From contig NZ_CP045178.1 of the NCBI RefSeq assembly GCF_009296025.1, positions 8,122,001 to 8,186,000 of the forward strand: a DNA stretch of 64,000 nucleotides, read 5' to 3'. Position 1 is the first letter of the stretch, and every line of letters starts with the position of its first letter. The stretch is from Streptomyces tsukubensis. Its GTDB lineage: Bacteria > Actinomycetota > Actinomycetes > Streptomycetales > Streptomycetaceae. Of this stretch, positions 1 through 64,000 are shown one piece after another. Under the pieces are notes generated by a model. It was not told the origin of the DNA and made no database searches. It saw only the letters and a program-made list of their open reading frames with translations. Made by a program: the position numbers and the translations under genes.

Positions 1-502
1 TGCCCTCGTCGGCCGCGGCGCCCGCCAGCTTCTCCACGAAGAGCGTGGCGCCCGTACCGCGCCGGCCCGCGGTGAAGGAACTGTCGGTCACCGCCACATC
101 GTCGTCGACCAGGACCTTGGCGACCCGTATGCCCTCGTCCTCGGCCAGTTCGGCGGCCATCTCGAAGTTCAGCACGTCGCCGGTGTAGTTCTTGATGATG
201 AACAACACGCCCGCGCCGCTGTCGACAGCGGCGGCGGCGCGCACCATCTGATCGGGAACGGGCGAGGTGAACACCTCCCCGGGACAGGCCGCGGAGAGCA
301 TCCCGGGTCCGACGAACCCCCCGTGCAGCGGCTCATGCCCCGACCCGCCACCGGAGACCAGCGCCACCTTCCCCGCCACCGGCGCGTCCCGGCGCACGAT
401 CACCCGGTTCTCGACGTCGACGGTCAGCTCGGGGTGCGCCGCGGCCATCCCCCGCAAGGCGTCCGCCACCACAGTCTCGGCCACATTGATCAACATTTTC
501 AT
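1..502 (-). CDS. dhaK: Dihydroxyacetone kinase subunit DhaK, N-terminal part (cut by window edge)
   Basis: About 167 N-terminal residues of the dihydroxyacetone-binding subunit of PEP-dependent (or ATP-type) dihydroxyacetone kinase, a cytosolic enzyme of glycerol/DHA use. The start [12 protein letters not shown], the glycine-rich [16 protein letters not shown] stretch (substrate-pocket Gly/Ser/His) and [17 protein letters not shown] are hallmark DhaK motifs. The ATG at 502 is preceded by GGAGG at 5-nt spacing. The active-site histidine that binds DHA covalently lies later in the protein and is outside the window. DhaL and a phosphotransfer subunit would be expected further left. The fragment is in frame and undamaged as far as visible. 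Confidence 0.93.
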
Positions 503-1199
503 CAGTACCTCCGAGTGACGCTACCAGCTGTTGTTCTGGCCTGCGTATTGCCTGGTCAAGTGGGTTGTGCTCGGTTTTGGACCTTGACGGTCCCTGGCGG
601 TCCTGAACGGGTCCTGGTGGTACCGACGCTGACCCAATGCCGACTTCGGTGATGGGTCGCCAGGTGGCACGATCGGTCGTTGCTGGTCCCACGTCAGTAC
701 CGATGGGTGGTCGGTGTCAAGCACCAGTCGGGATGTGGAAGCAGGTCGGGACCCCTAAGGGGGCCTTGCAATATGGGCGCCCGAGCCGCGGGGGCCGGTG
801 CCGCACCTCGCGGCGTTGCCGAAAAGCCCTGGTAGCTCCGCTACGAGGACTCTCCGGCGCCTTGCGATGCACGGCACCGGCCCCCGCGGCCTGATCGGAC
901 TCCCCTATTGCAAGGACCCCTAAGGCGCCGGACGAGTGCGAGGTCGTGGAGTCGACTCAAGGCGGTCGGTGCGCCCGTACGCCGGGGTGACGGCGGGGGT
1001 GAACAGGTATGTTGCCGAGGCGACGCGGCGTTCGTGTCGCCGGCCGAGGGACGTGTGTCGAGTTCCGGGGGCGTCGACGAGGTGGCCCACGCGGCAGCCG
1101 ATCAGTCGGCAGAGGGAAATTCCTGCGATCGGTTGAGCAGAAACGGAGACTTTGGTGTCTCGGGTGTTCCGTTCGTCCTCAGGCGCAGGTGAGTGCCAC
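503..1199. other. Intergenic region holding a palindromic repeat element
   Basis: About 700 bases without a convincing gene. The first 250 bases upstream of dhaK presumably hold its promoter, but no clear -35/-10 pair was picked out. Bases 756-923 are the long form of the palindromic repeat described separately. The remainder (924-1199) has open frames on both strands, but none with recognisable protein content or a ribosome-binding site. Confidence 0.6.
756..923. repeat. Palindromic intergenic element, long form (copy 1)
   Basis: Terminal inverted repeats TAAGGGGGCCTTGCAATA (756-773) and, reading inward from the other end, TTAGGGGTCCTTGCAATA (906-923), 16 of 18 identical. They extend into subterminal arms containing GCCGCGGGGGCCGGTGCCG. 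The right arm has the 5-base extra block ATCAG next to GGACTCCCC; the left arm lacks it, so the element has polarity. An 80-base centre holds its own small hairpin (GTAGC-TCC-GCTAC). The same ends occur at 9176-9267 and 26690-26752. No coding capacity was seen. Confidence 0.85.
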
Positions 1200-1577
1200 C
1201 TAGAGCATGAGATGGTGCTCCTCGGTGCGGATGGGTGCTTGCATCTCGGCGAGTTCGGAGCGGGCGGCCCGAGTCTCCTCGTGTGCCGGCCCGAACTGCG
1301 GTGACAGCCGGCGGACGCGCTTCTCGGTGGCCCTGATGCGCCCAGTGATGCCCGCGTCTGCCTGGGGCATGTCGTGTCCCGACGCTCGGCGCCGAGTCGC
1401 AGCCATCGCTTCAAGGACCCGTTCCACCTCCCGTATTTCCCGGATCACCACGTGTGCGTCGCGGGGGCGGTCGGTCGAACTCTTGGCCAGCAGTGACGTG
1501 ACCAGGCCGTCGTGGTCACCGCGCCGTACTTCCGCGAGGGCGCGGCGAAGACCGAGACGGGGCGCGGACGTCGTCAT
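1200..1577 (-). CDS. Small Arg/Glu-rich protein of unknown function
   Basis: A possible 125-residue charged, largely helical protein. I do not recognise it. The frame begins with LRRALAEVRRGDH, which resembles the middle of an IclR effector domain, so this could be the out-of-frame tail of the neighbouring broken IclR gene fused to unrelated sequence rather than a true gene. The Shine-Dalgarno match before the ATG at 1577 is weak. Bias to G/C at third positions is compatible with past or present coding. Confidence 0.3.
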   Translation of the reverse strand: MTTSAPRLGLRRALAEVRRGDHDGLVTSLLAKSSTDRPRDAHVVIREIREVERVLEAMAATRRRASGHDMPQADAGITGRIRATEKRVRRLSPQFGPAHEETRAARSELAEMQAPIRTEEHHLML

Positions 1578-1821
1578 GGCCCTGTCCGAGACTGCCCCCT
1601 CCGGGTTCGTGGGCGGCGATGGCGTGGTCCTGGACGGCTGTCGGAGCGAAGGCGAGCGGCACCAGGCCGACGCCGGTGGCCGTGCGGGGAAGGCGTCCTC
1701 CCACGCGGAAGTGCACGGGGCTGAAGTCGAGCGCCGAGAGCCGCTCGACGAGCAGTGCCTCGCCCCGCTCGCGCGCCACGCCAACGCCTCCTGCGCCTCT
1801 GACCGACCCGGACGAGCACAC
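1516..1821 (-). pseudogene. IclR-family regulator remnant
   Basis: This frame encodes EALLVERLSALDF and RVGGRLPRTATGVGL followed by LAFAPTAVQDHAIA, the characteristic beginning of the IclR effector-binding domain (usually LYVERLSG, RVGGRLPLHATAVGK, LAFAP). The N-terminal winged helix-turn-helix is missing: only about 13 unrelated residues precede the domain. The match then stops, and a continuation (LRRALAEVRR) appears in another frame at about 1550. The fragment therefore carries an N-terminal deletion and a frameshift. It sits directly downstream of the sugar-utilisation operon, where a pathway-specific IclR regulator would be natural. Confidence 0.65.
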
Positions 1822-1887
1822 GGCACATCGAGGGGAGGAGCCGTCCGGTTCACTGGCTCCGCACGGCGTGTGGTGGGAGCGGTGGAG

Positions 1888-4146
1888 TCAGCCACGGCTC
1901 CACTTCTGGTTGGCGGCGCCGCTGCACGGCCAGATGATCGCCCGGGTGCCGTTCGCCGTGCCGCGGTCGTACGCGTCCAGGCACTTGCCGGATGCCGCGT
2001 TGACGATTCGACCGTCGGAGAGGACATGCCATCTCTGGCTCGCCGCGTTGTCGCAGTCCTCGATCACGACGGCGCTCCCGTCCGCGCTCGACCCGCCGCT
2101 GACGTCCAGGCATTTACCGGCGAACACGGTGAGCTGACGGGCCGGGGTCCGCGTCCAGAGCTGGCTCGCGCCGCCGTCGCACTCCGCGAGCTCCGCGTCG
2201 TTCCCATTGGTCGGCGTACTACCGGGCACGTCGACGCAGAGGCCGGACGCCTGGCCTTTGAGTACGCCGTCGTCGTCGGGGGAGCCGCAGGTCGTCATCC
2301 CCGCTGTGTAGGGACACAGGACCGACGCGAAGCCGCCGTCGCGTTTCATGGGCACCGACAGGCTGTCCGACCCCGAGACCACTCGGGTCTCCCGGACGAG
2401 TGGTCCTGAGCCGTCCCGTACGGTTTCCAGCAGCCACCGGCCGTCGCCGAGGAAGCCGAGCGGCGAGGTGAAGGTCTTCGCGGCGAGAGCCGATATCCCG
2501 CCGACGTACCATCTCCCGCCCGCCCTGCGGGCCATGTACGCCTCCTGTCCCGGCGCACCGGCGAGCAGGCGGGTCTCATCCCACGTCGTGGGGAGCTGGT
2601 CAAGGACGCGCAGCGCCTCGGGCCGGGACCGGTAGCTCTCCGGGTTGTCGGCGTAGTGCTGCCAGCCGGACTCGAACACCACGGCGGTCGCCAGCTCGTG
2701 GGCGTCGGTGGTGTCCCGGTTGTTCATGCTGAAGACGACGGGGGTGTAGTCCATGCTGGAGATGGCGTTGCGGGTGAAAGGCAGCAGGGTGTTGAGGGCG
2801 GCCCGGTTCTGCTGCTGTTCCGCGCCGAAGACCGCCTCGCCCGTCATGACATGCGGCCAGGTGCGCTGCATGCCGCGCGGGGTACCTGAACCGTGGAAGT
2901 TGACCAGCAGCTTCTGCTGAGCGGTCTGGGCCAGCACGGTGTCGTACCACCTGAGGGTGGGCTGGGTGTACTCGTAGCTGAAGTCGATCTTCACCCCCGC
3001 CGCGCCCCAGCTTCTGATGAGGGGCAGCCACTTCTCGCGCTGCTCTGCCGTCCGCAGCGCGGAGGAGTTGAACCACAGGATCACCCGCACGCCTCGCGCG
3101 CGGGCGTAGTCGACGAGCCCAGGCACCCAACCGGAGTCCCAGCCCTCGTCGACCAGTACGTAGTCCCAGCCGTGGTGCTGGGCGAAGTCGATGTAGTCCC
3201 GCTGACGCGCGGGATCCGACGGGCTTGAGTGCTCGGTCAGCCAGGACCAGGCGGACGCGCCCGGCTTGATCCAGGACGTGTCACTCACCTTGGACGGCGG
3301 GGCGAGGTCGTCGACGATCGTCGAGTCGGTGACAGCCGCGAGGTCACCGACGGCGGCGGTGCGCCACGGCGTGGACAGCGGCAGGGTCGCGGCGACGGGT
3401 GCGTCGGTGATCGAGGTGCTGTAGATCCCGGATCCCGCCTGGTGCGCCAGACGGCTACCGGCGTAGCGGCCGTCCAGGTCGGTCTCGGCCACCAGCGCGT
3501 ACACCGAACCGACCTGGAAGAGGGCGGGCACGGCGAAGTCGCCCGCCGCCGCTCCGCCCGCGGTCGAAGGGGACCACTTCCCCTGGTCCTCGCGGTCGGC
3601 CGGGGCCAGCCAGGCGTTGGCCGAAGCCGGGACCGCCCAGGACGACGCCTCCCGCTGTACCGTCACACTCCCCGAGCCGGGCAGTACGTACCGGTACGCG
3701 GCGCCGGTGCCGGACACCCGCACCACGACGTCCAGTCGCGCCCCGCCCGTGCCTGTGAAGGACAGGGCCGTCTCGGTGTACGGGGTCTGCCGGGAGAGCT
3801 TCTTCCCGGTCGTCATCGTGTAGGACTCGGTGACCGTCCTGTCCTTGCGCCCCGCGAAGGCCAGGCCCTTCGTCAGGTCGGCGTCACTGGTCGCGATCCC
3901 GATGGGGGACGGGCTCAGCACGGCTGTTCCCTGCCGGGACACCCCGAATCGCAGCGCACCGGCTTCGCTGTCGAGGGTGACCTGCGCGGAGACGGGCGCC
4001 CCCGCGGACGGCCCCGTGACCGTCCATGTGGTGAGCGCGGCCGTGGCGGCACGGGCGGGAGGGGCCGGGAGGACGGCGGCGGCCATCGCGGCCACCAGCG
4101 CGCACACGGCCAGGAGGAATGGTCTTCCGAACTGCCTCTCATGCAT
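1888..4146 (-). CDS. Secreted GH97 alpha-glycosidase with C-terminal ricin-type CBM13
   Basis: A 752-residue exported glycoside hydrolase. A signal peptide (about 1-33, ending in PPARA) precedes the GH97 N-terminal beta domain (about 40-290), the TIM barrel (about 300-580, including WDYVLVDEGW and LWFNSSA) and the C-terminal beta domain. A ricin-type trefoil of three QxW repeats (QLW, QRW, QKW; about 640-752) follows. In retaining GH97 alpha-galactosidases the nucleophile is Asp in the KxDF strand and the acid/base is a later Glu. GVKIDFSYEY and MTGEAVFGAEQ fit that type better than the inverting SusB type. The start at 4146 is chosen for AAAGGA upstream. It is the last gene of the binding-protein/permease operon, so transport of the released galactoside or related oligosaccharide is the likely coupled step. 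Confidence 0.85.
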   Translation of the reverse strand: MHERQFGRPFLLAVCALVAAMAAAVLPAPPARAATAALTTWTVTGPSAGAPVSAQVTLDSEAGALRFGVSRQGTAVLSPSPIGIATSDADLTKGLAFAGRKDRTVTESYTMTTGKKLSRQTPYTETALSFTGTGGARLDVVVRVSGTGAAYRYVLPGSGSVTVQREASSWAVPASANAWLAPADREDQGKWSPSTAGGAAAGDFAVPALFQVGSVYALVAETDLDGRYAGSRLAHQAGSGIYSTSITDAPVAATLPLSTPWRTAAVGDLAAVTDSTIVDDLAPPSKVSDTSWIKPGASAWSWLTEHSSPSDPARQRDYIDFAQHHGWDYVLVDEGWDSGWVPGLVDYARARGVRVILWFNSSALRTAEQREKWLPLIRSWGAAGVKIDFSYEYTQPTLRWYDTVLAQTAQQKLLVNFHGSGTPRGMQRTWPHVMTGEAVFGAEQQQNRAALNTLLPFTRNAISSMDYTPVVFSMNNRDTTDAHELATAVVFESGWQHYADNPESYRSRPEALRVLDQLPTTWDETRLLAGAPGQEAYMARRAGGRWYVGGISALAAKTFTSPLGFLGDGRWLLETVRDGSGPLVRETRVVSGSDSLSVPMKRDGGFASVLCPYTAGMTTCGSPDDDGVLKGQASGLCVDVPGSTPTNGNDAELAECDGGASQLWTRTPARQLTVFAGKCLDVSGGSSADGSAVVIEDCDNAASQRWHVLSDGRIVNAASGKCLDAYDRGTANGTRAIIWPCSGAANQKWSRG

Positions 4147-4315
4147 GGTGTGTTCCTTTGGTGGGGGAGAGAACGACACGGCATGTGTCGGTGCGTGGCC
4201 GATCGTCGACGGAGAACCCACTCGCACTCAGCGGCCCCGACGCGCGGGCGGCGACGGCGCGCGCGGTCCCCGGCGCCATCAGGCCGGGGCCTCCGCCGTG
4301 CCCGCCCGTCCCGGC

Positions 4316-5224
4316 TCACCCCTTGCTCGCTCCGAGGGAGAGCCCCGAGATGAACTGTTTCTGCAGCAGGATGTAGACGATCAGCGTCGGGACCGCAGCG
4401 ATCATGGCACCTGCCGCGATGAGGTTCTGGTTGCTCACGAACTGTCCCTGAAGGTTGGCCAGCGCGGAGGTGACCGGGCGCTTGTCGCCGGACGACATCA
4501 GTGTGATGGCCCAGAAGAAGTCGTTGTAGATCCAGGTGGTCAGCAGAGTGGCGAGCGCGGCCAGGGCCGGACGGCACAGGGGAACGGTGAGACGCCAGAA
4601 GCGGGTCCACAGGCTCGCCCCGTCCACCAGGGCGGCCTCGTACATCTCGGCGGGGAGGGACTTCATGTAGTTGCTCAGCACGAAGACGCAGAACCCCAAC
4701 TGGAAGGCCACATTGATGACGACGAGGCCGAAGGCGGAGTTGTACATCAGGCCGCTCTCCGCGAGGAAGGAGGGCAGCGGAATCTTCAGGTACATCCGGA
4801 ACAGCGGCGTGATGATCACCTGCTGCGGCAGCAGGTTTCCCGCCGTGAACAGGATGAGCAGGGCCACGTTGACCTTGACGTTCACGCGGGTGAGGACGAA
4901 GGCGGCGCCTGAGGCCAGCAGCAGCACGATGACGACCGCCGGTGCCGTGATCAAGATCGAGTTCCAGAAGAACCGGCCCATGTCCGCCCGGGACCACGCT
5001 TCGCTGAAATTGCTCAGGGTCAGACCGTGCGGCAGGGAGACGTATCCGTACCTGCGTGTGTCCGAGTACGGGCGGACCGCGATGTAGAGCGCGAACAGTA
5101 TCGGGAGCAGCCACAGCACGGATGCGCTGACCAGGAAGACCTGAGCGAGGAGCCGGCCCCGCGGGCGCGTGTTCCGCCCCTCGCCGGCGGGTGCCCCGAC
5201 GGCCGGCAGTGCTTTCGACGTCAC
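4316..5224 (-). CDS. Carbohydrate ABC transporter permease (MalG/LacG type)
   Basis: A 302-residue inner-membrane permease with six predicted membrane segments. The cytoplasmic EAA loop EAALVDGASLWTRFWRLTVP docks with the ATPase. It pairs with the upstream MalF-type permease, whose stop overlaps this start by four bases (ATGA), so the two are translationally coupled. No ATPase gene is present in the operon. In Streptomyces such sugar importers usually share the multitasking ATPase MsiK encoded elsewhere. Confidence 0.9.
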   Translation of the reverse strand: MTSKALPAVGAPAGEGRNTRPRGRLLAQVFLVSASVLWLLPILFALYIAVRPYSDTRRYGYVSLPHGLTLSNFSEAWSRADMGRFFWNSILITAPAVVIVLLLASGAAFVLTRVNVKVNVALLILFTAGNLLPQQVIITPLFRMYLKIPLPSFLAESGLMYNSAFGLVVINVAFQLGFCVFVLSNYMKSLPAEMYEAALVDGASLWTRFWRLTVPLCRPALAALATLLTTWIYNDFFWAITLMSSGDKRPVTSALANLQGQFVSNQNLIAAGAMIAAVPTLIVYILLQKQFISGLSLGASKG

Positions 5225-6225
5225 TGTGTCTCCTCCCTGCGGAAGGTCTGGCGGAGGAAGAGACAGATCGGTACCAGTGAGATCAGCAGAAGGACCACGC
5301 CGAGTGCGGACCCGAAGCCGACCCGCTGGGTCTCACCGACGATGTTGGAGGTGACCAGGACCGACAGCAGTTCCAGTCCGTTGATGCCCTTGTTGGTGAT
5401 GTAGACGAGGTCGAAGGCCCGGAGGGACTCGATGACGGTGATGACCATGACGACGATGTTGATCGGCTTCATGGCGGGGAAGACGACCTGCCAGAACGTC
5501 TGCCAGGGGTTGGCACCGTCCACCCGGGCGGCCTCCCGGAGGGTGGGGTCGACGGCCTTCAGGCCCGCCAGGTACAGGACCATCACATAGCCCGCCTGAC
5601 GCCAGGTGGCCTCCAGGAGGACGGCCCACAGGTTCAGGTCGGGGTCGCCGAGCCAGTCGATGGCGTTGCTGTCCCCGGCGCGCCCGATGACGGTGTTGAT
5701 CACCCCGTAGTTCTGCGAGTACACGAACTCCCAGATGATGCCGATCAGCGCGAGGGAGAGCATGACCGGCAGGAACAGGATGCTCTGGTACATACGGCTG
5801 CCACTGATGCCCCGGTCGATCACCACCGCGAACAGCATCCCGAGTGGGGTGGCGATCACGACGAAGACCGCCAGCCAGATGAGGTTGTGCTGGACCGCGG
5901 GCCAGAACTCCGGATAGTTGGTGGCAGCCTGGTGGTAGTTCTGGACGCCGTTCACACAACCGTTGTTGAGGACCGGCGGCAGAGCGGGGTCGCACGGCTC
6001 GGTGTGCAGCCCGCCGACGCCGTTCCACCGGGTGAAGGACAACAGCACGGTGCTGAGGGCAGGGAACCACACGAAGGCCAGACTGAGTACGAGGGGGACG
6101 GCGAGCAGCAGGGCGGCGACCACCCGGTCGCGGGTGCTCAGGTGTCGAGGGCGGCGCCGTCTCCGGGGGGAGGTGGGGATGCCGGGCGGTACGGACGACC
6201 CGCGTGTGCGGGTGAGCGTGCTCAT
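5221..6225 (-). CDS. Carbohydrate ABC transporter permease (MalF/LacF type)
   Basis: A 334-residue membrane protein with an N-terminal basic, Pro-rich tail of about 35 residues, then six to seven hydrophobic segments. The EAA loop EAARVDGANPWQTFWQVVFP has the canonical EAA-x3-G core. A long periplasmic-side insertion between segments 1 and 2 (with GVGGLHTEPCDPA and a Cys pair) is typical of MalF-like partners. It overlaps the binding-protein gene and the next permease gene by four bases each, so the operon is tightly coupled. Substrate: an oligosaccharide matched to the downstream GH97 enzyme (inference). Confidence 0.9.
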   Translation of the reverse strand: MSTLTRTRGSSVPPGIPTSPRRRRRPRHLSTRDRVVAALLLAVPLVLSLAFVWFPALSTVLLSFTRWNGVGGLHTEPCDPALPPVLNNGCVNGVQNYHQAATNYPEFWPAVQHNLIWLAVFVVIATPLGMLFAVVIDRGISGSRMYQSILFLPVMLSLALIGIIWEFVYSQNYGVINTVIGRAGDSNAIDWLGDPDLNLWAVLLEATWRQAGYVMVLYLAGLKAVDPTLREAARVDGANPWQTFWQVVFPAMKPINIVVMVITVIESLRAFDLVYITNKGINGLELLSVLVTSNIVGETQRVGFGSALGVVLLLISLVPICLFLRQTFRREETQ

Positions 6226-7571
6226 CCGGTGTAGATCGCCTTGGCCTGGGACTCGGCGCTCTTCTGGAGCGACGCGATGGTGCGGGCACGGGGATCACCG
6301 ATGAACTTCTGGATGAGGGAGATCATCGCGGTGGCCATGGCGGGGTCGGCGTCCCGGTCCATGAACTGGCCGACCGCCTCGCACTTGGCGATCTCGGCGA
6401 CCGACTTCTTCTGGATGGCGTTGTACGACGGAACCTTCAGGCCCTTGGCCAGTCCGACGTCCCACTGATCGGACTTGAGGTACTCGGCCTCGGCCTCGCC
6501 CGTCCCGATGTACTCCAGGACGGCCTTCGCCGCGGTGGGGTTCTTCGCCTTCTTGCTCAGCATGAAGCCGTCGGTGGGCGCGTCCATGTACCGCTGACCC
6601 CACTTCGGGTCGACCGCGGGAAAGGGGAAGAAGTCCAGGTCGTCCAGGTCCACCTTGTCGCTGACGAATTGAGCGGCCACCTGGTTGGTGCCCTGGAACA
6701 TCATTCCCGCCTTCTTCGACTCCAGCGTCTTGGCCGCGTCCTGCCAAGTCCGGCCGTTGGCACCGCTCTGTGTGTACGGCATCATCTCGGCCCAGTGCTG
6801 GAAGACCGTGTGCACGCCCCGGTCCGTCCACGGGATCTCGTGTTTCATCAACTTGGCGTGATAGTCGTGGCCGTTGAGCCGCATGTTGAGGATGTCGAAC
6901 GTGCCGAGCGCGGGCCAGCCGTCCTTGTCGCCGAAGGCGATGGGGACGAGTCCGTCGGCCTTCATCCTCCTGCACAGCGCCAAGTACGCGTCCCACGTGG
7001 TCGGCACGGTGTAGCCGTTCTTCTTGAACAAACTCTTCCTGTAAAAGACGACCCATGGGTAGTTGTAGAGGGGCACCAGGTACTGGTGGCCGTCGAGGCC
7101 GGTGGAGAGCTCCTTGGCGACGGGGCCGAAGTTGCCGCCGATCTTCTCCCACACGTCATCGATCGGTTCGGCCAGTCTCTGGGCTGCGAAGTACTGCATG
7201 CGGTACCCGGCGAACCAGGTGAAGAGGTCGTCCGGGGTGCCCTGGAGATAGCTGGTGATGTTCTGCTGGAAGGAGTTGTGGTCAACAGTGTTGATCTTGA
7301 CCTTCGCCTTGGTCGACGCCGAGGCGGAAGCGGCGAGCGCGGCGAACGCCTCTTTGGTCGCGGGGTCGGAGTAGTTCGATCCGAAGGCGACCGTGCTGCC
7401 CGCCACCGGGCCCGACGACTTCTTCGGACTGTCCGCCTCCGATCCGTCTCCACACGCCGAGAGCAGAGCTCCCGCGGCCATGGTCAAACCCGCGGCGCCC
7501 ACACTCCTGAGCAGACCTCTGCGGGTGTAGGTGGAACTGACGACGCCGTTGTTCGGGCCGACAGCCGACAT
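6222..7571 (-). CDS. Sugar ABC transporter substrate-binding lipoprotein
   Basis: A 449-residue extracellular solute-binding protein (family 1). The N-terminus has a twin-arginine-like RRGLLRSVG, a hydrophobic stretch and a lipobox LSAC at about residues 38-41, so it is probably a lipid-anchored, possibly Tat-exported protein. The body shows the family pattern of short hydrophobic blocks and aromatic-rich sugar-contact regions (LFTWFAGYRMQYF, PLYNYPWVVFYRKSLF). The start at 7571 is set by GGGAGG four to five bases upstream; the much longer open frame upstream lacks coding character. It is the first gene of the operon and is preceded by two palindromes that could be operators. Confidence 0.9.
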   Translation of the reverse strand: MSAVGPNNGVVSSTYTRRGLLRSVGAAGLTMAAGALLSACGDGSEADSPKKSSGPVAGSTVAFGSNYSDPATKEAFAALAASASASTKAKVKINTVDHNSFQQNITSYLQGTPDDLFTWFAGYRMQYFAAQRLAEPIDDVWEKIGGNFGPVAKELSTGLDGHQYLVPLYNYPWVVFYRKSLFKKNGYTVPTTWDAYLALCRRMKADGLVPIAFGDKDGWPALGTFDILNMRLNGHDYHAKLMKHEIPWTDRGVHTVFQHWAEMMPYTQSGANGRTWQDAAKTLESKKAGMMFQGTNQVAAQFVSDKVDLDDLDFFPFPAVDPKWGQRYMDAPTDGFMLSKKAKNPTAAKAVLEYIGTGEAEAEYLKSDQWDVGLAKGLKVPSYNAIQKKSVAEIAKCEAVGQFMDRDADPAMATAMISLIQKFIGDPRARTIASLQKSAESQAKAIYTG

Positions 7572-7646
7572 AGTGCCTCCCTCGCGTGAAGGTTCAGAGC
7601 CGGGGACAGCTGATCGGGAGAGCAGGGCAGGACATGTCCGCTCCGG

Positions 7647-7659
7647 CTGTTTCAAACAG
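7647..7659. promoter_or_regulatory. Palindrome upstream of sugar operon (candidate operator)
   Basis: CTGTTT-C-AAACAG is a perfect 13-base palindrome 76 bases upstream of the binding-protein start. It lies in a locally AT-richer stretch between the divergent PucR gene and the operon. A regulator binding here would sit close to the operon promoter. The regulator is unknown. Confidence 0.45.
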
Positions 7660-7690
7660 AAGCCACCAATTAGCAACGCAACCGATCGCA

Positions 7691-7706
7691 GGCGTAGTTC
7701 TACGCC
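7691..7706. promoter_or_regulatory. 16-base palindrome between divergent genes (candidate operator)
   Basis: GGCGTAG-TT-CTACGCC has perfect 7-base half-sites and lies between the sugar operon (start 7571, minus) and the PucR-type regulator (start 7903, plus). Half-site length and spacing suit a dimeric regulator. The divergent PucR protein and the lost IclR protein are both candidate binders. Confidence 0.5.
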
Positions 7707-7902
7707 CGGCTGGCAATCGCGTCTACGTTCCCGGCCACAAACAACTTTGGACCGGAGCACGACCGCCCGGTCGCTGTGACACCGCCCGCCACAGCGACCG
7801 GACGGCCGACGGTGCGGCCGGCGAGAAAATGAGGCGGCGGGATCGAAGGTGGCCGGTGCCTGCCCGGTCCTCCGGGACGAGGTCTGTCGGTAGGCTGCCG
7901 CA

Positions 7903-9105
7903 ATGCAGTACGAGATGCCCACAGCCTGGCCCGTACGCCGAAGCATGCCGGACCTCAATGACCTCGACGCCTCGGCCCGCGCCGCTGTGGCCGCGGCTGT
8001 CGACCGGTTACGCGTCCTCCGCGATGTTTTCGCGGACCGCGTCCTCACCCTGATCTGCCGACACGTTCCTGGCTACGCGGTCCTCCCGGACGAGGAAATC
8101 CGTTCCTCCGCACGGAAGTTCATGGACATCCTCGTCGCGGAGCTCTCCTCACTGCGTGTCCCCGACGAGGCTCTGCGTGAGATGCTCGTCGACCTCGCGG
8201 TCGAGCGCGCCGCCCAGGGCCTCCCGCTCGACGTGCTCACCGTCGGCCATCGGCTCGGCTCCCGGGTGATGCTCTCCCTGTTGGACGAGGTCGCGGCCGA
8301 GGTGGGGCTGCCCCCCGACTTCCTGCTCGCCGTGCACGACAGTACGTGGGAGTTCTCCAACGAGGCGGCCGCGGTGTTCGCCCGGGTGCAGCACGACCTG
8401 GCCCTGGAACGCGCACGGTTCGACTCCGAACGCCGCTCGGCCTTCGCCGCCGGTGTGCTGGGCGGAACCTTTCCTGTCGAGCGGATCAATCGCGACGCGC
8501 GCCTTTTCGGGCTGGTGCCACAGGGGCGTCACGTGGCCCTCGCCGCACAGGTCACGTCGACCGCCGACGGCGAAGCGCTCCGCCGCTCCGTCGCCTCGGC
8601 GCTATGTGTGCCGACGGACCGGTTGCTGCTCGCCCAGGTCGGGACGGTGCTCGGCATCATCGCCCCGAAGGCGCCCGAGTCCGTTGTGGGTCACTTGGTG
8701 GCGGCGGGCCCGCCGCTCCCGCTTGAGCGGCTCGACACCGGTTTCGGGGAAGCGGTACTGGCATTGGAGACGGCTCGGCGGTTCGCCATGTCGGGCATCG
8801 TGTGCCTGTCCGGTCTCGGGCCGCGGCCCCTCGTGCTCTCGGACTCGCCCACGGCTGACGGCCTCTCCGCACGTCATCTGAGACGGCTCGACGTCGCAGG
8901 GCGTTCAAGCGGTGAGATCGAACAGACCGCACGGGTCTATCTCGAATGCGACCAGGACGTGCGAGAGGTCGCCAAGCGGCTCGCCGTACACCCCAACACC
9001 GTGCGCTACCGGGTGAGTCGCTTCCAGGAACTCACCGGACTGAACTTGCGTCACACCGAGGATGTGGTGACCTCGTGGTGGTTGCTGAACCGGCGACGCG
9101 TCTGA
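7903..9105 (+). CDS. PucR/CdaR-type transcriptional regulator
   Basis: A 400-residue regulator. A helical N-terminal sensor half (about 20-180) and a GGDEF-like central region are followed by a C-terminal PucR-type helix-turn-helix (about 340-400: VYLECDQDVREVAKRLAVHP, NTVRYRVSRFQELTG). This family usually activates or represses a neighbouring catabolic operon. The gene is transcribed away from the sugar ABC operon and shares the 330-base intergenic region with two palindromes. Codon 36 is a TTA (8008-8010), so translation may depend on the bldA leucyl-tRNA. No strong Shine-Dalgarno sequence precedes the ATG; the second ATG, 45 bases on, is an alternative. Confidence 0.85.
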   Translation: MQYEMPTAWPVRRSMPDLNDLDASARAAVAAAVDRLRVLRDVFADRVLTLICRHVPGYAVLPDEEIRSSARKFMDILVAELSSLRVPDEALREMLVDLAVERAAQGLPLDVLTVGHRLGSRVMLSLLDEVAAEVGLPPDFLLAVHDSTWEFSNEAAAVFARVQHDLALERARFDSERRSAFAAGVLGGTFPVERINRDARLFGLVPQGRHVALAAQVTSTADGEALRRSVASALCVPTDRLLLAQVGTVLGIIAPKAPESVVGHLVAAGPPLPLERLDTGFGEAVLALETARRFAMSGIVCLSGLGPRPLVLSDSPTADGLSARHLRRLDVAGRSSGEIEQTARVYLECDQDVREVAKRLAVHPNTVRYRVSRFQELTGLNLRHTEDVVTSWWLLNRRRV

Positions 9106-9175
9106 AGTACGGCCCCCACCGCCGCTGCCTGCGCGCGGATCGGGTCGCACCGGCACGGCCGCCCTGTGCGGCGCT

Positions 9176-9267
9176 TCAGGGGTCCTTGCAATATGGGAGT
9201 CCGATCAGGCCGCGAGGTGCGGTGCCGGCCCTCGCGGCTCGGGCGCCCATATTGCAAGGCCTCCTCA
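9176..9267. repeat. Palindromic intergenic element, medium form (copy 2)
   Basis: A 92-base hairpin. The left end TCAGGGGTCCTTGCAATA (9176-9193) and the right end read inward, TGAGGAGGCCTTGCAATA (9250-9267), continue into arms ending CCGCGAGG around a short centre. Here the ATCAG-bearing arm is on the left, opposite to copy 1. The element fills the gap between two convergent genes. Its last three bases (TCA, 9265-9267) are the stop codon of the minus-strand TetR gene. As RNA it would be a very stable bidirectional stem. Confidence 0.85.
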
Positions 9268-9915
9268 GGCGGGAGTGGCCCCGCGCCGGTCGGGGGTGAG
9301 CAGGTAGGCGAGTGCCATGTCGCTGAGTTCCTCCGCGTACCGGTGCTGGGCGGCCTCCCCGACCGCTGCGTCGGGGCGCAGGGAATTGTGGAAGCAGGCG
9401 CCGAGGACGGCGCGGGCCGTGGTGTCCAGAGCCGTCCCGGGGTCGGAGCGCCTGATCTGGTCCGCGTAGGGGGCCGCTGCTTCGAGCAGGAGCCGATGCA
9501 ACTCCGTGATGGTCCGGGCCCCGCGGTCGGGTGTGCCGCTTTTCCGTGCCCGCAGCAACTCGGGAAAGAGATTGCTGCTGTCGGCGAAGGATTGCAGCAG
9601 CGCGTGGGAGTAGGCGTCCAGGACGCCGGAGAGTGACGGATCGGCCAAGCGCAGTCGCTCGGCGACGTATTCCTCGCGGCGCTCAAGCATCCGCTCCGTG
9701 AGGGCGGTGATCAACTGCTCCTTGCCTTCGAAGCGGCGGTAGATCGAGCCGACGGCGACCCCGGCGCGTTCCGCGACGCCACTGATCGTCATCGCGTCCA
9801 GCCCCGTCGAGGACGCGATGTCCTCCGCCGCCCGCAGTACGCGAGCCAGCGTCTCGGCGCTCCGCACCTGCCGGGGCTCCCGGTAGTGCGTACGGCGGTT
9901 CGGCTCACCTGTCAT
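9265..9915 (-). CDS. TetR-family transcriptional regulator, divergent from PhlG-like gene
   Basis: A 216-residue one-component repressor. The N-terminal helix-turn-helix (about 20-65) contains LDAMTISGVAERAGVAVGSI and YRRFEGKEQLI; the rest is an all-helical ligand-binding domain. No Shine-Dalgarno sequence precedes either candidate ATG (9915 or 9924). A TTGTCA/GATACC pair would place transcription start at or near 9915, so the mRNA may be leaderless. The divergent gene at 10021 is the obvious target, with an inverted repeat between them. The stop codon lies inside a palindromic repeat element, so the C-terminus may have been altered by its insertion. Confidence 0.88.
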   Translation of the reverse strand: MTGEPNRRTHYREPRQVRSAETLARVLRAAEDIASSTGLDAMTISGVAERAGVAVGSIYRRFEGKEQLITALTERMLERREEYVAERLRLADPSLSGVLDAYSHALLQSFADSSNLFPELLRARKSGTPDRGARTITELHRLLLEAAAPYADQIRRSDPGTALDTTARAVLGACFHNSLRPDAAVGEAAQHRYAEELSDMALAYLLTPDRRGATPA

Positions 9916-9949
9916 ACGCCGCATGGTATCGGCGGCCGTGCGGACGTTC

Positions 9950-9980
9950 TTGACAAGGGGAGGGCCCCTCTGGGTAATCT
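9950..9980 (+). promoter_or_regulatory. Candidate promoter of PhlG-like gene
   Basis: TTGACA (9950-9955) and TAATCT (9975-9980) are separated by 19 bases and read toward the gene at 10021. The -35 is a perfect consensus match for the principal sigma factor. The spacing is two bases longer than ideal, leaving room for repression by the adjacent operator. Confidence 0.5.
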
Positions 9981-9981
9981 C

Positions 9982-10003
9982 GCGAATGTGAGTTCGCATT
10001 CGC
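9982..10003. promoter_or_regulatory. Candidate TetR operator
   Basis: A 22-base imperfect palindrome with perfect outer arms GCGAATG / CATTCGC; 18 of 22 positions are symmetric. It begins one base downstream of the candidate -10 and ends 17 bases before the PhlG-like start. That is where a divergent TetR repressor would block transcription. Confidence 0.6.
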
Positions 10004-10020
10004 ATATCATGGGAGGCCTT

Positions 10021-10719
10021 ATGGCCGGCGAAGAAGCACCCCTGCCCGCGACGGTGACGCTTGTGTCGGGCCCGACCGGCCCCGGCGGCATCGACGACTT
10101 CGAGCTGTTCTACGCACGGCGTGCTCTGGACCGCTTCAGGGCCAGGCTGGGGCGTCAGGGGCTGCTCGACCTCCTGGCGGCAGACATGGAGGAAGGCAAC
10201 GCCTTCCTGCGGGAGAGTGCTCGCGCCTCGGACGGGAACTTCACGGGAGGAACGACGGTGCTCGCGGCGCGGGGGATCACCTCGGGTGAGTTCCTGGCCT
10301 GGATGGACAAGACCTTCGCGGGCGACGAGAAACCCCTCCTCGCGGCGCACCCGGAGCACTATGTGATGGCCCCCGGCGCCGACGGCGCGTTCAACGTGGT
10401 GGAGAACATCGGCCCCTACGTCTGTTCCTTCTTCATGGGTGGCTGGGGGACGGACGCGATGGCGTGGGCGGCGGACGCGGATGAGCTTCTGCCGGAGTCC
10501 GAGTTCCCGCACAAGATGTCCTCGAACCTCTTCCTGGGCGACGGCGCGGTCGTCGGTCGGGCGCTGACCCAGTTCGGTGACACGACTGACGGGTTCACCG
10601 CCAGCCTGACGGTCTACGTGCCGTCGCTGTGTCCTGAGGTCGTTCTGGAGCACCACCTCCGGCACTACGCCGTCGAGTTCAGGAACTGGATCATCGCCGC
10701 CGCGGCGGCTCGTGTCTGA
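10021..10719 (+). CDS. PhlG-like (2,4-diacetylphloroglucinol hydrolase family) protein
   Basis: A 232-residue soluble protein. The C-terminal motif EHHLRHYAVEFRNW contains an H-x3-E pair like the zinc-binding His/Glu pair of PhlG, which cleaves a carbon-carbon bond in acylphloroglucinols. Upstream AHPEHY and VVENIG offer the other His and Glu ligands. Length and the NIGPYVCSFFMGGWG block also fit, but the assignment rests on motif memory and the substrate is unknown. The start at 10021 has GGGAGG five bases upstream. The TetR gene divergent to it parallels the phlG/phlH arrangement of pseudomonads. Two ester/amide hydrolase genes follow. Confidence 0.5.
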   Translation: MAGEEAPLPATVTLVSGPTGPGGIDDFELFYARRALDRFRARLGRQGLLDLLAADMEEGNAFLRESARASDGNFTGGTTVLAARGITSGEFLAWMDKTFAGDEKPLLAAHPEHYVMAPGADGAFNVVENIGPYVCSFFMGGWGTDAMAWAADADELLPESEFPHKMSSNLFLGDGAVVGRALTQFGDTTDGFTASLTVYVPSLCPEVVLEHHLRHYAVEFRNWIIAAAAARV

Positions 10720-10850
10720 GGGGCGCGTACCGCCCGTCCTCGGCTGGGATCCCGGCCGCCCCGCCGGGCGGACCGGCGGCGGGCCCGCGCCTTCCGGGGG
10801 TCGGGGTGGCCGCCGGGGGAGGGGGTCGGGTCTGTCTTCCGGAGTGGTAT

Positions 10851-10866
10851 CTCAACAGGCGTTGAG
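10851..10866. promoter_or_regulatory. TetR-type operator O1 (CTCAAC-N4-GTTGAG)
   Basis: A perfect palindrome with six-base half-sites. It overlaps a -35 (TTGAGT, 10862-10867) that is followed after 17 bases by TACGCT (10885-10890). The same TCAAC-N4-GTTGA core occurs at 13379-13392 in front of the second hydrolase and the TetR gene, so both promoters are probably controlled by that TetR protein. Confidence 0.7.
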
Positions 10867-10940
10867 TTTTCGGATACGCAGACATACGCTCGCGGCATCG
10901 CCGAAGCCCGTACGCGGGCGAAAGATGTAAGGGGCTCACC

Positions 10941-12683
10941 ATGAGTGACGACCAGAAGGTGTACGCGCCTTCCCACCCGCTGGAGCCGGGCGGCAGGTAC
11001 GGGATCCTGAGCGATTTCGAGCCCGGGACCCGAACGCTGGAGGCGGGCTCTCGGATCGCACCGCCCTTCAAGTCGCTGCCCGTCGACATCGTGCTCGACA
11101 AGGACGTCGCGGTCACCCTGCGTGACGGCGTCACGATTCATGTCGACGTCTTCCGTCCCGTCGGGGCGGAAAAGGTGCCGGTCATCGTGGCGTGGAGCCC
11201 TTACGGGAAGGGTCAGGGGACGTCCGCCAGTGTGCAGGGCATCTTCGGCATGGTCGGCCTGGACAACGGGATCGTCTCGGGTCTGGAGAAGTTCGAGGGC
11301 CCGGACCCGGCGTACTGGTGCGCGCGGGGCTACGCGATCTGCAACCCGGACATCCGGGGCGTAGCCCACTCGGAGGGCGACAGTGTGCTGTGGGACCGGC
11401 AGGAGGGCCGGGACTGCCACGACCTGATCGAGTGGCTGGGCGTCCAGGAGTGGTGCACCGGCAAGGTCGCGATGAGCGGTACCTCCTATCTCGCCGCCTC
11501 CCAGTGGTTCACCGCGGCCGAACAGCCGCCGCACCTGGCGGCGATCAACCCCTGGGAGGGCGTGAGCGACGTCTACCGCGACCTGGTGATGCGCGGCGGT
11601 ATGCCCGATACCGGATTCGCCGGGCAGCTCCAGGACAATAGCTTCTTCGGCAACGGCCAGAAGGAGGACATCCTCACCGAGGCCGAGCGCTACCCGCTGA
11701 TGAACGGCCTGTGGGAGAACAAGATCCCGCGGTTCGAGAAGATCACCGTGCCCGCGTACGTCGTCGCCAGCTACTCCAACACGCTGCACACCGCGGGAAC
11801 CTTCCGCGCCTGGCGCAGGATGGAGTCCGAGGACAAGTGGCTGCGTATCCACAACAGCCAGGAGTGGCCCGACTACTACGACGAGGCGAACAGGGAGGAC
11901 CTGCGCCGGTTCTTCGACCGTTTCCTCAAGGGCGAGGAGAACGGGTGGGAGCGGACGCCTCGCGTGCGCTACTCCGTCCTCGACCTCCAGGGCGGCGACC
12001 GGGTGAACATCCCGGCGGACCGGTTCCCGCCTGCGGAGGTCACAGCGGCCAAGTACTACCTCGACGGCAGCTCAAGGACGTTGTCCACAGAGGCACCCGC
12101 CGCCGAGGCGACGGCGGGCTACACCGTGGGGTCCAACCCGGACGCGGTGTCGTTCGTCACCTGCTTCGAGCGGGAGACGACGCTGGTCGGGTACCCGAAG
12201 GCCCATCTCTGGGTCGAGGCGAAGGGGGCGGACGACATGGACCTGTTCGTGCTCGTCCAGAAGCTGGACGCGTACGGCACGCCGCTCCAGCAGTTCACCG
12301 TGCCGAATCAGGGGGCCATGGTCCAGGACGTCACCGAGCGGGGTGCCTCGATCCTGCGGTACAAGGGCGCCGACGGACGGCTGCGCGTCTCGATGCGCCA
12401 CCTGGACAAGGCCCTGTCCACTGAGGACGTCCCCGCGCACAGCTTCGACCGGGTCGAGAAGCTCTCACCGGGCGAGGTCGTCGACGTCGAGATCGACCTG
12501 CTTCCCATCGGGCTCGCCTTCGGCGCGGGTGAACAGCTTCGCCTCGTCATCAGCGGCCGGTCGCTCCTCGGCACGATGATGCCCGGCATCCGTGAGTACG
12601 CCCCCGCCAACACCGGACAGCACATCGTCCACACCGGGGGCGACCGGGCGTCGTACCTACGACTCCCCGTAAAGACGGTGTGA
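10941..12683 (+). CDS. CocE/NonD-family (X-Pro dipeptidyl-peptidase S15-like) hydrolase A
   Basis: A 580-residue alpha/beta hydrolase of the CocE/cephalosporin-ester-hydrolase group. The nucleophile elbow AMSGTSYLAAS holds the catalytic Ser at about residue 182. LRIHNSQEWPDYYDE supplies the probable catalytic His region. The C-terminal jelly roll (about 375-575) contains YPKAHLWVEAKGADDMDLF. No signal peptide is seen, so it is cytoplasmic. Such enzymes hydrolyse esters or amides of small molecules. The ATG lies about nine bases after GTAAGGGG. It shares an operator with hydrolase B, so the two likely act on one inducing substrate. Confidence 0.85.
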   Translation: MSDDQKVYAPSHPLEPGGRYGILSDFEPGTRTLEAGSRIAPPFKSLPVDIVLDKDVAVTLRDGVTIHVDVFRPVGAEKVPVIVAWSPYGKGQGTSASVQGIFGMVGLDNGIVSGLEKFEGPDPAYWCARGYAICNPDIRGVAHSEGDSVLWDRQEGRDCHDLIEWLGVQEWCTGKVAMSGTSYLAASQWFTAAEQPPHLAAINPWEGVSDVYRDLVMRGGMPDTGFAGQLQDNSFFGNGQKEDILTEAERYPLMNGLWENKIPRFEKITVPAYVVASYSNTLHTAGTFRAWRRMESEDKWLRIHNSQEWPDYYDEANREDLRRFFDRFLKGEENGWERTPRVRYSVLDLQGGDRVNIPADRFPPAEVTAAKYYLDGSSRTLSTEAPAAEATAGYTVGSNPDAVSFVTCFERETTLVGYPKAHLWVEAKGADDMDLFVLVQKLDAYGTPLQQFTVPNQGAMVQDVTERGASILRYKGADGRLRVSMRHLDKALSTEDVPAHSFDRVEKLSPGEVVDVEIDLLPIGLAFGAGEQLRLVISGRSLLGTMMPGIREYAPANTGQHIVHTGGDRASYLRLPVKTV

Positions 12684-12690
12684 CCCCGGC

Positions 12691-12721
12691 GGCCCGGCCC
12701 CGCTTCGGTGCGGGCCGGGCC
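12691..12721. terminator. Bidirectional terminator between convergent genes
   Basis: GGCCCGGCCCCGC (12691-12703) pairs with GCGGGCCGGGCC (12710-12721) with one bulged C and a six-base loop. The hairpin sits in the 40-base gap between hydrolase A and the convergent TetR gene. No U-tract is present, as is usual in Streptomyces. Confidence 0.75.
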
Positions 12722-12723
12722 CG

Positions 12724-13350
12724 TCAAGGGCGTGGCCGGGGGACGAGCAGCTCCTGCAGCGCGGGTCCGACCCGCTCGACGATGGACTCGGTGTCCTCGC
12801 CCGCGAGGAGAGGGACCTCGACCACCCGCCGCCCGACCACGACGCCGATCAGCATGGACGCTGCCAGGGCCACCCGGACCGCGCTGTCGTGGTCGTCGAG
12901 CGCGCGCCGGTTCGTCTCCTCGGTCAGGCGGGACTCGATGAACTCCCTGAGCTGCGCCGTCGCCTGCTCGTTCGCGAGGGCTCCGCGGAGCATGGCCAGC
13001 AAGGCTGCCGCGTCCTTCGAATCGCTCTCCCACACGTTCAAGTGGGCTCGGACGACTCGTTGGCCCAGTGATTCCTCGGGGCCGTCGAACGCGTCGGCGA
13101 ACCTGGCGAGCGCCTCTGGCGAGATCGACATCACCGCGGCGAACAACTCGTCCTTCGACCGGAAGAACTGCATCACCAGTGCGGCGTCGACGCCGGCGTC
13201 AGCGGCGATCCTGCGGATCGTCGCGGCTTTGAAGCCGTCCGACGCGAAGCGGGCGCGCGCGGCGTCAAGGACCGCCTGACGGGTCGCGTTCCGGCCGGGC
13301 CGCCGTCCGCGCGGTGGACGCGACGCCGAGGCTGTGATGTCTGCGGGCAT
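12724..13350 (-). CDS. TetR-family regulator of the two hydrolase genes
   Basis: A 208-residue repressor. A basic leader (RPPRGRRPGRNATRQ) precedes the helix-turn-helix (about 25-70: FKAATIRRIAADAGVDAAL, MQFFRSKDELFAAV). A helical C-terminal domain follows with the TetR_C pattern (MLRGALANEQATAQL, ALAASMLIGVVVGR). The TCAAC-N4-GTTGA palindrome is 29 bases upstream of its start, pointing to autoregulation, and the same site precedes both flanking hydrolase genes. It is convergent with hydrolase A and divergent from hydrolase B. Confidence 0.9.
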   Translation of the reverse strand: MPADITASASRPPRGRRPGRNATRQAVLDAARARFASDGFKAATIRRIAADAGVDAALVMQFFRSKDELFAAVMSISPEALARFADAFDGPEESLGQRVVRAHLNVWESDSKDAAALLAMLRGALANEQATAQLREFIESRLTEETNRRALDDHDSAVRVALAASMLIGVVVGRRVVEVPLLAGEDTESIVERVGPALQELLVPRPRP

Positions 13351-13378
13351 ACAGGCAGTCTAGCGATCGACGTAAATA

Positions 13379-13392
13379 TCAACGACGGTTGA
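13379..13392. promoter_or_regulatory. TetR-type operator O2 (TCAAC-N4-GTTGA)
   Basis: Same core half-sites and spacing as O1. It lies between the divergent TetR gene (start 13350) and hydrolase B (start 13495). The right half overlaps TTGAGT (13389-13394), a possible -35 toward hydrolase B, repeating the O1 geometry. Confidence 0.7.
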
Positions 13393-13494
13393 GTTAACGT
13401 ATTCACCACTCCAGGCTCGACGGAAGCGGATCGGCGGCTTCCCGGCCCGGCCGTGACCGCGACGGCGCCAACGACCGAAGACAAGGAAGAGACA

Positions 13495-15720
13495 ATGACC
13501 CTTACAGGCGTCCTGGCAGGGCCCATAGCCGGACTCAAGTACGAGACCCCCACTCACCGCGGACTGACCAATGAGCGTGGCGAGTTCCCGTACGAGAACG
13601 GGGAACGTGTCGCGTTCCTTGTCGGCGACACCTCGATCGGACACGTCCGCGCGGCGCCCCGGATCCATCTCGCGCAGATCGTCGCGCGGGTCGACGGGGA
13701 CATCAACAAGCTGAAGGACCCGGGCGTCACCAACATCGCGCGTCTGGTGTTCACGCTCGGCCGCGGCGACGTCCGGGACCACGGAACCGCCATAGCTCCC
13801 GAGGCACATGACCTCATCGGCGATCGGGAGATCGACTTCCGTCACGACGCCGACTACGCGGGCACCGGCGTGTCCGACAAGATCCAGGCATTCACCGACG
13901 ACGATGTCATCGTCGAACTCCTCTACGACCTGAACAGGGCAGGCCTTTCCCCCGGCGAGGCAGCACGAGAGCTGTGCACCCCCGCGCGTGCCCGTAACGA
14001 ACTCCGCCGCAACGCCATGGGCATCCTCCGCTTCCGTGACGTCAAGATCCCGCTCCAGAACGGTCAGCATGTGTTCGCCGACGTATTCCGTCCCGCGGAG
14101 CCGGGGGTCTACCCGGCCATCGTCAGTTGCGGCCCGTACGGCAAGGCGTTCCACCACCACTCCATTTGCGATGACGCCGACCTGGAGCGCCACGAACAGA
14201 TGGAGGAGGACTACTTCTTCGGCAACGCCGAGGGCCAGCAGTTCGAGAACCACGAGACCGTCAACACCGCGACGTGGGTACCCGACGGATATGCCGTCGT
14301 CCGCGTCGACATGCCGGGTTCCGGCAAGAGCCCCGGCCGGCTCGCTCCGTGGGGCATCGCCGGGGCGGAGGCGTTCCGCGACGCGATCGAGTGGGCCGGG
14401 GTCCAACCCTGGTCGAATGGCGCGGTCGGACTCTGGGGCATGTCGTACCTCGCCGTCAGCCAGCATGCCGCCGCGAGCCTGCGGCCCCCGCACCTCAAAG
14501 CGATGATCGCCATCGGTACCGATGTCGACCTGTACGAAGAGGTCGCCTACAACGGCGGGATCCTCAACGAGCAATTCTTTCCGACCTGGAAAGAGTCCGG
14601 GTTCGTGCCGGCCATCTGCGGTGAACCCGACATCGCGGATTTCACGCGCGTCATGAAGGAGAGCCCCTTCAAGGACTCCGACCCGGACATCATCTTCGGG
14701 CCGCGCGCTGAGATGTTCATGAGCCCGGATCTGAGCGAGGTCACGGTGCCGCTGTGGTCCGTCGCCGCCACCACACACCTCGCCCACTTCCACCAGCTCG
14801 GCAGTAGCGAGGCATACCTCAACACCCCGACCTCCGACAAGAAGCTCGACTTCTGGGAGGACTGGTTCCAGAAGTCGTACGCGGCAGACAGCGTCGCCCG
14901 GCACAAGGCGTTCTTCGACCACTGGCTCAAAGGCATCGACAACGGGATTATGGACACCCCGCCGGTGCGCCTGGAGATTCGCACCGGCAACGGGGCTTCC
15001 TACCTCCAGGAGGAGAACGAGTGGCCGATCGCCAGGACGGACTACACCAAGTGGTTCTTCGACGCGAGCCCGTCCGACTGGACCGGAGACACCGCACGTA
15101 CCGGCTTTCTGCGGCTTTCGGCGTCGGAGCCGACCGCTGAGCAGGAGGCGAGCTACTCCGCGGACGTCGAGTCTGCGCATCCCCGCACGACCGGCGTCTC
15201 CTTCGTCAGCGAACCTCTGACAGAGGACTCGGTCGTCGCCGGATACGGCAAAGCCGCGCTGTGGGTGTCTTCCACGAGCGAGGACATGGACATCTACGTC
15301 TCGGTACGCGTCATCGACGAGCGGGATCGCGAAGTCGACTTCCCCGGCATCACCACGATGAACTACCCGAGCCGCATCGCTCCACTCACCAAGGGGTGGC
15401 TCAAGGCGTCGCATCGCAAGCTCGACGAGCGACGTTCCACCCCCCGCACGCCCAAGCACACCCATCTGAAGGACGACCACGCACCACTTCGTGACGGTGA
15501 GGTGGTGTTGGTCGAGATCGAACTCATCCCCAACACAGGGTTCATCCGGAGGGGCCAACGCCTCCGGGTGGACATCCAGCCGTACGACGGTGTCGCACAC
15601 GGGCTGCACCACGCCTACGACGTGAGGTATCACGCGGGTGCGAGCAACACGGTCCACACCGGCCCCGGCCGCGTCGGATACGTGCAGCTCCCGATCGTGC
15701 CGCGGCGGCCGGCGGCGTAG
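13495..15720 (+). CDS. CocE/S15-like hydrolase B with an N-terminal extension domain
   Basis: A 741-residue hydrolase. Residues 1 to about 170 form an extra domain rich in Gly/Tyr turns (GPIAGLKYET, TNERGEFPYENGERVAFLVG). This pattern is seen in secreted beta-repeat proteins and is uncommon in front of an S15 fold. The hydrolase core follows, with SCGPYGKAF, DMPGSGKSPG and the nucleophile elbow LWGMSYLAVS (Ser at about 320), then a C-terminal jelly roll (about 510-740). No signal peptide precedes the extension. The ATG at 13495 is preferred over a GTG 42 bases upstream because of AAGGAAGAG ahead of it. It is under operator O2, so probably co-induced with hydrolase A. Confidence 0.83.
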   Translation: MTLTGVLAGPIAGLKYETPTHRGLTNERGEFPYENGERVAFLVGDTSIGHVRAAPRIHLAQIVARVDGDINKLKDPGVTNIARLVFTLGRGDVRDHGTAIAPEAHDLIGDREIDFRHDADYAGTGVSDKIQAFTDDDVIVELLYDLNRAGLSPGEAARELCTPARARNELRRNAMGILRFRDVKIPLQNGQHVFADVFRPAEPGVYPAIVSCGPYGKAFHHHSICDDADLERHEQMEEDYFFGNAEGQQFENHETVNTATWVPDGYAVVRVDMPGSGKSPGRLAPWGIAGAEAFRDAIEWAGVQPWSNGAVGLWGMSYLAVSQHAAASLRPPHLKAMIAIGTDVDLYEEVAYNGGILNEQFFPTWKESGFVPAICGEPDIADFTRVMKESPFKDSDPDIIFGPRAEMFMSPDLSEVTVPLWSVAATTHLAHFHQLGSSEAYLNTPTSDKKLDFWEDWFQKSYAADSVARHKAFFDHWLKGIDNGIMDTPPVRLEIRTGNGASYLQEENEWPIARTDYTKWFFDASPSDWTGDTARTGFLRLSASEPTAEQEASYSADVESAHPRTTGVSFVSEPLTEDSVVAGYGKAALWVSSTSEDMDIYVSVRVIDERDREVDFPGITTMNYPSRIAPLTKGWLKASHRKLDERRSTPRTPKHTHLKDDHAPLRDGEVVLVEIELIPNTGFIRRGQRLRVDIQPYDGVAHGLHHAYDVRYHAGASNTVHTGPGRVGYVQLPIVPRRPAA

Positions 15721-16109
15721 GTGTCGCACCTGACAAGCCGGCCCGCGCGGAGCCGGACACGTGGTGGGACATGGGCCCAGCTCTCCGGGGTCACCTCGCT
15801 CGAATCCTTTTTCTGCGGGCTCGTGCCGCAGTTGACGGAGTGGGCCGCGCCGCCGGTCCAGGCGCGGACCCGTGCCGAAAGCGGTGGACCACCACGTGTC
15901 GGGTCGGGGCGGGGAGGTGTCGCGCGCGAGGAGATCCGTCTGGCGGCGGGCGGAGCGCCGTACGACCACGTCCGGGGAGCGCAGCGCGTCCGGCGGGGGA
16001 GGGGAGTGTTGCGCGCCCCCTTGACACGTGCATGTTGTGACGGTCTGATGTGGTTGCTTTCGTTCGTCCTTGTTGAATTGTGCGCCAACCATCCCCCAAG
16101 GAGCCGCAC
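15721..16109 (+). promoter_or_regulatory. Upstream region of alpha-galactosidase gene
   Basis: Nearly 390 bases without a supported gene. A candidate promoter is TTGACA (16021-16026) with TCTGAT (16044-16049) at 17-base spacing, about 60 bases before the GH27 start. No LacI-type GAGAGCGCTCTC site is present here, so this gene is probably outside the 28-38 kb regulon. Confidence 0.45.
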
Positions 16110-17783
16110 ATGCCGCACGAACGGCACAGTTTCAGACAACGTTTTGCGGCTTCGGTCGCTTCGCTCACGCTGGCCGCCGGTGGTCTGGCGGGCGCGGGGG
16201 CGGTGGCCTCGGGGGTCGCGGTCAGTACGCAGATCGCCGCCGTGGCCATCGCGCCGAAGGCAGCCGCGGCCGAGAACGGCCTGGCCAGGACCCCACAGAT
16301 GGGCTTCAACAACTGGAACACCACGGGCTGCGGATCGCAGTTCAACGAGGCGATGGTCAAGGGCATCGCCGACCTCTTCGTCTCCGAGGGCCTGAAGGCC
16401 GCCGGTTACACCTACGTCAACCTCGACGACTGCTGGGCGCTGCCCTCGCGCGACGCCGCCGGTGATCTGGTGCCCGACCCGGCACGCTTCCCGAACGGGA
16501 TCAAGGCCGTCGCGGACTACGTGCATTCCAAGGGCCTGAAGTTCGGCCTGTACTCCAGCGCGGGCACCAAGACCTGCGCGGACAACGGCTTTCCCGGCGG
16601 CCTCGGCCACGAGAAGCAGGACGCCGACCTGTGGGCCTCCTGGGGTGTGGACTACCTCAAGTACGACAACTGCAACAACACCGGCGCCGACGCGCAGACC
16701 CGGTACAGGACGATGGGCGACGCGCTCAAGGCCACCGGCCGCCCCATCCTCTACAGCATCTGCGAGTGGGGCTCCAACCAGCCCTGGAACTGGGCGCCGT
16801 CCATCGGCAACTCCTGGCGCACCACCGGAGACATCAACGACACCTGGTCCAAGATGATCGACATCGCCCATCAGAACCAGCCGCGCGCGCAGTACGCCAA
16901 ACCCGGCGCCTGGAACGACCCGGACATGCTGGAAGTCGGCAACGGTGGCATGTCCGACACCGAGTACCGCACCCACTTCAGCCTCTGGGCGCAAATGGCC
17001 GCCCCGCTGCTCATCGGCAGCGACATCCGCTCCGCGAGCCCGGCGACGCTGACCATCCTCAAGAACACCGACGTGATCGCCGTCGACCAGGACCCGCTGG
17101 GCAAACAGGGCACCGTCGTTTCCTCCTCGGGCGGGCTCGTCGTCATGTCGAAACAGTTGGCGAACGGCGACCGCTCGGTCACCCTCACCAACGAGAACGC
17201 CTCCGCCGCCACCGTCAGCACCTCGGCCGCCGCGGCCGGACTGCCGACCGCGTCCTCGTACAGGCTCGCCAATCTGTGGTCGAAGGCGGTGTCTTCGACG
17301 GGCGGCCCGATCAGCGCACAGGTGCCCGCGCACGGCACGGTGATGTACCGGGTCTCGGCCGGAACCGGCAGCAGTACCGGTACGACCCATCCGCTGATCA
17401 GTGCCTCCTCCCAGCGCTGCCTGGACGCGGAAGGCGGCGCTACCGAGCCTGGTACCAAGATCGAGATCTGGGACTGCCACGGCCGCGCCAACCAGGCCGT
17501 GACGCTCACCGCCGCCGGTGAGCTGCGTCTTTACGGCGGCTCGCAGTGTGTCGACGCCTACGACAAGCAGACCGACCCGGGTACCGCGGTACACCTGTGG
17601 ACCTGCAACGGCGGTGCCAACCAGCAGTGGAGGCTCAACCCCAACGGAACCATCACCGGGGTCCAGTCGGGACTGTGCCTCGATGTCACGGGCGGTGACA
17701 AGCCCGCGGGCAACGTCAACGGCACCGCGCTGGAGTTGTGGACCTGCAACGGCGGCGCCAACCAGCAGTGGAGCCTGGGCTGA
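16110..17783 (+). CDS. Secreted GH27 alpha-galactosidase with CBM13
   Basis: A 557-residue secreted enzyme. A long Ala-rich signal region (about 1-54) precedes the GH27 TIM barrel, which starts at LARTPQMGFNNWNT. The nucleophile Asp lies in YLKYDNCN and the acid/base Asp in WNDPDMLE. A C-terminal beta domain ends near residue 425, and a ricin-type CBM13 (about 430-557) has QQW repeats with paired cysteines. It releases terminal alpha-linked galactose from galactomannan or raffinose-type sugars. AAGGAG lies six bases before the ATG. The gene is monocistronic, ended by a strong hairpin. Confidence 0.93.
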   Translation: MPHERHSFRQRFAASVASLTLAAGGLAGAGAVASGVAVSTQIAAVAIAPKAAAAENGLARTPQMGFNNWNTTGCGSQFNEAMVKGIADLFVSEGLKAAGYTYVNLDDCWALPSRDAAGDLVPDPARFPNGIKAVADYVHSKGLKFGLYSSAGTKTCADNGFPGGLGHEKQDADLWASWGVDYLKYDNCNNTGADAQTRYRTMGDALKATGRPILYSICEWGSNQPWNWAPSIGNSWRTTGDINDTWSKMIDIAHQNQPRAQYAKPGAWNDPDMLEVGNGGMSDTEYRTHFSLWAQMAAPLLIGSDIRSASPATLTILKNTDVIAVDQDPLGKQGTVVSSSGGLVVMSKQLANGDRSVTLTNENASAATVSTSAAAAGLPTASSYRLANLWSKAVSSTGGPISAQVPAHGTVMYRVSAGTGSSTGTTHPLISASSQRCLDAEGGATEPGTKIEIWDCHGRANQAVTLTAAGELRLYGGSQCVDAYDKQTDPGTAVHLWTCNGGANQQWRLNPNGTITGVQSGLCLDVTGGDKPAGNVNGTALELWTCNGGANQQWSLG

Positions 17784-17807
17784 TCCTTCCACCCGGCCGT
17801 CGAGGGA

Positions 17808-17840
17808 CCCGGCACGTGGACGCCCGGCGCACGTGCCGGG
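17808..17840 (+). terminator. Terminator after GH27 gene
   Basis: CCCGGCACGTG pairs perfectly with CACGTGCCGGG (11 base pairs) around an 11-base loop, 25 bases after the stop codon. Confidence 0.75.
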
Positions 17841-18110
17841 CCAGATCTCATCCCTCATCGGACATTCGCCACGCGCCTGCCGTGTATCGACCGCGCCCCT
17901 GACGAGATCGTCGGGCCTCCAGGCGACTCGCCGCACGGCTCTCCGCGATGACGTCCCTGACTCCGGCGACGCCGCCATGCGGGCGCCAGAAGCGGCCGAC
18001 CGCGCAGTCACACGTGTTCCCGCACCATTCGGGCGATTAGCATGGCGGCTCGATCGTGACGGGCAGCTCCATCCCGTGTCGAAATGGCGTGTGAGCGTAA
18101 GGATTTGGCT

Positions 18111-19196
18111 ATGAGCAGCGGTTTCCCTCTCTCCCTGACGACCGATCCGGTCGCTGACTCCGAGCGGGCGGCGATCCTCGCCGACCCCGGGTTCGGCCGG
18201 TACTTCACCGATCACATGGCCACGGCGGTATGGACCCGGGACAGTGGTTGGCAGGATCGCGGGATCCGTCCACTGGAACCCTTCACCCTGCATCCCAGCG
18301 CCGCCGTGCTGCACTACGCGCAGGAGATCTTCGAGGGTCTCAAGGCGTACAGGCACGCCGACGGCAGTGTCTGGCTCTTCCGGCCGGAAGCCAACGCCCG
18401 GCGCTTCGCGCGGTCCGCCAGGAGGATGACGCTGCCGGAGCTGCCGGAGGACGACTTCCTCACCAGCGTGGAGGAACTGGTGCGCGCGGACGAGGCGTGG
18501 GTGCCTGCCTCGGACGGTGAGGAGAGCCTGTACATCCGCCCCTTCATGTTCGCCTCCGAGGCGTTCCTCGGAGTGCGGTCGGCCGAGCGCGTGACCTACT
18601 CGGTGATCGCGAGCCCGGCGGGGCCGTACTTCGCCTCCGGCGTCACCGGGGTCGCCCTGTGGGTGACCAGCCAGTACAGCCGCTCGGCCGAAGGGGGGAC
18701 CGGCGCGGCCAAGTGCGGTGGCAACTACGCCGCGAGCCTCGCCGCGCAGAACGAAGCGCGGGAACACGGCTGTGACCAGGTCATGTATCTGGACAGTTCA
18801 GGGAAGAGCACCCTGGAGGAGTCGGGCACGATGAACCTGTGTCTGGTCACCTCCGACGGTCAGCTCGTCACCCCGGCTCTCGGCAGGATCCTGGAGGGTG
18901 TCACCAGGGACACCGTCCTCGCACTGGCCGAGGATGTCGGCCTGACCCCCGTCGAGCGCACGATCACTCTGGACGAACTGCGGGCCGGGGCATCGGACGG
19001 CACCATCACCGAGGTCTTCGCGGCGGGCACGGCCGCCGTCATCACGCCGATCGTCCGGTTCAGGGGCGAGGGATACGACTTCGCCGTCGGCAACGGCGGC
19101 CCTGGCAAGCAGACGTTGACCCTGCGCGAGCTGGTCCTGAACATCCAGTACGGTCGAGTGGAGGACAAGCACGGATGGATGCGCCGGGTACTCTGA
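18111..19196 (+). CDS. ilvE: Branched-chain amino acid aminotransferase
   Basis: A 361-residue fold-type IV PLP enzyme that interconverts Leu/Ile/Val with their 2-oxo acids using 2-oxoglutarate. Recognisable blocks are LHYAQEIFEGLKAYR, the PLP-lysine region GAAKCGGNYAAS and the late LEESGTMNL and EVFAAGTAAVI blocks. Length matches the bacterial IlvE of actinomycetes. The ATG follows TAAGGA at eight-base spacing. It stands alone, ended by an 18-bp hairpin. The reaction also feeds branched starter units to fatty acid and polyketide synthesis (known role; not specific to this locus). Confidence 0.95.
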   Translation: MSSGFPLSLTTDPVADSERAAILADPGFGRYFTDHMATAVWTRDSGWQDRGIRPLEPFTLHPSAAVLHYAQEIFEGLKAYRHADGSVWLFRPEANARRFARSARRMTLPELPEDDFLTSVEELVRADEAWVPASDGEESLYIRPFMFASEAFLGVRSAERVTYSVIASPAGPYFASGVTGVALWVTSQYSRSAEGGTGAAKCGGNYAASLAAQNEAREHGCDQVMYLDSSGKSTLEESGTMNLCLVTSDGQLVTPALGRILEGVTRDTVLALAEDVGLTPVERTITLDELRAGASDGTITEVFAAGTAAVITPIVRFRGEGYDFAVGNGGPGKQTLTLRELVLNIQYGRVEDKHGWMRRVL

Positions 19197-19267
19197 GGCG
19201 ATGACACCCGCCGCCGGCCGGCCCGGCTCGATCGCCCGTCATCGGCCGTCGCGGGTGTCCGCGTACT

Positions 19268-19305
19268 CGCCCTGGGTCGGCACCGTTCGGTGCCGGCCCA
19301 GGGCG
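19268..19305 (+). terminator. Terminator after ilvE
   Basis: CGCCCTGGGTCGGCACCG (19268-19285) pairs over 18 positions with the segment 19288-19305, with a single G-T wobble and an extremely tight loop. Confidence 0.8.
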
Positions 19306-19579
19306 CGCGAGACCTGACACGGCGCCCCCGGTGTCCCGCCCGGCACCGGCCCCCTGGCGTCCTGTCCGGAGGATTCCCGGTCCGGTGATTCGACCGCAGG
19401 ACCTGCCTCTTCATGGCGCTCGCGTGGCCGTTCGACTCGTAACCGGAATGGATGACGGTCCGTGCAGGAAGGTTTCCTTGCCTGGCCAGCCCCGGGGTGA
19501 CGCTGGCAACCTGCTCGTACTCCGTCACCCCTGCCCCCGGTGCCGTGTCTCTTGTCGCAGCTCCCCGAGGGGACACCTC
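19306..19579 (+). other. Structured leader candidate upstream of STAS gene
   Basis: No gene. In the 3' half, GGGGTGACG (near 19494) pairs with CGTCACCCC (near 19524) and encloses CTGGCAACCTGCTCGTACTC. A second possible stem uses CCAG/CTGG next to GCAACC. The GCAACC string with flanking stems recalls S-box-like RNAs, but the conserved core is not complete and I do not assign a riboswitch class. It may simply be a structured 5' untranslated region. Confidence 0.3.
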
Positions 19580-19957
19580 GTGACCGACCATCAGACCCTT
19601 TCCCGTACCCGCCCCGCCGAACACCGTGTGGTGTGTGCGAGCGGCGAGCTGGACCTAGTCACCGTGCCCGAACTCGCCGAACGTCTGCACTCCGCGATGA
19701 GGTCCATGCCCGTCGCGCGTGTCGTGGTGGACCTGAGAGACGTGACGTTCGCGGACGCGGCGCTCCTGGGACTTCTCTGCCCCGCACTCCCTCGTGCCGT
19801 GGAGAGCGGGGGATGGCTGCGGCTCGTCTACACGAAGGCCATCCTCCACCGGCTCCTACAGGCGACCGACCTCACGGACACCTTTCCCTGTTACCCGACC
19901 CCGGAGGCCGCGGCCGAAGGCAGGTACGTGACCGAGGCGGCGGCCCGCCGGACATAG
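19580..19957 (+). CDS. STAS-domain protein (anti-sigma factor antagonist-like)
   Basis: A 125-residue single STAS domain: VVCASGELDLVTVPEL forms the first strands and ARVVVDLRDVTFADAALLGL the loop that carries the phosphorylatable Ser in SpoIIAA/BldG-type antagonists. Here that position is Ala (FADAALLG instead of FxDSSG), so classical control by a kinase/anti-sigma partner is not possible at this site. The GTG at 19580 follows GAGGGGAC. No kinase or sigma gene is adjacent. It could be a constitutively active antagonist or a ligand-binding STAS protein. Confidence 0.8.
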   Translation: MTDHQTLSRTRPAEHRVVCASGELDLVTVPELAERLHSAMRSMPVARVVVDLRDVTFADAALLGLLCPALPRAVESGGWLRLVYTKAILHRLLQATDLTDTFPCYPTPEAAAEGRYVTEAAARRT

Positions 19958-20287
19958 TCCCTGTCGTGCGGGGCCGCGGGCCTGCCCCTCTCCTGCTAGC
20001 ACGGTGTCCGCCCCGGCCTCGGCGGACCCGCCCCACCCCACCCCACCCCATCCCGGGGCAAATCCCTTGCGTGGAAGGTGAGATGTGCCGAAAACGTCCT
20101 TACGCGGGGCGTGATCGCAAGCTGTCCTGACGGGGTGCCGGCTTCCACGCGGGAACCTTCTCGACGAGGGGAGGAGCCATCGGGACGGCGGGCAATTCGT
20201 TCCTCGCGCGGCGCCAGGAACGCCGAGCCGCCGCGTGGTTACGGTGACGGCCCCGCAGGGCGCGGGGCACGACACAGGGAGTGGCCG

Positions 20288-20680
20288 ATGAACCGTTGGA
20301 AGAGTGTGCTGCTGACCGGAGCGACCGCCGCGGTGCTGGTGGTCGGACCGGTCGCCGGGCTCGCCGCCGCGACGCCGGAGACGAACACCGCCGTCGCCGC
20401 CCCCGCGAAGCCGACCCTGACCGCCAAAGCCACCGTCAGCAAGATCAAGGCGTGGCAGCAGTTCCGTATCCAGGGCGCGTCCACCCACATGAAGAGCGGC
20501 ACCCGCGTCACCCTCCAGCAGAAGCAGGGCAAGGTCTGGAAGTCCCTGCCCGCGTCGATGAACACCTCCCGCACCGGGACCTACAACCTCCGCGTCAAGA
20601 TCGGGATCAAGGGACACAACATGCTGCGCGTCGTGGGCGGCGGAGCGATCTCGCCGGTCGTCAACGTGACAGTCACCTGA
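20288..20680 (+). CDS. Small secreted basic protein of unknown function
   Basis: A 130-residue protein with a clear Sec signal peptide (MNRWKS, hydrophobic core, cleavage about residue 28-38 in an Ala-rich stretch). The mature part is about 90 residues, Lys-rich and beta-like, with one repeated theme of hydrophobic/Thr alternation (KPTLTAKATVSKIKAW, GTRVTLQQKQGKVWKSL, GTYNLRVKIG). This resembles the small Ig-like or bacterial SH3-like folds found in many streptomycete secreted proteins, but I cannot name the family. No cysteines. GGGAG lies eight bases before the ATG. It is monocistronic and ended by an 11-bp hairpin. Confidence 0.75.
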   Translation: MNRWKSVLLTGATAAVLVVGPVAGLAAATPETNTAVAAPAKPTLTAKATVSKIKAWQQFRIQGASTHMKSGTRVTLQQKQGKVWKSLPASMNTSRTGTYNLRVKIGIKGHNMLRVVGGGAISPVVNVTVT

Positions 20681-20694
20681 GCCGCCGCGCCACC

Positions 20695-20737
20695 GGGGCC
20701 CACGCCGGGCGCGGCTGCCCCGCCCTGCGTGGGCCCC
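20695..20737 (+). terminator. Terminator after small secreted protein
   Basis: GGGGCCCACGC pairs perfectly with GCGTGGGCCCC around a 21-base GC-rich loop, 14 bases after the stop codon. Confidence 0.75.
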
Positions 20738-20940
20738 GCGTACGGGACGCCCCGAATACGGGGACGGCACGGGCCCCGTGTGCGGGAGCAGGGGCCTCAT
20801 GCGGGGACCGGCGATCCCTGGATCGGTGAGGCCTTCATCCGGGCAGGTCGGCCGCCGAGACTTGGCAGGGGCGGAACGGTCCGATCCCGCGCGCACGACG
20901 CCGTGCCCGCTGCCGTGGAGCGACCGAGGACAATGGACAG

Positions 20941-21786
20941 ATGGACAGAGCTCAACTGGCGGATTTCCTCAGGACCCGGCGAGAAGCCCTGCAACCGGAG
21001 GACGTGGGCCTGCCGAGGGGAGCGCGGCGGCGCACCCGCGGCCTGCGGCGGGAGGAAGCCGCGGCGCTGTGCGGCATGTCGACCGACTACTACAGCCGCA
21101 TCGAGCAGCAGCGTGGACCACAGCCGTCCGAGTCCATGCTCGCCGCGATGGCCAGGGGACTCCATCTGTCCCTCGACGAACGCGACCACCTCTTCAGGAC
21201 AGCGGGGCACAACACACCGGGCAGGACACTGCGCACCGACCATGTCAGCCCCGGCATCATGCGCATCCTCGACCGGCTGGGCGATACACCGGCGCAGGTT
21301 CTGACGGACCTGTGCGAGACGCTGAGACAGACCCCTCCGTGCGTGGCGCTCCTGGGGGACATGTCGGGCCGTACAGGTCTCGACCGGAGTGCGATCTACC
21401 GGTGGTTCACCGACCCGGAGGCCAGGTCCGTCCACCCGGAGGCCGACCACGCCTGGCACGGTCGCGCTTTCGCCTCCGACCTCAGGGCCGCCTATTCGCG
21501 GCAGGGCCCCGGCGGCGGCGCCGAGCACATCGTCGAGTCGCTCCTCGCCCGGGGCGGGGAGTTCACGGCGCTGTGGGGCGCCCACGAGATCGGCGTGCGC
21601 AACAGGGGCGACGGCCGGAAACGGATCCTGCACCCGCAGCTCGGCCTGCTCGACCTCCACTGCCAGGTCCTGCACGACCTGGACCAGGCCCAGTCGGTAC
21701 TCGTCTTCACCGCGACCCCGGGGACGGAGAGCTACGAGAAGCTCCAGATGCTCTCCGTCGTCGGGGAGTCCTCCCCCGGGCGGTGA
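20941..21786 (+). CDS. XRE-family regulator with MmyB-like ligand-binding domain
   Basis: A 281-residue regulator. The N-terminal Cro/CI helix-turn-helix (about 8-85) contains RGLRREEAAALCGMSTDYYS and RIEQQRGPQPSESMLAAM. The C-terminal MmyB/MLTR ligand-binding domain (about 105-270) contains WFTDPEAR and ELWGAHE-like FTALWGAHEIGVR, with LDLHCQVLH near the end. Members typically repress an adjacent oxidoreductase gene in response to a fatty-acid-like ligand, but none is adjacent here; the next gene is convergent. It is well represented in Streptomyces as an orphan regulator. Confidence 0.9.
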   Translation: MDRAQLADFLRTRREALQPEDVGLPRGARRRTRGLRREEAAALCGMSTDYYSRIEQQRGPQPSESMLAAMARGLHLSLDERDHLFRTAGHNTPGRTLRTDHVSPGIMRILDRLGDTPAQVLTDLCETLRQTPPCVALLGDMSGRTGLDRSAIYRWFTDPEARSVHPEADHAWHGRAFASDLRAAYSRQGPGGGAEHIVESLLARGGEFTALWGAHEIGVRNRGDGRKRILHPQLGLLDLHCQVLHDLDQAQSVLVFTATPGTESYEKLQMLSVVGESSPGR

Positions 21787-21803
21787 AGGCCAGGGAGTGT
21801 CCG

Positions 21804-21821
21804 GGCCGGGAGCCCCCGGCC
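21804..21821. terminator. Short bidirectional hairpin between convergent genes
   Basis: GGCCGGG pairs with CCCGGCC around a four-base loop in the 39-base gap between the XRE gene and the amidohydrolase gene. Confidence 0.55.
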
Positions 21822-21825
21822 GTGG

Positions 21826-23073
21826 TCACTCGCCGAGCCAGGCGAGCGCCCCCGTGACCAGGGCCTCGACCCCGGTCTCCAGCGTCGGTTCGAGTACGGG
21901 GGCGAACTCGGGGGAGTGGTTGCCCGGCAGGGTCTCGTGCGTGCCCGAGGCCATCGCGTCGACCACTGTGTCGTGGTCGAGGCCGCCCCAGAACCAGAAG
22001 ACGGTCGGTACCCCGGCCTCCCGTCCGAAGACGCCGACATCCTCGCTGGCCGTCACCAGGGGCATCGGGAAGAGCCGCTCGGCGCCCAACCGCCGGGTCA
22101 GTGCCGCCACCGTCGTCCTGGTGGCCTCGACATCACTCACCAGTACCGGGGCACTCATCGTCCACTCGATCGTGGGCGGCACGGGGCTCGCGCTCGCCGC
22201 GGCCTCCGCGTTGACGACGCGTTCCACCGCCGCCCTGATGATGTTCCTGGCGTTCTCGGAGTAGGTGCGTACGGTGAGCCCGATCTCCGCTCTGTCCGGC
22301 ACGATGTTGTCCTTGGTGCCGGCCTGGAGCTTGCCCACGGTGAGTACCGCCGTCTCCTGCGGCGGGACCTCGCGGGAGACGATCCCCTGGAGCCGTACGA
22401 CGACGGACGCGGCGAGCAGCACCGGATCGATGGTCGTCTCCGGCCGTGCTCCGTGGCCCCCACGTCCGTGGAGAGTGATCGACGCCGAATCCACCCCGGC
22501 CATCATCTCGCCCTCGCGGTATCCCACCATTCCGGCGGGGAGCGGCCCCACGTGCTGCCCGAGCACGATGTCGGGCTTGGGGAACCTCTCGAACAGCCCG
22601 TCGTCGACCATGGCCCGTGCGCCGGTGATCAGTTCCTCGGCGGGCTGGAGGACCAGCAGCAGCGTGCCCGACCAGGAATCCTTTCCGGCGTCGAGCAGAT
22701 GAGCCGCGCCGATCAGGCAGGTGGCGTGCATGTCGTGGCCGCAGGCGTGCATCACGGGGACGGTGGTCCCGTCGGGGGCGGTGGCTTGCTCCTCGCTCGC
22801 GTACGGCAGTCCCGTGCGCTCCTGGACGGGCAGCGCGTCGATGTCGGCGCGGAGCATGACGGTGGGCCCAGGCCCGTTGCGCAGGACCGCGACGATGCCG
22901 TGGCCTCCCACCTCCGTGGTCACCTCGTAGCCGAGCGGTTCCAGCGCCCGCGCGAGCGCCGCCGCGGTGCGCACCTCGTCGCCCGAGAGTTCCGGATGGC
23001 GGTGCAGGTCCTTGTAGAGCTCGGTCAGCCGGGTCAGCAGGCCACTGTCGAGGTCGCTCGGTTTGTGGTGCAT
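21826..23073 (-). CDS. M20-family amidohydrolase (hippurate/N-acyl-amino-acid hydrolase type)
   Basis: A 415-residue metal-dependent amidohydrolase. The metal site is marked by ACGHDMHAT and by AEE in LQPAEELITGA. GRGGHGARPE marks the dimerisation/substrate domain, and a late His lies in LPGNHSPEF. Such enzymes cleave N-acyl or N-aroyl amino acids in the cytoplasm. AGGAG lies seven bases before the ATG at 23073. It is divergent from ctaA, with 185 bases between start codons. The physiological substrate cannot be read from the sequence. Confidence 0.9.
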   Translation of the reverse strand: MHHKPSDLDSGLLTRLTELYKDLHRHPELSGDEVRTAAALARALEPLGYEVTTEVGGHGIVAVLRNGPGPTVMLRADIDALPVQERTGLPYASEEQATAPDGTTVPVMHACGHDMHATCLIGAAHLLDAGKDSWSGTLLLVLQPAEELITGARAMVDDGLFERFPKPDIVLGQHVGPLPAGMVGYREGEMMAGVDSASITLHGRGGHGARPETTIDPVLLAASVVVRLQGIVSREVPPQETAVLTVGKLQAGTKDNIVPDRAEIGLTVRTYSENARNIIRAAVERVVNAEAAASASPVPPTIEWTMSAPVLVSDVEATRTTVAALTRRLGAERLFPMPLVTASEDVGVFGREAGVPTVFWFWGGLDHDTVVDAMASGTHETLPGNHSPEFAPVLEPTLETGVEALVTGALAWLGE

Positions 23074-23258
23074 GTCGGTTCTCCTGGCTCGCGACAGTTC
23101 AGGGGCGCCGCCAGGCTACGACGGAGCCACCCGGACCGTCACGGTGGGGAGGGACGCGCACCCGGGAAGCGGGGCTGTCGCCGTGTCGCGTCGCGGGCCG
23201 CCGTCCACCCCGTAGGCTGAACGGCCAGAGACACGTGAAGAGTTCGGGAAGGCCGAAG

Positions 23259-24215
23259 GTGCGCACACCATTCTCCTGGCTGGCCGCAAGGTACTCGCTC
23301 GGCCCACGCGCTGTCCGCGTCGCGGCGGTGGCCTCGGTGGTGGCGAGCATCGGCATCATCGTCACCGGGGGCGTCGTCCGGGTCACGGGATCCGGGCTCG
23401 GCTGCCCCGAGTGGCCCACTTGCGAAGGGGAGAACCTGGCGCCCACCGCCGAGATGGGGGTGCACGGGGCGATCGAGTTCGGCAACAGACTGCTGACCGG
23501 CGCCATCTGTGTCGTCGTCGGCTGGCTCATCGTCACGGCCCGGCTCCAGCGCACACCGGCACGGTCGGTACTGCGCGGGGCATGGGCCCAATTCTGGGTG
23601 GTCGTGCTCAACGCGGTGGTCGGTGGAGTCGCCGTGTGGATGAGGCTCAGCCCCTGGGTGGTGGCCGCGCACTTCCTCGCGGCGATGCTGCTGCTCACCA
23701 CCGCCGTGTTCACCTGGGACAGGACCCGGCCGCCCGCCGGCCCCACGCCGCCGTTGCCGCCACGCGAGACCGCTACGGCCACCGGACTGCTCTGGGTGAC
23801 GGGGGCCGTCGCCGTCCTGGGCACGCTCGTCACCGGGTCGGGTCCGCACGCGGGTGACTCCTCCGACGTCCACCGCATGCCGTTCGACTGGACCGTGGTG
23901 ACCGTCGTCCACGGGGTACTGGCCGCGGTGGCCCTCTCACTCATCGGGCTGCTCCTTCACCGGCTGGACAGAAGCCACCCGGGCCCCGCCCGGAGGAGGA
24001 CGGCCGCTCTCCTCCTCGTCGTCCTCGCCCAGAGCCTGATCGGACTGTTCCAGTCGCTGACCGACCTGCCGGGGCTCGCCGTCGTCCTGCACATGCTCGG
24101 AGCGGCGCTCGTCTGGTCGGGCGCCCTCAGGGTCTTCCTCGCCACCCGCGACTCCGCCCCCACGGGGCCGTACGAGGTGGGGGCCCCTCCTCCACGGGCG
24201 CTCGCCCGCAGCTGA
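23259..24215 (+). CDS. ctaA: Heme A synthase (COX15/CtaA family)
   Basis: A 318-residue membrane enzyme that oxidises the methyl of heme O to heme A for aa3-type oxidase. Eight hydrophobic segments are visible. Paired histidines lie in HGAIEFGNRLLT, AAHFLAAM, VHRMP/VVHGVL and VLHMLGAA. The first extracytoplasmic loop has the Cys pair in GCPEWPTC typical of Gram-positive CtaA. The GTG at 23259 is chosen over the one at 23235 because GGGAAGG lies six bases before it. Streptomyces normally has ctaA beside ctaB (heme O synthase), which is absent here, so this may be a second copy. Confidence 0.88.
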   Translation: MRTPFSWLAARYSLGPRAVRVAAVASVVASIGIIVTGGVVRVTGSGLGCPEWPTCEGENLAPTAEMGVHGAIEFGNRLLTGAICVVVGWLIVTARLQRTPARSVLRGAWAQFWVVVLNAVVGGVAVWMRLSPWVVAAHFLAAMLLLTTAVFTWDRTRPPAGPTPPLPPRETATATGLLWVTGAVAVLGTLVTGSGPHAGDSSDVHRMPFDWTVVTVVHGVLAAVALSLIGLLLHRLDRSHPGPARRRTAALLLVVLAQSLIGLFQSLTDLPGLAVVLHMLGAALVWSGALRVFLATRDSAPTGPYEVGAPPPRALARS

Positions 24216-24468
24216 CACCGCGGGAAACCCCGCCCTCGGGTGGGCACCGCCCGGGGGCCGCGGACGGCTCTCCGGGCCTTGCCGCGCGCACCGGTCGGAC
24301 GGGCCGGGTGTTCCCGTGCTCGAACTCATGTCCGCCATGTGGGCTGTGACCCGTGTTGCCGCGTCCAGCGGGCGGACCGTGCCCCATCCCGTTAAAGATG
24401 GTCAGTGAGAGGCAGCGGTGAGGGGGCAGGCGAGGGACGACCGTGCAGACCTGAGAAGGGAACCAATC

Positions 24469-25830
24469 GTGGCACGACCCAGGATTCTCGTGGTGGGTGG
24501 CGGCTTCGCCGGAGTGGAGTGCGTCCGGCGGCTGGAGCGCAGGATTCCAGCGGGGGCGGCCGAGATCGCGCTGGTCGCGCCGTTCTCCTATCAGCTCTAT
24601 CTGCCGCTCCTGCCCCAGGTGGCTTCCGGGGTGCTCACCCCGCAGTCCATCGCCGTCTCACTGCGCCGCAGCCAGAAGCACCGCACCAGGATCATCCCCG
24701 GCGGGGCCATCGGAGTCGACGCGAAGGCCAAGGTCTGCGTCATCCGCAAGATCACCGGTGAGATCGTCAACGAGCGCTACGACAAGATCGTGCTCACCCC
24801 CGGGAGCATCACAAGGACTTTCGACATCCCCGGCCTCGCCGAGAACGCCCGAGGCATGAAGACACTCGCGGAGGCCGCGTACATCCGCGACCACGTGATC
24901 TCCCAGCTCGACCTGGCGGACGCCAGCAGGGACGAGGAGGAACGGGCGTCGCGGCTCCAGTTCGTCGTGGTCGGCGGCGGCTACGCGGGCACCGAGACCG
25001 CCGCCTGCCTCCAGCGGCTCACCACCAACGCCCTCACGCACTACCCGCGCCTCGACCCCAAGCTGATCAAGTGGCACCTCATCGACATCGCGCCGAAGCT
25101 CATGCCGGAACTAGGCGACGAACTCGGCCACGACGCGATGGACATGCTGGAGAAACGCGGCATCGAGGTGTCGCTCGGGGTGTCGATCGCGGAGGCGGGG
25201 CCGGACATGGTCACCTTCACCGACGGCCGAAAGCTGCCTTGCAGGACCCTCATCTGGACGGCGGGCGTCGCGGCGAGCCCGCTGGTCGCGACCTTGGAGG
25301 CCGAGACCGTACGCGGACGTCTCGCCGTCACGCCCGAGATGACGGTGCCCGGTTACGACGGTGTCTTCGCCCTCGGTGACGCCGCGGCGGTGCCCGATCT
25401 GGTCAAGGGCGGAGACGCCGTCTGCCCGCCCACCGCGCAGCACGCCATGCGCCAGGGCCGCAAGGCCGCTGACAACGTCATCGCGACCCTGCTCGGCCGC
25501 CCACTCCAGCAGTACCGGCACAGGGACCTGGGCCTCGTGGTCGACCTGGGAGGCAAGGACGCCGTCTCCAGGCCGCTCGGACTGCAACTCAAGGGGATCA
25601 GCGCTCAGGTGGTGGCACGCGGCTACCACTGGTCCGCGCTGCGCACCAACGTCGCCAAGACCCGCGTTCTCACCAACTGGACGCTGAACGCCGTCGCCGG
25701 AGACGACTTCGTACGCACCGGATTCCAGTCCCAGAAACCGGCCACGCTGCGGGACTTCGAGTACACGGACGCCTACCTCACCCCGCAGCAGGTCCGCGAG
25801 CACACCGCCGCGCTCTCCGTCAAGGTCTGA
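24469..25830 (+). CDS. ndh: Type II NADH dehydrogenase (NAD(P)/FAD-dependent oxidoreductase)
   Basis: A 453-residue non-proton-pumping NADH:quinone reductase. Two Rossmann dinucleotide motifs are visible: the FAD site ILVVGGGFAGVE (about 5-16) and the NADH site FVVVGGGYAGTE (about 165-176). The FAD-closing motif VFALGDAA (about 303-310) and the quinone-site AQHAMRQG also match. The C-terminal helices are amphipathic and should hold the protein on the membrane face. The GTG at 24469 follows GAAGGGAA. It lies 250 bases downstream of ctaA in the same direction, both respiratory, but a separate promoter is likely. Confidence 0.92.
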   Translation: MARPRILVVGGGFAGVECVRRLERRIPAGAAEIALVAPFSYQLYLPLLPQVASGVLTPQSIAVSLRRSQKHRTRIIPGGAIGVDAKAKVCVIRKITGEIVNERYDKIVLTPGSITRTFDIPGLAENARGMKTLAEAAYIRDHVISQLDLADASRDEEERASRLQFVVVGGGYAGTETAACLQRLTTNALTHYPRLDPKLIKWHLIDIAPKLMPELGDELGHDAMDMLEKRGIEVSLGVSIAEAGPDMVTFTDGRKLPCRTLIWTAGVAASPLVATLEAETVRGRLAVTPEMTVPGYDGVFALGDAAAVPDLVKGGDAVCPPTAQHAMRQGRKAADNVIATLLGRPLQQYRHRDLGLVVDLGGKDAVSRPLGLQLKGISAQVVARGYHWSALRTNVAKTRVLTNWTLNAVAGDDFVRTGFQSQKPATLRDFEYTDAYLTPQQVREHTAALSVKV

Positions 25831-25847
25831 GGGGCCGAGCGACCGCG

Positions 25848-25892
25848 GCGTGGGCCGGTCGGGGCGGCGGCCCCGTCCCGACCGGCCCACGC
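25848..25892 (+). terminator. Terminator after ndh
   Basis: A 16-bp perfect stem (GCGTGGGCCGGTCGGG against the segment 25877-25892) with a 13-base loop, 17 bases after the stop codon. Confidence 0.8.
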
Positions 25893-26020
25893 ACCTGTTC
25901 ACCCCGATCGGCGCTCGCGACCGTCACTCCGGGCGGTCCCCGCGACGGTGACCCCGGTCGTTCGCGCGGCGGCGACGCGTATCGCGGACGGGTCGCCCTC
26001 CTCGGCCGGACGCCCGGAGA

Positions 26021-26464
26021 TCAGAGCAGCGGCGGGACCACGCGCGGCTTGCCCTCCGCGTCCACGGCCACGAACGTCAGATGGGCGGTGGACACCTCGG
26101 TGACGGGGCCCGCGGAGTTCCACCGCTCCGCGGTGACGCGGACATCGACATCCATCGAGGTGCGCCCCGCGCGTGCGAGCCGCGCGCGGACGGTCAGCAG
26201 GTCGCCCGCCTTCACCGGTGCGAGGAACGTCATCCGGTTCACCGACACGGTGACGGCGGGGCCGTCCGCGTGGCGCCCCGCGGCAGCGGCGGCCGCGTCG
26301 TCCATCAGCTTCATGACGACACCACCATGGATGCTGCCGTACAGATTGGTGTCGTGCTCGCTCATGATGTGGGCGAGCAGCACATGTGAGTCCTCGGACG
26401 TCTTCCCTGTGAGACCGTCGGGATCCTCCTGGATCGGCCGCGTCGCGGCAGGCCGTATGGGCAC
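26021..26464 (-). CDS. Hotdog-fold acyl-CoA thioesterase
   Basis: A 147-residue BFIT/BACH-type thioesterase (4HBT fold). MSEHDTNLYGSIHGGVVMKLMD contains the active-site Asp/Asn and the GSIHGG helix start typical of acyl-CoA hydrolases of the YciA/BACH group. FLAPVKAGDLLTVRARL and TAHLTFVAVD are the central strands. It hydrolyses acyl-CoA to free acid and CoA in the cytoplasm. The GTG at 26464 follows AAGGAGAG. It is convergent with ndh and not obviously part of an operon. Confidence 0.9.
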   Translation of the reverse strand: MPIRPAATRPIQEDPDGLTGKTSEDSHVLLAHIMSEHDTNLYGSIHGGVVMKLMDDAAAAAAGRHADGPAVTVSVNRMTFLAPVKAGDLLTVRARLARAGRTSMDVDVRVTAERWNSAGPVTEVSTAHLTFVAVDAEGKPRVVPPLL

Positions 26465-27151
26465 GTCAACTCTCCTTCGCGAGTCACCTCATGAGACACG
26501 CGCTGTGCACGCGTGCCGGGCGGCGGGCCTACGGACTCGCGAGCACACCGCGCCCGCACAGGGGCTCGCGGAACGGCACTTCGCGTGCCCGGCCGTCACG
26601 GCCGGGCGAACGATGTGGAGCCACTCCCGCGCACCGCTGCGGGGCGTACCCGGGCGACGCTGACCGGGGCGTTCCTGCGCGCGCCCGCCTGGGGGGCCTT
26701 GCGATAGGGGCCCCTGCGGCCTGATCGGACTCCCCTCTTGCGAGGACCCTCAGGACAGGGCGCGGACCTGCCGCGTGGGCCAGCGTACCCGCCTGTCCGG
26801 GTGCTCCCGATTCGCGGGCCTACGGGCCGGTGCGGCGAAGTGGTGGCGGGCGGGGACCGGGAGGTGGTGTGCAGTGCGAAGCGGCGCGCGCGGACCCTCG
26901 CCGGTCCGGGGCCGCACCGGCCGCCGCGAGCCCTGCGTGGTGCCGGTCAGCGGCGACGTCCGCGCCCCACGTGGGGATGATCACAGCGCCGATTCGCCAG
27001 GAAGTCCGATCATCCGCCGCGCGCGCGGGCGGTCGGAGCAGGTGCGGCGGGGCGTGATCGAAGGGCTCACCGCGGTGGTGCGATGTGCTGGACCGTGGAG
27101 CCCGGAGCCACCCGGGCCCCCGCGTGTACGGGAGGGAAACGCCCTGCCAGC
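26465..27151. other. Intergenic region with a short palindromic element
   Basis: Almost 690 bases without a supported gene between the divergent thioesterase and 2H phosphoesterase genes. It contains the degenerate palindromic element at 26690-26752. Open frames on both strands lack protein-like composition, and their amino acid content is dominated by Arg/Gly/Pro. Confidence 0.55.
26690..26752. repeat. Palindromic intergenic element, short form (copy 3)
   Basis: The left end TGGGGGGCCTTGCGATA (26690-26706) and the right end read inward, TGAGGGTCCTCGCAAGA (26736-26752), are decayed versions of the ends of copies 1 and 2. The internal block GCCTGATCGGACTCCCCT is identical to copy 1, where it is also on the right. 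The centre has collapsed to a few bases. Confidence 0.75.
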
Positions 27152-27895
27152 ATGGCCCTCGTGACACCGAGAAAACCTCCGCCGAAGCCGAAGCCGAAGC
27201 CGAAGCCGAAGCCGAAGCCCAAGCCGGGACCAGGACCGGCCGGTCGCGGAGGTGGTGAAGCGGAGGGACCTGTCGACGGCCGGACGTCCGCCGAGCGCGA
27301 GCACGCCTCCGACGGTGGGTGGCCGGACCTGCCCGGGGACACCGCCCTGACCATTGGAGTGCCCGAGGCGGACCCCCTCGTCACCGCCGGGTTTCCCGCC
27401 CACGTCACCGTGATCTACCCCTTCCTGCACGAGAGCGTCATCGACGACGAGGTCCACCGGCGGCTGCTCGGACTGTTCGGCGCTCACGCCCCCTTCGAGC
27501 TGTCGCTCGCACGCTTCACCCGTTACCCGGGTGTCCTGCTGCTGGCCCCCGAACCCGCCGCGCCGATACGGGCCCTCACAGCGGAGCTGAGGGAGTGCTG
27601 GCCCGACGTGGTGCCCTACCGAGGCATCTTCGGCGACGAGGGACTCGATCCGCATCTCACGCTCGCCAACAACGAGGGCCCGGGCACCTGCGACGCCGCC
27701 TACGACCTGCTGGAGGCGGCCTACGCCCCCTCGCTGCCGATCACCGCTCGGGTGGCGGAGGTCCACCTGATCGTGCGTGCCGGCGGACGGTGGCGTGACC
27801 GCACGGCGTATCCCCTGGGCACTGCCGACGCCGCGAGGGACGGCCGAGGGCAGCAGAGCCGCCCGGGTGCGGGGCGACTGCGGCGCGCCCCCTGA
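27152..27895 (+). CDS. 2H phosphoesterase (2'-5' RNA ligase-like) with a Lys-Pro tract
   Basis: A 247-residue protein. The C-terminal domain (about 60-225) carries the two HXTX motifs of the 2H superfamily, AHVTVIYPF and DPHLTLAN, whose His/Thr pairs form the active site for cyclic phosphodiester or 2'-5' RNA chemistry. The N-terminus is low complexity: a (KP)n run encoded by a hexanucleotide repeat, then Gly/Pro. The exact start is uncertain: ATG 27152 lacks good SD spacing and GTG 27161 is an alternative. The substrate is unknown. Confidence 0.8.
   Translation: MALVTPRKPPPKPKPKPKPKPKPKPGPGPAGRGGGEAEGPVDGRTSAEREHASDGGWPDLPGDTALTIGVPEADPLVTAGFPAHVTVIYPFLHESVIDDEVHRRLLGLFGAHAPFELSLARFTRYPGVLLLAPEPAAPIRALTAELRECWPDVVPYRGIFGDEGLDPHLTLANNEGPGTCDAAYDLLEAAYAPSLPITARVAEVHLIVRAGGRWRDRTAYPLGTADAARDGRGQQSRPGAGRLRRAP
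27181..27222 (+). repeat. Hexanucleotide tandem repeat (GCCGAA)n
   Basis: Six perfect GCCGAA units and one GCCCAA variant within the 5' end of the 2H phosphoesterase gene, encoding alternating Lys and Pro. It is in frame, so unit gain or loss would change tract length without breaking the gene. Confidence 0.95.
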
Positions 27896-27973
27896 GGGGT
27901 CCTTGAGGAGGGTGCGCGCCCGGCGGTCTCCCAGACGGGGAGCCGCGCCCATGGGGGGTCGGCGCAGCACTGT

Positions 27974-27987
27974 GGAGAGCGCTCTCC
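27974..27987. promoter_or_regulatory. LacI-type operator at the LacI gene promoter
   Basis: GGAGAGCGCTCTCC is a perfect 14-base palindrome with central CG (GCGC core), the style of LacI/CebR boxes. It lies 22 bases before the LacI start codon, so autoregulation is likely. The same GAGAGCGCTCTC core occurs at 37446 and 38642. Confidence 0.75.
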
Positions 27988-28008
27988 GCTCCTGTACAGT
28001 GCGGAAGT

Positions 28009-29067
28009 ATGAGCAGAGAAGTGCAGGCCCAGGCGGTCGCGCCCACGTTGGAGGACGTGGCGCGGGTCGCCGGGGTTTCGCGCGCCACGGTCTCCCGGGT
28101 CATCAACGGCGTACGGAATGTGGACCCCGCCATCCAGGAGTCCGTACGGCAGGCCGTGGCCGCCACGGGATACACACCCAACCGTGCCGCGCGCTCCCTG
28201 GTGACGCGGCGCGCCGAGACCATCGCACTGGTGGTGTCCGGGGCGGGCGGAGAGTCGGAGGCGGAGCAACGGGCTTTCGCCGCAAGGGTGTTCGCCGACC
28301 CGTTCTTCGGCAGGGTGGTCGCGGGGATCGTGGGATATCTGCGCCCCAGGTCGATGCACCCGGTACTGATGTTCGCCGAGACCTCCGCCGACCGCGACCA
28401 GGTGGTGGCTTATGTGCGGCAGGGAAGCGCCGACGGCGCCCTGGTCGTCTCCACCCACGCGGGGGACCCGCTGCCCGCGATGCTCGCGGCGGCGGGACTG
28501 CCCGCGGTGCTCTTCGCCCGCCCCGGGCGGCCGGTGCCCATCAGCTATGTGGACCTCGCCCACCAGGACGGCGCGCGGCTCGCCGCGGAGCGGCTGCTGG
28601 AGCGCGGGTGCCGCCGTGTCGCCTCCATCACGGGCCCCCTCGACGTCGTCGCGGGCCAGGACCGCCTCGCGGGTTTCCGGGACGCCATGGCGCGCAGGGG
28701 CCACCCGTACGTACCGGTCGCCGAGGGCGGTTTCACCCTGGAGAGCGGGGAGGCCGCGATGGCCGGGCTGCTCGCCGAACACCCCGACCTGGACGGGGTG
28801 TTCGCGGCCAACGACCTCATGGCACAGGGGGCCTGTCTCGTTCTGCGCGAGCACGGCAGGCGGGTCCCTGACGACGTGGCCGTGATCGGCTTCGACGACA
28901 GCAGCGCCGCTCTCGCGAGCCGCCCCCAGCTGACCACCGTCCGGCAGCCTGTCGAGGACATGGCGGGGGAGATGGCGCGGCTGCTGCACGAACACATCGA
29001 GGGCCGCGGCGGCGATGTGCGGTCCGTCATCTTCGAACCCGAGCTGGTGGTGCGGGAGTCCGCCTGA
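28009..29067 (+). CDS. LacI-family sugar regulator
   Basis: A 352-residue repressor. The N-terminal LacI helix-turn-helix and hinge (about 12-65) contain LEDVARVAGVSRATVSRVIN and GYTPNRAARSLVTRR. The periplasmic-binding-protein-like effector domain spans about 70-345 (GADGALVVSTH-like segment, VFAANDLMAQGA, VIGFDDSSAA). It probably binds a sugar that releases it from GAGAGCGCTCTC sites: its own promoter and those of the GH2-like and DUF1996 genes 9-10 kb downstream. The Shine-Dalgarno match is poor. Confidence 0.92.
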   Translation: MSREVQAQAVAPTLEDVARVAGVSRATVSRVINGVRNVDPAIQESVRQAVAATGYTPNRAARSLVTRRAETIALVVSGAGGESEAEQRAFAARVFADPFFGRVVAGIVGYLRPRSMHPVLMFAETSADRDQVVAYVRQGSADGALVVSTHAGDPLPAMLAAAGLPAVLFARPGRPVPISYVDLAHQDGARLAAERLLERGCRRVASITGPLDVVAGQDRLAGFRDAMARRGHPYVPVAEGGFTLESGEAAMAGLLAEHPDLDGVFAANDLMAQGACLVLREHGRRVPDDVAVIGFDDSSAALASRPQLTTVRQPVEDMAGEMARLLHEHIEGRGGDVRSVIFEPELVVRESA

Positions 29068-29167
29068 GACGGGCCCGGCACCGGTGCCCGCCACGGCGGT
29101 CGCCGCGTGTCCGCCTCCCGGAAGCCGGGCCCGGGGGAGCCGACACCGGGGGTCGGTGCGTCCTTGC

Positions 29168-30484
29168 TCACTGCGGAGTCCTCCAGTCGAGGACCGTGTG
29201 CCAGCTGGGTGGCTCCGTGACCTGACGGCCCTCTTCGCTCGACGGACGGGCCTTTCTGCCGCCGCGGGCGAAGAAGTCCGCGAGGGCCAGCGTGGCGGCT
29301 CCGACCGTGACCGCGTCGGGGCCCAGCCGCCCCATGCCGATGGTGACCTGGGCCGCCGGGTGACGCAGGGAGTAGCCGACCGCGTAACGGCGGACGGCGT
29401 CCAGGATGTGCGGGCCGAGCTGGAGACCCGCCCATCCGCCGATGAGTACGCGTTCGGGGCTGAAGAGATTGATCAGCCCCGAGATGCCCGCGCCCAGGTA
29501 CTCGGCCGTCTCGTCCAGCACGGCCACCGCCACCGGGTCGGCCGGTCGTCCGTCCTTCGGGGCCGCCGCGTCGAGAAGTGCCGTCACACCGGCCTCCTCG
29601 CCTCCACCCCCGGGCAGGACGCCACCTGCCTCCTGCCACCGTTCAAGCAGGGCTTCGGACCCCGCGTAGGCCTCCAGACAGCCCAGCGCGCCACAACGGC
29701 ACTGCCGGCCGCGGACACTGACGGTGAGATGGCCCCATTCACCGGCGCTGCCGTGCGTACCGCCGTGGATGGCGCCCCCGGTGACGATGCAGGCGCCCAC
29801 ACCTGATCCGAAGAGGACGATCACGGCGTCGCTCGCGCCGCGCCCCCCACCGAACCACATCTCCGCCTGACCCATCGCCTTCGCGCCGTTGTTGATGAAG
29901 AAGCCGACCGCCGGGGGGAGTTCGGCGACCTGCCGGATCAGTGCCTCCAGCGGAACAGCGTCCCAGCCGATCGTCTGGCCGTGCACCACCGCCCCCTCGG
30001 GGCCCGTGCGTTCGACGATGCCTGGCACCCCGACGCCGACGCCGAGCAGCCGATCGGCGGGGACGGCGGCCTCGTCGAGCACGGTCGCGATCCCGTCACC
30101 GATGAACCGGACGATGAGGTCCACGTCGTAACCCGGCTGGGTGATCGGCTGTTCCCTGCGGGCGAGTTCGGTCATCCCCAGGTCGAAGAGTTCGATCCTC
30201 ACCTTCGTCTCGCCCACGTCGACGCCGATCAGGTAGCCGGCCGAGGGGGCGACCCTCAGCAGCGTCCTCGGCCTCCCGCCGTCGGACTCGACGACCCCGG
30301 CCTCCTCCAGCAGTCCGTCCGAGGTGAGTTCGGAGACGACGTTGCTGATAGAGCCTGAACTCAACCCGGTTGAGGGAACGAGCGCCTGACGGCTCATCGG
30401 CCCGTCGAAATACAACCGTTGCAAAACCGCGGTGCGGTTACCCCTGCGCAGGTCACGCACGGTCCGTGTGTTCCGCTCAGCCAT
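29168..30484 (-). CDS. ROK-family transcriptional regulator
   Basis: A 438-residue repressor of the XylR/NagC type. The N-terminal winged helix (about 10-75) contains LYFDGPMSRQALVPSTGLSS. The ROK sugar-kinase-like domain has GYLIGVDVGETKVR as the first phosphate-binding loop and the zinc signature CRCGALGCLEAYAG (about 280-293). It is divergent from the sugar ABC operon beginning at 30639, and the 154-base gap holds an AT-rich inverted repeat, so it most likely represses that operon until its sugar is present. AAGGAG lies about six bases before the ATG at 30484. Confidence 0.93.
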   Translation of the reverse strand: MAERNTRTVRDLRRGNRTAVLQRLYFDGPMSRQALVPSTGLSSGSISNVVSELTSDGLLEEAGVVESDGGRPRTLLRVAPSAGYLIGVDVGETKVRIELFDLGMTELARREQPITQPGYDVDLIVRFIGDGIATVLDEAAVPADRLLGVGVGVPGIVERTGPEGAVVHGQTIGWDAVPLEALIRQVAELPPAVGFFINNGAKAMGQAEMWFGGGRGASDAVIVLFGSGVGACIVTGGAIHGGTHGSAGEWGHLTVSVRGRQCRCGALGCLEAYAGSEALLERWQEAGGVLPGGGGEEAGVTALLDAAAPKDGRPADPVAVAVLDETAEYLGAGISGLINLFSPERVLIGGWAGLQLGPHILDAVRRYAVGYSLRHPAAQVTIGMGRLGPDAVTVGAATLALADFFARGGRKARPSSEEGRQVTEPPSWHTVLDWRTPQ

Positions 30485-30545
30485 GTGGCTCCTTCCCGGA
30501 CCGCAACATACCCCGCTCAAGCCCTTGACGCGACCTTCCCTCAGG

Positions 30546-30565
30546 ATTTAACTCACGTCCTAAAT
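30546..30565. promoter_or_regulatory. AT-rich inverted repeat, candidate ROK operator
   Basis: ATTTA-N10-TAAAT lies in an otherwise GC-rich gap between the ROK gene and the ABC operon. ROK (XylR/NagC-type) operators are usually AT-rich half-sites about two helical turns apart, which matches. Exact half-sites were not determined. Confidence 0.5.
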
Positions 30566-30638
30566 TAAGTCGTGACGTCGTTCAGGGACTGAACGCGACG
30601 GCCACCTCTTGACACCCCCTGGAAGGGGCGAATCCGCC

Positions 30639-31952
30639 ATGCGCAGACTTCGAGCCGCAGCCACCGCAGTCACCGTCGTCACCCTCGCTGTCACCGCGAG
30701 CGGCTGCGGAGGCGGCAGCAGTGCGGGCGGGGGCAGCAACAACTCCCCCAGGACGCTCACCTACTGGGCCTCGAACCAGGGGCCGAGTATCGAGGCGGAC
30801 AAGAAGATCCTCACCAAGGAGCTGGCCAAATTCACCCAGCAGACCGGCATCAAGGTGAAGCTCGAAGTAGTGCCGTGGGCCGACCTGTTGAACCGTGTTC
30901 TCGCGGCCACCGCGTCGGGTGAGGGCCCCGACGTACTGAACATCGGCAACTCCTGGTCCTCCTCGCTCCAGGCGACCGGCGCGCTGCTGCCGTGGGACGC
31001 GAAGAACTACAAGGCGATCGGCGGCAAGGACCGCTTCGTGGAGACGGCGCTCTCCGCGACCGGCGCCGAGGACAAGGACCCCGCGGCTGTGCCGCTCTAC
31101 TCACTGTCGTACGCCCTCTACTACAACAAGAAGATGTTCGCCGACGCCGGCGTGAGCGCCCCGCCCAAGACCTGGGACGAACTGGTCGCGGCGGGCAAGA
31201 AGATCTCCAAGGGCGGCAAGTGGGGACTCGCCGCCGAGGGCGGCAACCTCTCCGAGAACATTCACCATGCCTTCGTCTTCGGCAAGCAGCACGGAGCCGA
31301 CTTCTTCGACGCGGCAGGAAAGCCGACGTTCACCTCCGACGGTGCGGTGGCCGCCGTGAAGCAGTACGTCGACCTCATGGCCAAGGACAAGATCATCGCC
31401 CCCGGCAACGCCGAGTACGCCCAGAACCAGTCCCTCCAGGACTTCGCCAACAACAAGACCGCCATGGTCCTGTGGCAGGCCGCGGCCAGCACCTTCAAGG
31501 CCCACGGGATGAAGCCCTCCGACTACGGGGTCGTCCCCGTACCCGTCCCCTCGGGCACACCGGACACCGGCAAGAACACCAACTCCATGGTGGCGGGCAT
31601 CAACATCGCGGTCTTCAAGAACACCCAGAACCTCAAGGGCGCACAGAAGTTCGTGAAGTTCATGACCAGCGAGGACGAGCAGAAGCTCCTCAACAAGACC
31701 TACGGTTCCATCCCGCCGGTCAAGGACGCGCAGCAGGACCCCGCCTTCGACCAGCCCGACACCAAGGTGCTGCGGGAGACCCTCGTCAACAGCGCGTCGC
31801 CCCTGCCGAACGTCCCGAACGAGTCGCAGTTCGAGACCACGGTCGGCACCGCCATCAAGGAACTGTGGGCCGACGCCGCCGCGGGCCGCGCGGTCACCAC
31901 GTCCTCGGTCAAGGCGCGCCTGACCAAGGCCCAGCAGCAGATGCCGAAGTGA
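30639..31952 (+). CDS. Sugar ABC transporter substrate-binding lipoprotein (second system)
   Basis: A 437-residue extracellular binding protein. The signal peptide ends in VTASGC (lipobox; Cys about residue 24) and is followed by a Gly/Ser linker. The family 1 solute-binding fold shows LTYWASNQGPSIEADKKIL, LEVVPWADLLNRVLAATASG and GPDVLNIGNSW. It is the first gene of an operon with two permeases and a GH1 beta-glucosidase, so a beta-linked di- or oligosaccharide is the probable ligand (inference). The start follows GGAAGGGG at about ten bases. Confidence 0.93.
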   Translation: MRRLRAAATAVTVVTLAVTASGCGGGSSAGGGSNNSPRTLTYWASNQGPSIEADKKILTKELAKFTQQTGIKVKLEVVPWADLLNRVLAATASGEGPDVLNIGNSWSSSLQATGALLPWDAKNYKAIGGKDRFVETALSATGAEDKDPAAVPLYSLSYALYYNKKMFADAGVSAPPKTWDELVAAGKKISKGGKWGLAAEGGNLSENIHHAFVFGKQHGADFFDAAGKPTFTSDGAVAAVKQYVDLMAKDKIIAPGNAEYAQNQSLQDFANNKTAMVLWQAAASTFKAHGMKPSDYGVVPVPVPSGTPDTGKNTNSMVAGINIAVFKNTQNLKGAQKFVKFMTSEDEQKLLNKTYGSIPPVKDAQQDPAFDQPDTKVLRETLVNSASPLPNVPNESQFETTVGTAIKELWADAAAGRAVTTSSVKARLTKAQQQMPK

Positions 31953-31962
31953 GCCGCCGACC

Positions 31963-32967
31963 ATGACCGCCACCGCCGCTCACGAGCAGGCGCCGCCGGG
32001 TCCCTCCAAGGGGCCCGGCCCCGGGCAGCGCAAGCAGCGCCGCCTTCGCATCCCCGCGAAGGCGCGCAGCATCGGACTGCCCTACCTGCTGCTCGTTCCC
32101 GCCCTGCTCTTCGAACTCTTCGTGCACGTCGTTCCCATGGTCGTCGGCATCTTCATGGCCTTCAAGGAGCTGACGCAGTTCTACATCCGCGACTGGGGGG
32201 CCGCCCCCTGGACCGGCTTCGACAACTTCAAGCTCGCCGTCGATTTCAACCAGCCGGTCGGCAAGGCCCTGCTGCACTCCTTCTGGGTCACCTGCGCCTT
32301 CACCGCGATCACCGTCCTCTGCTGCTGGCTGCTCGGGGTCGCCGCCGCCGTCTTCCTCCAGGAGAACTTCAAGGGCCGCGGACTGCTGAGGGCCATCTTC
32401 CTCACCCCGTACGCCCTGCCCATCTACGCCGCCGTCATCACCTGGGCCTTCATGTTCCAGCGGGACAACGGCATGGTGAACCACATCATCCACGACCAGC
32501 TCGGGCTCACGGACGACCGTCCGTTCTGGCTGCTCGGCGACAACAGCTTCGTCGCCCTCACCGTCGTGGCCGTCTGGAAGACCTGGCCCTTCGCCTTCCT
32601 CATCGTGATGGCGGCCCTCCAGAACATCCCCAAGGATCTCTACGAGGCCTCCGCCATCGACGGCGCCGGGATCTGGCAGCAGATCCGCCGGATCACCCTG
32701 CCCGCGCTCAGGCCCGTCAACCAGGTGCTTGTCCTCGTTCTCTTCCTGTGGACCTTCAACGACTTCAACACGCCGTTCATCCTCTTCGGGGACTCGGCGC
32801 CGGAAGCCGCGGACCTGATCTCGATCCACATCTACCAATCGTCCTTCGTCTCCTGGAACTTCGGTACGGGCTCGGCGATGTCCGTGCTGCTGCTGCTCTT
32901 CCTGCTCCTGGTGACCGCTGTCTACCTGATGCTGACCTCACGCGGAAGGAAGGGCGAGAATGTCTAG
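31963..32967 (+). CDS. Sugar ABC transporter permease (MalF type, second system)
   Basis: A 334-residue membrane permease with a 40-residue basic N-terminal tail and six membrane segments. The EAA loop reads EASAIDGAGIWQQIRRITLP. It begins 11 bases after the binding-protein stop and overlaps the next permease by eight bases, so the genes are co-translated. The ATPase is missing from the operon, again pointing to a shared MsiK-like ATPase. Confidence 0.92.
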   Translation: MTATAAHEQAPPGPSKGPGPGQRKQRRLRIPAKARSIGLPYLLLVPALLFELFVHVVPMVVGIFMAFKELTQFYIRDWGAAPWTGFDNFKLAVDFNQPVGKALLHSFWVTCAFTAITVLCCWLLGVAAAVFLQENFKGRGLLRAIFLTPYALPIYAAVITWAFMFQRDNGMVNHIIHDQLGLTDDRPFWLLGDNSFVALTVVAVWKTWPFAFLIVMAALQNIPKDLYEASAIDGAGIWQQIRRITLPALRPVNQVLVLVLFLWTFNDFNTPFILFGDSAPEAADLISIHIYQSSFVSWNFGTGSAMSVLLLLFLLLVTAVYLMLTSRGRKGENV

Positions 32968-33874
32968 CGCGACCGCGCCGCCACCGGCCAGAACGGACGG
33001 CGAACCGGCCAAGGGCGGGCGGGGGCGCTCGCCCATGGCGCCGCCCACCTCCTTCCTCTGGACGCGGCGGATCTTCCTGACCCTGCTGACCGCCTTCGTG
33101 GTGCTGCCCATCTATGTGATGGTCAGCAGCTCCCTGAAGCCGCTCAAGGACGTGTCGGGCAAATTCCAGTGGATTCCGACAGGGCTGACCATCCGCCCCT
33201 ACATCGATATCTGGAAGACCATCCCGCTCGCCAAGTACTTCGGGAACTCGCTGGTCGTGGCGGGCGCCGCCACCGTCTGCTCGGTCGTGATCGCGATCTT
33301 CGCCGCCTACGCGGTCAGCCGCTACAACTTCCGCGGCAAGAAGGTCTTCACCATCTCGGTGCTCTCCACCCAGATGTTCCCCGGCATCCTCTTCCTGCTG
33401 CCGCTGTTCCTGATCTTCGTCAACGTCGGCAACTCCACCGGGATCCCCCTGTTCGGCTCGCGGTTCGGCCTGGTCATCACCTATCTGACCTTCTCGCTGC
33501 CGTTCGCCATCTGGATGCTGATCGGATACTTCGACTCGGTCCCGCGTGAGCTGGACGAGGCCGCCAAGGTGGACGGCTGCGGGCCCCTTGGGGCACTCTT
33601 CAGGGTCGTCGTGCCCGCTGCCATCCCCGGCATCGTCGCCGTCGCCGTCTACGCCTTCATGACGGCCTGGGGCGAAGTGCTCTTCGCCTCCGTGCTCACC
33701 AACGACGAGACCCGCACCCTCGCGGTCGGCCTCCAGGGGTACGCCACCCAGAACGACGTGTACTGGAACCAGGTCATGGCCGCGTCGCTCGTGGTCAGCG
33801 TCCCGGTCGTCGCCGGCTTCCTGCTGCTCCAGCGCTACCTCGTCGCGGGACTCACCGCCGGCGCCGTCAAGTGA
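32960..33874 (+). CDS. Sugar ABC transporter permease (MalG type, second system)
   Basis: A 304-residue permease with a 30-residue cytoplasmic N-terminus, six membrane segments and the EAA loop [20 protein letters not shown]. The start overlaps the preceding gene by eight bases (GAGAATGTCTAG). The GH1 gene follows 20 bases later after a GGAAAGGAAAA ribosome-binding site. Confidence 0.92.
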
Positions 33875-33894
33875 CCTTTCCGGAAAGGAAAACA

Positions 33895-35259
<1,365 letters not shown>

Positions 35260-35442
35260 CCCTTCGCACCCCCGCCCGGCGAGCCGCCGCGGTCCACCCC
35301 TTCCCCGGTGGACCGCGGCGGCTTCGGTCGTTGCCCCCGCGCCCCGCGCCGCCCGCCGCGTGCCCCTTGTCCCGGGCGACGGGCCGGGCGGCGCCGTTCG
35401 CCCCGTCCCGGCCTGACGGTCCTGGGGGCGGGGCATGAAGAA

Positions 35443-35485
35443 GGGCCGTCGCTCTCAGCCGCTTCTCAGCGGAGAGCGACGGCCC
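35443..35485. terminator. Strong bidirectional terminator between convergent GH genes
   Basis: GGGCCGTCGCTCTC (35443-35456) pairs perfectly with GAGAGCGACGGCCC (35472-35485). The 15-base loop itself contains a small CGCT/AGCG stem, giving a nested hairpin. Confidence 0.85.
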
Positions 35486-35587
35486 TGTGCCGCGTACCGG
35501 CGGGGCAGGTCGCTACGCGGCAGGCCCTGAGGACCGGAGGAGGGACCGGCCCGGGCGGATCAGTGCTGCCGGGTAACTACCGGCGGG

Positions 35588-37360
35588 TCAGTTGTACACG
35601 CCGAACTCGTGCAACGAGTAGCCGTAACCGGTGCCCCGCTGCGTGCCGTTCACCCGCACGTAGCGCCCCTTGCCCTGGACGTCGAAGTCGTCGATGCCAC
35701 CGTCACCGTCCTTCACTTCCTGGACGGTCCGCCAGTTCGTGCCGTCGTCGGAGGTCTGGACCGTGTACGCCTTCGCGTAGGCGGCCTCCCAGGTGAGCTG
35801 GACGTGGTGGAAGGAGGTGGAGGCGCCCAGATCGACCTGGAGCCACTGCGGGTCGCTCCAGTCGCTCGCCCAGCGGTTGTCCAGCTTGCCGTCGACGGCG
35901 TTCGACGCGGGGCAGGGGCATCCGCCCGTGCTGTCCGTCTGGAACGACGAGGCGGTGGCCGGCCTGCCGAGCGCGATGTTCGTCCCGTCGACCGGCGGCG
36001 GCACGACCCTGATGGAGCGGGTCTCCACGCCGACGTTGCCCTTGCCGTCCTTCACCTTGACGTAGATCTTCCACACCCCGGCCTTGTCAGGCGCCTTGAA
36101 CCGGAGCTTTCCGCCGCCGAGATCCGTGACGGGCACCGACGTCAGCGCCTTGCTCTGGTCGATGTAGTTGCTGTTGAGGAGCGCCTCGTACGAAAGGGTG
36201 TCACCGTCGGGGTCGGTGGCCTTCGTGGTCACGGTGAGGTCCTTGCCCGCGGGGACCGCCGAGGCGTTCCCCTCCACGTCCAGCGCGGAGATCACCGGCG
36301 GCGTGTTGTCACCCGAGGTGCTGCCCTTGTACGCCTTCTTCACCGAGTAGTACGACAGCCGCCGCTCGCCCGCGGGCAGCAGGTTGAACCAGATGCCGCC
36401 GAAGTCGTACTCGGTCCCGTAGTGGAACATCGTGGCACCGAGCGCCACGCCCTTGTGTCCGGTGACGCAGTCCCAGGCCTTCGTGTATCCCTCGGCCTTC
36501 GCGGTGTCGGCGGGCTCCTGCGGTACGCCGTTGGCGTCGTCAGGGACCTCCCACTCGCCCGCGGGACCGGTCTCGGTGATGATGTAGGGCTTGTTGTAAC
36601 CGCCCTTCTCCCAGTCCGACTTGACGCCGCAGACCTCCTTGTAGGAGTTGACCGCGTACAGGTCCAGGTCAGGGGCGTTCTTCTTGAAATAGGGCCAGGC
36701 GCCCGTCCAGGCGTCGGTGGAGGTCACGGGGTGGTTCGGGTCGACCGCGTGGATCTTCTTGGTGATGTCGTTGACGAAGGTGGTGTAGGCGTCGCGTTGC
36801 TTCTCCAACTCGTCGCCGCTGTAACAGTTCTGCAGGCCGAGCACCGACTCGTTGCCCACGTTCCACATCAGGACACCGGGGTTGTCCTTGTAGGTGTCGA
36901 CCCACTTCGGGAACTCCGCGAGCATGTCGTTCTTGTACGCGGTGTCGGTGAGGTAGTTGACGCACCCGCCGGATCCGGGGCCGCCGCCCGGCTGGAGCCA
37001 GAACCCGGCGATCACCTTGACCCCGTGCGCCGCCGCGGAGTCGAACAGCGGCTTGCTGGAGGCGTCGGTGCCCCAGGTACGGATGGTATTGACGCCCATC
37101 GAGGCGACGTCGGGCAGGTACTTCTCGGCGTCCGCCGCCGAGGGACCCCAGGTCAGCCCCTTGATCTGGTAGGGCGCTCCGTTGACGGTCAGTGCCCAGG
37201 CGCCCTGCGAACCTGTCACCTTCACGACGTTTCCCGCCGCCTGCGCGGTGGGTGCCTGCACACCGGTCACGGCCCCGGCCAGCAGTGCCGCCGCCGCGAA
37301 CGGCACGACGGCGCGTCTGGCCGTCCGGGTTCCGGCCGTCCGGGTGGGGGGACGGTACAT
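35588..37360 (-). CDS. Secreted GH2-like TIM-barrel glycosidase with C-terminal CBM32
   Basis: A 590-residue secreted enzyme. The signal peptide (about 1-41) ends PTAQAAG. The catalytic (beta/alpha)8 barrel (about 50-340) has a probable acid/base Glu in WNVGNESVLG and a nucleophile Glu in IITETGPAGEW, an arrangement of clan GH-A close to the GH2 C-terminal domain. A beta-sandwich linker domain (about 355-455) precedes an F5/8-type C discoidin domain, CBM32 (about 460-590: IALGRPATASS, DNRWASDWSDPQWLQVDLG). The substrate is a plant or microbial polysaccharide, not specified by sequence. A LacI-type operator lies 86 bases upstream of the start. Confidence 0.83.
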   Translation of the reverse strand: MYRPPTRTAGTRTARRAVVPFAAAALLAGAVTGVQAPTAQAAGNVVKVTGSQGAWALTVNGAPYQIKGLTWGPSAADAEKYLPDVASMGVNTIRTWGTDASSKPLFDSAAAHGVKVIAGFWLQPGGGPGSGGCVNYLTDTAYKNDMLAEFPKWVDTYKDNPGVLMWNVGNESVLGLQNCYSGDELEKQRDAYTTFVNDITKKIHAVDPNHPVTSTDAWTGAWPYFKKNAPDLDLYAVNSYKEVCGVKSDWEKGGYNKPYIITETGPAGEWEVPDDANGVPQEPADTAKAEGYTKAWDCVTGHKGVALGATMFHYGTEYDFGGIWFNLLPAGERRLSYYSVKKAYKGSTSGDNTPPVISALDVEGNASAVPAGKDLTVTTKATDPDGDTLSYEALLNSNYIDQSKALTSVPVTDLGGGKLRFKAPDKAGVWKIYVKVKDGKGNVGVETRSIRVVPPPVDGTNIALGRPATASSFQTDSTGGCPCPASNAVDGKLDNRWASDWSDPQWLQVDLGASTSFHHVQLTWEAAYAKAYTVQTSDDGTNWRTVQEVKDGDGGIDDFDVQGKGRYVRVNGTQRGTGYGYSLHEFGVYN

Positions 37361-37445
37361 GTCTTACTCCTTGTCCGGGGCGCGCGGGTGCGCTCGGTGG
37401 GGGTGGGTGGGGGGAGCGTGGCTCCGTCAGTGGTCCGGCCGTCGG

Positions 37446-37457
37446 GAGAGCGCTCTC
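37446..37457. promoter_or_regulatory. LacI-type operator upstream of the GH2-like gene
   Basis: GAGAGCGCTCTC, a perfect 12-base palindrome, lies in the 142-base gap between the DUF1996 gene stop (37503) and the GH2-like start (37360). That gap should contain the GH2-like promoter. It is the same core as at 27974 and 38640. Confidence 0.75.
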
Positions 37458-37502
37458 TCCCGAGAGGGGATCGGTCCCGGACGGCCGGACGCTACGGGTC
37501 GG

Positions 37503-38588
37503 CTACGGCAGTTCGTAGTCCTCGTTGAGGGCCGCGCCCGCCTGGGGGTTCGTCTCGTCGTAACCCCGGGCGTCACACTGGAGGCCGCCCTTGACGCAGT
37601 GCGACACCATCGCGTTCAGTGTGGCGTCGTCCCAGGCGTTGAAGAAGTCGTAGTGGAACGAGTGGCCGGTGCCGCTGGCCAGTCTGACCTTGGACATGTC
37701 GCCGTTGACGGGCCACGCCATCTTGAACTCGACCATCGGCAGCGCCACCGGGTGCGAGGCCGGGCAGACGTTGTTGTTGTTTCCCGACGCCTCCGGGTAG
37801 GCCATGTGGCTCTTGTGGTCCGGGGTGTCGAGATGAATTCCGTCCCAGCAACTCGGCGCCTGGAGGCGGATGTTGAGCTGGGTGTCCTGGGTGCTCGGGC
37901 AGGACGCGGGGAATTCGATGTTGTGGTACGAGTTCCCGCACTCCCAGCCCTCGACCATGCCCTTGAGGTTCTTGAACTCCTCGGCGGACTGCATGGGGTT
38001 GCCGACGACGTAACGCAGCCCCTTGGGGAAGGGCCGGACGCTGGTGTAGTCGGTGACTCCGGACTTGTAGTAGATCGTCTGCGGCCCGATCGGGAGGATC
38101 TTCTCGTCCCCGTTGAAGAGGCTCGGGACCCAGTAGGCCGACTTGTCACCGACCGCCAGACACTTGGTGTCACCCGCGCTGAGTGACGCCGTCGTCGAGC
38201 CGGCGTTGGTCGTGGTGTTGCCCATGAAGGTGTGGTCGTGGGACTTGCCCGGTTGCCCCGGGTAGACGATCGGGTCGTCGGGGGCGGTGCGGGTCGGAGC
38301 GCATTTGGCCTGGAACTCGTGGAAGTACCGGTGCGGCGGTGTGGCCGTCGAGGGCGTCACCCCGGTGACCGGCGGGTCGGCCATGATGTACCCGTCGCCA
38401 TCGGGGTCGTCGCCCGACGCCTTGGTCGACGGGGCCATCGAGTGGCCGGTGTGCTGCGCCGGTGAGGCCGACGCGGGCGACTTCGCCGCCGCGTCGGCCG
38501 TCATCGTGATCGAGCCGACGCCTGCCGTGGTCATGACCAGCGCGGTGAACACGAGTAATCCGTTGAGGGTTCTGGACCTCCGTGCCAT
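37503..38588 (-). CDS. Secreted DUF1996 protein
   Basis: A 361-residue exported protein. The signal peptide (about 1-38) ends in ADAAAKS, followed by a Ser/Ala/His-rich spacer. The DUF1996 domain (about 85-345) shows its hallmark GKSHDHTFMGN, repeated Cys-containing blocks (AKCAPTRTA, EGWECGN, APSCWDG) and HSFHYDFFNAW. DUF1996 proteins are common secreted proteins of fungi and streptomycetes and are often co-produced with polysaccharide-degrading enzymes; their activity is not established. Codon 11 is a TTA (38556-38558). GGAGGAGG lies six bases before the ATG. The promoter carries a LacI-type operator. Confidence 0.85.
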   Translation of the reverse strand: MARRSRTLNGLLVFTALVMTTAGVGSITMTADAAAKSPASASPAQHTGHSMAPSTKASGDDPDGDGYIMADPPVTGVTPSTATPPHRYFHEFQAKCAPTRTAPDDPIVYPGQPGKSHDHTFMGNTTTNAGSTTASLSAGDTKCLAVGDKSAYWVPSLFNGDEKILPIGPQTIYYKSGVTDYTSVRPFPKGLRYVVGNPMQSAEEFKNLKGMVEGWECGNSYHNIEFPASCPSTQDTQLNIRLQAPSCWDGIHLDTPDHKSHMAYPEASGNNNNVCPASHPVALPMVEFKMAWPVNGDMSKVRLASGTGHSFHYDFFNAWDDATLNAMVSHCVKGGLQCDARGYDETNPQAGAALNEDYELP

Positions 38589-38639
38589 GGAGACCTCCTC
38601 CTGTCCTTGCGGTGATGGGGGCTGAGGATGGTATCGACT

Positions 38640-38687
38640 GGGAGAGCGCTCTCCCGGAGTGTTCCGCTCTTGACGAGAGCGTGTCAA
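38640..38687 (-). promoter_or_regulatory. DUF1996 gene promoter with LacI operator
   Basis: On the minus strand, TTGACA (38687-38682) and AACACT (38663-38658) are 18 bases apart. Immediately downstream is the perfect 16-base palindrome GGGAGAGCGCTCTCCC (38640-38655), covering the expected transcription start. This is a textbook repressor position, and it is the longest of the three GAGAGCGCTCTC sites. Confidence 0.75.
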
Positions 38688-38899
38688 TACTTGGTGAACA
38701 CCCTGTTGCGTCCGCAGGTCGTCCCTCGGGCGTGGCAGCCCCGTCGCCGCGCGGTCGAGGCCGGGGTGCCCGGGGGCGTGGTGCGGCGGTGCGGCGGGTG
38801 CACGAGGTGCGGCGAGTGCGCGGGGGAGACGGGGGTTCCCCACCCCCGTCCCGGGCCCGCACGGTCGCCTTTCACCCGCGGCGCGGGGATCGTGTACGC

Positions 38900-39382
38900 A
38901 TGAGGCCAACCCCAAGCATCCCTCGGGTCACGACAGTCGAGGCCCGACACGCCTGGTGGGCGCCCGGACGACGACGGTTACTGCTCGCCGCCGCCGGCTC
39001 CCTCGCCTTCGCCTCGCCGCACCCGTCGGGCGCCTTCGCCGGTGGCCGGTCGCGGTCGGCCACCCCGGGCGACAGCACCGCGATATCTCTGCCGGAGCCG
39101 ACCGGCCCGTACCCCACTGGGTGGCGCGGAGACCTCACCCTGCTGGGCGCGCGGCACGCCTCGTACACCGACACACAGTCGCTGCTCCCGCAGATCGCCC
39201 GCAAGCTGGATCTGCCCGCCGCCACGGTCGAGCGGAGTGTGGGGACCATCGCCCCCGACCGGTGGGGGGCGGCGCAACGGGCATACGTGACGGCCTTCTT
39301 CGACCGCCGGCTGTACGGCAGGGACAGCGGCCTTCTGGACCATGGGTCACCGCGCTACCCGAAGATCCGCTTCTCACGGTGA
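38900..39382 (+). CDS. Internally deleted PAF-acetylhydrolase-like esterase (probably inactive)
   Basis: A 160-residue protein. It has a signal-like segment (RRRLLLAAAGSLAF), then LPEPTGPYPTG, the usual start of the mature streptomycete PAF-acetylhydrolase-like esterase. It jumps directly to what is normally the C-terminal end: GARHASYTDTQSLLPQI, RAYVTAFFDRRL and PRYPKIRF. The region carrying the catalytic Ser (GHSxGG) and Asp, roughly 230-250 residues, is absent; only the late His (ARHAS) remains. The frame is intact across the junction. The start is uncertain, since no good SD was seen. I infer a decayed gene, though a small secreted product could still be made. Confidence 0.6.
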   Translation: MRPTPSIPRVTTVEARHAWWAPGRRRLLLAAAGSLAFASPHPSGAFAGGRSRSATPGDSTAISLPEPTGPYPTGWRGDLTLLGARHASYTDTQSLLPQIARKLDLPAATVERSVGTIAPDRWGAAQRAYVTAFFDRRLYGRDSGLLDHGSPRYPKIRFSR

Positions 39383-39420
39383 CGACGTGCGGGTGCGCGT
39401 GGCGGTGGCCGAGCGGGTTC

Positions 39421-39454
39421 GGGGCGGGTACGGGACATGCCTCGCACCCGCCCC
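39421..39454. terminator. Hairpin between convergent esterase remnant and oxidase gene
   Basis: GGGGCGGGT pairs with ACCCGCCCC around a 16-base loop in the 94-base intergenic gap. Confidence 0.6.
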
Positions 39455-39476
39455 CGCTCAGAGCCGGTCGTGGTGG

Positions 39477-40907
39477 TCAGCCTGCGTCCGCCCGCGCCAC
39501 CACCTTGCCCGGGTTGAGGATGCCGTGCGGGTCGAGCGCCGCCTTCACCGCCCGCTGCATGGAGAGCGCGGCAGGACCCATCTCCTTGTCCATGCCGCGC
39601 ATCTTCAGCAGGCCGACTCCGTGTTCGCCCGTCACGGTGCCGCCGAGAGCGATCGCGTCGTCGAGGATGTCGTCGAACGCGAGCTGCGCTCGCGCCCGAG
39701 CGGCGTCGTCGCCCGGCTGGGTGATGATCAGCGGGTGCAGGTTGCCGTCGCCCGCGTGCGCGATGTTGGCGATCAGTACGTCGTGCCGCGCCGCCGACTT
39801 CTCGATGCGGGCCAGCATCTCGGGCACCGCGGCACGGGGTACGCACACGTCCTCGGTCAGCACCGGGCCGAGCCGCTCCAGCGCCGGGTAGGCCAGCCTG
39901 CGCGCGTCGAACAGCGCGTCGGCCTCCTGCTGGTCGGTGGATTGCGCGGCCCAGGTCGCCCCGGCGCGCTCGAAACAGTCACGTATCAGCGCGGCCTCCG
40001 CGTCGCCCTCGGCGCCGGGGGTGTCGACCCGGCCGAGCAGGACCACGTCGGCGTCGGCGGAGAGCCCCATGTTGCGCCACGCGTCGACAGCGGCGAGACA
40101 GTGCCGGTCCACCAGCTCCAGCGCGGAGGGGATGACCCCCGCCGCGGTGATGGCACTGACCGCCTCGCCCGCGGCCACCACCGAGTCGAAGTAGCCGGCG
40201 ATGGTCCGCTCGACGGGCCGCGCGGGCCGGAGCCTGACAGTGATCTCGGTGATCACCCCGAGGGTGCCCTCCGAGCCGACCATGAGCCCGCACAGGTCGT
40301 AGCCGGCGACCCCCTTCGCGGTCTGCCTGCCGAGACGCACGATCTCCCCACGCCCGTCCACGATCTCCAGGCCGAGGACGTAGTCCCGCGTGACGCCGTA
40401 CTTCACACAGCACATACCGCCCGCGTTGGTCGCCACGTTCCCGCCGATGGTCGACCACGGCGAGCTGGCCGGGTCCGGCGGATACCACATGCCCACGCGC
40501 GCGCAGGCGGCCCGCAGGTCGTCATTGACCACCCCGGGCCGTACGACGGCCAGCCGCTCGTCCGGGTCGATACGGATGATCTGGTCCATGTCCTCGAAGG
40601 AGACCATGATCGCGCCGTCCACCGCGTTGGCGCCGCCCGAGAGTCCCGTCCCCGCCCCGCGCGCCACCAGCGGGACGCCGTGGCTTATGCAGTGACGTAC
40701 GACATCCCGTACCTCGGCGGTGTCCTTCGGCCGTACGACGGCGAGGGGCATGCCGTGCGGCGCCCACTCGGCCTCGTCGTGCCGGTACCGTTCCAGGCTC
40801 TCAGGATCGATGAGGACCCGCCCGGCCGGGATGTTCTGCGCCGCTGTGTTCACCACGTTCGCCGCCGCCTCCTTGTGATCCGAGGTCGGCGCCGCTCGCC
40901 GTACCAC
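39477..40907 (-). CDS. FAD-linked oxidase (GlcD/D-lactate dehydrogenase type)
   Basis: A 476-residue flavoprotein of the glycolate oxidase subunit D / D-lactate dehydrogenase family. The FAD-binding PCMH domain (about 35-215) contains PLVARGAGTGLSGGANAV and STIGGNVATNAGGMCCVKYG. The C-terminal FAD-oxidase domain ends with HAGDGNLHPLI and GEHGVGLLKM, which carry the metal/substrate histidines. It oxidises a 2-hydroxy acid, passing electrons to the quinone pool or a partner; the iron-sulfur partner subunit (GlcF) is not adjacent. The GTG at 40907 follows GGAGGGAG with good spacing. Confidence 0.9.
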   Translation of the reverse strand: MVRRAAPTSDHKEAAANVVNTAAQNIPAGRVLIDPESLERYRHDEAEWAPHGMPLAVVRPKDTAEVRDVVRHCISHGVPLVARGAGTGLSGGANAVDGAIMVSFEDMDQIIRIDPDERLAVVRPGVVNDDLRAACARVGMWYPPDPASSPWSTIGGNVATNAGGMCCVKYGVTRDYVLGLEIVDGRGEIVRLGRQTAKGVAGYDLCGLMVGSEGTLGVITEITVRLRPARPVERTIAGYFDSVVAAGEAVSAITAAGVIPSALELVDRHCLAAVDAWRNMGLSADADVVLLGRVDTPGAEGDAEAALIRDCFERAGATWAAQSTDQQEADALFDARRLAYPALERLGPVLTEDVCVPRAAVPEMLARIEKSAARHDVLIANIAHAGDGNLHPLIITQPGDDAARARAQLAFDDILDDAIALGGTVTGEHGVGLLKMRGMDKEMGPAALSMQRAVKAALDPHGILNPGKVVARADAG

Positions 40908-41327
40908 CGTCTCCCTCCATCATCGCTCTCCGCGCCGAGTGGGGGAGCGGGGGGCCGGTGAGGCGCTTCAGCCGGGAGGTTCGCGGTGGACCGGACGGTC
41001 GTCGCGGATCACCCGCTCGTCGTCGCGCCCGCGTCCGCGTCCCCTCGCGCGGCCTTCGCCCCGCCCGGCGTACGAGAACAGCGCGCCCGACAGGAGACCG
41101 ATGCCCCGCCCATTACGCGGAGGGCCCCGGCCGTGGGGATGTCGACCCGGTCGAGGCTCCGGGTGATGGCCTGGCGGAGGATGGCGCGGGCGAGGCCCGC
41201 CGCCGCTGTCATCGTGTGCCGTTCACCGCACTCCCGATCCGGGAGCGGCGGGACGCGGGGAGCCCCGCCGCACGACGGACCGCCGCCCGGCCGGGACGGT
41301 GGTACGGGCACGGGGATGGGGGAGCGG
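40908..41327. other. Intergenic region without a recognised feature
   Basis: About 420 bases between the oxidase start and the MreB-like stop. No convincing gene, repeat or hairpin was seen. The part near 40907 should contain the oxidase promoter, but I could not pick out -10/-35 boxes with confidence. Confidence 0.4.
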
Positions 41328-42308
41328 TCACGCCACCCCCACCGGCGCCCCCTGCCGCCCGAGATCGAACGCACCCTGGATCGACGCGTCACCCGGGGCC
41401 TCCGCGACGTGGACGGGGATCCGCAGCCGCTCCCGCAGATAGGCGTCGAGACCGTACAGTCCGGCGCCCGCACCGCACAGCAGCACTCCGCGGTCCATGA
41501 CGTCGTCGACGAGCTCCGGCGGGCTGGAGTCCAGTACGCCCGACACGATCAGCCCGGTGTCCTCGTAGGTCGTCCGCAGCACCTCGCGGATCTCGGTCAG
41601 AGAGATCTCCGTGGTGCGGGGCATCCCCCGTTCGGAATCCTGACCGCGCACCGAGACCGAATCGCCCTCACGGCCCGCCGCCAGCTTCGCCTCCTCTGCC
41701 ATGGAGCGGCTCACCGTCAGCCCGCAGGTCTCCCTGGTGTGGCGGACGAGGCGCTGGTCGACCGTGCCCGCGCCACGCGGAACGGTCCTGGTCACCAGTG
41801 CCGCACCGAAAGCGATCATCGCCGCGGAGCTGCGGTCGGCGCCGATGTCCACGAGGAGCGCTCCCGCCGGTGCGCTCGAAACCCCCGCGCCGACCGCAGC
41901 GGCCACGGACTGGGTGACGGTGGTGACGCGGTTGAGGCCGGCGTCCTTGCAGACCTGACGCAGCACGTGCCGCTCCATGGACGTGGCATGGTCGGGGACA
42001 CAGACCAGCGCCTCGGAGGCGCGCATCCGCTTGCGCCCGCTGCGTGCCACCCGGAGCGCCGAGCCGAGCAGCCGCGCGGCCAGCGCGAGGTCGGTGACCG
42101 CCCCGCCGGTCACCGGGCGCACCAGGCGCAGGTGTGGCGGGGTGCGGCCCGCCATGCGCCACGCCTCCTCGCCCCAGGCCCGTACGGCGCCCTGATCGTC
42201 GACCACCGCCAGGTGCGGCGCGCTCCAGACCCCCGCGCTCTCCGCGCAGCGCAGTCGGATCGTCGAACTGCCGAGATCGACGGCTATATGACGGCTGGGC
42301 AGGGGCAT
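41328..42308 (-). CDS. MreB/Mbl-like actin homologue
   Basis: A 326-residue bacterial actin-fold protein. Phosphate-1 motif IAVDLGSSTIRLRC at the N-terminus, phosphate-2 ALLVDIGADRSSAAMI (about 150-165) and adenosine motif GVLLCGAGAGLYGLD (about 275-290) are present in order. It is shorter and more divergent than canonical MreB and stands apart from mreCD/pbp2/rodA genes. It therefore looks like one of the extra Mbl-type paralogues that streptomycetes carry, associated in the literature with spore-wall integrity. AGGAGG lies eight bases before the ATG at 42308. Confidence 0.85.
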   Translation of the reverse strand: MPLPSRHIAVDLGSSTIRLRCAESAGVWSAPHLAVVDDQGAVRAWGEEAWRMAGRTPPHLRLVRPVTGGAVTDLALAARLLGSALRVARSGRKRMRASEALVCVPDHATSMERHVLRQVCKDAGLNRVTTVTQSVAAAVGAGVSSAPAGALLVDIGADRSSAAMIAFGAALVTRTVPRGAGTVDQRLVRHTRETCGLTVSRSMAEEAKLAAGREGDSVSVRGQDSERGMPRTTEISLTEIREVLRTTYEDTGLIVSGVLDSSPPELVDDVMDRGVLLCGAGAGLYGLDAYLRERLRIPVHVAEAPGDASIQGAFDLGRQGAPVGVA

Positions 42309-42464
42309 GGCCTGTTCCTCCTGGGCGTCGGGGAGGCGGTGATCGCCGGTGCGGCGGGCGGCCCGCGCCGGGTCATGGACGGTGCGGTGCGTGACCTCGA
42401 CGCTGGTCCCCGAGGACGGCTGCGGCAACTTGTGCGTGTCGTTCGAGTGCGGCCCGCCGGCCTC

Positions 42465-43745
42465 TCAGCGGTCGAGTTCCCGGTGGGCGCTCTCCGGCAG
42501 CCTCAGGTAGACCAGGGAGGAGAGGAGGCAGAGCAGGGCCACGTACCAGGGGAAGAGCCCGGAGTGGCCGATCTCCTTGAACAGGGTGCCCATGTACGGA
42601 GCCGTACCGCCGAAGAGCGCGACCGTGAGCGAGTAGGGGAAGCCGATGCCCGCCGCGCGTACCCGGGCGGGGAAGATCTCGGCGTTGACCGCTGCCGAGA
42701 TCGAGGTGAAGCCGGTCAGCAGGACCATGCCCGCACACTGCACCACGAGCAACGACACGAAGGACCCACTGATCAGCTTCAGCATCGGCACACTGAGGAG
42801 GGCGAAACCGAGCCCGAAGAAGAGCAGCAGCGGTTTGCGGCCGAACCGGTCGGACACCATCCCGCCGACCGGCTGGAGCAGCGCGAAGAAGGCCAGGGAC
42901 AGCGTGCCTGCCAGCAACGCGTCGCCCTTGGAGATGCCCGCGTTCAGCTCCGCGTACGTCGGCAGGTAAGAGGTCCAGGTGTAGTACGCGAGCGTGCCGC
43001 CCGCGGTGATGCCGCAGATGAGCAGCGACGCCCGGGGATGGAGCCGCAGGGCTTCGAAGAGCGCGGGGCGGGCCTTCTCACGCAGTGGGTCACGGGTCTC
43101 CTGGGCGCCGCGCCTGATCCAGAACCCGAAGAGGCTCAGGGCCGCGCCGAAGACGAAGGGCACCCGCCAGCCCCAGCCGTCCATCTGCCCGCCGCTGAGT
43201 GTGTTGACCAGAAGCGCGGCCACCCCGGAGGCGATGAGCTGACCGATGGTGGTGGAGACGTACTGGAAACTGGAGAAGAGGCCGCGCCTTCCCGGCCCCG
43301 CGGACTCCACGAGGAAGGTGGTGGAGGCGGCGAACTCGCCGCCGACGGAGAGCCCTTGGAGCAGCCGCGCCAGGACCAGTACGACGGGTGCGAGCAGCCC
43401 CGCCGCCGCGTAGGTCGGTGTCAGCCCGACGAGCAGGCTGGAGCCGCCCATCAGCAGGATGGTGACGGTGAGGGCGGCACGCCTGCCGCGCCGGTCGGCG
43501 ACCGCGCCCATGAGCAGCCCGCCGACGGGGCGCATGAAGAACCCGACCGCGAAGACGGCGAAAGTGGAGAGAAGGGGGACCAGCGAGTTTCCCGATCCCT
43601 TCGGGAAGATCTGGTCGGCGATGTACGTCGCGAGGAAGGTGTAGGCGTACCAGTCGTACCATTCCACGGCGTTGCCGACGGAGGCGGCGAGAAGTTGGCG
43701 GATCGGGTGAGCAGGGCGGGTCGTGGTCGTGATGGTCTCTGTCAT
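42465..43745 (-). CDS. MFS metabolite:H+ symporter (MHS family)
   Basis: A 426-residue transporter with 12 membrane segments. The MHS family signatures are all present: GNAVEWYDWYAYTF in the first segment, GFFMRPVGGLLMG followed by DRRGRRAAL, and RLLQGLSVGGEFAAS. This family (PcaK/KgtP/ProP/ShiA relatives) imports organic acids or zwitterions with protons. Lying beside a 2-hydroxy-acid oxidase gene across the MreB gene is suggestive but not proof of a dicarboxylate or lactate-type substrate. The start codon follows CAGGATC. Confidence 0.88.
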   Translation of the reverse strand: MTETITTTTRPAHPIRQLLAASVGNAVEWYDWYAYTFLATYIADQIFPKGSGNSLVPLLSTFAVFAVGFFMRPVGGLLMGAVADRRGRRAALTVTILLMGGSSLLVGLTPTYAAAGLLAPVVLVLARLLQGLSVGGEFAASTTFLVESAGPGRRGLFSSFQYVSTTIGQLIASGVAALLVNTLSGGQMDGWGWRVPFVFGAALSLFGFWIRRGAQETRDPLREKARPALFEALRLHPRASLLICGITAGGTLAYYTWTSYLPTYAELNAGISKGDALLAGTLSLAFFALLQPVGGMVSDRFGRKPLLLFFGLGFALLSVPMLKLISGSFVSLLVVQCAGMVLLTGFTSISAAVNAEIFPARVRAAGIGFPYSLTVALFGGTAPYMGTLFKEIGHSGLFPWYVALLCLLSSLVYLRLPESAHRELDR

Positions 43746-43865
43746 GATCCTGACCCATTCCCAGAAGAATCCCTGCTCACGCGTGGGTCGAGGTGCTCGA
43801 CCCGCAGCCGCTGGCTACCCTCAGCCGCCGCCGTCGTTTGGTGCGGCCGACATCCAGATCCATGA

Positions 43866-44725
43866 GCACGGGCGCTGAGTCGGTACCGCGACGCCGGCGG
43901 CCACCAGCGCGAAGAGAGCGGCTTCCGAACCCGGGACGACGCCGAAGACCGCCTCGTCGCGCTGTACGCGCAGAAGTCGAAGACACCTGCGTCCAAGGCT
44001 GAGCTCATCCGCCACTACGGCCAGATGCGGTTCGAGAACTTCGTCGGGGACTACATGGGGCGCCAGCGGCAGCTGTCGTACAGCACGGTGTACGAGTACG
44101 AGCACCTTGCGCGGAACCACCTGATCCCGGAGCTGGGAACGCGGCGCGTGGAGACCTTCAACCCGTCGGTGGTGGAGAACTTCCTGATGACGACGGACCG
44201 CTTGGGCACACCGGATCCCACGCAGTTCAAGGTGTACGTCCTCCTCAAGACCCTTCTGCTCGACGCCCACCGGAAGGGTGCGATCGAGGGGCACCCGCTT
44301 GAGGACGTCGACGCGCCGCGGTACGAGGCCGAGCGGGCGGTCGTCCCCACCAAGGACCAGGTGATCGCGATAAAGGCCGCGGCCGCCAACGATCGATTCT
44401 CGATGTTCATCGACATGATCGTGGGCTGCGGTCCGCGCAACGGGAGGCGCTCGCGCTGAACGTGAACAACATCGTGGCCGGCGATGTCTACCGCGTCACG
44501 GAACAGGTCCACTACCGGACGAGGAAGCTGGAAGAGCTCAAGCATCGCAAGCCGGGGGAGTTCCGCGAAGTACCGCTTCCCCGCAGCATCAGGGAGTCGA
44601 TCGAGCGCTTCGTTGAGAAGCACGGCACGACCGAGGACGGCTACGTCTACCGACATCTGATGCCGACCTCGATCGGCAGGGCGGCAAGGCTCCTTGACCG
44701 GGGGGTGCATGACCTCGCTGCCTGA
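43866..44725 (+). pseudogene. Tyrosine-recombinase integrase, frameshifted and lacking its catalytic core
   Basis: The arm-binding domain (SRYRDAGGHQREESGFRTRD) and core-binding domain (FVGDYMGRQRQLSYSTVYEY, HLIPELGTRRVETF) are readable from 43866 but without a start codon. At about 44440 a one-base loss shifts the frame: GCGPRNG should continue EALALNVNNIV, which resumes in the next frame. The second part ends with YRHLMPTSIGRAARLLD, normally the extreme C-terminus, joined directly to EKHGTTEDGYV. The segment with the catalytic His-x-x-Arg, His and Tyr is missing. It once served an integrative element; no attachment site was recognised. Confidence 0.85.
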
Positions 44726-44766
44726 GATGCGATGAGCGGGGGCAACTACAGAAGGCCCGATCGTGT

Positions 44767-45331
44767 GTGCTGAGTGGGGAGTTGGCTGCGGCCCGGTGTG
44801 ATCTGGAGGACTTCGCGGCGGAGATGTTCGAGCCGTTCGCGCGGGCGGACCAGCGGCGGTGGGGCGGGGTCTATCTGCGGGGTCTGCCGCTGGACGGCGG
44901 GCGTAAGTCGGTGGAGCCGATAGCTGCCCGACTGGGCGAGGACGGGAACCGGCAGGCGCTGGCCCACTTCGTCCCTATCCCGAGCCGGCCCAGCAGGTGA
45001 AGAGCCTGGTCATCGCGGCCGCCGAATCTTGCGCACGGCCGGTGCAGTGGAGGGAGGGATCACGGCCGGGCAGCGGCCGCAGCGGGGTGAAACAGGCCCT
45101 GGGCCTGGCCCACTTCGAAGGCCGAACCTGGCCAGGCTGGCACCACCACGTCACCCTCGTCCCGGTCGCCCACGCCTTCTGGACCCTTCAGCGACTGAAC
45201 AGTTCCCCAAAAGAGACGGCGTCGGCCTGAGCCTCTGCCGAGTCGTCCGCGAGCTCCAGATACTCCTCGCGACCTGGACCGGCGCCTGCCCCACCTGTCA
45301 CCGCGACATGCCAGACCTCGCACCAACATGA
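44767..45331 (+). pseudogene. IS701-family transposase remnant
   Basis: LEDFAAEMFEPFARADQRRWG and GLPLDGGRKSVEPIAARLGE are the N-terminal signature of IS701-type (DDE_5) transposases. The protein then breaks off; the next frame continues with HFEGRTWPGWHHHVTLV and AHAFWTLQRLNSSP, the C-terminal region, and a third frame with CRVVRELQILLATWTGACP. Thus a large internal deletion plus at least two frameshifts are present, leaving about 190 of some 400 residues. Terminal inverted repeats were not identified. Confidence 0.85.
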
Positions 45332-45341
45332 CCAAGCCCTA

Positions 45342-45475
45342 CTAGGGCCTCGCGACGTGCCAGACATCCTTCATGCCGTCGCCGGTCGTGTCGCAGGGCT
45401 GCTTGTCCTTGACGAAGGTGAACACGGGCCTGCCGTCATAAGCCCACTGCCGCTTGCCGTCGTCCCGGCACCCGC
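45342..45475 (-). pseudogene. Fragment of a secreted Lipoprotein_15-type repeat protein
   Basis: The minus strand encodes RDDGKRQWAYDGRPVFTFVK, then DKQPCDTTGDG and VWHVARP followed by a TAG. This is the C-terminal repeat of the PF03640 family (secreted repeat ending in W-H-V). The N-terminal signal peptide and first repeat are not found upstream, so only the tail survives. Confidence 0.7.
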
Positions 45476-45987
45476 AGATCCGGATCCCACACTGGCCGGC
45501 GGTCGGGGGCCCGCCCCCCTCTCGGGACTCCTCGCCAGATCGAGCGGCGCGGGTGCGAGACGCCTGTGACCCCGAACTGCGCGTTTCGGAGCCACAGGCG
45601 ATCCGTGCGAACCGGGGTCAGGCCGGGAGCTGGGGCCTGTCTCCCTGATGAGTCGATCCACTGGCCGGTGCCCCCTGAGTGCCTGCGGCATCACGGCCGG
45701 GAAGACCACCATCGAAGAAGCATGCGAGCAGTGCACGCCGGTGCGGTAAAAGCTTGCGGCGGCGGTCCCCCTCGTGGGTGACGATGGGCAGCGTGACCAC
45801 GAGACCGGGGCGTGAGGTAGGTCGCGTGCGGCAAGATCGGGAACCCACGAGGCTTCTGGCCCGCAGCGGCACGGCGGCCTCGTGCGTTCCGGCCCCGCGG
45901 CCGCCGGCAACCCCGGCCACCCGATCGATGGCCACCCTGAAAGGGTTCAGTCGCGGCCGCGCCAATCACCATGCGAAGGAGTCACCC
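45476..45987. other. Intergenic region within the mobile-element graveyard
   Basis: About 510 bases with no recognised gene. The 3' end must contain the promoter of the beta-trefoil protein gene, whose ribosome-binding site (AAGGAG) is at 45976-45981. Confidence 0.4.
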
Positions 45988-46434
45988 ATGGGAACCTTGT
46001 CCTCCGGCGTCTACCGCATCTTCACCAGCAGCGCCGACTCCACGGCGCAGTACCTCACTGCCCAGGAAAGCGGTGTGACCGTTCTGCCTTGGGGGTCCGT
46101 GCCCGCAAGGGAGCAGGAGTTCAGGGTGGAGGTCATCGAGGACGGCGTCGCCGCCATCCAGAGTCCCGCCAATCTGTTCCCTTCGCGTTCCGTGAGTTAC
46201 AAGGAGCCGGAGAAGGGCGAGAGGGTGATCCTGGGGCCGATGAGTGACTTCCCCACCCGCGAGTGGAAGATCACCAAGGATACGAAGCAGGGAACCTTCA
46301 CCATCGGCGTCGCAGGTGGCGGAGAGTCTCTGGTACTGGCGCTGGCTCAGATTCCGATCTTCCCGCTTCCGCTCGAACTGGCGACCTCCGACAGGGCTCT
46401 TGTCTGGACGTTCGAGCTCGTCGAACAGGGCTGA
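45988..46434 (+). CDS. Small beta-trefoil protein, I66-type protease inhibitor-like
   Basis: A 148-residue cytoplasmic protein without a signal peptide. SGVYRIFTSSADSTAQYLT at the start and VWTFELVEQG at the end match the pattern of family I66 serine-protease inhibitors/beta-trefoil lectin-like proteins (opening G-x-Y-x-I, closing W-x-F/I). Three internal beta-rich thirds are visible. The ATG is preceded by AAGGAG at six bases, the best ribosome-binding site in this stretch. It appears intact among pseudogenes, so it may be cargo of the lost element or a recent acquisition. The family call is tentative. Confidence 0.6.
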   Translation: MGTLSSGVYRIFTSSADSTAQYLTAQESGVTVLPWGSVPAREQEFRVEVIEDGVAAIQSPANLFPSRSVSYKEPEKGERVILGPMSDFPTREWKITKDTKQGTFTIGVAGGGESLVLALAQIPIFPLPLELATSDRALVWTFELVEQG

Positions 46435-46556
46435 CAACCGCGCGGCGTCCGGTTGAGGAAACCGTCCCCATTCGCATCGCGTGCGGTGTCATGAAGCACA
46501 TCGGTGCCGGCTCGCCGCCTGCGGACGCGCGTGGGGTTCTCGATCGCTGACGGCGG

Positions 46557-47285
46557 TTACCGCCGGGCCCGGATGAGGTTCGCTGCGAGGTGGAGTGCGG
46601 CCTGGTAGGCGATGGCGAGCTTGTCCGTTCGCATGGCCAGGCCGCGCCACTGCTTGAAGCGACCGATGCACCGCTCGACGGTGTTGCGTTCCTTGTGGGA
46701 CTCGGCGTCGAAAACAGGTGCCCTGCCGCACTGGGGGCCACGTCGTTGGCGGTGGCGGACCTGGCCTGCGGGCTGTGACAGCACGGATGTGACGGCCTCG
46801 CAGGTGAACGCGGATCGCGCGGGAGGAGTACGCGCGGTCGGCGAGCACCGCGTCTGGCCGGGTCCGGGGTCGTCCCAGGTCGGTGCGCGGGACCTGGATG
46901 TCGGCCATGACGGTGGTGAACGCGGTGGAGTCACCGGCCTGTCCGGTAGTGAGCACGATCGCCAGCGGACGGACGTTGGAGTCGCCGGCCAGGTGGACCT
47001 TGAGGGTGGACCAAGGCAGTTGCCCGGCCCGCGAGGACACCGACGGAGGCATCACCGCAGCCACCACGGCCGACCTGTACGTTCTCGACATCCGACAGAT
47101 GTCTTGGCGGTGACTCCCGCAAAGGTGCTGACCAGACGGTGTCGGCGATTCTGACCATCGACCGGTCGACCCGGCCCGCGAGATCTGCGTCGGCCTGAAC
47201 CGGGGGGCTGGAAACTGTGAAGCCCGCACAGCACCGGTCCGGGGCCCATACGCGTATCCGCGGGGCCGGATGTTGATGCACGCGA
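46557..47285 (-). pseudogene. IS5-family transposase remnant
   Basis: Read on the minus strand, IS5-type blocks appear in order but in different frames: QADADLAGRVDRSMVRIADT, KVHLAGDSNVRPLAIVLT with TGQAGDSTAF, RPRTRPDAVLADRAYSSRA, then ESHKERNTVERCIGRFKQWR and AYQAALHLAANLIRARR at the end. At least two frameshifts separate them. The C-terminal stop at 46557 is authentic. The N-terminal helix-turn-helix is not recognisable. Confidence 0.82.
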
Positions 47286-47818
47286 TGCGATGCGGTACAT
47301 CACCCCAGGCCCACCCAGAAGGCAGCGTGGAACTGCCGGAAGCTGCCCCGACAGGAGGAAGGGCAGCATCCCGGTACGCAGGGACAACGGCCTGCCGGGG
47401 GTCTCGGTGATGCCCAGGCCGGCGCTTCACCCGTGGTCCGGGTTGGCTGGCCGGTCAGCTGTTGAAGCGGGGCCGGCCGGGGCCCCGGTGTGGAGGCCGT
47501 CATCGGGAGCCGCGGCGCGCGGGCGCAGGGGCATCAGGGCCCCGGGCACCGGCGGCGGGCACCCCTCAGGGGCAACTGGCGGGCAGGCCGTGCTGTGGGG
47601 GCGCCGAGGGAAGAGGGGCGTGACGAGCCGGCGGTTCGCACGGGGACTCCAGCTGGCGCAGACCGCTGGCCCCACCCACCCCTCGCCACAATGTCCACAC
47701 GTCCGCAAAACCGCCCCTGGGCATTGCAAGAAGTTGGTGCCATCCGTCCTCGCCCACGGCGCACGGGTTGAAGCGAGAGCTGCCCTACGGTGCGTTTCAT
47801 GTCCCTGGTGAGAAACCC
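47286..47818. other. Non-coding stretch after the IS5 remnant
   Basis: About 530 bases; no recognised gene on either strand and no strong repeat. Probably decayed mobile-element flank. Confidence 0.4.
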
Positions 47819-48035
47819 TCAGATGCGGACGGGGGGTTCTTGCGTGCCCAGTGGTTGCCAGATCCAGTCGGCAACGCCGCGGTATGTTCCTCCGGTGCTT
47901 TCATCCGGCCATCTTGCGCGGCGGAGGATGGTGACCCGGTGCTCGGAGGTCAGGTTCCGTTTCTTCATGGGGCGGATGTCGACCGCCTTGCCGTCCTCGC
48001 CGAAGGGGGCGTCGTTGACGTACGCGGTACCGCCA
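47819..48035 (-). pseudogene. C-terminal fragment of an unrecognised protein
   Basis: A minus-strand frame with good codon bias encodes AYVNDAPFGEDGKAVDIRPM, KKRNLTSEHRVTILRRARW and GTYRGVADWIWQPLG, then a TGA at 47819-47821. No start codon or ribosome-binding site lies in the same frame before it meets the TnsA-like frame. It may be a neighbouring gene of the TnsA-like locus, truncated at its start. I do not recognise the family. Confidence 0.45.
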
Positions 48036-48486
48036 GCCGCACGCAGCCGCCACCTCCCTGGCCGCCGCGTACTTCAGCGCGTCCTCGTCCTTGATCAATC
48101 CCATCGGGCGCACGTCCAGCAGCCACGTCCCGTCGCTGATCACGGCCAAGTAGTCCGGGATGTGCCAGGACGACCCGCCTTTGTGCGTAAAGTCCAGCCG
48201 GAACGGCTGCGACAGCACTTCCGAGGCCCCCACTAAGTCCAGCGCGACCAGCAGCCGCACTTCCTCCAGCGACTCGAAGCCGTGCCCCCTGCCCGTGGAC
48301 GCCATCACCTCCAGGCCGGGCCGGTGCCGCTGCTTCGCCCGCCATGTGAACCCCCGCATCGGCCGCGACGACAGCACCGGAACACGAGCCATGTCGCGGA
48401 CCGGCCGGCAGACCTCGCCAGCACCCACCCGCCACGTCGAACTCCACCGACAAATCCAGCCATCAGCGAGATCGAGTTGATTCCGA
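48000..48486 (-). pseudogene. TnsA-like heteromeric transposase endonuclease remnant
   Basis: The minus strand encodes AGEVCRPVRDMARVPVLSS, HGFESLEEVRLLVALD, SQPFRLDFTHKGGSSWHIPD and LLDVRPMGLIKDEDALKYA, then CGWRYRV. These are the conserved blocks of the actinobacterial TnsA-like endonuclease subunit; the Glu of FESLEE, Asp of IPD and Asp/Lys region LLDVRP resemble the nuclease residues. After CGWRYRV the frame becomes low-quality sequence, and the start has no Shine-Dalgarno. None of the expected partner genes (TnsB-like transposase, TnsC ATPase, TniQ) is nearby. Confidence 0.7.
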
Positions 48487-48581
48487 AATGCGGCATCCCC
48501 GCTGTACACCTCGACAAGCTGATCGAGGCGGATCGAGTCCCATCGGATGCCCGCCCTGGCTCTTCTCGCTCGCTCACCCAC

Positions 48582-48634
48582 AGCATCACCACCCGCGTGG
48601 CGACAAGGCCCGATCTTCGGAACTGACCACAACA
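48582..48634. repeat. 53-base direct repeat, copy 1
   Basis: Begins AGCATCACCACCCGCGTGGC and ends AACTGACCACAACA. It is 52 of 53 bases identical to 49569-49621, in the same orientation 987 bases away. The two copies bracket the EF-hand gene. Confidence 0.95.
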
Positions 48635-48850
48635 CAGCGTTACGGAAGCAAGATCCGCCAACTACCGCGCTCGTCCGCCAAGTAGAGAAATCTCGTGACC
48701 TGTTGTAGGGAAGGTTGAGTGGATACCCCGTGTGTGGCGTGGTGCCTTGGAGTCGGTAGTGCGGACGGCGGCGGCCGCCCGCTGGAAGTGGGTCCAGGGG
48801 CGGCCGTGGGAGGCTGACCGAAGGCCGGCGGGCGCCTCGAAGCCGGTGGG

Positions 48851-49402
48851 TCAGATGTGGCCGAAGAAGATGCTGCCCGGGGCGTCGGGGTCGTTGGAGA
48901 GGAAGTGCTCGCGCACCGCGCGGATGAACTCGTGGCGGGAGATCGCCCCGTCCCCGTCGGTGTCCAGCTTGTAGAACAGGTCCATTGTCGCCGTCGAGTT
49001 GTACTTCCAGACGTCCCGCATCAGACGGGCGAACTCGTCCTTGCTGATCTCGTTGTCACCGTCGGCGTCGATGACGTCGAAGATCGCGTGGCCGCCGCCC
49101 TCGGTCACGTTGAGGCGGCTGGTGTCGATGACCGCAAGGCGGTTGGCGGTGACGAACTGGTCCTTGGTGAGCCGGTCCCCGTCCACGCCCGCGTGGCGCA
49201 GCAGCTCCAGCCAGTAGATCTGGCAGAAGGTCTGCAGCGCCCTGGTCCGGCGGTCGTCCTTGGCGAGGTTGTACCCCTGGATGTAGCGGTCCGCGAGCTT
49301 CTGGTAGTCCGACCAGTCGAGGTGGCCGTCCTTGTCGGCGTCCATCTGGTCGAAGGTGCGCTCAAGCTTGACGGTGGTGATGTCCTGCGCCGTAGTGGTC
49401 AT
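48851..49402 (-). CDS. EF-hand calcium-binding protein (calerythrin-like)
   Basis: A 183-residue cytoplasmic calcium-binding protein. Three canonical EF loops are visible: DADKDGHLDWSD (about 20-31), DADGDNEISKDE (about 110-121) and DTDGDGAISRHE (about 145-156). A degenerate fourth loop, VDGDRLTKDQF (about 70), lacks the usual acidic pattern. The four-hand layout with one silent loop and this length match calerythrin / sarcoplasmic-type proteins of actinomycetes, thought to buffer calcium. The ATG at 49402 follows AAGGGA. It is intact among pseudogenes and flanked by a direct repeat. Confidence 0.9.
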   Translation of the reverse strand: MTTTAQDITTVKLERTFDQMDADKDGHLDWSDYQKLADRYIQGYNLAKDDRRTRALQTFCQIYWLELLRHAGVDGDRLTKDQFVTANRLAVIDTSRLNVTEGGGHAIFDVIDADGDNEISKDEFARLMRDVWKYNSTATMDLFYKLDTDGDGAISRHEFIRAVREHFLSNDPDAPGSIFFGHI

Positions 49403-49568
49403 GGGTATCCCTTTTTCTTGATCACATCTGTTGACCTGTTCAGCGTCGGCCACAGCCCTCCACCAGGGGCCGAAATACCCAGTTCATCACCCGATCTAGT
49501 GAGCACCTCCGGTTCGGCACGCGTGCCTGATCCGGCTGCTGGGCCACGCCGAGCGGCGGACCATCCAG

Positions 49569-49621
49569 AGCATCACCATCCGCGTGGCGACAAGGCCCGA
49601 TCTTCGGAACTGACCACAACA
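49569..49621. repeat. 53-base direct repeat, copy 2
   Basis: Differs from copy 1 (48582-48634) at one position. Sequence outside the repeat is unrelated, so the boundaries are sharp. It could be an element end, a target duplicated with the EF-hand gene, or the scar of recombination. Confidence 0.95.
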
Positions 49622-49815
49622 ACGAGGAGCCGCAGATCCCGCCCACGCGGAGCGTGAAGAACCAGGACGTCCACCGCTGGTGTTTCTACGAGAAGCCGTT
49701 CTTCGAGGAGGGGGGCCGGACGCGTGAGGTCGGGAAGTTCGAGAACGTGAAGGACCTCGGGTTCCAGGCCCGCTCCGCCAGGCAGGAGGCCTGCCAAAAC
49801 GGCGGGGAGGACTGA
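49621..49815 (+). pseudogene. C-terminal fragment of a secreted-type protein (possibly beta/gamma-crystallin-like)
   Basis: A good-quality frame starts right at the end of direct repeat copy 2 and encodes PPTRSVKNQDVHRWCFYEKP, REVGKFENVKDLGFQARSAR and QEACQNGGED, then TGA. The W-C-F-Y-E, G-K-F and D-L-G-F pattern resembles the beta/gamma-crystallin or I36 inhibitor fold of secreted actinomycete proteins, but this is tentative. No start codon or signal peptide is present: the 5' part was lost at the repeat boundary. Confidence 0.5.
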
Positions 49816-50134
49816 GTCAGGTCCTGGACGGGAGCGGACGAGGTGCCCGGCAGTGCGCCGTAGAGGCCCGTACCGGTTCGCGGTATCCGGTGCGGGCCCC
49901 TTGCCACTGTGCGGATGACCTGAGCGCTTTCGCCCGGTCGGGCCCCCGTCGCGGTGCATGGCCGATATGTGGGAGGGCGCGCTTCCCTCCCCGAGGTTCA
50001 GTGGCCTTCAGCAGCACAACCGCGGCCCCGACCGCCACATGGGGGTTGCGAACGGGACCACAGCGGGTCTGTACGGGGCCGACGGCCGCTGTTGTGTACA
50101 CGGGCAGAATGCCGCGGACGAGGTCGGCGGCCGT

Positions 50135-50490
50135 TCACGGCCCGGCCATCCTTCCCGTGACCGGATTATGCGGAGAGTCGGGGGCCACGGGCAGCCGGAT
50201 GCCGTGGCTGACGGTGCCGGCTGTCTCCCCGAGACCGGTTTCATGAGCGCTGTAGACCCTGGGGACGACACCTTTCTTGTCGTTCCACAGGGACCGCGCG
50301 GCGCTCCAGGCGGCTTCGCGGGCGGCGGTGATGGAGAAGCTGGCGACAGCGTGCTTGAGGAGTTCGACATCCCGGGCGGCGATCTTGACAATCTGGGTCT
50401 CGAACTCGGTACGAACCTCCTCGGTGCCTGCCAGAAGGTCATTGACATGCTCGTAGTCCTGATGGACCGCTGACGATTCGGCCGTACGCC
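50135..50490 (-). pseudogene. Fragment of an unrecognised helical protein
   Basis: A minus-strand frame with protein-like composition encodes HQDYEHVNDLLAGTEEVRTE, then FETQIVKIAARDVELLKHAV and AREAAWSAARSLWNDKKGVV. Further upstream the same frame degrades into Arg/Pro-rich text, indicating a truncated or frameshifted gene. I cannot assign a family. It may alternatively be a short gene with an undetected start. Confidence 0.35.
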
Positions 50491-50941
50491 GACCTTGTCC
50501 AGCCCCGACGCGTGGCCTCGGTGCAGCGCCTTCAGTACGCGGGGGAGTTCCAGGAGGTTGGCGGCTGCGGCGCGGTGAAAGGCCGACGCGTTCGTCTCTG
50601 CGTGAATGAGCGGGACGCGGATCGGATCGGCAGGTCGGTCTTCTTGAGCGGCTTGCCGGCGGTTCGTGCAGGCGCTGGCAAGCTTCTACGACGCGGACGC
50701 CGGCGATGTCGTCCAGGCCGAGCTCGCCTCCAACGCCGCGGCCGCAGCCCGGGGCTGCGCAGAGCCGCCTCGGATCGCGGCCCCCGTGCTGCCGAGGTCG
50801 AGCTGTCCTTCGATTTCTCGGCGACCGGGCGAGGCCGTCCCCCGCACCCGCTGATCGCCTGTATCCGGCATGGAAGCACTGTGCTGAGCTGCCGGGATCC
50901 CTCATGACGCAGCAGGGTCCCGGCAGGGCAGGCTGGCCAGT

Positions 50942-51010
50942 TGTCACCTTGCCTTCATCCACGCCGGCAGACCTCGGTGGTGGTCCGGAACCTCCGCACG
51001 ACGACGGACC
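50942..51010. repeat. 69-base diverged direct repeat, left copy
   Basis: Begins TGTCACCTTGCC and ends CACGACGACGGACC. It matches 59047-59115 at 58 of 69 positions without gaps, in the same orientation. The two copies lie 0.7 kb before the conservon and 0.4 kb after the tryptophanase gene. Confidence 0.85.
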
Positions 51011-51562
51011 GCCCCGACAAACCGATCCCGCCGGGTTCACGGGGTGCGCGCTGCGCGAGACGCCACTCCTCGGCGCTCAGCGAGGCGCTCGCCCTCAACG
51101 TGCCTGACATCGCGCTTCTGCTCACCCGGCCACCCTCGCGCACCGCCACGTCCCCCACTTCGGCGACGGTCCGGTCCCCACCGCGGCGACGGTCCGGTCC
51201 CCGCCCGGCGACGGTCCGGTTCCCGCCCGGTGGGCGGCTCGCCCACGACCTCGCTCCGTCCGTGCCACTCGGGCGGCGATCCGTGTGAGCTCCAGGGGAA
51301 CGCGGCCGTCGGACCCGGGTCGCGGCCTTATAAATCGGCCATCCTGCGCCGTGCGGAAGGCCGCCGTCCGGGCCTCTTCTCGGAAATCCGCGCTCCGCCG
51401 CGTCGACCGGTTCTTGGGCGAGGACACGTTCGTCGTGTCGTGGGAGGCCGCGCGTACCTGGCCGGACAGCTCGCCGCGCCGCCGAACGTGCACACCGGTA
51501 CCACACTTTCTTCACTGATCTCAACAACTATTTTCCGCCAATGAGGCTGCGGCGCGTCGTAC
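51011..51562. other. Non-coding region upstream of the conservon
   Basis: Holds the tandem repeat at 51162-51228. Open frames here are Arg-rich and unsupported. The last 170 bases before cvnA are AT-richer than the rest of the window and contain the candidate promoter. Confidence 0.45.
51162..51228. repeat. Three tandem copies of a 22-23-base unit
   Basis: GGCGACGGTCCGGTCCCC followed by 4-5 variable bases occurs three times in tandem (51162, 51185, 51207), with one T-for-C change in the third copy. It is about 510 bases upstream of cvnA. It could be a minisatellite or an array of protein-binding sites. Not CRISPR: there are no spacers. Confidence 0.9.
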
Positions 51563-51593
51563 TTGACAGAGCCTCATGATCGTCCGGTGATAC
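51563..51593 (+). promoter_or_regulatory. Candidate conservon promoter
   Basis: TTGACA (51563-51568) with TGATAC (51588-51593) at 19-base spacing, in the AT-richer stretch 143 bases before cvnA. It would leave a leader of about 135 bases. It is the only strong -35 in the region. Confidence 0.5.
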
Positions 51594-51735
51594 GATTTTG
51601 GGCACATGCCACGTGGGCTTTCTCCTCCGATGAGGGCTACAGCCAAGGGCTCTCCGGGGGTGAAGGCTGCCCGCAGCCGAGGGTCCGCATGGACAGATTC
51701 CGAGAGCTGAATTCCAGCCGCTCAAAGAGAGTCAC

Positions 51736-52935
51736 ATGACGAATTTTTGGCAGGATCCGACAGTCTGGGCGCTTACTGCCGGCGTCCCTGTCGCGACCGC
51801 GGTAGTCGTTCGCCAGCGAAAAACGATCCGGGTGTTGCGCCGTCAGAAGCAGGGCGTCGAAGAGGATTTGGGCGCACTGCAGGGCAGTTATGCCCACCTC
51901 GAATCAACCCTCGAAGAGCTGCGGAGGGGCTACGACGAGGTGGTACGACAGGCCAAGGAGGAGGCGGAGAACGCCACAAATACCGTACTGAAGTCCGCGA
52001 TGCAGACGCTCCAGGGCCTCGCGGCGGAGCAGCAGCGGGTCATCTCCGGGCTGCAGAGCACGTACGGTGACTCGGCCGTGCTGCAGGATCTACTGGATGT
52101 AGACCATATGAACGCCCAGTTCAACCGACGCGCGCAGTCCATTGCCGTGTTGTGCGGAGGGTGGCTCGGCAGGCAGCGGGGGGCGGCATCGGTCTATGAC
52201 GTGATCCGCGGCGCTCAGGGCCGTATCCGGCACTACCAGCGCGTCGAGGTCCTGTCGCAGGTCGACTTCGCGGTGACCAGCCGGGCGGTCGAGCCGCTCG
52301 CGCTGACGGTGGCCGAACTGCTCGACAACGCCACCAGCTACTCAGCGCCGTCGTCCATGGTCGAGATCAACGTGCGGACGGTACCCAGGGGTATCTGCAT
52401 CGTGATCGATGACGCCGGCGTCGGGATGAGCGAGGAGGAGAAGACGAACGCCTCGGCCCTCATGTCCAGTGAGTCCGCGGTGAGCGTCTCCGAACTCGGC
52501 AACCCGCCCGCGTTCGGTTTCGCGGTGATCGGTGCCCTGTGTGCTCGCTTCGGGTTCACGGTCACCATCGACAGCACCTCTCCCTATGGGGGCGTCCGTG
52601 CGGTGGTGATGGTGCCGAAGGATCTGCTGACCGATACGCCGGAGCCGAGGAAGCCCAGCGCAGCGCTGGCGGCCGACTCCGGTTCGAGAAGTAACGGTTC
52701 TGCTCCTGTGGAGACATCTGACGGGCTGCCCAGGCGAAGGAACAAGCGGGCCATGGCGCTCGTGTCGGACACGCAGCCCGTCCCGCCTCCGCCGTCCGCC
52801 CGGTCGGCGGAGGCAAGGGTAGCGGCTATGGGCGCCTTTCAGCGTGGCACCGTCGACGGCCGAAGTGCGAGGGGGCCGGCCGTCGAACGTGATCCCAGTC
52901 CTGCCGATTCACACAAAGGAACCGATGCCCCGTGA
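51736..52935 (+). CDS. cvnA: Conservon sensor-like ATPase CvnA
   Basis: A 399-residue membrane-associated histidine-kinase-like protein. One hydrophobic segment (about 9-26) anchors it. A long coiled coil (about 28-110: LESTLEELRRGYDEVVRQAK) follows, then a dimerisation region and an HATPase_c domain (about 170-300) with N-box ELLDNATSYSAPSS, G1 DDAGVGMSEEE and G2 AFGFAVIGALCARFG. The C-terminal 100 residues are disordered and Ser/Pro-rich. Conservon A proteins recruit the B, C and D proteins to the membrane in a eukaryote-like G-protein-coupled arrangement. GAGAG lies four to five bases before the ATG; the stop overlaps the cvnB start (GTGA). Confidence 0.93.
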   Translation: MTNFWQDPTVWALTAGVPVATAVVVRQRKTIRVLRRQKQGVEEDLGALQGSYAHLESTLEELRRGYDEVVRQAKEEAENATNTVLKSAMQTLQGLAAEQQRVISGLQSTYGDSAVLQDLLDVDHMNAQFNRRAQSIAVLCGGWLGRQRGAASVYDVIRGAQGRIRHYQRVEVLSQVDFAVTSRAVEPLALTVAELLDNATSYSAPSSMVEINVRTVPRGICIVIDDAGVGMSEEEKTNASALMSSESAVSVSELGNPPAFGFAVIGALCARFGFTVTIDSTSPYGGVRAVVMVPKDLLTDTPEPRKPSAALAADSGSRSNGSAPVETSDGLPRRRNKRAMALVSDTQPVPPPPSARSAEARVAAMGAFQRGTVDGRSARGPAVERDPSPADSHKGTDAP

Positions 52936-53342
52936 GTAGCGACGACCTGTCCTGGATGCTTGAGGACGCGCTGGCCATTCCGCACGCCCTCCACGCGGTC
53001 CTGATCTCTGCCGACGGCCTGCAGATGTCCCGCACGGCGGACATCGGCCGGGACGAGGCCGACAAGGTCGCCGCTGCCGTGAGTGGGTTGCAGTCTCTCA
53101 GCCGGGCCGTCGCGTTCTTCTGCGGTGACGACAGCCTGAACAACTGGCGCCAGACACTCATCGAGTTCGACGGCGGCTGGGTTTTCCTGAACGCGGCGGG
53201 TGGCGGCTCCTTCCTCGCTGTGGCGGCTTCGGCCGATGTCGACATGGGGGACATCACTTACCGGATGCAGCAGCTCGTCGGCAGGCTGGGCAAGGCGATG
53301 TCGACCGGCCGTCGCGACGACACGGTCAGCGCTCATGACTGA
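52932..53342 (+). CDS. cvnB: Conservon roadblock/LC7 protein CvnB
   Basis: A 136-residue Roadblock/LC7 (MglB-like) protein: LEDALAIPHALHAVLISADG and GGWVFLNAAGGGSFLAVAAS are the central strands. In characterised conservons CvnB interacts with the GTPase CvnD, like a GTPase-activating partner, and with CvnA. The GTG start overlaps the cvnA stop by four bases; its own stop lies eight bases inside cvnC. Confidence 0.93.
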   Translation: MSSDDLSWMLEDALAIPHALHAVLISADGLQMSRTADIGRDEADKVAAAVSGLQSLSRAVAFFCGDDSLNNWRQTLIEFDGGWVFLNAAGGGSFLAVAASADVDMGDITYRMQQLVGRLGKAMSTGRRDDTVSAHD

Positions 53343-53718
53343 CCCCGGCCGTTTCGAGCCCGAGTCCGAAGCCGGGGAATTAGTCCGGCCGTACGTCATC
53401 ACCCGCGGACGCACCCTGCCCGACGAGAATGAGTTCTCACTCATCACCCTCGTCACGACGGCCACGGACGAGCGACAGCGTCCCCAGCGGCTCTCTCCCG
53501 AGGAGCAGCAGGTCCTGGAGATGTGTTCGAGCGGCTATCTTTCGGTCGCTGAGATCGCCGCGCACTCCCAGCTACCTCTCGGCGTCGTCAAAGTCCTGCT
53601 CAGTGCCCTCGCCGAGGGGGGCTATCTGGTCACCCGTGCGCCGGTGCCCTCGGCTCGACTCGCCAACACAACTCTTCTTCAGGAGGTGCTCGATGGTCTC
53701 AAGGCCCTCCCTGTCTGA
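53335..53718 (+). CDS. cvnC: Conservon DUF742 protein CvnC
   Basis: A 127-residue DUF742 protein with a winged-helix-like fold: VRPYVITRGRTLP near the start, then QVLEMCSSGYLSVAEIAAHS and PLGVVKVLLSALAEGGYL. It overlaps cvnB by eight bases and cvnD by 26. Codon 16 is TTA (53380-53382, Leu of GELVRPY), a rare codon in Streptomyces read only by the bldA tRNA. Full expression of the conservon is therefore probably delayed until development. Confidence 0.92.
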   Translation: MTDPGRFEPESEAGELVRPYVITRGRTLPDENEFSLITLVTTATDERQRPQRLSPEEQQVLEMCSSGYLSVAEIAAHSQLPLGVVKVLLSALAEGGYLVTRAPVPSARLANTTLLQEVLDGLKALPV

Positions 53719-54298
53719 GGACGCATACGTGCGCAGCGGTGCAGAGCAGACTGCGGTGAAAATCTTGGTCGTCGGGCATTTCGCGGTCGGCAAGACCACC
53801 TTGATCGGCTCTCTCTCCGAAATCACGCCGCTGTCCACCGAAGAGCACATGACGAGCCTCTCCGAGTCGGTGGACGATCTCAAAGGAGTACAGGGGAAGA
53901 CCACCACCACCGTCGCCCTGGACTTCGGTCGCCTGACACTCAGTGAGCGCATCGTGCTCTACCTGTTCGGGTCACCGGGACAGCAGCGGTTCGTCAATCT
54001 GTGGGACGACATGGCCCGCGGAGCGCTCGGCGCCCTGATCCTGGTGGACCCCGAGCGGCTGGCGGACAGCTTCGAAGTCATGGATCTGATCGAGACCTAC
54101 GGCCTCGACTTCGCTGTTGCCATCAACGCATTCGACGGCGGCGCGGAGCACACACCCGAAGCGGTTCGGGAAGCGCTCGACCTGCTGCCCGACACCCCGG
54201 TCGTCACCATTGACGCACGCGACAAAAAGTCGTCCGTGAACGCACTGATCACCATGGTCCGCTACTTGCAGAAGCGCGCCGCCCTGGAGCATGCATGA
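53693..54298 (+). CDS. cvnD: Conservon GTPase CvnD
   Basis: A 201-residue MglA/Ras-like small GTPase. The P-loop GHFAVGKTTLIG lies at about 27-38; VALDFGRLTL and FGSPGQQRF (switch II, DxxG replaced by SPGQ) and AINAFDG (NKxD-equivalent) follow. The ATG at 53693 is placed inside cvnC because AGGAGG lies six to seven bases before it. The stop overlaps the P450 start (ATGA). GTP binding state is presumed to be regulated by CvnB and CvnA. Confidence 0.92.
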   Translation: MVSRPSLSEDAYVRSGAEQTAVKILVVGHFAVGKTTLIGSLSEITPLSTEEHMTSLSESVDDLKGVQGKTTTTVALDFGRLTLSERIVLYLFGSPGQQRFVNLWDDMARGALGALILVDPERLADSFEVMDLIETYGLDFAVAINAFDGGAEHTPEAVREALDLLPDTPVVTIDARDKKSSVNALITMVRYLQKRAALEHA

Positions 54299-55650
54299 CA
54301 ACCCCCTCCGTACCTCCGCCCGGCTGCCCCGCACACGGCAGCGGCCGGCGCATATCCCTCGACACACCGGAGTTCGCCGCCGACCCGCACGCGTTCTACC
54401 GGTACATGCGTCAGTCCGGCCCCACAGCGGCCGTCACCATCGCTCCCGGAGTGGACGCGACCCTGGTGACGGACTACAGCGCAGCACTCGAACTTCTGCA
54501 GGACCCGGGCACCTTCCGCAAGGACTCACGCCGGTGGCGTGACCTCAACGAGGGCCGCGTCAACCCCGACAGCCCGGTCCTGCCCCTGCTGTCCTACCGG
54601 CCCAACTGCATGTTCACTGACGGCGCCGAGCACCTGCGGCTGCGTCAGGCCATCACCGAGAGCTTCGCCCGCATCAGCAACAGCCGGCTGAGCAAGATCG
54701 TCAACCAGGCTGCCCGCTTCCTCATCTCCCAGTTCAGCGCGCGCGGCTCGGCCGACCTGCTCAGGGATTACGCGCAGCAGCTGCCCCTGTACGTGTTCAA
54801 CGAACTCTTCGGCTGTCCGGCGGAGATCGGCGACCGCGTGCTGTTCGGGATCTCCGGCATGTTCGACGGAGTCAACGCCGAGCAGGCCAGCCAGGTCCTG
54901 GCCCAGGCGGTCGGCGAGCTGGTGGCGTTGAAGCGCGCCCAGCCGGGTGAGGACATCACGTCCTACCTGCTGCAGCATTCGGCACAGCTGACCAACGAGG
55001 AGCTGGTGCACACGCTGGTGCTGCTCCTCGGCGCGGGCGGTGAGCCGGAGGGCAACCTCATAGGCAACGGCTTCTACACCATGCTGACCAATGAGGAGTA
55101 CGCGCGCAACGGACAGTTCGACAAGGCGCTCGACGACACCCTGTGGCGGAACCCGCCCATGTCCAACTACGCGCCGCACTACCCGGTCGCCGACACGGAC
55201 GTGGGCGGCGACAAGGTGCGCGCCGGTGAGCTGCTACTGGTGAGTTTCGGTGCCGCCAACACAGCGCTGGCGGACCGAGGAGCCGACACGCGCGGGCACC
55301 TTGCCTGGAGCGCGGGTCCGCACGCGTGCCCGTCGAAGGAGCCGGCCAGGCTCATTGCCCTGACGGGCTTGGAGACCCTGTTCAACGCGTTGCCCGACGT
55401 CGAACTCGCGGTCCCCGCGGACAGCCTCGTCTGGCGGCCCGGCCCGTTCAACCGGGCCCTGACGTCCCTGCCCGTTCGCTTCGGGGCGGTCACACCGCGT
55501 CCTGCGGCCCAGCCTCAGCCGACGGCCGTGCCACACCACCAGCAGGTGCACCAACCTGTCGCGCCCAGGCCTGCGGCACCGCAGGCCGCCGGGGGCAAGT
55601 CGGGGCGGGGCGGCTGGAGTGGCTTCGTGAGGTGGCTGACAGGTCAGTAG
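54295..55650 (+). CDS. cvnE: Conservon-linked cytochrome P450 (CvnE type)
   Basis: A 451-residue P450-like protein, translationally coupled to cvnD. The heme-thiolate loop reads WSAGPHACPSKEPARL, with Cys about residue 345. The I-helix that normally carries A/G-G-x-D/E-T reads LLGAGGEPEGNLIG: Thr is replaced by Pro. The K-helix ExxR is blurred (DDTLWRNPP). Conservons cvn9-13 of S. coelicolor also end in P450 genes, and atypical oxygen-activation residues are consistent with a regulatory or unusual catalytic role. A Pro/Gln-rich tail (about 400-450) resembles a flexible docking segment. Confidence 0.9.
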   Translation: MTTPSVPPPGCPAHGSGRRISLDTPEFAADPHAFYRYMRQSGPTAAVTIAPGVDATLVTDYSAALELLQDPGTFRKDSRRWRDLNEGRVNPDSPVLPLLSYRPNCMFTDGAEHLRLRQAITESFARISNSRLSKIVNQAARFLISQFSARGSADLLRDYAQQLPLYVFNELFGCPAEIGDRVLFGISGMFDGVNAEQASQVLAQAVGELVALKRAQPGEDITSYLLQHSAQLTNEELVHTLVLLLGAGGEPEGNLIGNGFYTMLTNEEYARNGQFDKALDDTLWRNPPMSNYAPHYPVADTDVGGDKVRAGELLLVSFGAANTALADRGADTRGHLAWSAGPHACPSKEPARLIALTGLETLFNALPDVELAVPADSLVWRPGPFNRALTSLPVRFGAVTPRPAAQPQPTAVPHHQQVHQPVAPRPAAPQAAGGKSGRGGWSGFVRWLTGQ

Positions 55651-56001
55651 CCGTCAAACGCACTGTGACGCAGATGACACAGGCGGTTGCTGTAGCCCGC
55701 ATGAAAGATCAACTACTGGGGTAGGACTGCGCGGAGTGTCTGGAGTGACACACGATGAAGGAGAGGCAGTGGGACCCGAAGCAACCTCCGCGCAACGTTC
55801 TGCACACAAGCGGCCGGACCAACGGCGCACTACTGCCAGTGGAAAGAGACCGTGCGGGGGCGGCGACCCCGACGAACCACATGGCCGGACAGCCGCCTCT
55901 CCCGGCGGTTCTCTTTTTGTCTCTTCGTCCGCCGGAACATCACGCTCCCGTACCCCCGCGCCCTGCGAACGCTCTCAGCGCCTCGAAGCGCGGGGGGCGC
56001 G
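55651..56001 (+). promoter_or_regulatory. Leader region of the prenyltransferase-tryptophanase genes
   Basis: 350 bases without a supported gene between the P450 and the prenyltransferase. It contains a terminator-like hairpin with a T-run (55891-55915) and a competing stem. An overlapping frame beginning MKERQWDPKQ runs on past the prenyltransferase start and is not a clean leader peptide. The prenyltransferase pair may therefore have its own promoter and attenuation instead of simple read-through. Confidence 0.45.
55891..55935 (+). terminator. Attenuator-like alternative hairpins before the prenyltransferase
   Basis: Stem 1: AGCCGCC (55891-55897) with GGCGGTT (55904-55910), six-base loop, followed at once by CTCTTTTTG, a factor-independent terminator form that is unusual for Streptomyces. 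Stem 2: CCGGCGG (55902-55908) with CCGCCGG (55929-55935), seven perfect pairs. The two use the same GGCGG strand and exclude each other, and stem 2 places the T-run in its loop. Confidence 0.5.
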
Positions 56002-57168
56002 ATGACCTCCCGTCCGGAGACCGGCATACCGACAGGCGGCCCCGGAGAGGGAACGCTCGGAGACCACGTTCTCGGTCAACTGCGGCGCCTCGGCGCCACG
56101 GTAGGCCTGAGCGAGGCGGACACCGAGCTGTACGGGCAGGTCCTGCTCGACTCCCTCCCGGGCGCCGCCGGGCGACCGTTGACCCTGCCGCCGGCTTCAC
56201 CCAGCTTCATCTCCGATGACCACACACCGGTCGAGTTCTCCCTCGCCAGCACGTCGGACGCCGCTCCGGTACTGCGGGTGCTGGTGGAGCCCGGGTACGG
56301 CCACAGCACCATGGCCGACAGCGCTCGCGCCGGGGTCGATGCCATCCGCGCGATGGCTGCCCGCTGGGACTTCTCCACCGACCAACTCGACGCCCTGGGC
56401 GACCTGTTCTTACCCGCTTCGGCCGAGGGACCACTGGCCCTGTGGTACGCGCTCGACCTGCGCGCCGGGGGAGTCCCCGGAGTCAAGGTCTACCTGAATC
56501 CCTCCGCCGCCGGAACCGAACACGCCGCGCGGACAGTGCGGGAGGCGTTGCGTCGACTCGGATACGGCGAGGCCTTCGCGAAACTCCCCCCTGCGGCGGG
56601 ATATCCGTTCGTCGCACTGGACCTGGGCACCTGGAAGACGCCACGCGTCAAGGTCTACGTGAGCCACCCGCGCATGTCGGCCGATGACGCCAGCGCGCTG
56701 AGCCGTAGTTCCGGGGCCGCCGAGGCCGACATCAGGTACTTCTTCCACGCCACCGCAGGATCGTTACTTCCGACTCAGCGGGGCGGCGACGACACGCTGC
56801 GGCTTCTCAGGAGGCCGGCGCTCACCTGTCATTCCTTCACCCAAGGAGACGCCGAGCCGAGCGGCTTCACGCTCCACATCCCCGTACGGGACTACGTCCG
56901 CGACGACGAGGAGGCCGTCACCCGGGCGGCGGCCCTGCTGACCCGGTTCGGCATGGACCCCTCCATCCTGAACCGCGGGTTGCGCGCCCTCACCCGACGA
57001 CAACTCGCCGACGGTGCCGGGCTGATCGCCTACCTCGCTCTCGTGTACGAGCGAAATCAGCGGCCCCGGATCACCGCCTATCTGTCCTCCGAGGCCTACG
57101 CCGTCCGGCCGCCGCATGAGCGGTACCCGCAGGACGAACGTGTACCAGCAGATCTCAGCTCGTCCTGA
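56002..57168 (+). CDS. DMATS-type aromatic (indole) prenyltransferase
   Basis: A 388-residue ABBA-fold prenyltransferase of the DMATS/CymD/6-DMATS group. SSTSDAAPVLRVLVEPGYG-type blocks (LASTSDAAPVLRVLVEPG), WYALDLRAGGVPGVKVYLNP, WKTPRVKVYVSHP and YLALVYERNQRPRITAYLSS are the strand pairs whose Arg/Lys and Tyr bind the dimethylallyl diphosphate. No Asp-rich metal motif is present, as expected. The likely substrate is tryptophan or indole, supported by the tryptophanase gene next door. Two TTA codons (56410-56412 and 56764-56766, residues 137 and 255) make it a bldA target. The start has only a G-rich SD (GGGGGG). Confidence 0.88.
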   Translation: MTSRPETGIPTGGPGEGTLGDHVLGQLRRLGATVGLSEADTELYGQVLLDSLPGAAGRPLTLPPASPSFISDDHTPVEFSLASTSDAAPVLRVLVEPGYGHSTMADSARAGVDAIRAMAARWDFSTDQLDALGDLFLPASAEGPLALWYALDLRAGGVPGVKVYLNPSAAGTEHAARTVREALRRLGYGEAFAKLPPAAGYPFVALDLGTWKTPRVKVYVSHPRMSADDASALSRSSGAAEADIRYFFHATAGSLLPTQRGGDDTLRLLRRPALTCHSFTQGDAEPSGFTLHIPVRDYVRDDEEAVTRAAALLTRFGMDPSILNRGLRALTRRQLADGAGLIAYLALVYERNQRPRITAYLSSEAYAVRPPHERYPQDERVPADLSSS

Positions 57169-57226
57169 ACCCAGGGCACAAGGCCTCCGGCCACGCCAGC
57201 CCGCACACCGCACAGAAGGAAGCCAC

Positions 57227-58600
57227 GTGGAGCCGTACCGCATCAAAGTCGTAGAACCCATCGCGTTCACCACCAGAGCGGAGCGCGAAGACGCGTTGAG
57301 GCGGGTCGCCTACAACCCCTTCGACCTGCGTGCCGACGAAGTCACCATCGACCTGCTGAGTGACTCGGGGACCGGCGCCATCTCCGCGGAACAGCTGGCC
57401 GCGGGCATGAACGGCGACGAGTCGTACGCCGGCAGCCGCTCGTTCTACCGCTGGCACGAGGTCGTCTCCGAACTCACCGGCTATCCCCACATCCTGCCGG
57501 CACACCAGGGCCGGGCCGCCGAGCGCATCCTGTTCTCCTCACTCCTCAGGCCCGGCACGAGTGTGCTGTCCAACACCCACTTCGACACCACGCGTGCCAA
57601 CGTCGAGCTGACCGGCTGTCAGGCCTATGACCTGCCCTGCGCCGAGGCGAAGGACCTCGACAGCGACTATCCCTTCAAAGGCAACATCGACCTGACAGCC
57701 CTTGAGCGTGCGTTGGAGAACGCGCACGAGGCCCCCGTGGCAGCGGTGCTGATGACCATCACCAACAACGGTGGCGGTGGCCAGCCGGTCAGCATGGAGA
57801 ACCTGCACCGGACCGCCGCGCTCTGCCGCCGCCACGCCGTGCCCCTGATCCTGGACGCGGCGCGCTTCGCGGAGAACGCCTGGCTGGTGACCCAACGCGA
57901 ACCGGGCTACGAGGGCCGCACACCCCGCCAGGTCGCCGAGGAGGCCTTCCGCCTCGCGGACGGCTGCGTCATGAGCGCGAAGAAGGACGGCATCGTACAT
58001 ATCGGCGGCTTCATCGGTCTGAAGGACCCCGAACTCGCCGAGCGGTGCCAGGGCCTGCTCATCGCCACCGAAGGGTTCACCACCTACGGCGGCCTGGCCG
58101 GCCGTGACCTCGACATGATGGCCCGCGGGCTCCTCGAAGTCACCGAACCGGCATACCTCGCGGAACGTGCCGACATAGCCGGCTACCTCGCCGCACGTAT
58201 CCGCGAAGCCGGAGTCGACATCGTGGAACCGGCCGGCCTGCACGCCCTCTATGTCAACGCCGGGCGGCTCCTGCCCCACATCCCACCGCACCAGTACCCC
58301 GGCACCGCGCTGGCCTGTGAGCTTTACCTCCGCGGAGGCATCCGCTCGGCAGAACTGGGCTCGCTGTATCTGGGTGAGGAGGACGAGCAAGGAAACCCCA
58401 CCAGGACCGCGCCCTACGAACTCGTGCGGCTGGCGCTCCCGCGCCGCGTCTACACCCGCAGCCATTACGACCATGTCGCCAACACCCTGGCGGACATAGC
58501 CAAGAACCCCGAATCGGTGCACGGCTACCGCATCGTGGGCCAGTCGCCGATACTCCGCCACTTCAGCATCAAATTGGAGTCTGTGCGGTCCGGTAACTGA
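57227..58600 (+). CDS. tnaA: Tryptophanase (beta-eliminating lyase)
   Basis: A 457-residue PLP enzyme of the tryptophanase/tyrosine phenol-lyase family. RWHEVVSELTGYPHILPAHQ-like N-terminal blocks, NTHFDTTRANVE, ITNNGGGGQPVS, the PLP lysine in SAKKDGIVHIGG (K253) and PRRVYTRSHYDHV are conserved. The late LRHFSIKL keeps the His (about 445) that is found in tryptophanase but not in tyrosine phenol-lyase, favouring Trp to indole, pyruvate and ammonia. The GTG at 57227 follows AGAAGGA. With the prenyltransferase it could convert prenyl-tryptophan into a prenyl-indole, as known for streptomycete 6-dimethylallylindole pathways. Confidence 0.92.
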   Translation: MEPYRIKVVEPIAFTTRAEREDALRRVAYNPFDLRADEVTIDLLSDSGTGAISAEQLAAGMNGDESYAGSRSFYRWHEVVSELTGYPHILPAHQGRAAERILFSSLLRPGTSVLSNTHFDTTRANVELTGCQAYDLPCAEAKDLDSDYPFKGNIDLTALERALENAHEAPVAAVLMTITNNGGGGQPVSMENLHRTAALCRRHAVPLILDAARFAENAWLVTQREPGYEGRTPRQVAEEAFRLADGCVMSAKKDGIVHIGGFIGLKDPELAERCQGLLIATEGFTTYGGLAGRDLDMMARGLLEVTEPAYLAERADIAGYLAARIREAGVDIVEPAGLHALYVNAGRLLPHIPPHQYPGTALACELYLRGGIRSAELGSLYLGEEDEQGNPTRTAPYELVRLALPRRVYTRSHYDHVANTLADIAKNPESVHGYRIVGQSPILRHFSIKLESVRSGN

Positions 58601-58730
58601 TCCGCCGTCGCGGCCGGGACGCCAACCGGCCCATCGCGCCGCGCACGGCTCGTGCCACGATCCGTGCGCCGCACACGGCTTGTGCCACGCTCCGCGGGTT
58701 GCCCGGCGGAGTACCTGCCGCTGGGCTGAA

Positions 58731-58940
58731 TCACCAGCGCTTGGGAGCGTCGAGCAGCACGCCGTCGCATCCGGCGGCCTCGAAGGGAACCCGCTCGGCA
58801 ACGCCGTCCGCTTCCCACTGCGCGTAGGAGTCGTAGACGGTGTTGCTGGGAGGGAAGTCGTGCGGCGGGTACTCCCACGCGATCCCTGAGCGGTCGCCGT
58901 AGAGGAAGGCGTTCACGATGTCCCGCAGATCATGGACGCC
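58731..58940 (-). pseudogene. IS5-family transposase N-terminal fragment
   Basis: The minus strand encodes VHDLRDIVNAFLYGDRSGIA, EYPPHDFPPSNTVYDSYAQW and EADGVAERV, the DUF4096/helix-turn-helix start of IS5-type transposases (usual theme: RCGIAWRxLPxDFPPWxTVYxxFxxW). It ends after 70 residues. It marks the right border of the conservon-prenylindole region. Confidence 0.75.
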
Positions 58941-59046
58941 TGCCGCGGCGCCCGGCCCGGTGCGGGCAGCCCGTGGTGGTATCCGTCGTGGGCCCGGCCC
59001 TGGCCCATGCCCCGTAAAGTGCCTGCTCACGCGTGGGACGACCGGC

Positions 59047-59115
59047 TGTCACCTTGCCGTCGTCCCGGCCGGCACATCGGGGTGATGGTCCAGAACCTCC
59101 TCACGACGACGGACC
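59047..59115. repeat. 69-base diverged direct repeat, right copy
   Basis: Partner of 50942-51010 (58 of 69 identical, same orientation, no gaps). It lies between the IS5 fragment and the MBL-fold gene. Confidence 0.85.
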
Positions 59116-59375
59116 ACGGCCATGATCGCGCACGCCCCCGCAAACGGGGTAGAAGGCGTTTCGAGCGTTGCTCCCTTTCCCTCCCGCCCGCGCCCGGCGC
59201 CGGTCACCCGCACGCCGATCCCACTGGTTCTGCGCGATCGGTGGGGCGAGGCGGGAGCGAGGGAGCAGGCGGCTGTCACAGTCCGGGCTGCTGTCCGGTC
59301 CTAGTGACTGACTGAACGGTGTGACCCGTCACGCCGTCGATGTCTTCGGTCGACGCTCTTCAAGAGGAGAACAGC

Positions 59376-60290
59376 ATGAGCCAGATCAACATCGCACGCC
59401 CCAACGCACCGACGTATGACGAATTGGTGCCGTCGCGCTATGCGCTGAAGGTCGGCGACATCGACGTGATGGTGATCAGCGACGGGGTACTGCCGATACC
59501 CGCAGTGACGATGGCCACCAACGCCCCCGCGGCCGACCTGGCGGCCTGGCTGAAAGACATGTTCCTGCCGCCGGAGACGCTCGACTGGCCACTGAATGTG
59601 GCCGTGGTGCGCAGCGGCGGCCGGACCATCCTGGTCGACTCCGGGCTGGGGACAGAGTTTCCTGGCTTCCCTCGGGCCGGGCAGTTGGCCATGCGGCTGG
59701 ACGCCGCCGGGATCGATCCGGCATCCGTGACCGACGTGGTCCTCACCCATTTGCACATGGACCACATCGGCGGGCTGCTCGTCGACGGGCTGAGGGGCCG
59801 GCTGCGCCCGGACCTCCGCGTTCACCTGGCGTCCGCTGAGGCGGAGTTCTGGGAAGCGCCCGACTTCTCCCGCACCGCCATGCCGACACCGGTGCCGGAC
59901 GTGCTCCGAACGACCGCCTCGCGGTTCCTGGACGTGTACCGCAGCCAGCTGCGGCCGTTCGAGAAGGAGTACGAGGTGGCTCCGGGAGTGCTGATCAGCC
60001 GCACCGGTGGTCACACCCCGGGTCACAGCATCATCCGTCTGGAGTCCGGCGGCGACCGACTGACGTTCGCCGGTGATGCCGTCTTCCAGCCGGGGTTCGA
60101 CTGCCCCGACTGGCACAACGGCTTCGACCACGATCCCGAGGAATCGGCCCGCGTCCGGATCCGTCTTCTGAACGAGCTGGCGGCGCGCGGCGAACAGCTG
60201 GTCGCCACGCATCTGCCGTTCCCGTCCATCTGCCGTGTGGCGGTCGCCGGGGATGCCTTCCGTTTCGTACCGGCCGTCTGGGACTACTGA
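59376..60290 (+). CDS. MBL-fold metallo-hydrolase (lactonase-like)
   Basis: A 304-residue metallo-beta-lactamase-fold hydrolase. The zinc motif THLHMDHIGG (HxHxDH, about 130-138) is followed by TGGHTPGHSII (third His, about 212-218) and TFAGDAVFQ (bridging Asp, about 233). An N-terminal extension of 25 residues precedes the fold. The spacing is that of the AHL-lactonase/AttM and methyl-parathion-hydrolase-like group. The substrate is a lactone or ester, unspecified. GAGGAG lies six bases before the ATG. It is outside the flanking repeat, so not necessarily part of the prenylindole region. Confidence 0.88.
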   Translation: MSQINIARPNAPTYDELVPSRYALKVGDIDVMVISDGVLPIPAVTMATNAPAADLAAWLKDMFLPPETLDWPLNVAVVRSGGRTILVDSGLGTEFPGFPRAGQLAMRLDAAGIDPASVTDVVLTHLHMDHIGGLLVDGLRGRLRPDLRVHLASAEAEFWEAPDFSRTAMPTPVPDVLRTTASRFLDVYRSQLRPFEKEYEVAPGVLISRTGGHTPGHSIIRLESGGDRLTFAGDAVFQPGFDCPDWHNGFDHDPEESARVRIRLLNELAARGEQLVATHLPFPSICRVAVAGDAFRFVPAVWDY

Positions 60291-60306
60291 CCGTACTTCG
60301 ACCGGA

Positions 60307-60329
60307 CCGGCGCGAGAACAGCGCGCCGG
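60307..60329 (+). terminator. Terminator after MBL-fold gene
   Basis: CCGGCGCG pairs with CGCGCCGG around a seven-base loop, 16 bases after the stop. The following 357 bases up to the hmp stop hold no recognised gene; a short GGTGGC run lies near 60560. Confidence 0.7.
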
Positions 60330-60686
60330 AGGCCAACCTGGTATGCGGCCCTGGTTGTCAAGTGAACAGGGTGGAGCGGTGCCCACTCGCCATCGCCGTG
60401 GGCGCCGCTCCGGCAACGGTGAGCCGGATCTATCTCCGACCACAACCACGTCTCGTCCTCCCTCCGAGCGGGCCCGGTCGCCCTTCGACCAGGATGCTCG
60501 CGCGGTACCCCGCACCGGCCACGACGGGAACGGGGCCGGCCGCCGTCGGCCAGTGTCTCGGTGGCGGTGGCGGTGGCGGTGCATGGTGCCGCGGCCGGGA
60601 CCTGGTGGGGGCCCTCCTGCCCGCAGTGCTGATGTTTCCAGGCAGGTCGGCGGGGTGGTGCCGACGCCCGCCCCGCCGGGACGCTC

Positions 60687-61943
60687 CTACTTGCTGAGCC
60701 AGAGGTCGGGGCCGAAGACCTCGTAATGAATGGCCGCGGGGCTGAGCCCATGGGTGAGCAGGTCGCCGCGGACCGTCCGCATGAACGGCAGCGGGCCGCA
60801 GAGGAACGCGGTGGTGTTCTGAGGCAGTGTCAGGTCAGAGATATCCGCACGGCCTTCGCGCACCCGCACCACATGGGTCTCCCGCTCCCGCTCCAGCTCG
60901 CCCGGTTCCCCGGCGACGGTTCCGTACCGCTCTCCCACGCCGTTCTCGTACCACAGGTGTAACGAGGCACGGGTCAGTCGGCCCACGAGCTCGGACAGCT
61001 CCAGGCGGTGGGCGTGATCGGTGGGGGAGCGGTCCGCATGGATGATGACCACGGGCCGGTCGGGCGAGACGCTGGCCAGGTGGTCGAGCATGGAGAGCAT
61101 GGGGGTGATGCCGATGCCCGCGGAAGCGAGGAGCAATGGTCCTTCGCCGTCGAGGAGGACCAGGTCACCGAAGGGCAGGGAGACCTTCAAGGTCCGGCCC
61201 GCTCGGGCATGGGCGTGCAGCCAGGAGGACACCTCCCCCTCGGGGACATGCCCGTCGGCCGAGCTCTCCCGCTTGACGGTGATGCGCCAGTTCTTGTGGC
61301 GAGGAGACGTGGACAGGCTGTACTGGCGTATCTGCCGTGCCCCGTCGGGTAGTTCGACCTGGACGCTGATGTACTGGCCGGGCAGGAAGGGATCGGTGGG
61401 GAGCCCGTCGGGGCGGCGCAGGACGAAGGAAGCGGTGTCGGGCGACTCCTCGGTGCGCTCTGCGACCTCCATGTCCCGCCACACGACACCGTTCTCGACG
61501 CCGGCCTCGGCGTACAGCCTGGCCTCCATGGCGATGAGGGCGTTGGCCATCAGCCAGTACACCTCGTCCCAGGCGGCAGCCACGGCCGGAGTGACAGCGT
61601 CGCCGAGGACCTCCTTGACGGCACCCAGCAGGTGACGGCCCACGAGGGTGTACTGCTCGGACGTGATCCCCAGTGAAGCGTGTTTGTTGGCGATGCGGCC
61701 GAGCACGGCGTCAGGACGCTCTTCGGGGTGTGTCACGAGCGCGGTGGCGAAGGCCGCCACTGCTCCGGCGAGGGCCTCGCGCTGTGCGCCGTTGGCCTGG
61801 TTCGCCCTGTTGAACAGGGTGCGCAGCAGGTCCGGGCGTTCCTCGAACATGCGAGTGTAGAAGAGCTCGGTGATGGTGCCGAGGGAGGCACCGACCGTCC
61901 GAAGTGTGTCGCGGACGATCGGGGCTGATGGTGAGGAGAGCAA
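60687..61943 (-). CDS. hmp: Flavohaemoglobin / nitric oxide dioxygenase
   Basis: A 418-residue NO dioxygenase converting NO, O2 and NAD(P)H to nitrate. The globin domain (about 1-140) has the proximal His in IANKHASLGI. The FAD domain (about 145-255) has RQYSLSTSP. The NAD(P)H domain (about 260-415) has LLASAGIGITPMLSML and FLCGPLPFM. A TTG start at 61943 is proposed because AGGAG lies five bases before it and the resulting MLSSPSAPIVRDTL is the normal Hmp N-terminus; the ATG 21 bases upstream would bury the ribosome-binding site in the coding region. No NsrR-type site was recognised upstream. Confidence 0.93.
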   Translation of the reverse strand: MLSSPSAPIVRDTLRTVGASLGTITELFYTRMFEERPDLLRTLFNRANQANGAQREALAGAVAAFATALVTHPEERPDAVLGRIANKHASLGITSEQYTLVGRHLLGAVKEVLGDAVTPAVAAAWDEVYWLMANALIAMEARLYAEAGVENGVVWRDMEVAERTEESPDTASFVLRRPDGLPTDPFLPGQYISVQVELPDGARQIRQYSLSTSPRHKNWRITVKRESSADGHVPEGEVSSWLHAHARAGRTLKVSLPFGDLVLLDGEGPLLLASAGIGITPMLSMLDHLASVSPDRPVVIIHADRSPTDHAHRLELSELVGRLTRASLHLWYENGVGERYGTVAGEPGELERERETHVVRVREGRADISDLTLPQNTTAFLCGPLPFMRTVRGDLLTHGLSPAAIHYEVFGPDLWLSK

Positions 61944-62146
61944 GGTGACTCCTATCGCGATCATGCGACATGCCTACGTCTTGCGTACGACACCATGTTA
62001 GTCAGTGGGAGGCCGCGCTGTGCGTGAAAGGTGATGCTTTCAGCCGGGTGAGGAGTGGATATGAGGTCCGGTCACACCGTCTGCAACGACACGGTGTTGT
62101 TCGGTACGACGCCCGTGCCGACCGGGTAGCTCACCTCTTACAAGTG

Positions 62147-62173
62147 CCCCCTGCGGTATCGCACCGCAGGGGG
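62147..62173 (-). terminator. Terminator after coiled-coil/winged-helix gene
   Basis: CCCCCTGCGG pairs with CCGCAGGGGG (10 perfect base pairs, seven-base loop), 22 bases beyond the stop of the minus-strand gene. Confidence 0.75.
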
Positions 62174-62195
62174 GACCCGCGTGTCTTGGGGGCGC

Positions 62196-62804
62196 TTACA
62201 CGGCGCGGTACAGACCGCGGCCGGTCCGCCGGATGCGGGAGGAGCCGACCAAGCGGTCGAGGGTGCTCCGCACGGCGTTGATGCTGCCGCTGTCGGTGGC
62301 TCGGCCGAGCGCCGCGGCGACATCGCGGGCGCGTACGTCGACATCACCGACCTCGGCGAAGTAATGGAGGATCTGCTCGGTGAGCCTGCCGTAGTTCTTC
62401 CGGGCACTCTCCTTGTCGGAGGACTCCGGTGCGGCGTCGTGGTCCTCCGGCCGGGCCGGGGAGTGTTCTTGGTGCGCGTTCCCGGCGGAGGAAGTGGCGG
62501 TGGGCGCGGCGGTGGATGTGGCGTCGTGCGGTTCCTTCGCGGGCCGCGCCGGTTCCCCGTGTGCTGCGGCCTCGGCTGTCCGTGGGGGCGCGCCAGGGGT
62601 GTCTGTGGTGTGGGGAATACCCGGCCCGGCGGGCGACATGAGGACCTGAAGGGCACCAAGAGCCCGCTGGACGGAGCTGAGATGGGCGACTACCGCGGCC
62701 AGTTCCCTCTCCAGGGACTGCTTCTGGACTTCCAGGCGGGCCAAGTCGTCCTGGAGGCTCTCGGCGGTGACCTCAATGTGATGTGCCGCGTGGGTGACAG
62801 ACAC
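62196..62804 (-). CDS. Coiled-coil protein with C-terminal winged-helix domain
   Basis: A 202-residue protein. An N-terminal coiled coil (about 15-60: ESLQDDLARLEVQKQSLERE) precedes a disordered Pro/Ala/Glu-rich linker (about 60-135). A C-terminal winged-helix-like domain (about 138-202) contains TEQILHYFAEVGDVDVRARD and NAVRSTLDRLVGSSRIRR. This resembles small DNA-binding proteins with a dimerising stalk, but I do not recognise a named family. The GTG start at 62804 follows AGAGGAAC. It is monocistronic with a clear terminator. Confidence 0.75.
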   Translation of the reverse strand: MSVTHAAHHIEVTAESLQDDLARLEVQKQSLERELAAVVAHLSSVQRALGALQVLMSPAGPGIPHTTDTPGAPPRTAEAAAHGEPARPAKEPHDATSTAAPTATSSAGNAHQEHSPARPEDHDAAPESSDKESARKNYGRLTEQILHYFAEVGDVDVRARDVAAALGRATDSGSINAVRSTLDRLVGSSRIRRTGRGLYRAV

Positions 62805-63134
62805 CTTGTGTTCCTCTCGTGCTCAACCCTTGTGATCGTGTCCGCGCTCGACTCGCCTCGGATTGTCGTCCGGCTCCATACAGATACCACTTCACATCAT
62901 ATGGGGGGCGCCCCAATTGCTGTGGTGTGATCGGATCGCCCCCACATGGTGTCGGGTCACTGCCGGGGTGACAGCCCGAGCGGCCCGGCCGGGGCGGCGT
63001 GTGCGGAAGCGGCTCGGGGCTCCCTGCTCACGACCTTCGTCACGCTGTACCGCCCTTCGGCCATGGGCGGAAATCCGGATTCCGGACGACCGGTTGACCG
63101 ACAAGTACCCGTTTTGTGTGCCACCTGAGGGCGC
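62805..63134. other. Intergenic region between coiled-coil gene and sigma factor gene
   Basis: 330 bases without a gene. GGGGCGCCCC (62905-62914), a 10-base palindrome flanked by AT-rich sequence (CATCATAT and AATTG), lies about 100 bases upstream of the coiled-coil gene and could be an operator. Confidence 0.45.
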
Positions 63135-64000
63135 TCAGCCCTCCAGGGACGCAGCGTAGGACGACAACTTGGCCGGATTCATGACCCACATGATGCGGTC
63201 GATGCCCTCCGCGGAAACGTCCAGCGACAGCAGGGCCACAGCCTTGCCCGCGGTGGAGATGAGCACGGCAGGCCGTCCATTGGCCTCCGTCCACCGCGAC
63301 TGCGCCCGGGGCCAGAAGCGCGGCGCGAACGCGACGAGGTACCGGGAGACGTGCGTACGCCCGACGACAGGGATCTTCGAGGCGCCGCGCACCCCGCCGC
63401 CGTCGGAGTAGCTGACGACGTCCGTGGCGAGGATCTGCTCCAGCTCCGCCAGGTTCCCGTGGCGCGCGGCGTTCAAAAACACCTCAAGCAGACGCCGGTG
63501 GTCGGCGGGACTGACACGCTCCTTGCGCTGGGCACTGAGATGCTTGCGAGCACGGCTCACCAGTTGGCGTGTGTTGGCCTCCGTGGTCTCCAGGATCTCC
63601 GCGATCCTGCGATAGGGATACTCGAAGGCCTCGCGCAGGACATAGGCGGCTCGTTCCACCGGATTGAGCTTCTCCAGCAGAAACAGGACGGCCAGATCCA
63701 GGGCCTCGGCCCGCTCGGCTCCCACCTGCGGGTCCGCGGAGGTGCTGACCGGCTCGGGCAGCCACGGACCCACGTACGACTCGCGCCGTACCCGGGCGGA
63801 CTGGGCGAAGTTGATCGCCAGACGCGTGGTGATCGTCGTCAGGAACGCTGAGGGTTCGAGGATGTCCGCGCGGTCGGTCTTCTGCCAGCGCAGCCAGACG
63901 TCCTGGACGATGTCCTCGGCCTCCACGGCGCTGCCGAGCACGCGGTAGACGATGCCGAACAGCCGCGGACGTACGGCGAGGAAGTCCTTCGTCGCCTGGT
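63135..64000 (-). CDS. ECF41-type RNA polymerase sigma factor (start beyond window edge)
   Basis: At least 288 residues, open at the right edge. The sigma region 2 piece FGIVYRVLGSAVEAEDIVQD with VWLRWQ and region 4 (LNPVERAAYVLREAFEYPYR, with ETTEANTRQLVSRARKHL) are followed by a SnoaL-like C-terminal domain of about 110 residues. That tail contains YSDGGGVRGA and IMWVMNPAKL, corresponding to the DGGGK and NPDKx motifs that define ECF41 factors. In this group the tail regulates sigma activity in place of an anti-sigma factor. The usual partner (a carboxymuconolactone decarboxylase- or oxidoreductase-like gene) is not in the window. Confidence 0.9.
   Translation of the reverse strand, partial: QATKDFLAVRPRLFGIVYRVLGSAVEAEDIVQDVWLRWQKTDRADILEPSAFLTTITTRLAINFAQSARVRRESYVGPWLPEPVSTSADPQVGAERAEALDLAVLFLLEKLNPVERAAYVLREAFEYPYRRIAEILETTEANTRQLVSRARKHLSAQRKERVSPADHRRLLEVFLNAARHGNLAELEQILATDVVSYSDGGGVRGASKIPVVGRTHVSRYLVAFAPRFWPRAQSRWTEANGRPAVLISTAGKAVALLSLDVSAEGIDRIMWVMNPAKLSSYAASLEG

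Follow-up and report, generated by a model that had tools for sequence, protein, structure and literature searches.

A CvnE-type conservon with a pseudo-P450-like protein and a SigB-like promoter element at a Type A prenyl-indole cluster of Streptomyces tsukubensis

The locus lies within a window of 64,000 nucleotides of the Streptomyces tsukubensis genome (the whole stretch analysed) and consists of seven genes on the + strand in the order cvnA-B-C-D, P450, DMATS and tryptophanase. The features are as follows:

51563-51600, + strand: conserved block that includes TTGACA (51563-51568), possibly the promoter of the conservon operon (alignment of upstream regions)
51736-52935, + strand: cvnA, histidine-kinase-like protein, 399 aa (PF02518, 34.4 bits; PF13589)
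52932-53342, + strand: cvnB, Roadblock/LC7 protein (PF03259, Robl_LC7, 63.7 bits)
53335-53718, + strand: cvnC, DUF742 protein (PF05331, 123 bits)
53693-54298, + strand: cvnD, small Ras-like GTPase (PF03029, ATP_bind_1, 97.1 bits)
54295-55650, + strand: cvnE, apparent pseudo-cytochrome P450 (DTLW for ExxR, GEP in the I-helix, haem Cys kept)
55699-55724, + strand: SigB-like promoter element GCATGA-N14-GGGTAG, with ATC in place of the strict pattern's TTC
55758-55765, + strand: Shine-Dalgarno-like AAGGAGAG before the leader ORF (conserved block)
55769-56005, + strand: leader ORF, 78 codons, GTG start, its TGA overlapping the DMATS ATG (ATGA)
55888-55913, + strand: within the leader ORF, imperfect hairpin with a T run after it (drifted palindrome copy)
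56002-57168, + strand: DMATS-type tryptophan dimethylallyltransferase (PF11991, Trp_DMAT, 43.5 bits, cut-off 25)
57209-58600, + strand: tryptophanase, GTG start (NF009709, 617.9 bits, cut-off 285)

The overlaps of 4 to 26 bases reported in the initial annotation were confirmed, with exact values of 4 (cvnA/B), 8 (cvnB/C), 26 (cvnC/D) and 4 bases (cvnD/P450), as was the position of the DMATS and tryptophanase genes downstream of the P450 in the same direction. The start that it had placed at 51563 is the TTGACA motif, while the start codon of cvnA is at 51736. The block containing this motif was recognised in an alignment of the window with seven close relatives, and a sigma-70 consensus scan gave no match at it. 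Rfam at the gathering threshold gave no match and ARAGORN found no tRNA.

Pfam and NCBIfam searches identified genes for a histidine-kinase-like, a Roadblock, a DUF742 and a small GTPase protein in this order, which defines a conservon; the score of CvnD against TIGR00231 (small GTPase) was 33.5 bits, below the cut-off of 42.5. By eye, CvnA has a single N-terminal hydrophobic segment, and in the Pfam search it showed only HATPase domains and no sensory (NIT) domain. With a P450 gene after cvnD and a CvnA without a detectable sensory domain, the conservon is of the CvnE type, and CvnE proteins are described in part of PMC13343842 as overwhelmingly paired with CvnA proteins lacking sensory domains. 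CvnC has a weak helix-turn-helix similarity (HTH_IclR, 20.9 bits, cut-off 22). The AlphaFold prediction of its structure from an 11-row alignment was poor (mean pLDDT 46.1), as was that of CvnE from an alignment of the same depth (mean pLDDT 39.0).

The prenyltransferase scored 130.8 bits against TIGR03429, below the cut-off of 163.85, and its nearest solved structures include PriB (415.9 bits) and a 6-dimethylallyltryptophan synthase; going by these relatives, the enzyme is probably a 6-DMATS, with C6 regiospecificity. The FDTT and LRHF residues of the lyase match tryptophanases and not the tyrosine phenol-lyase with which they were compared. The prenylated-indole pathway proposed earlier for this locus is thus well supported at the family level by the relatives of the prenyltransferase and the residues of the lyase. 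No match to the flavin monooxygenase (FMO) profile was found in window positions 45001-64000. The absence of this enzyme had been noted correctly, but it is not a missing part, since tryptophanase and FMO mark two alternative cluster types in the available text of PMC3617294.

The linkage of the conservon to this pathway was analysed in 392 genomes searched for DMATS, of which 85 had a match, one of them being the window's own. The other 84 genomes yielded 91 loci (92 with the window). Two of these (L133 and L134) had no DMATS ORF by profile, which left 90 classified loci, and L132 (121 bits) fell under the tree cut-off, which left 89 tree rows. Twelve named loci were kept out of the 392-genome counts, and a conservon was scored as absent when none occurred within about 9.5 kb on each side or up to the contig end. 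The gene-order search showed a conservon directly upstream of DMATS, on the same strand, in 52 of the 55 loci of one DMATS clade, a linkage beyond chance, and this arrangement spans the change from tryptophanase to FMO within the clade. Conservons without DMATS were assessed by a P450 search of 199 genomes, in which 20 non-DMATS regions from the upper matches were examined (two others of this kind, in G135 and G035, were left out), and among the matches listed the sister conservons carry other payloads. Independent occurrence of the two parts in most relatives, which would have spoken against the proposal, was not seen inside the clade but was seen outside it, both in these payloads and in eight related DMATS-tryptophanase loci whose flanks, read for 9.5 kb in either direction, hold no conservon. 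The connection between conservon and prenyl-indole pathway is strongly supported by this comparison of genomes; as an idea it is not new, having been printed in 2013.

The interval between the P450 and DMATS genes had been described as free of other genes, which is doubtful because its 351 bases contain a conserved promoter-like element, the 78-codon ORF and a hairpin. The hairpin corresponds to a palindrome, GATACCCGCC-N6-GGCGGGTATC, found 17 times in 199 genomes, in every case 78-182 bases upstream of the DMATS match of a clade locus. The window carries a drifted copy with one mismatch, which folds slightly better than shuffled sequences but by itself within chance (z -1.67, 12 of 200 shuffles as good). 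A leader ORF and a terminator-like hairpin before DMATS, which together could form an attenuator, are present here and conserved in most relatives. The palindrome could instead act as DNA, as an operator bound by a dimeric regulator, given that its core is nearly invariant (24 bp in 43 of the 44 copies that are exact or nearly so) and persists in a different reading frame in L044 and L050. However, roughly 90-185 nt separate it from the promoter element upstream, it is often followed by a T-rich tail, and six of its 12 pairs are changed on both sides, with a covariation of 0.142 against 0.067 in shuffled alignments that ignore phylogeny (reached by 0 of 500; best slid value 0.081). These pair counts cover 52 of the 55 clade members, L069, L079 and L099 having no recognisable copy. 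We regard the operator as a real possibility, albeit a somewhat doubtful one. A conserved IPAxxGGY stretch of the leader was considered as a peptide motif; the shifted frame of the palindrome in L044 and L050 speaks against this reading, which was rejected.

In 48 of the 52 linked loci the promoter-like element is present in a relaxed form that has the fixed spacing. The strict element has 38 sites in the 392 genomes, and 34 of them are directly behind the conservon P450 (CvnE), 25 before DMATS and nine before a gene pair for a second P450 (P450#2) and an enoyl-CoA hydratase. The remaining four sites comprise one before DMATS at a contig edge, one before a P450#2-hydratase pair without a conservon and two that are unrelated. 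Only 26 of the 55 clade members have the strict pattern, and the window's genome, in which the copy has drifted, has no strict match. A control pattern with a spacer one base shorter gave one site in 199 genomes, and the pattern read backwards gave none in 392. The element was absent from the 10 conservon-less and six group C loci examined, and its relaxed form from five of 12 sister P450#2-hydratase loci among the matches listed.

By sequence, the element has the GNNT-type -35, the 12-15 nt spacer and the GGG-type -10 of SigB-family promoters, and the SCO0566 promoter, GCATAA-N14-GGGTAT, is listed among SigB-type promoters (PMC8346170). Such resemblance to an autonomous promoter is also what would be expected if conservon and prenyl-indole operon merely travelled together, the operon answering a SigB-family factor and the conservon controlling something else. 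Conservon-less DMATS-tryptophanase loci likewise fit that explanation, as do the locus L187 of genome G183, with element and payload but no nearby conservon, and L103, which keeps CvnE, the element and the hairpin without cvnABCD, so that element and conservon core can separate. Yet the position of 34 of the 38 strict sites directly behind CvnE, before two kinds of payload, and the linkage kept in 52 of 55 loci make mere co-travel unlikely in our opinion. As the output site of the conservon this element is the strongest candidate, and its sharing may be due in part to common ancestry.

The leader ORF has a Shine-Dalgarno sequence, a start and first codons that are conserved in many loci. The distance from GTG to hairpin is divisible by three in 40 of the 47 loci (of the 52 linked) in which it was measured, despite a range of 45-138 nt, and the seven exceptions include L067, whose start was called wrongly. 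The leader is fused in frame to DMATS in four of the 52 loci. These observations would suit a working small protein or a true N-terminus of the prenyltransferase, which we consider distinctly improbable, as the rest of the peptide is poorly conserved and in 44 of the 52 loci (a count and no probability, several starts having been tried per locus) an ORF in a different frame terminates at the DMATS start. The four remaining loci (L046, L047, L048 and L053) follow neither rule. A tryptophan-sensing TnaC-like leader was also rejected, the apparent MKERQW start being interrupted by a stop in L064.

CvnE is a divergent P450 that scores 19.3 bits against PF00067, under the cut-off of 22.8; it matches solved P450s at up to 141.8 bits and NCBIfam P450 models below their thresholds. 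As regards the residues of a catalytic P450, all 51 loci (63 aligned rows minus the 12 named loci) have Trp for the Arg of the K-helix ExxR and lack the I-helix Thr, and all 51 retain the haem-ligand Cys. Among the matches listed, the same pattern was present in 21 of 21 sister CvnE rows, and 14 low-scoring payload P450 rows beside sister CvnE keep Thr, ExxR and Cys. The gene is absent from two of the 52 conservon-linked loci. CvnE looks like a pseudo-enzyme, and a role as sensor is favoured over that of a tailoring enzyme, because all 51 loci have lost the catalytic residues while retaining the Cys, and because the P450 persists across the switch of the second enzyme from tryptophanase to FMO. 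Of the two roles first proposed for the P450, sensing thus gains ground and tailoring is disfavoured. Oxidation of the prenylated indole by CvnE, e.g., to the 3-carbaldehyde, is very unlikely: the gene does sit between regulator and pathway, the haem Cys is retained and the reported family product requires an oxidation step, but the protein has neither the ExxR Arg nor the I-helix Thr, it is also kept in FMO-type loci that make another product, its relatives adjoin unrelated payloads, and CYP157 proteins genetically linked to conservons are reported, in part of PMC3599690, to be without EXXR.

Conservons are abundant in Streptomyces, and their inputs and outputs are mostly obscure. On balance we think it probable, from the comparison of genes and genomes, that the cluster is controlled by its own conservon, with CvnE as input and the SigB-like promoter as output. 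DMATS would prenylate L-tryptophan, probably at C6, and tryptophanase would strip the side chain, yielding 6-dimethylallylindole that might then be oxidised towards the 3-carbaldehyde, as reported for the family. CvnE would most likely bind a small ligand or report the haem state to CvnA, and the signal would be relayed through CvnB, CvnC and CvnD to alter transcription of DMATS and tryptophanase from the SigB-like promoter behind cvnE. The leader ORF with its hairpin could provide a second, attenuator-like control. More tentatively, and with prospects that we judge to be less than even, the CvnE-conservon clade as a whole may be a plug-in module with its own GCATGA-N14-GGGTAG promoter shortly after the P450 stop codon, both retained while payloads were swapped, a pseudo-P450 sensor of a hydrophobic ligand or haem and a cluster-specific attenuating hairpin. 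The payloads are prenylation with tryptophanase, prenylation with FMO, and P450 with enoyl-CoA hydratase.

To our knowledge, which draws on parts of the literature, no other cis target of a conservon has been defined. An exactly spaced promoter-like element shared across payloads offers a concrete reporter for conservon output, and a P450 fold without catalytic residues a concrete candidate for the input. CvnE resembles the CYP157 P450s without EXXR, for which Rupasinghe 2006 is a cited reference, in its place behind a conservon and in an LW that occupies the ExxR site of the K-helix; it differs in that the I-helix Thr is lost too, the likeness being judged by motif and position (PMC3599690, in part).

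The locus is a Type A cluster, with a conservon upstream of DMATS, a tryptophanase gene and no FMO gene. Neither the architecture nor the signalling idea is new, because Ozaki et al. 2013 (PMC3617294), in the available part of the text, describe the Type A indole-prenyltransferase cluster (Streptomyces sp. SN-593 type) with an upstream conservon, an optional P450, DMATS and tryptophanase, and propose conservon signalling for it. No difference in gene content from that description was found. The same text gives 6-dimethylallylindole-3-carbaldehyde as the family product and reports that clusters of this kind show hardly any expression in S. lividans cultures, on which our findings could bear. 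As far as available, it contains no "leader", "palindrom", "inverted repeat" or "attenuat", and its two mentions of a promoter refer to a plasmid. Type B clusters (SCO7467/SCO7468, 5-dimethylallylindole-3-acetonitrile) belong to the same DMATS-conservon clade and share the promoter-like element and the hairpin in most loci, but have a convergent flavin monooxygenase instead of tryptophanase. Cvn8, which is reported to repress an adjacent lanthipeptide cluster (PMC13343842, in part), is likewise a conservon with an accessory protein adjoining a biosynthetic cluster, the likeness here being one of genes only; its accessory protein is a GAF-type CvnF, unlike the P450-type CvnE. Our analysis adds to these systems the clade-wide linkage, the residue loss in the P450, and the promoter element, leader ORF and hairpin in the gap between P450 and DMATS.

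All seven genes named in the initial annotation were found in the window, in the order and on the strand given there, and the overlaps that it placed within 4–26 bases were counted as 4 (cvnA/cvnB), 8 (cvnB/cvnC), 26 (cvnC/cvnD) and 4 bases (cvnD/P450 gene). Because of these overlaps, translational coupling from cvnA through the P450 gene (cvnE) is plausible. A gap of 351 bases separates the P450 stop from the prenyltransferase (DMATS) gene, and 40 bases separate DMATS from the tryptophanase gene. The best match of the DMATS among solved structures was PriB (415.9 bits), and a 6-dimethylallyltryptophan synthase scored 376.9 bits. The lyase has the residues FDTT and LRHF of the compared tryptophanases, whereas the compared tyrosine phenol-lyase has FTTT and LRFF. 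The gene content and pathway class of this cluster, located in a genome of 8.63 Mb, are near certain. Two further genes were observed in the window:

59340–60290: metallo-beta-lactamase-fold protein, weakly similar to quorum-quenching lactonases (122.7 bits, cut-off 360)
60687–61964, strand opposite to the preceding gene: flavohaemoprotein-like protein (342.7 bits, cut-off 432)

Matches to TIGR03429 were present in 85 of the 392 genomes; 91 loci and the window were read, and 90 were classified. The maximum-likelihood DMATS tree (89 rows, midpoint root) contained one clade of 55 rows (support 100/99). The conservon–DMATS part of the seven-gene order, which the initial annotation had proposed to seek in other genomes, is kept in 52 of the 55 members, where DMATS is directly preceded on its own strand by three or all four of the cvn genes. 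The linked loci carry a tryptophanase and P450 (23/52), a flavin monooxygenase (FMO) and P450 (27/52) or an FMO without P450 (2/52), and the FMO loci form a single sub-clade of 30 (support 97/96). As for the exceptions, L090 is cut by a contig end, L103 has the P450 without cvnABCD, and L069 has neither. Independence of the conservon and the DMATS–tryptophanase pair in most relatives, named beforehand as evidence against coupling, did not hold within the clade and did hold beside it, where L110 and the following DMATS–tryptophanase loci adjoin the clade without a conservon within about 9.5 kb or up to the contig end:

L055, L082, L083, L093, L097, L101, L102, L117

The conservon therefore probably joined a tryptophanase-type ancestor, given the midpoint root. 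Genomes G063, G207 and G248 each hold both a locus of the conservon-linked kind and a conservon-less DMATS–tryptophanase locus. A third conservon–DMATS arrangement was found in six loci (L104–L109), in which a more distant DMATS with a PatB-like PLP enzyme is convergent with a different conservon; in all six, the P450 of the conservon has EQVLW in the K-helix and keeps the I-helix ETT. The remaining 20 classified loci have no conservon by the rule used for classification. Three loci on separate contigs of one S. alfalfae assembly (L003, L004, L013) match in length and profile scores, perhaps owing to assembly redundancy.

The P450 of the window is divergent (PF00067, 19.3 bits, under its cut-off), and solved P450s match it across most of its length. 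In the DMATS-linked loci, the ExxR arginine is replaced by tryptophan (51/51) and the I-helix threonine by proline (49/51) or alanine (2/51), while the haem cysteine is kept (51/51). The same residue loss occurs in all 21 CvnE rows from sister loci, i.e., related conservons with other payloads; 14 low-scoring second (payload) P450 rows retain the threonine, ExxR and the Cys loop. Judged by these residues, CvnE is not a normal P450. CYP157 proteins linked to conservons are described as having no EXXR in PMC3599690. The P450 tree (SH-aLRT only) grouped the 51 DMATS-linked CvnE, in a set totalling 56 rows with support 99, with L135, L136, L141 and two rows from L137. The latter locus has two tandem CvnE-like P450 genes without cvnABCD, lying about 0.9 Mb from a DMATS cluster without its own CvnE (L048) in the same genome (G118), and they perhaps act in trans.

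The initial annotation supposed that the P450 either tailors or senses the product. Retention of the P450 and the conservon whichever second enzyme is present (tryptophanase or FMO) speaks against tailoring as a dedicated role of the P450. It also suggests that a pathway ligand, if there is one, would be shared by the tryptophanase (Type A) and FMO (Type B) pathways, e.g., prenyl-tryptophan. As regards sensing, PMC13343842 states that CvnE and CvnF proteins are overwhelmingly paired with CvnA lacking a sensory domain, and that CvnF8 binds and stimulates CvnA8. CvnA of the window has HATPase domains only.

When the P450–DMATS gaps of 30 representatives were aligned over their first 170 bases, a conserved block emerged, located in the window as follows:

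55699–55724: promoter-like element, GCATGA-N14-GGGTAG

The element fits the SigB-family promoter pattern, reported in PMC8346170 as a -35 GNNT and a -10 starting with GGG (SCO0566p, GCATAA-N14-GGGTAT). Slightly relaxed and at one exact spacing, it is present in 48 of the 52 linked loci, the misses being GTATGA (L081, L094), GCATCA (L054) and none (L079), and also in L103 and L090. It starts 30–52 bases past the P450 stop (49 P450-bearing loci measured); where the P450 is lacking (two loci), the distance from the cvnD stop is 70 and 89 bases. The relaxed element was not found in the eight conservon-less DMATS–tryptophanase loci, L110, L069, the six loci L104–L109, or L135 and L136. The last two follow the Type B order (conservon, CvnE, FMO) without a DMATS in between, and their convergent genes flank a GC-rich hairpin that is similar to the leader palindrome described below.

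The strict pattern GCATGANNNTTCN8GGGTA gave 38 sites in 392 genomes (21 in the first 199), compared with one site in 199 genomes for a spacer one base shorter and none in 392 for the reversed pattern. Clade DMATS genes lie downstream of 26 sites (25 directly behind CvnE, one at a contig edge). One site (G183) precedes a P450–hydratase pair with no adjoining conservon, two (G098, G335) are unrelated, and nine lie directly behind CvnE, before a second P450 and an enoyl-CoA hydratase gene, in these genomes:

G023, G028, G064, G175, G191, G194, G265, G294, G358

This pair recurs next to conservons; the sister conservons with genes for a normal P450 and an enoyl-CoA hydratase behind them are:

L138–L140, L142–L148, L153, L154, L203, L204, L206

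In the 20 sister regions read, the element is close behind CvnE in six and about 230 bases behind in L145; it was not found in L138, L140, L148, L153 and L154, which have the P450–hydratase pair. The element tracks the conservon, not one pathway. The simplest reading would be that module and promoter were kept and the payload exchanged, with some losses.

Downstream of the element come a Shine–Dalgarno-like sequence and a start codon. Among the 52 loci, 44 have an ORF of 31–87 codons whose stop overlaps the start codon of DMATS (ATGA or GTGA), four have the ORF joined in frame to DMATS, and four have neither arrangement. Inside this leader lies the palindrome GATACCCGCC-N6-GGCGGGTATC; 44 of the 55 members of the clade have an exact or near-exact copy, and the nine conservon-less neighbours outside it have none. 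Its core pattern gave 17 sites in 199 genomes, all 78–182 bases upstream of a clade DMATS match. The start-to-hairpin distance (45–138 nt) is a multiple of three in 40 of 47 loci measured. L044 and L050 have the leader in another reading frame with the palindrome still present, so it is the nucleotides, not the peptide, that are conserved. Pair counts from 52 sequences (49 distinct) showed pairing in 90.1% of cells, with both sides changed in 6 of 12 pairs; covariation was 0.142, against at most 0.081 when slid and 0.067 in shuffles, which ignore relatedness (0/500 reach it). The candidate roles of the palindrome are RNA attenuator and DNA operator, and these two-sided changes and the frequent T-rich tails favour the attenuator.

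The window copies of both features have drifted. The element has ATC in place of TTC and escapes the strict pattern; the hairpin, GACAGCCGCC-TCTCCC-GGCGGTTCTC with a T run behind it, does not match the core pattern and folds with z -1.67 (12/200 shuffles equally good), and a scan found two terminator-like sites versus 2.7 in shuffles. The case for element and hairpin rests on the relatives, not on the window copy.

The best-supported explanation, which we consider somewhat more probable than its negation, is that the conservon controls the DMATS–tryptophanase operon: its output would act on the SigB-like promoter behind cvnE and thereby on the operon. This draws on the conservation described here and on the account, in PMC13343842, of repression of a neighbouring lanthipeptide cluster by Cvn8. 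Our confidence is slightly lowered because 5 of 12 sister P450–hydratase loci are without the element and L103 has it without cvnABCD. A sub-threshold helix-turn-helix match in CvnC offers a lead only to a possible route from CvnD to a SigB-type promoter. A literature search of titles and abstract starts found no paper tying a conservon to a defined promoter.

For a conservon with a prenyltransferase, or SCO7467, a literature search with most subscription journals outside its scope returned only Ozaki, Nishiyama and Kuzuyama 2013 (PMC3617294). That paper surveys more than 10 IptA homologues and states a conservon for all of their clusters, with an additional P450 in some. The conservon-less DMATS loci found here mean that "all" needs correcting. 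Type A clusters are described there by the tryptophanase and the product 6-dimethylallylindole-3-carbaldehyde (citing Takahashi), and Type B clusters by the FMO and 5-dimethylallylindole-3-acetonitrile. The window cluster is of Type A, an arrangement already known since 2013.
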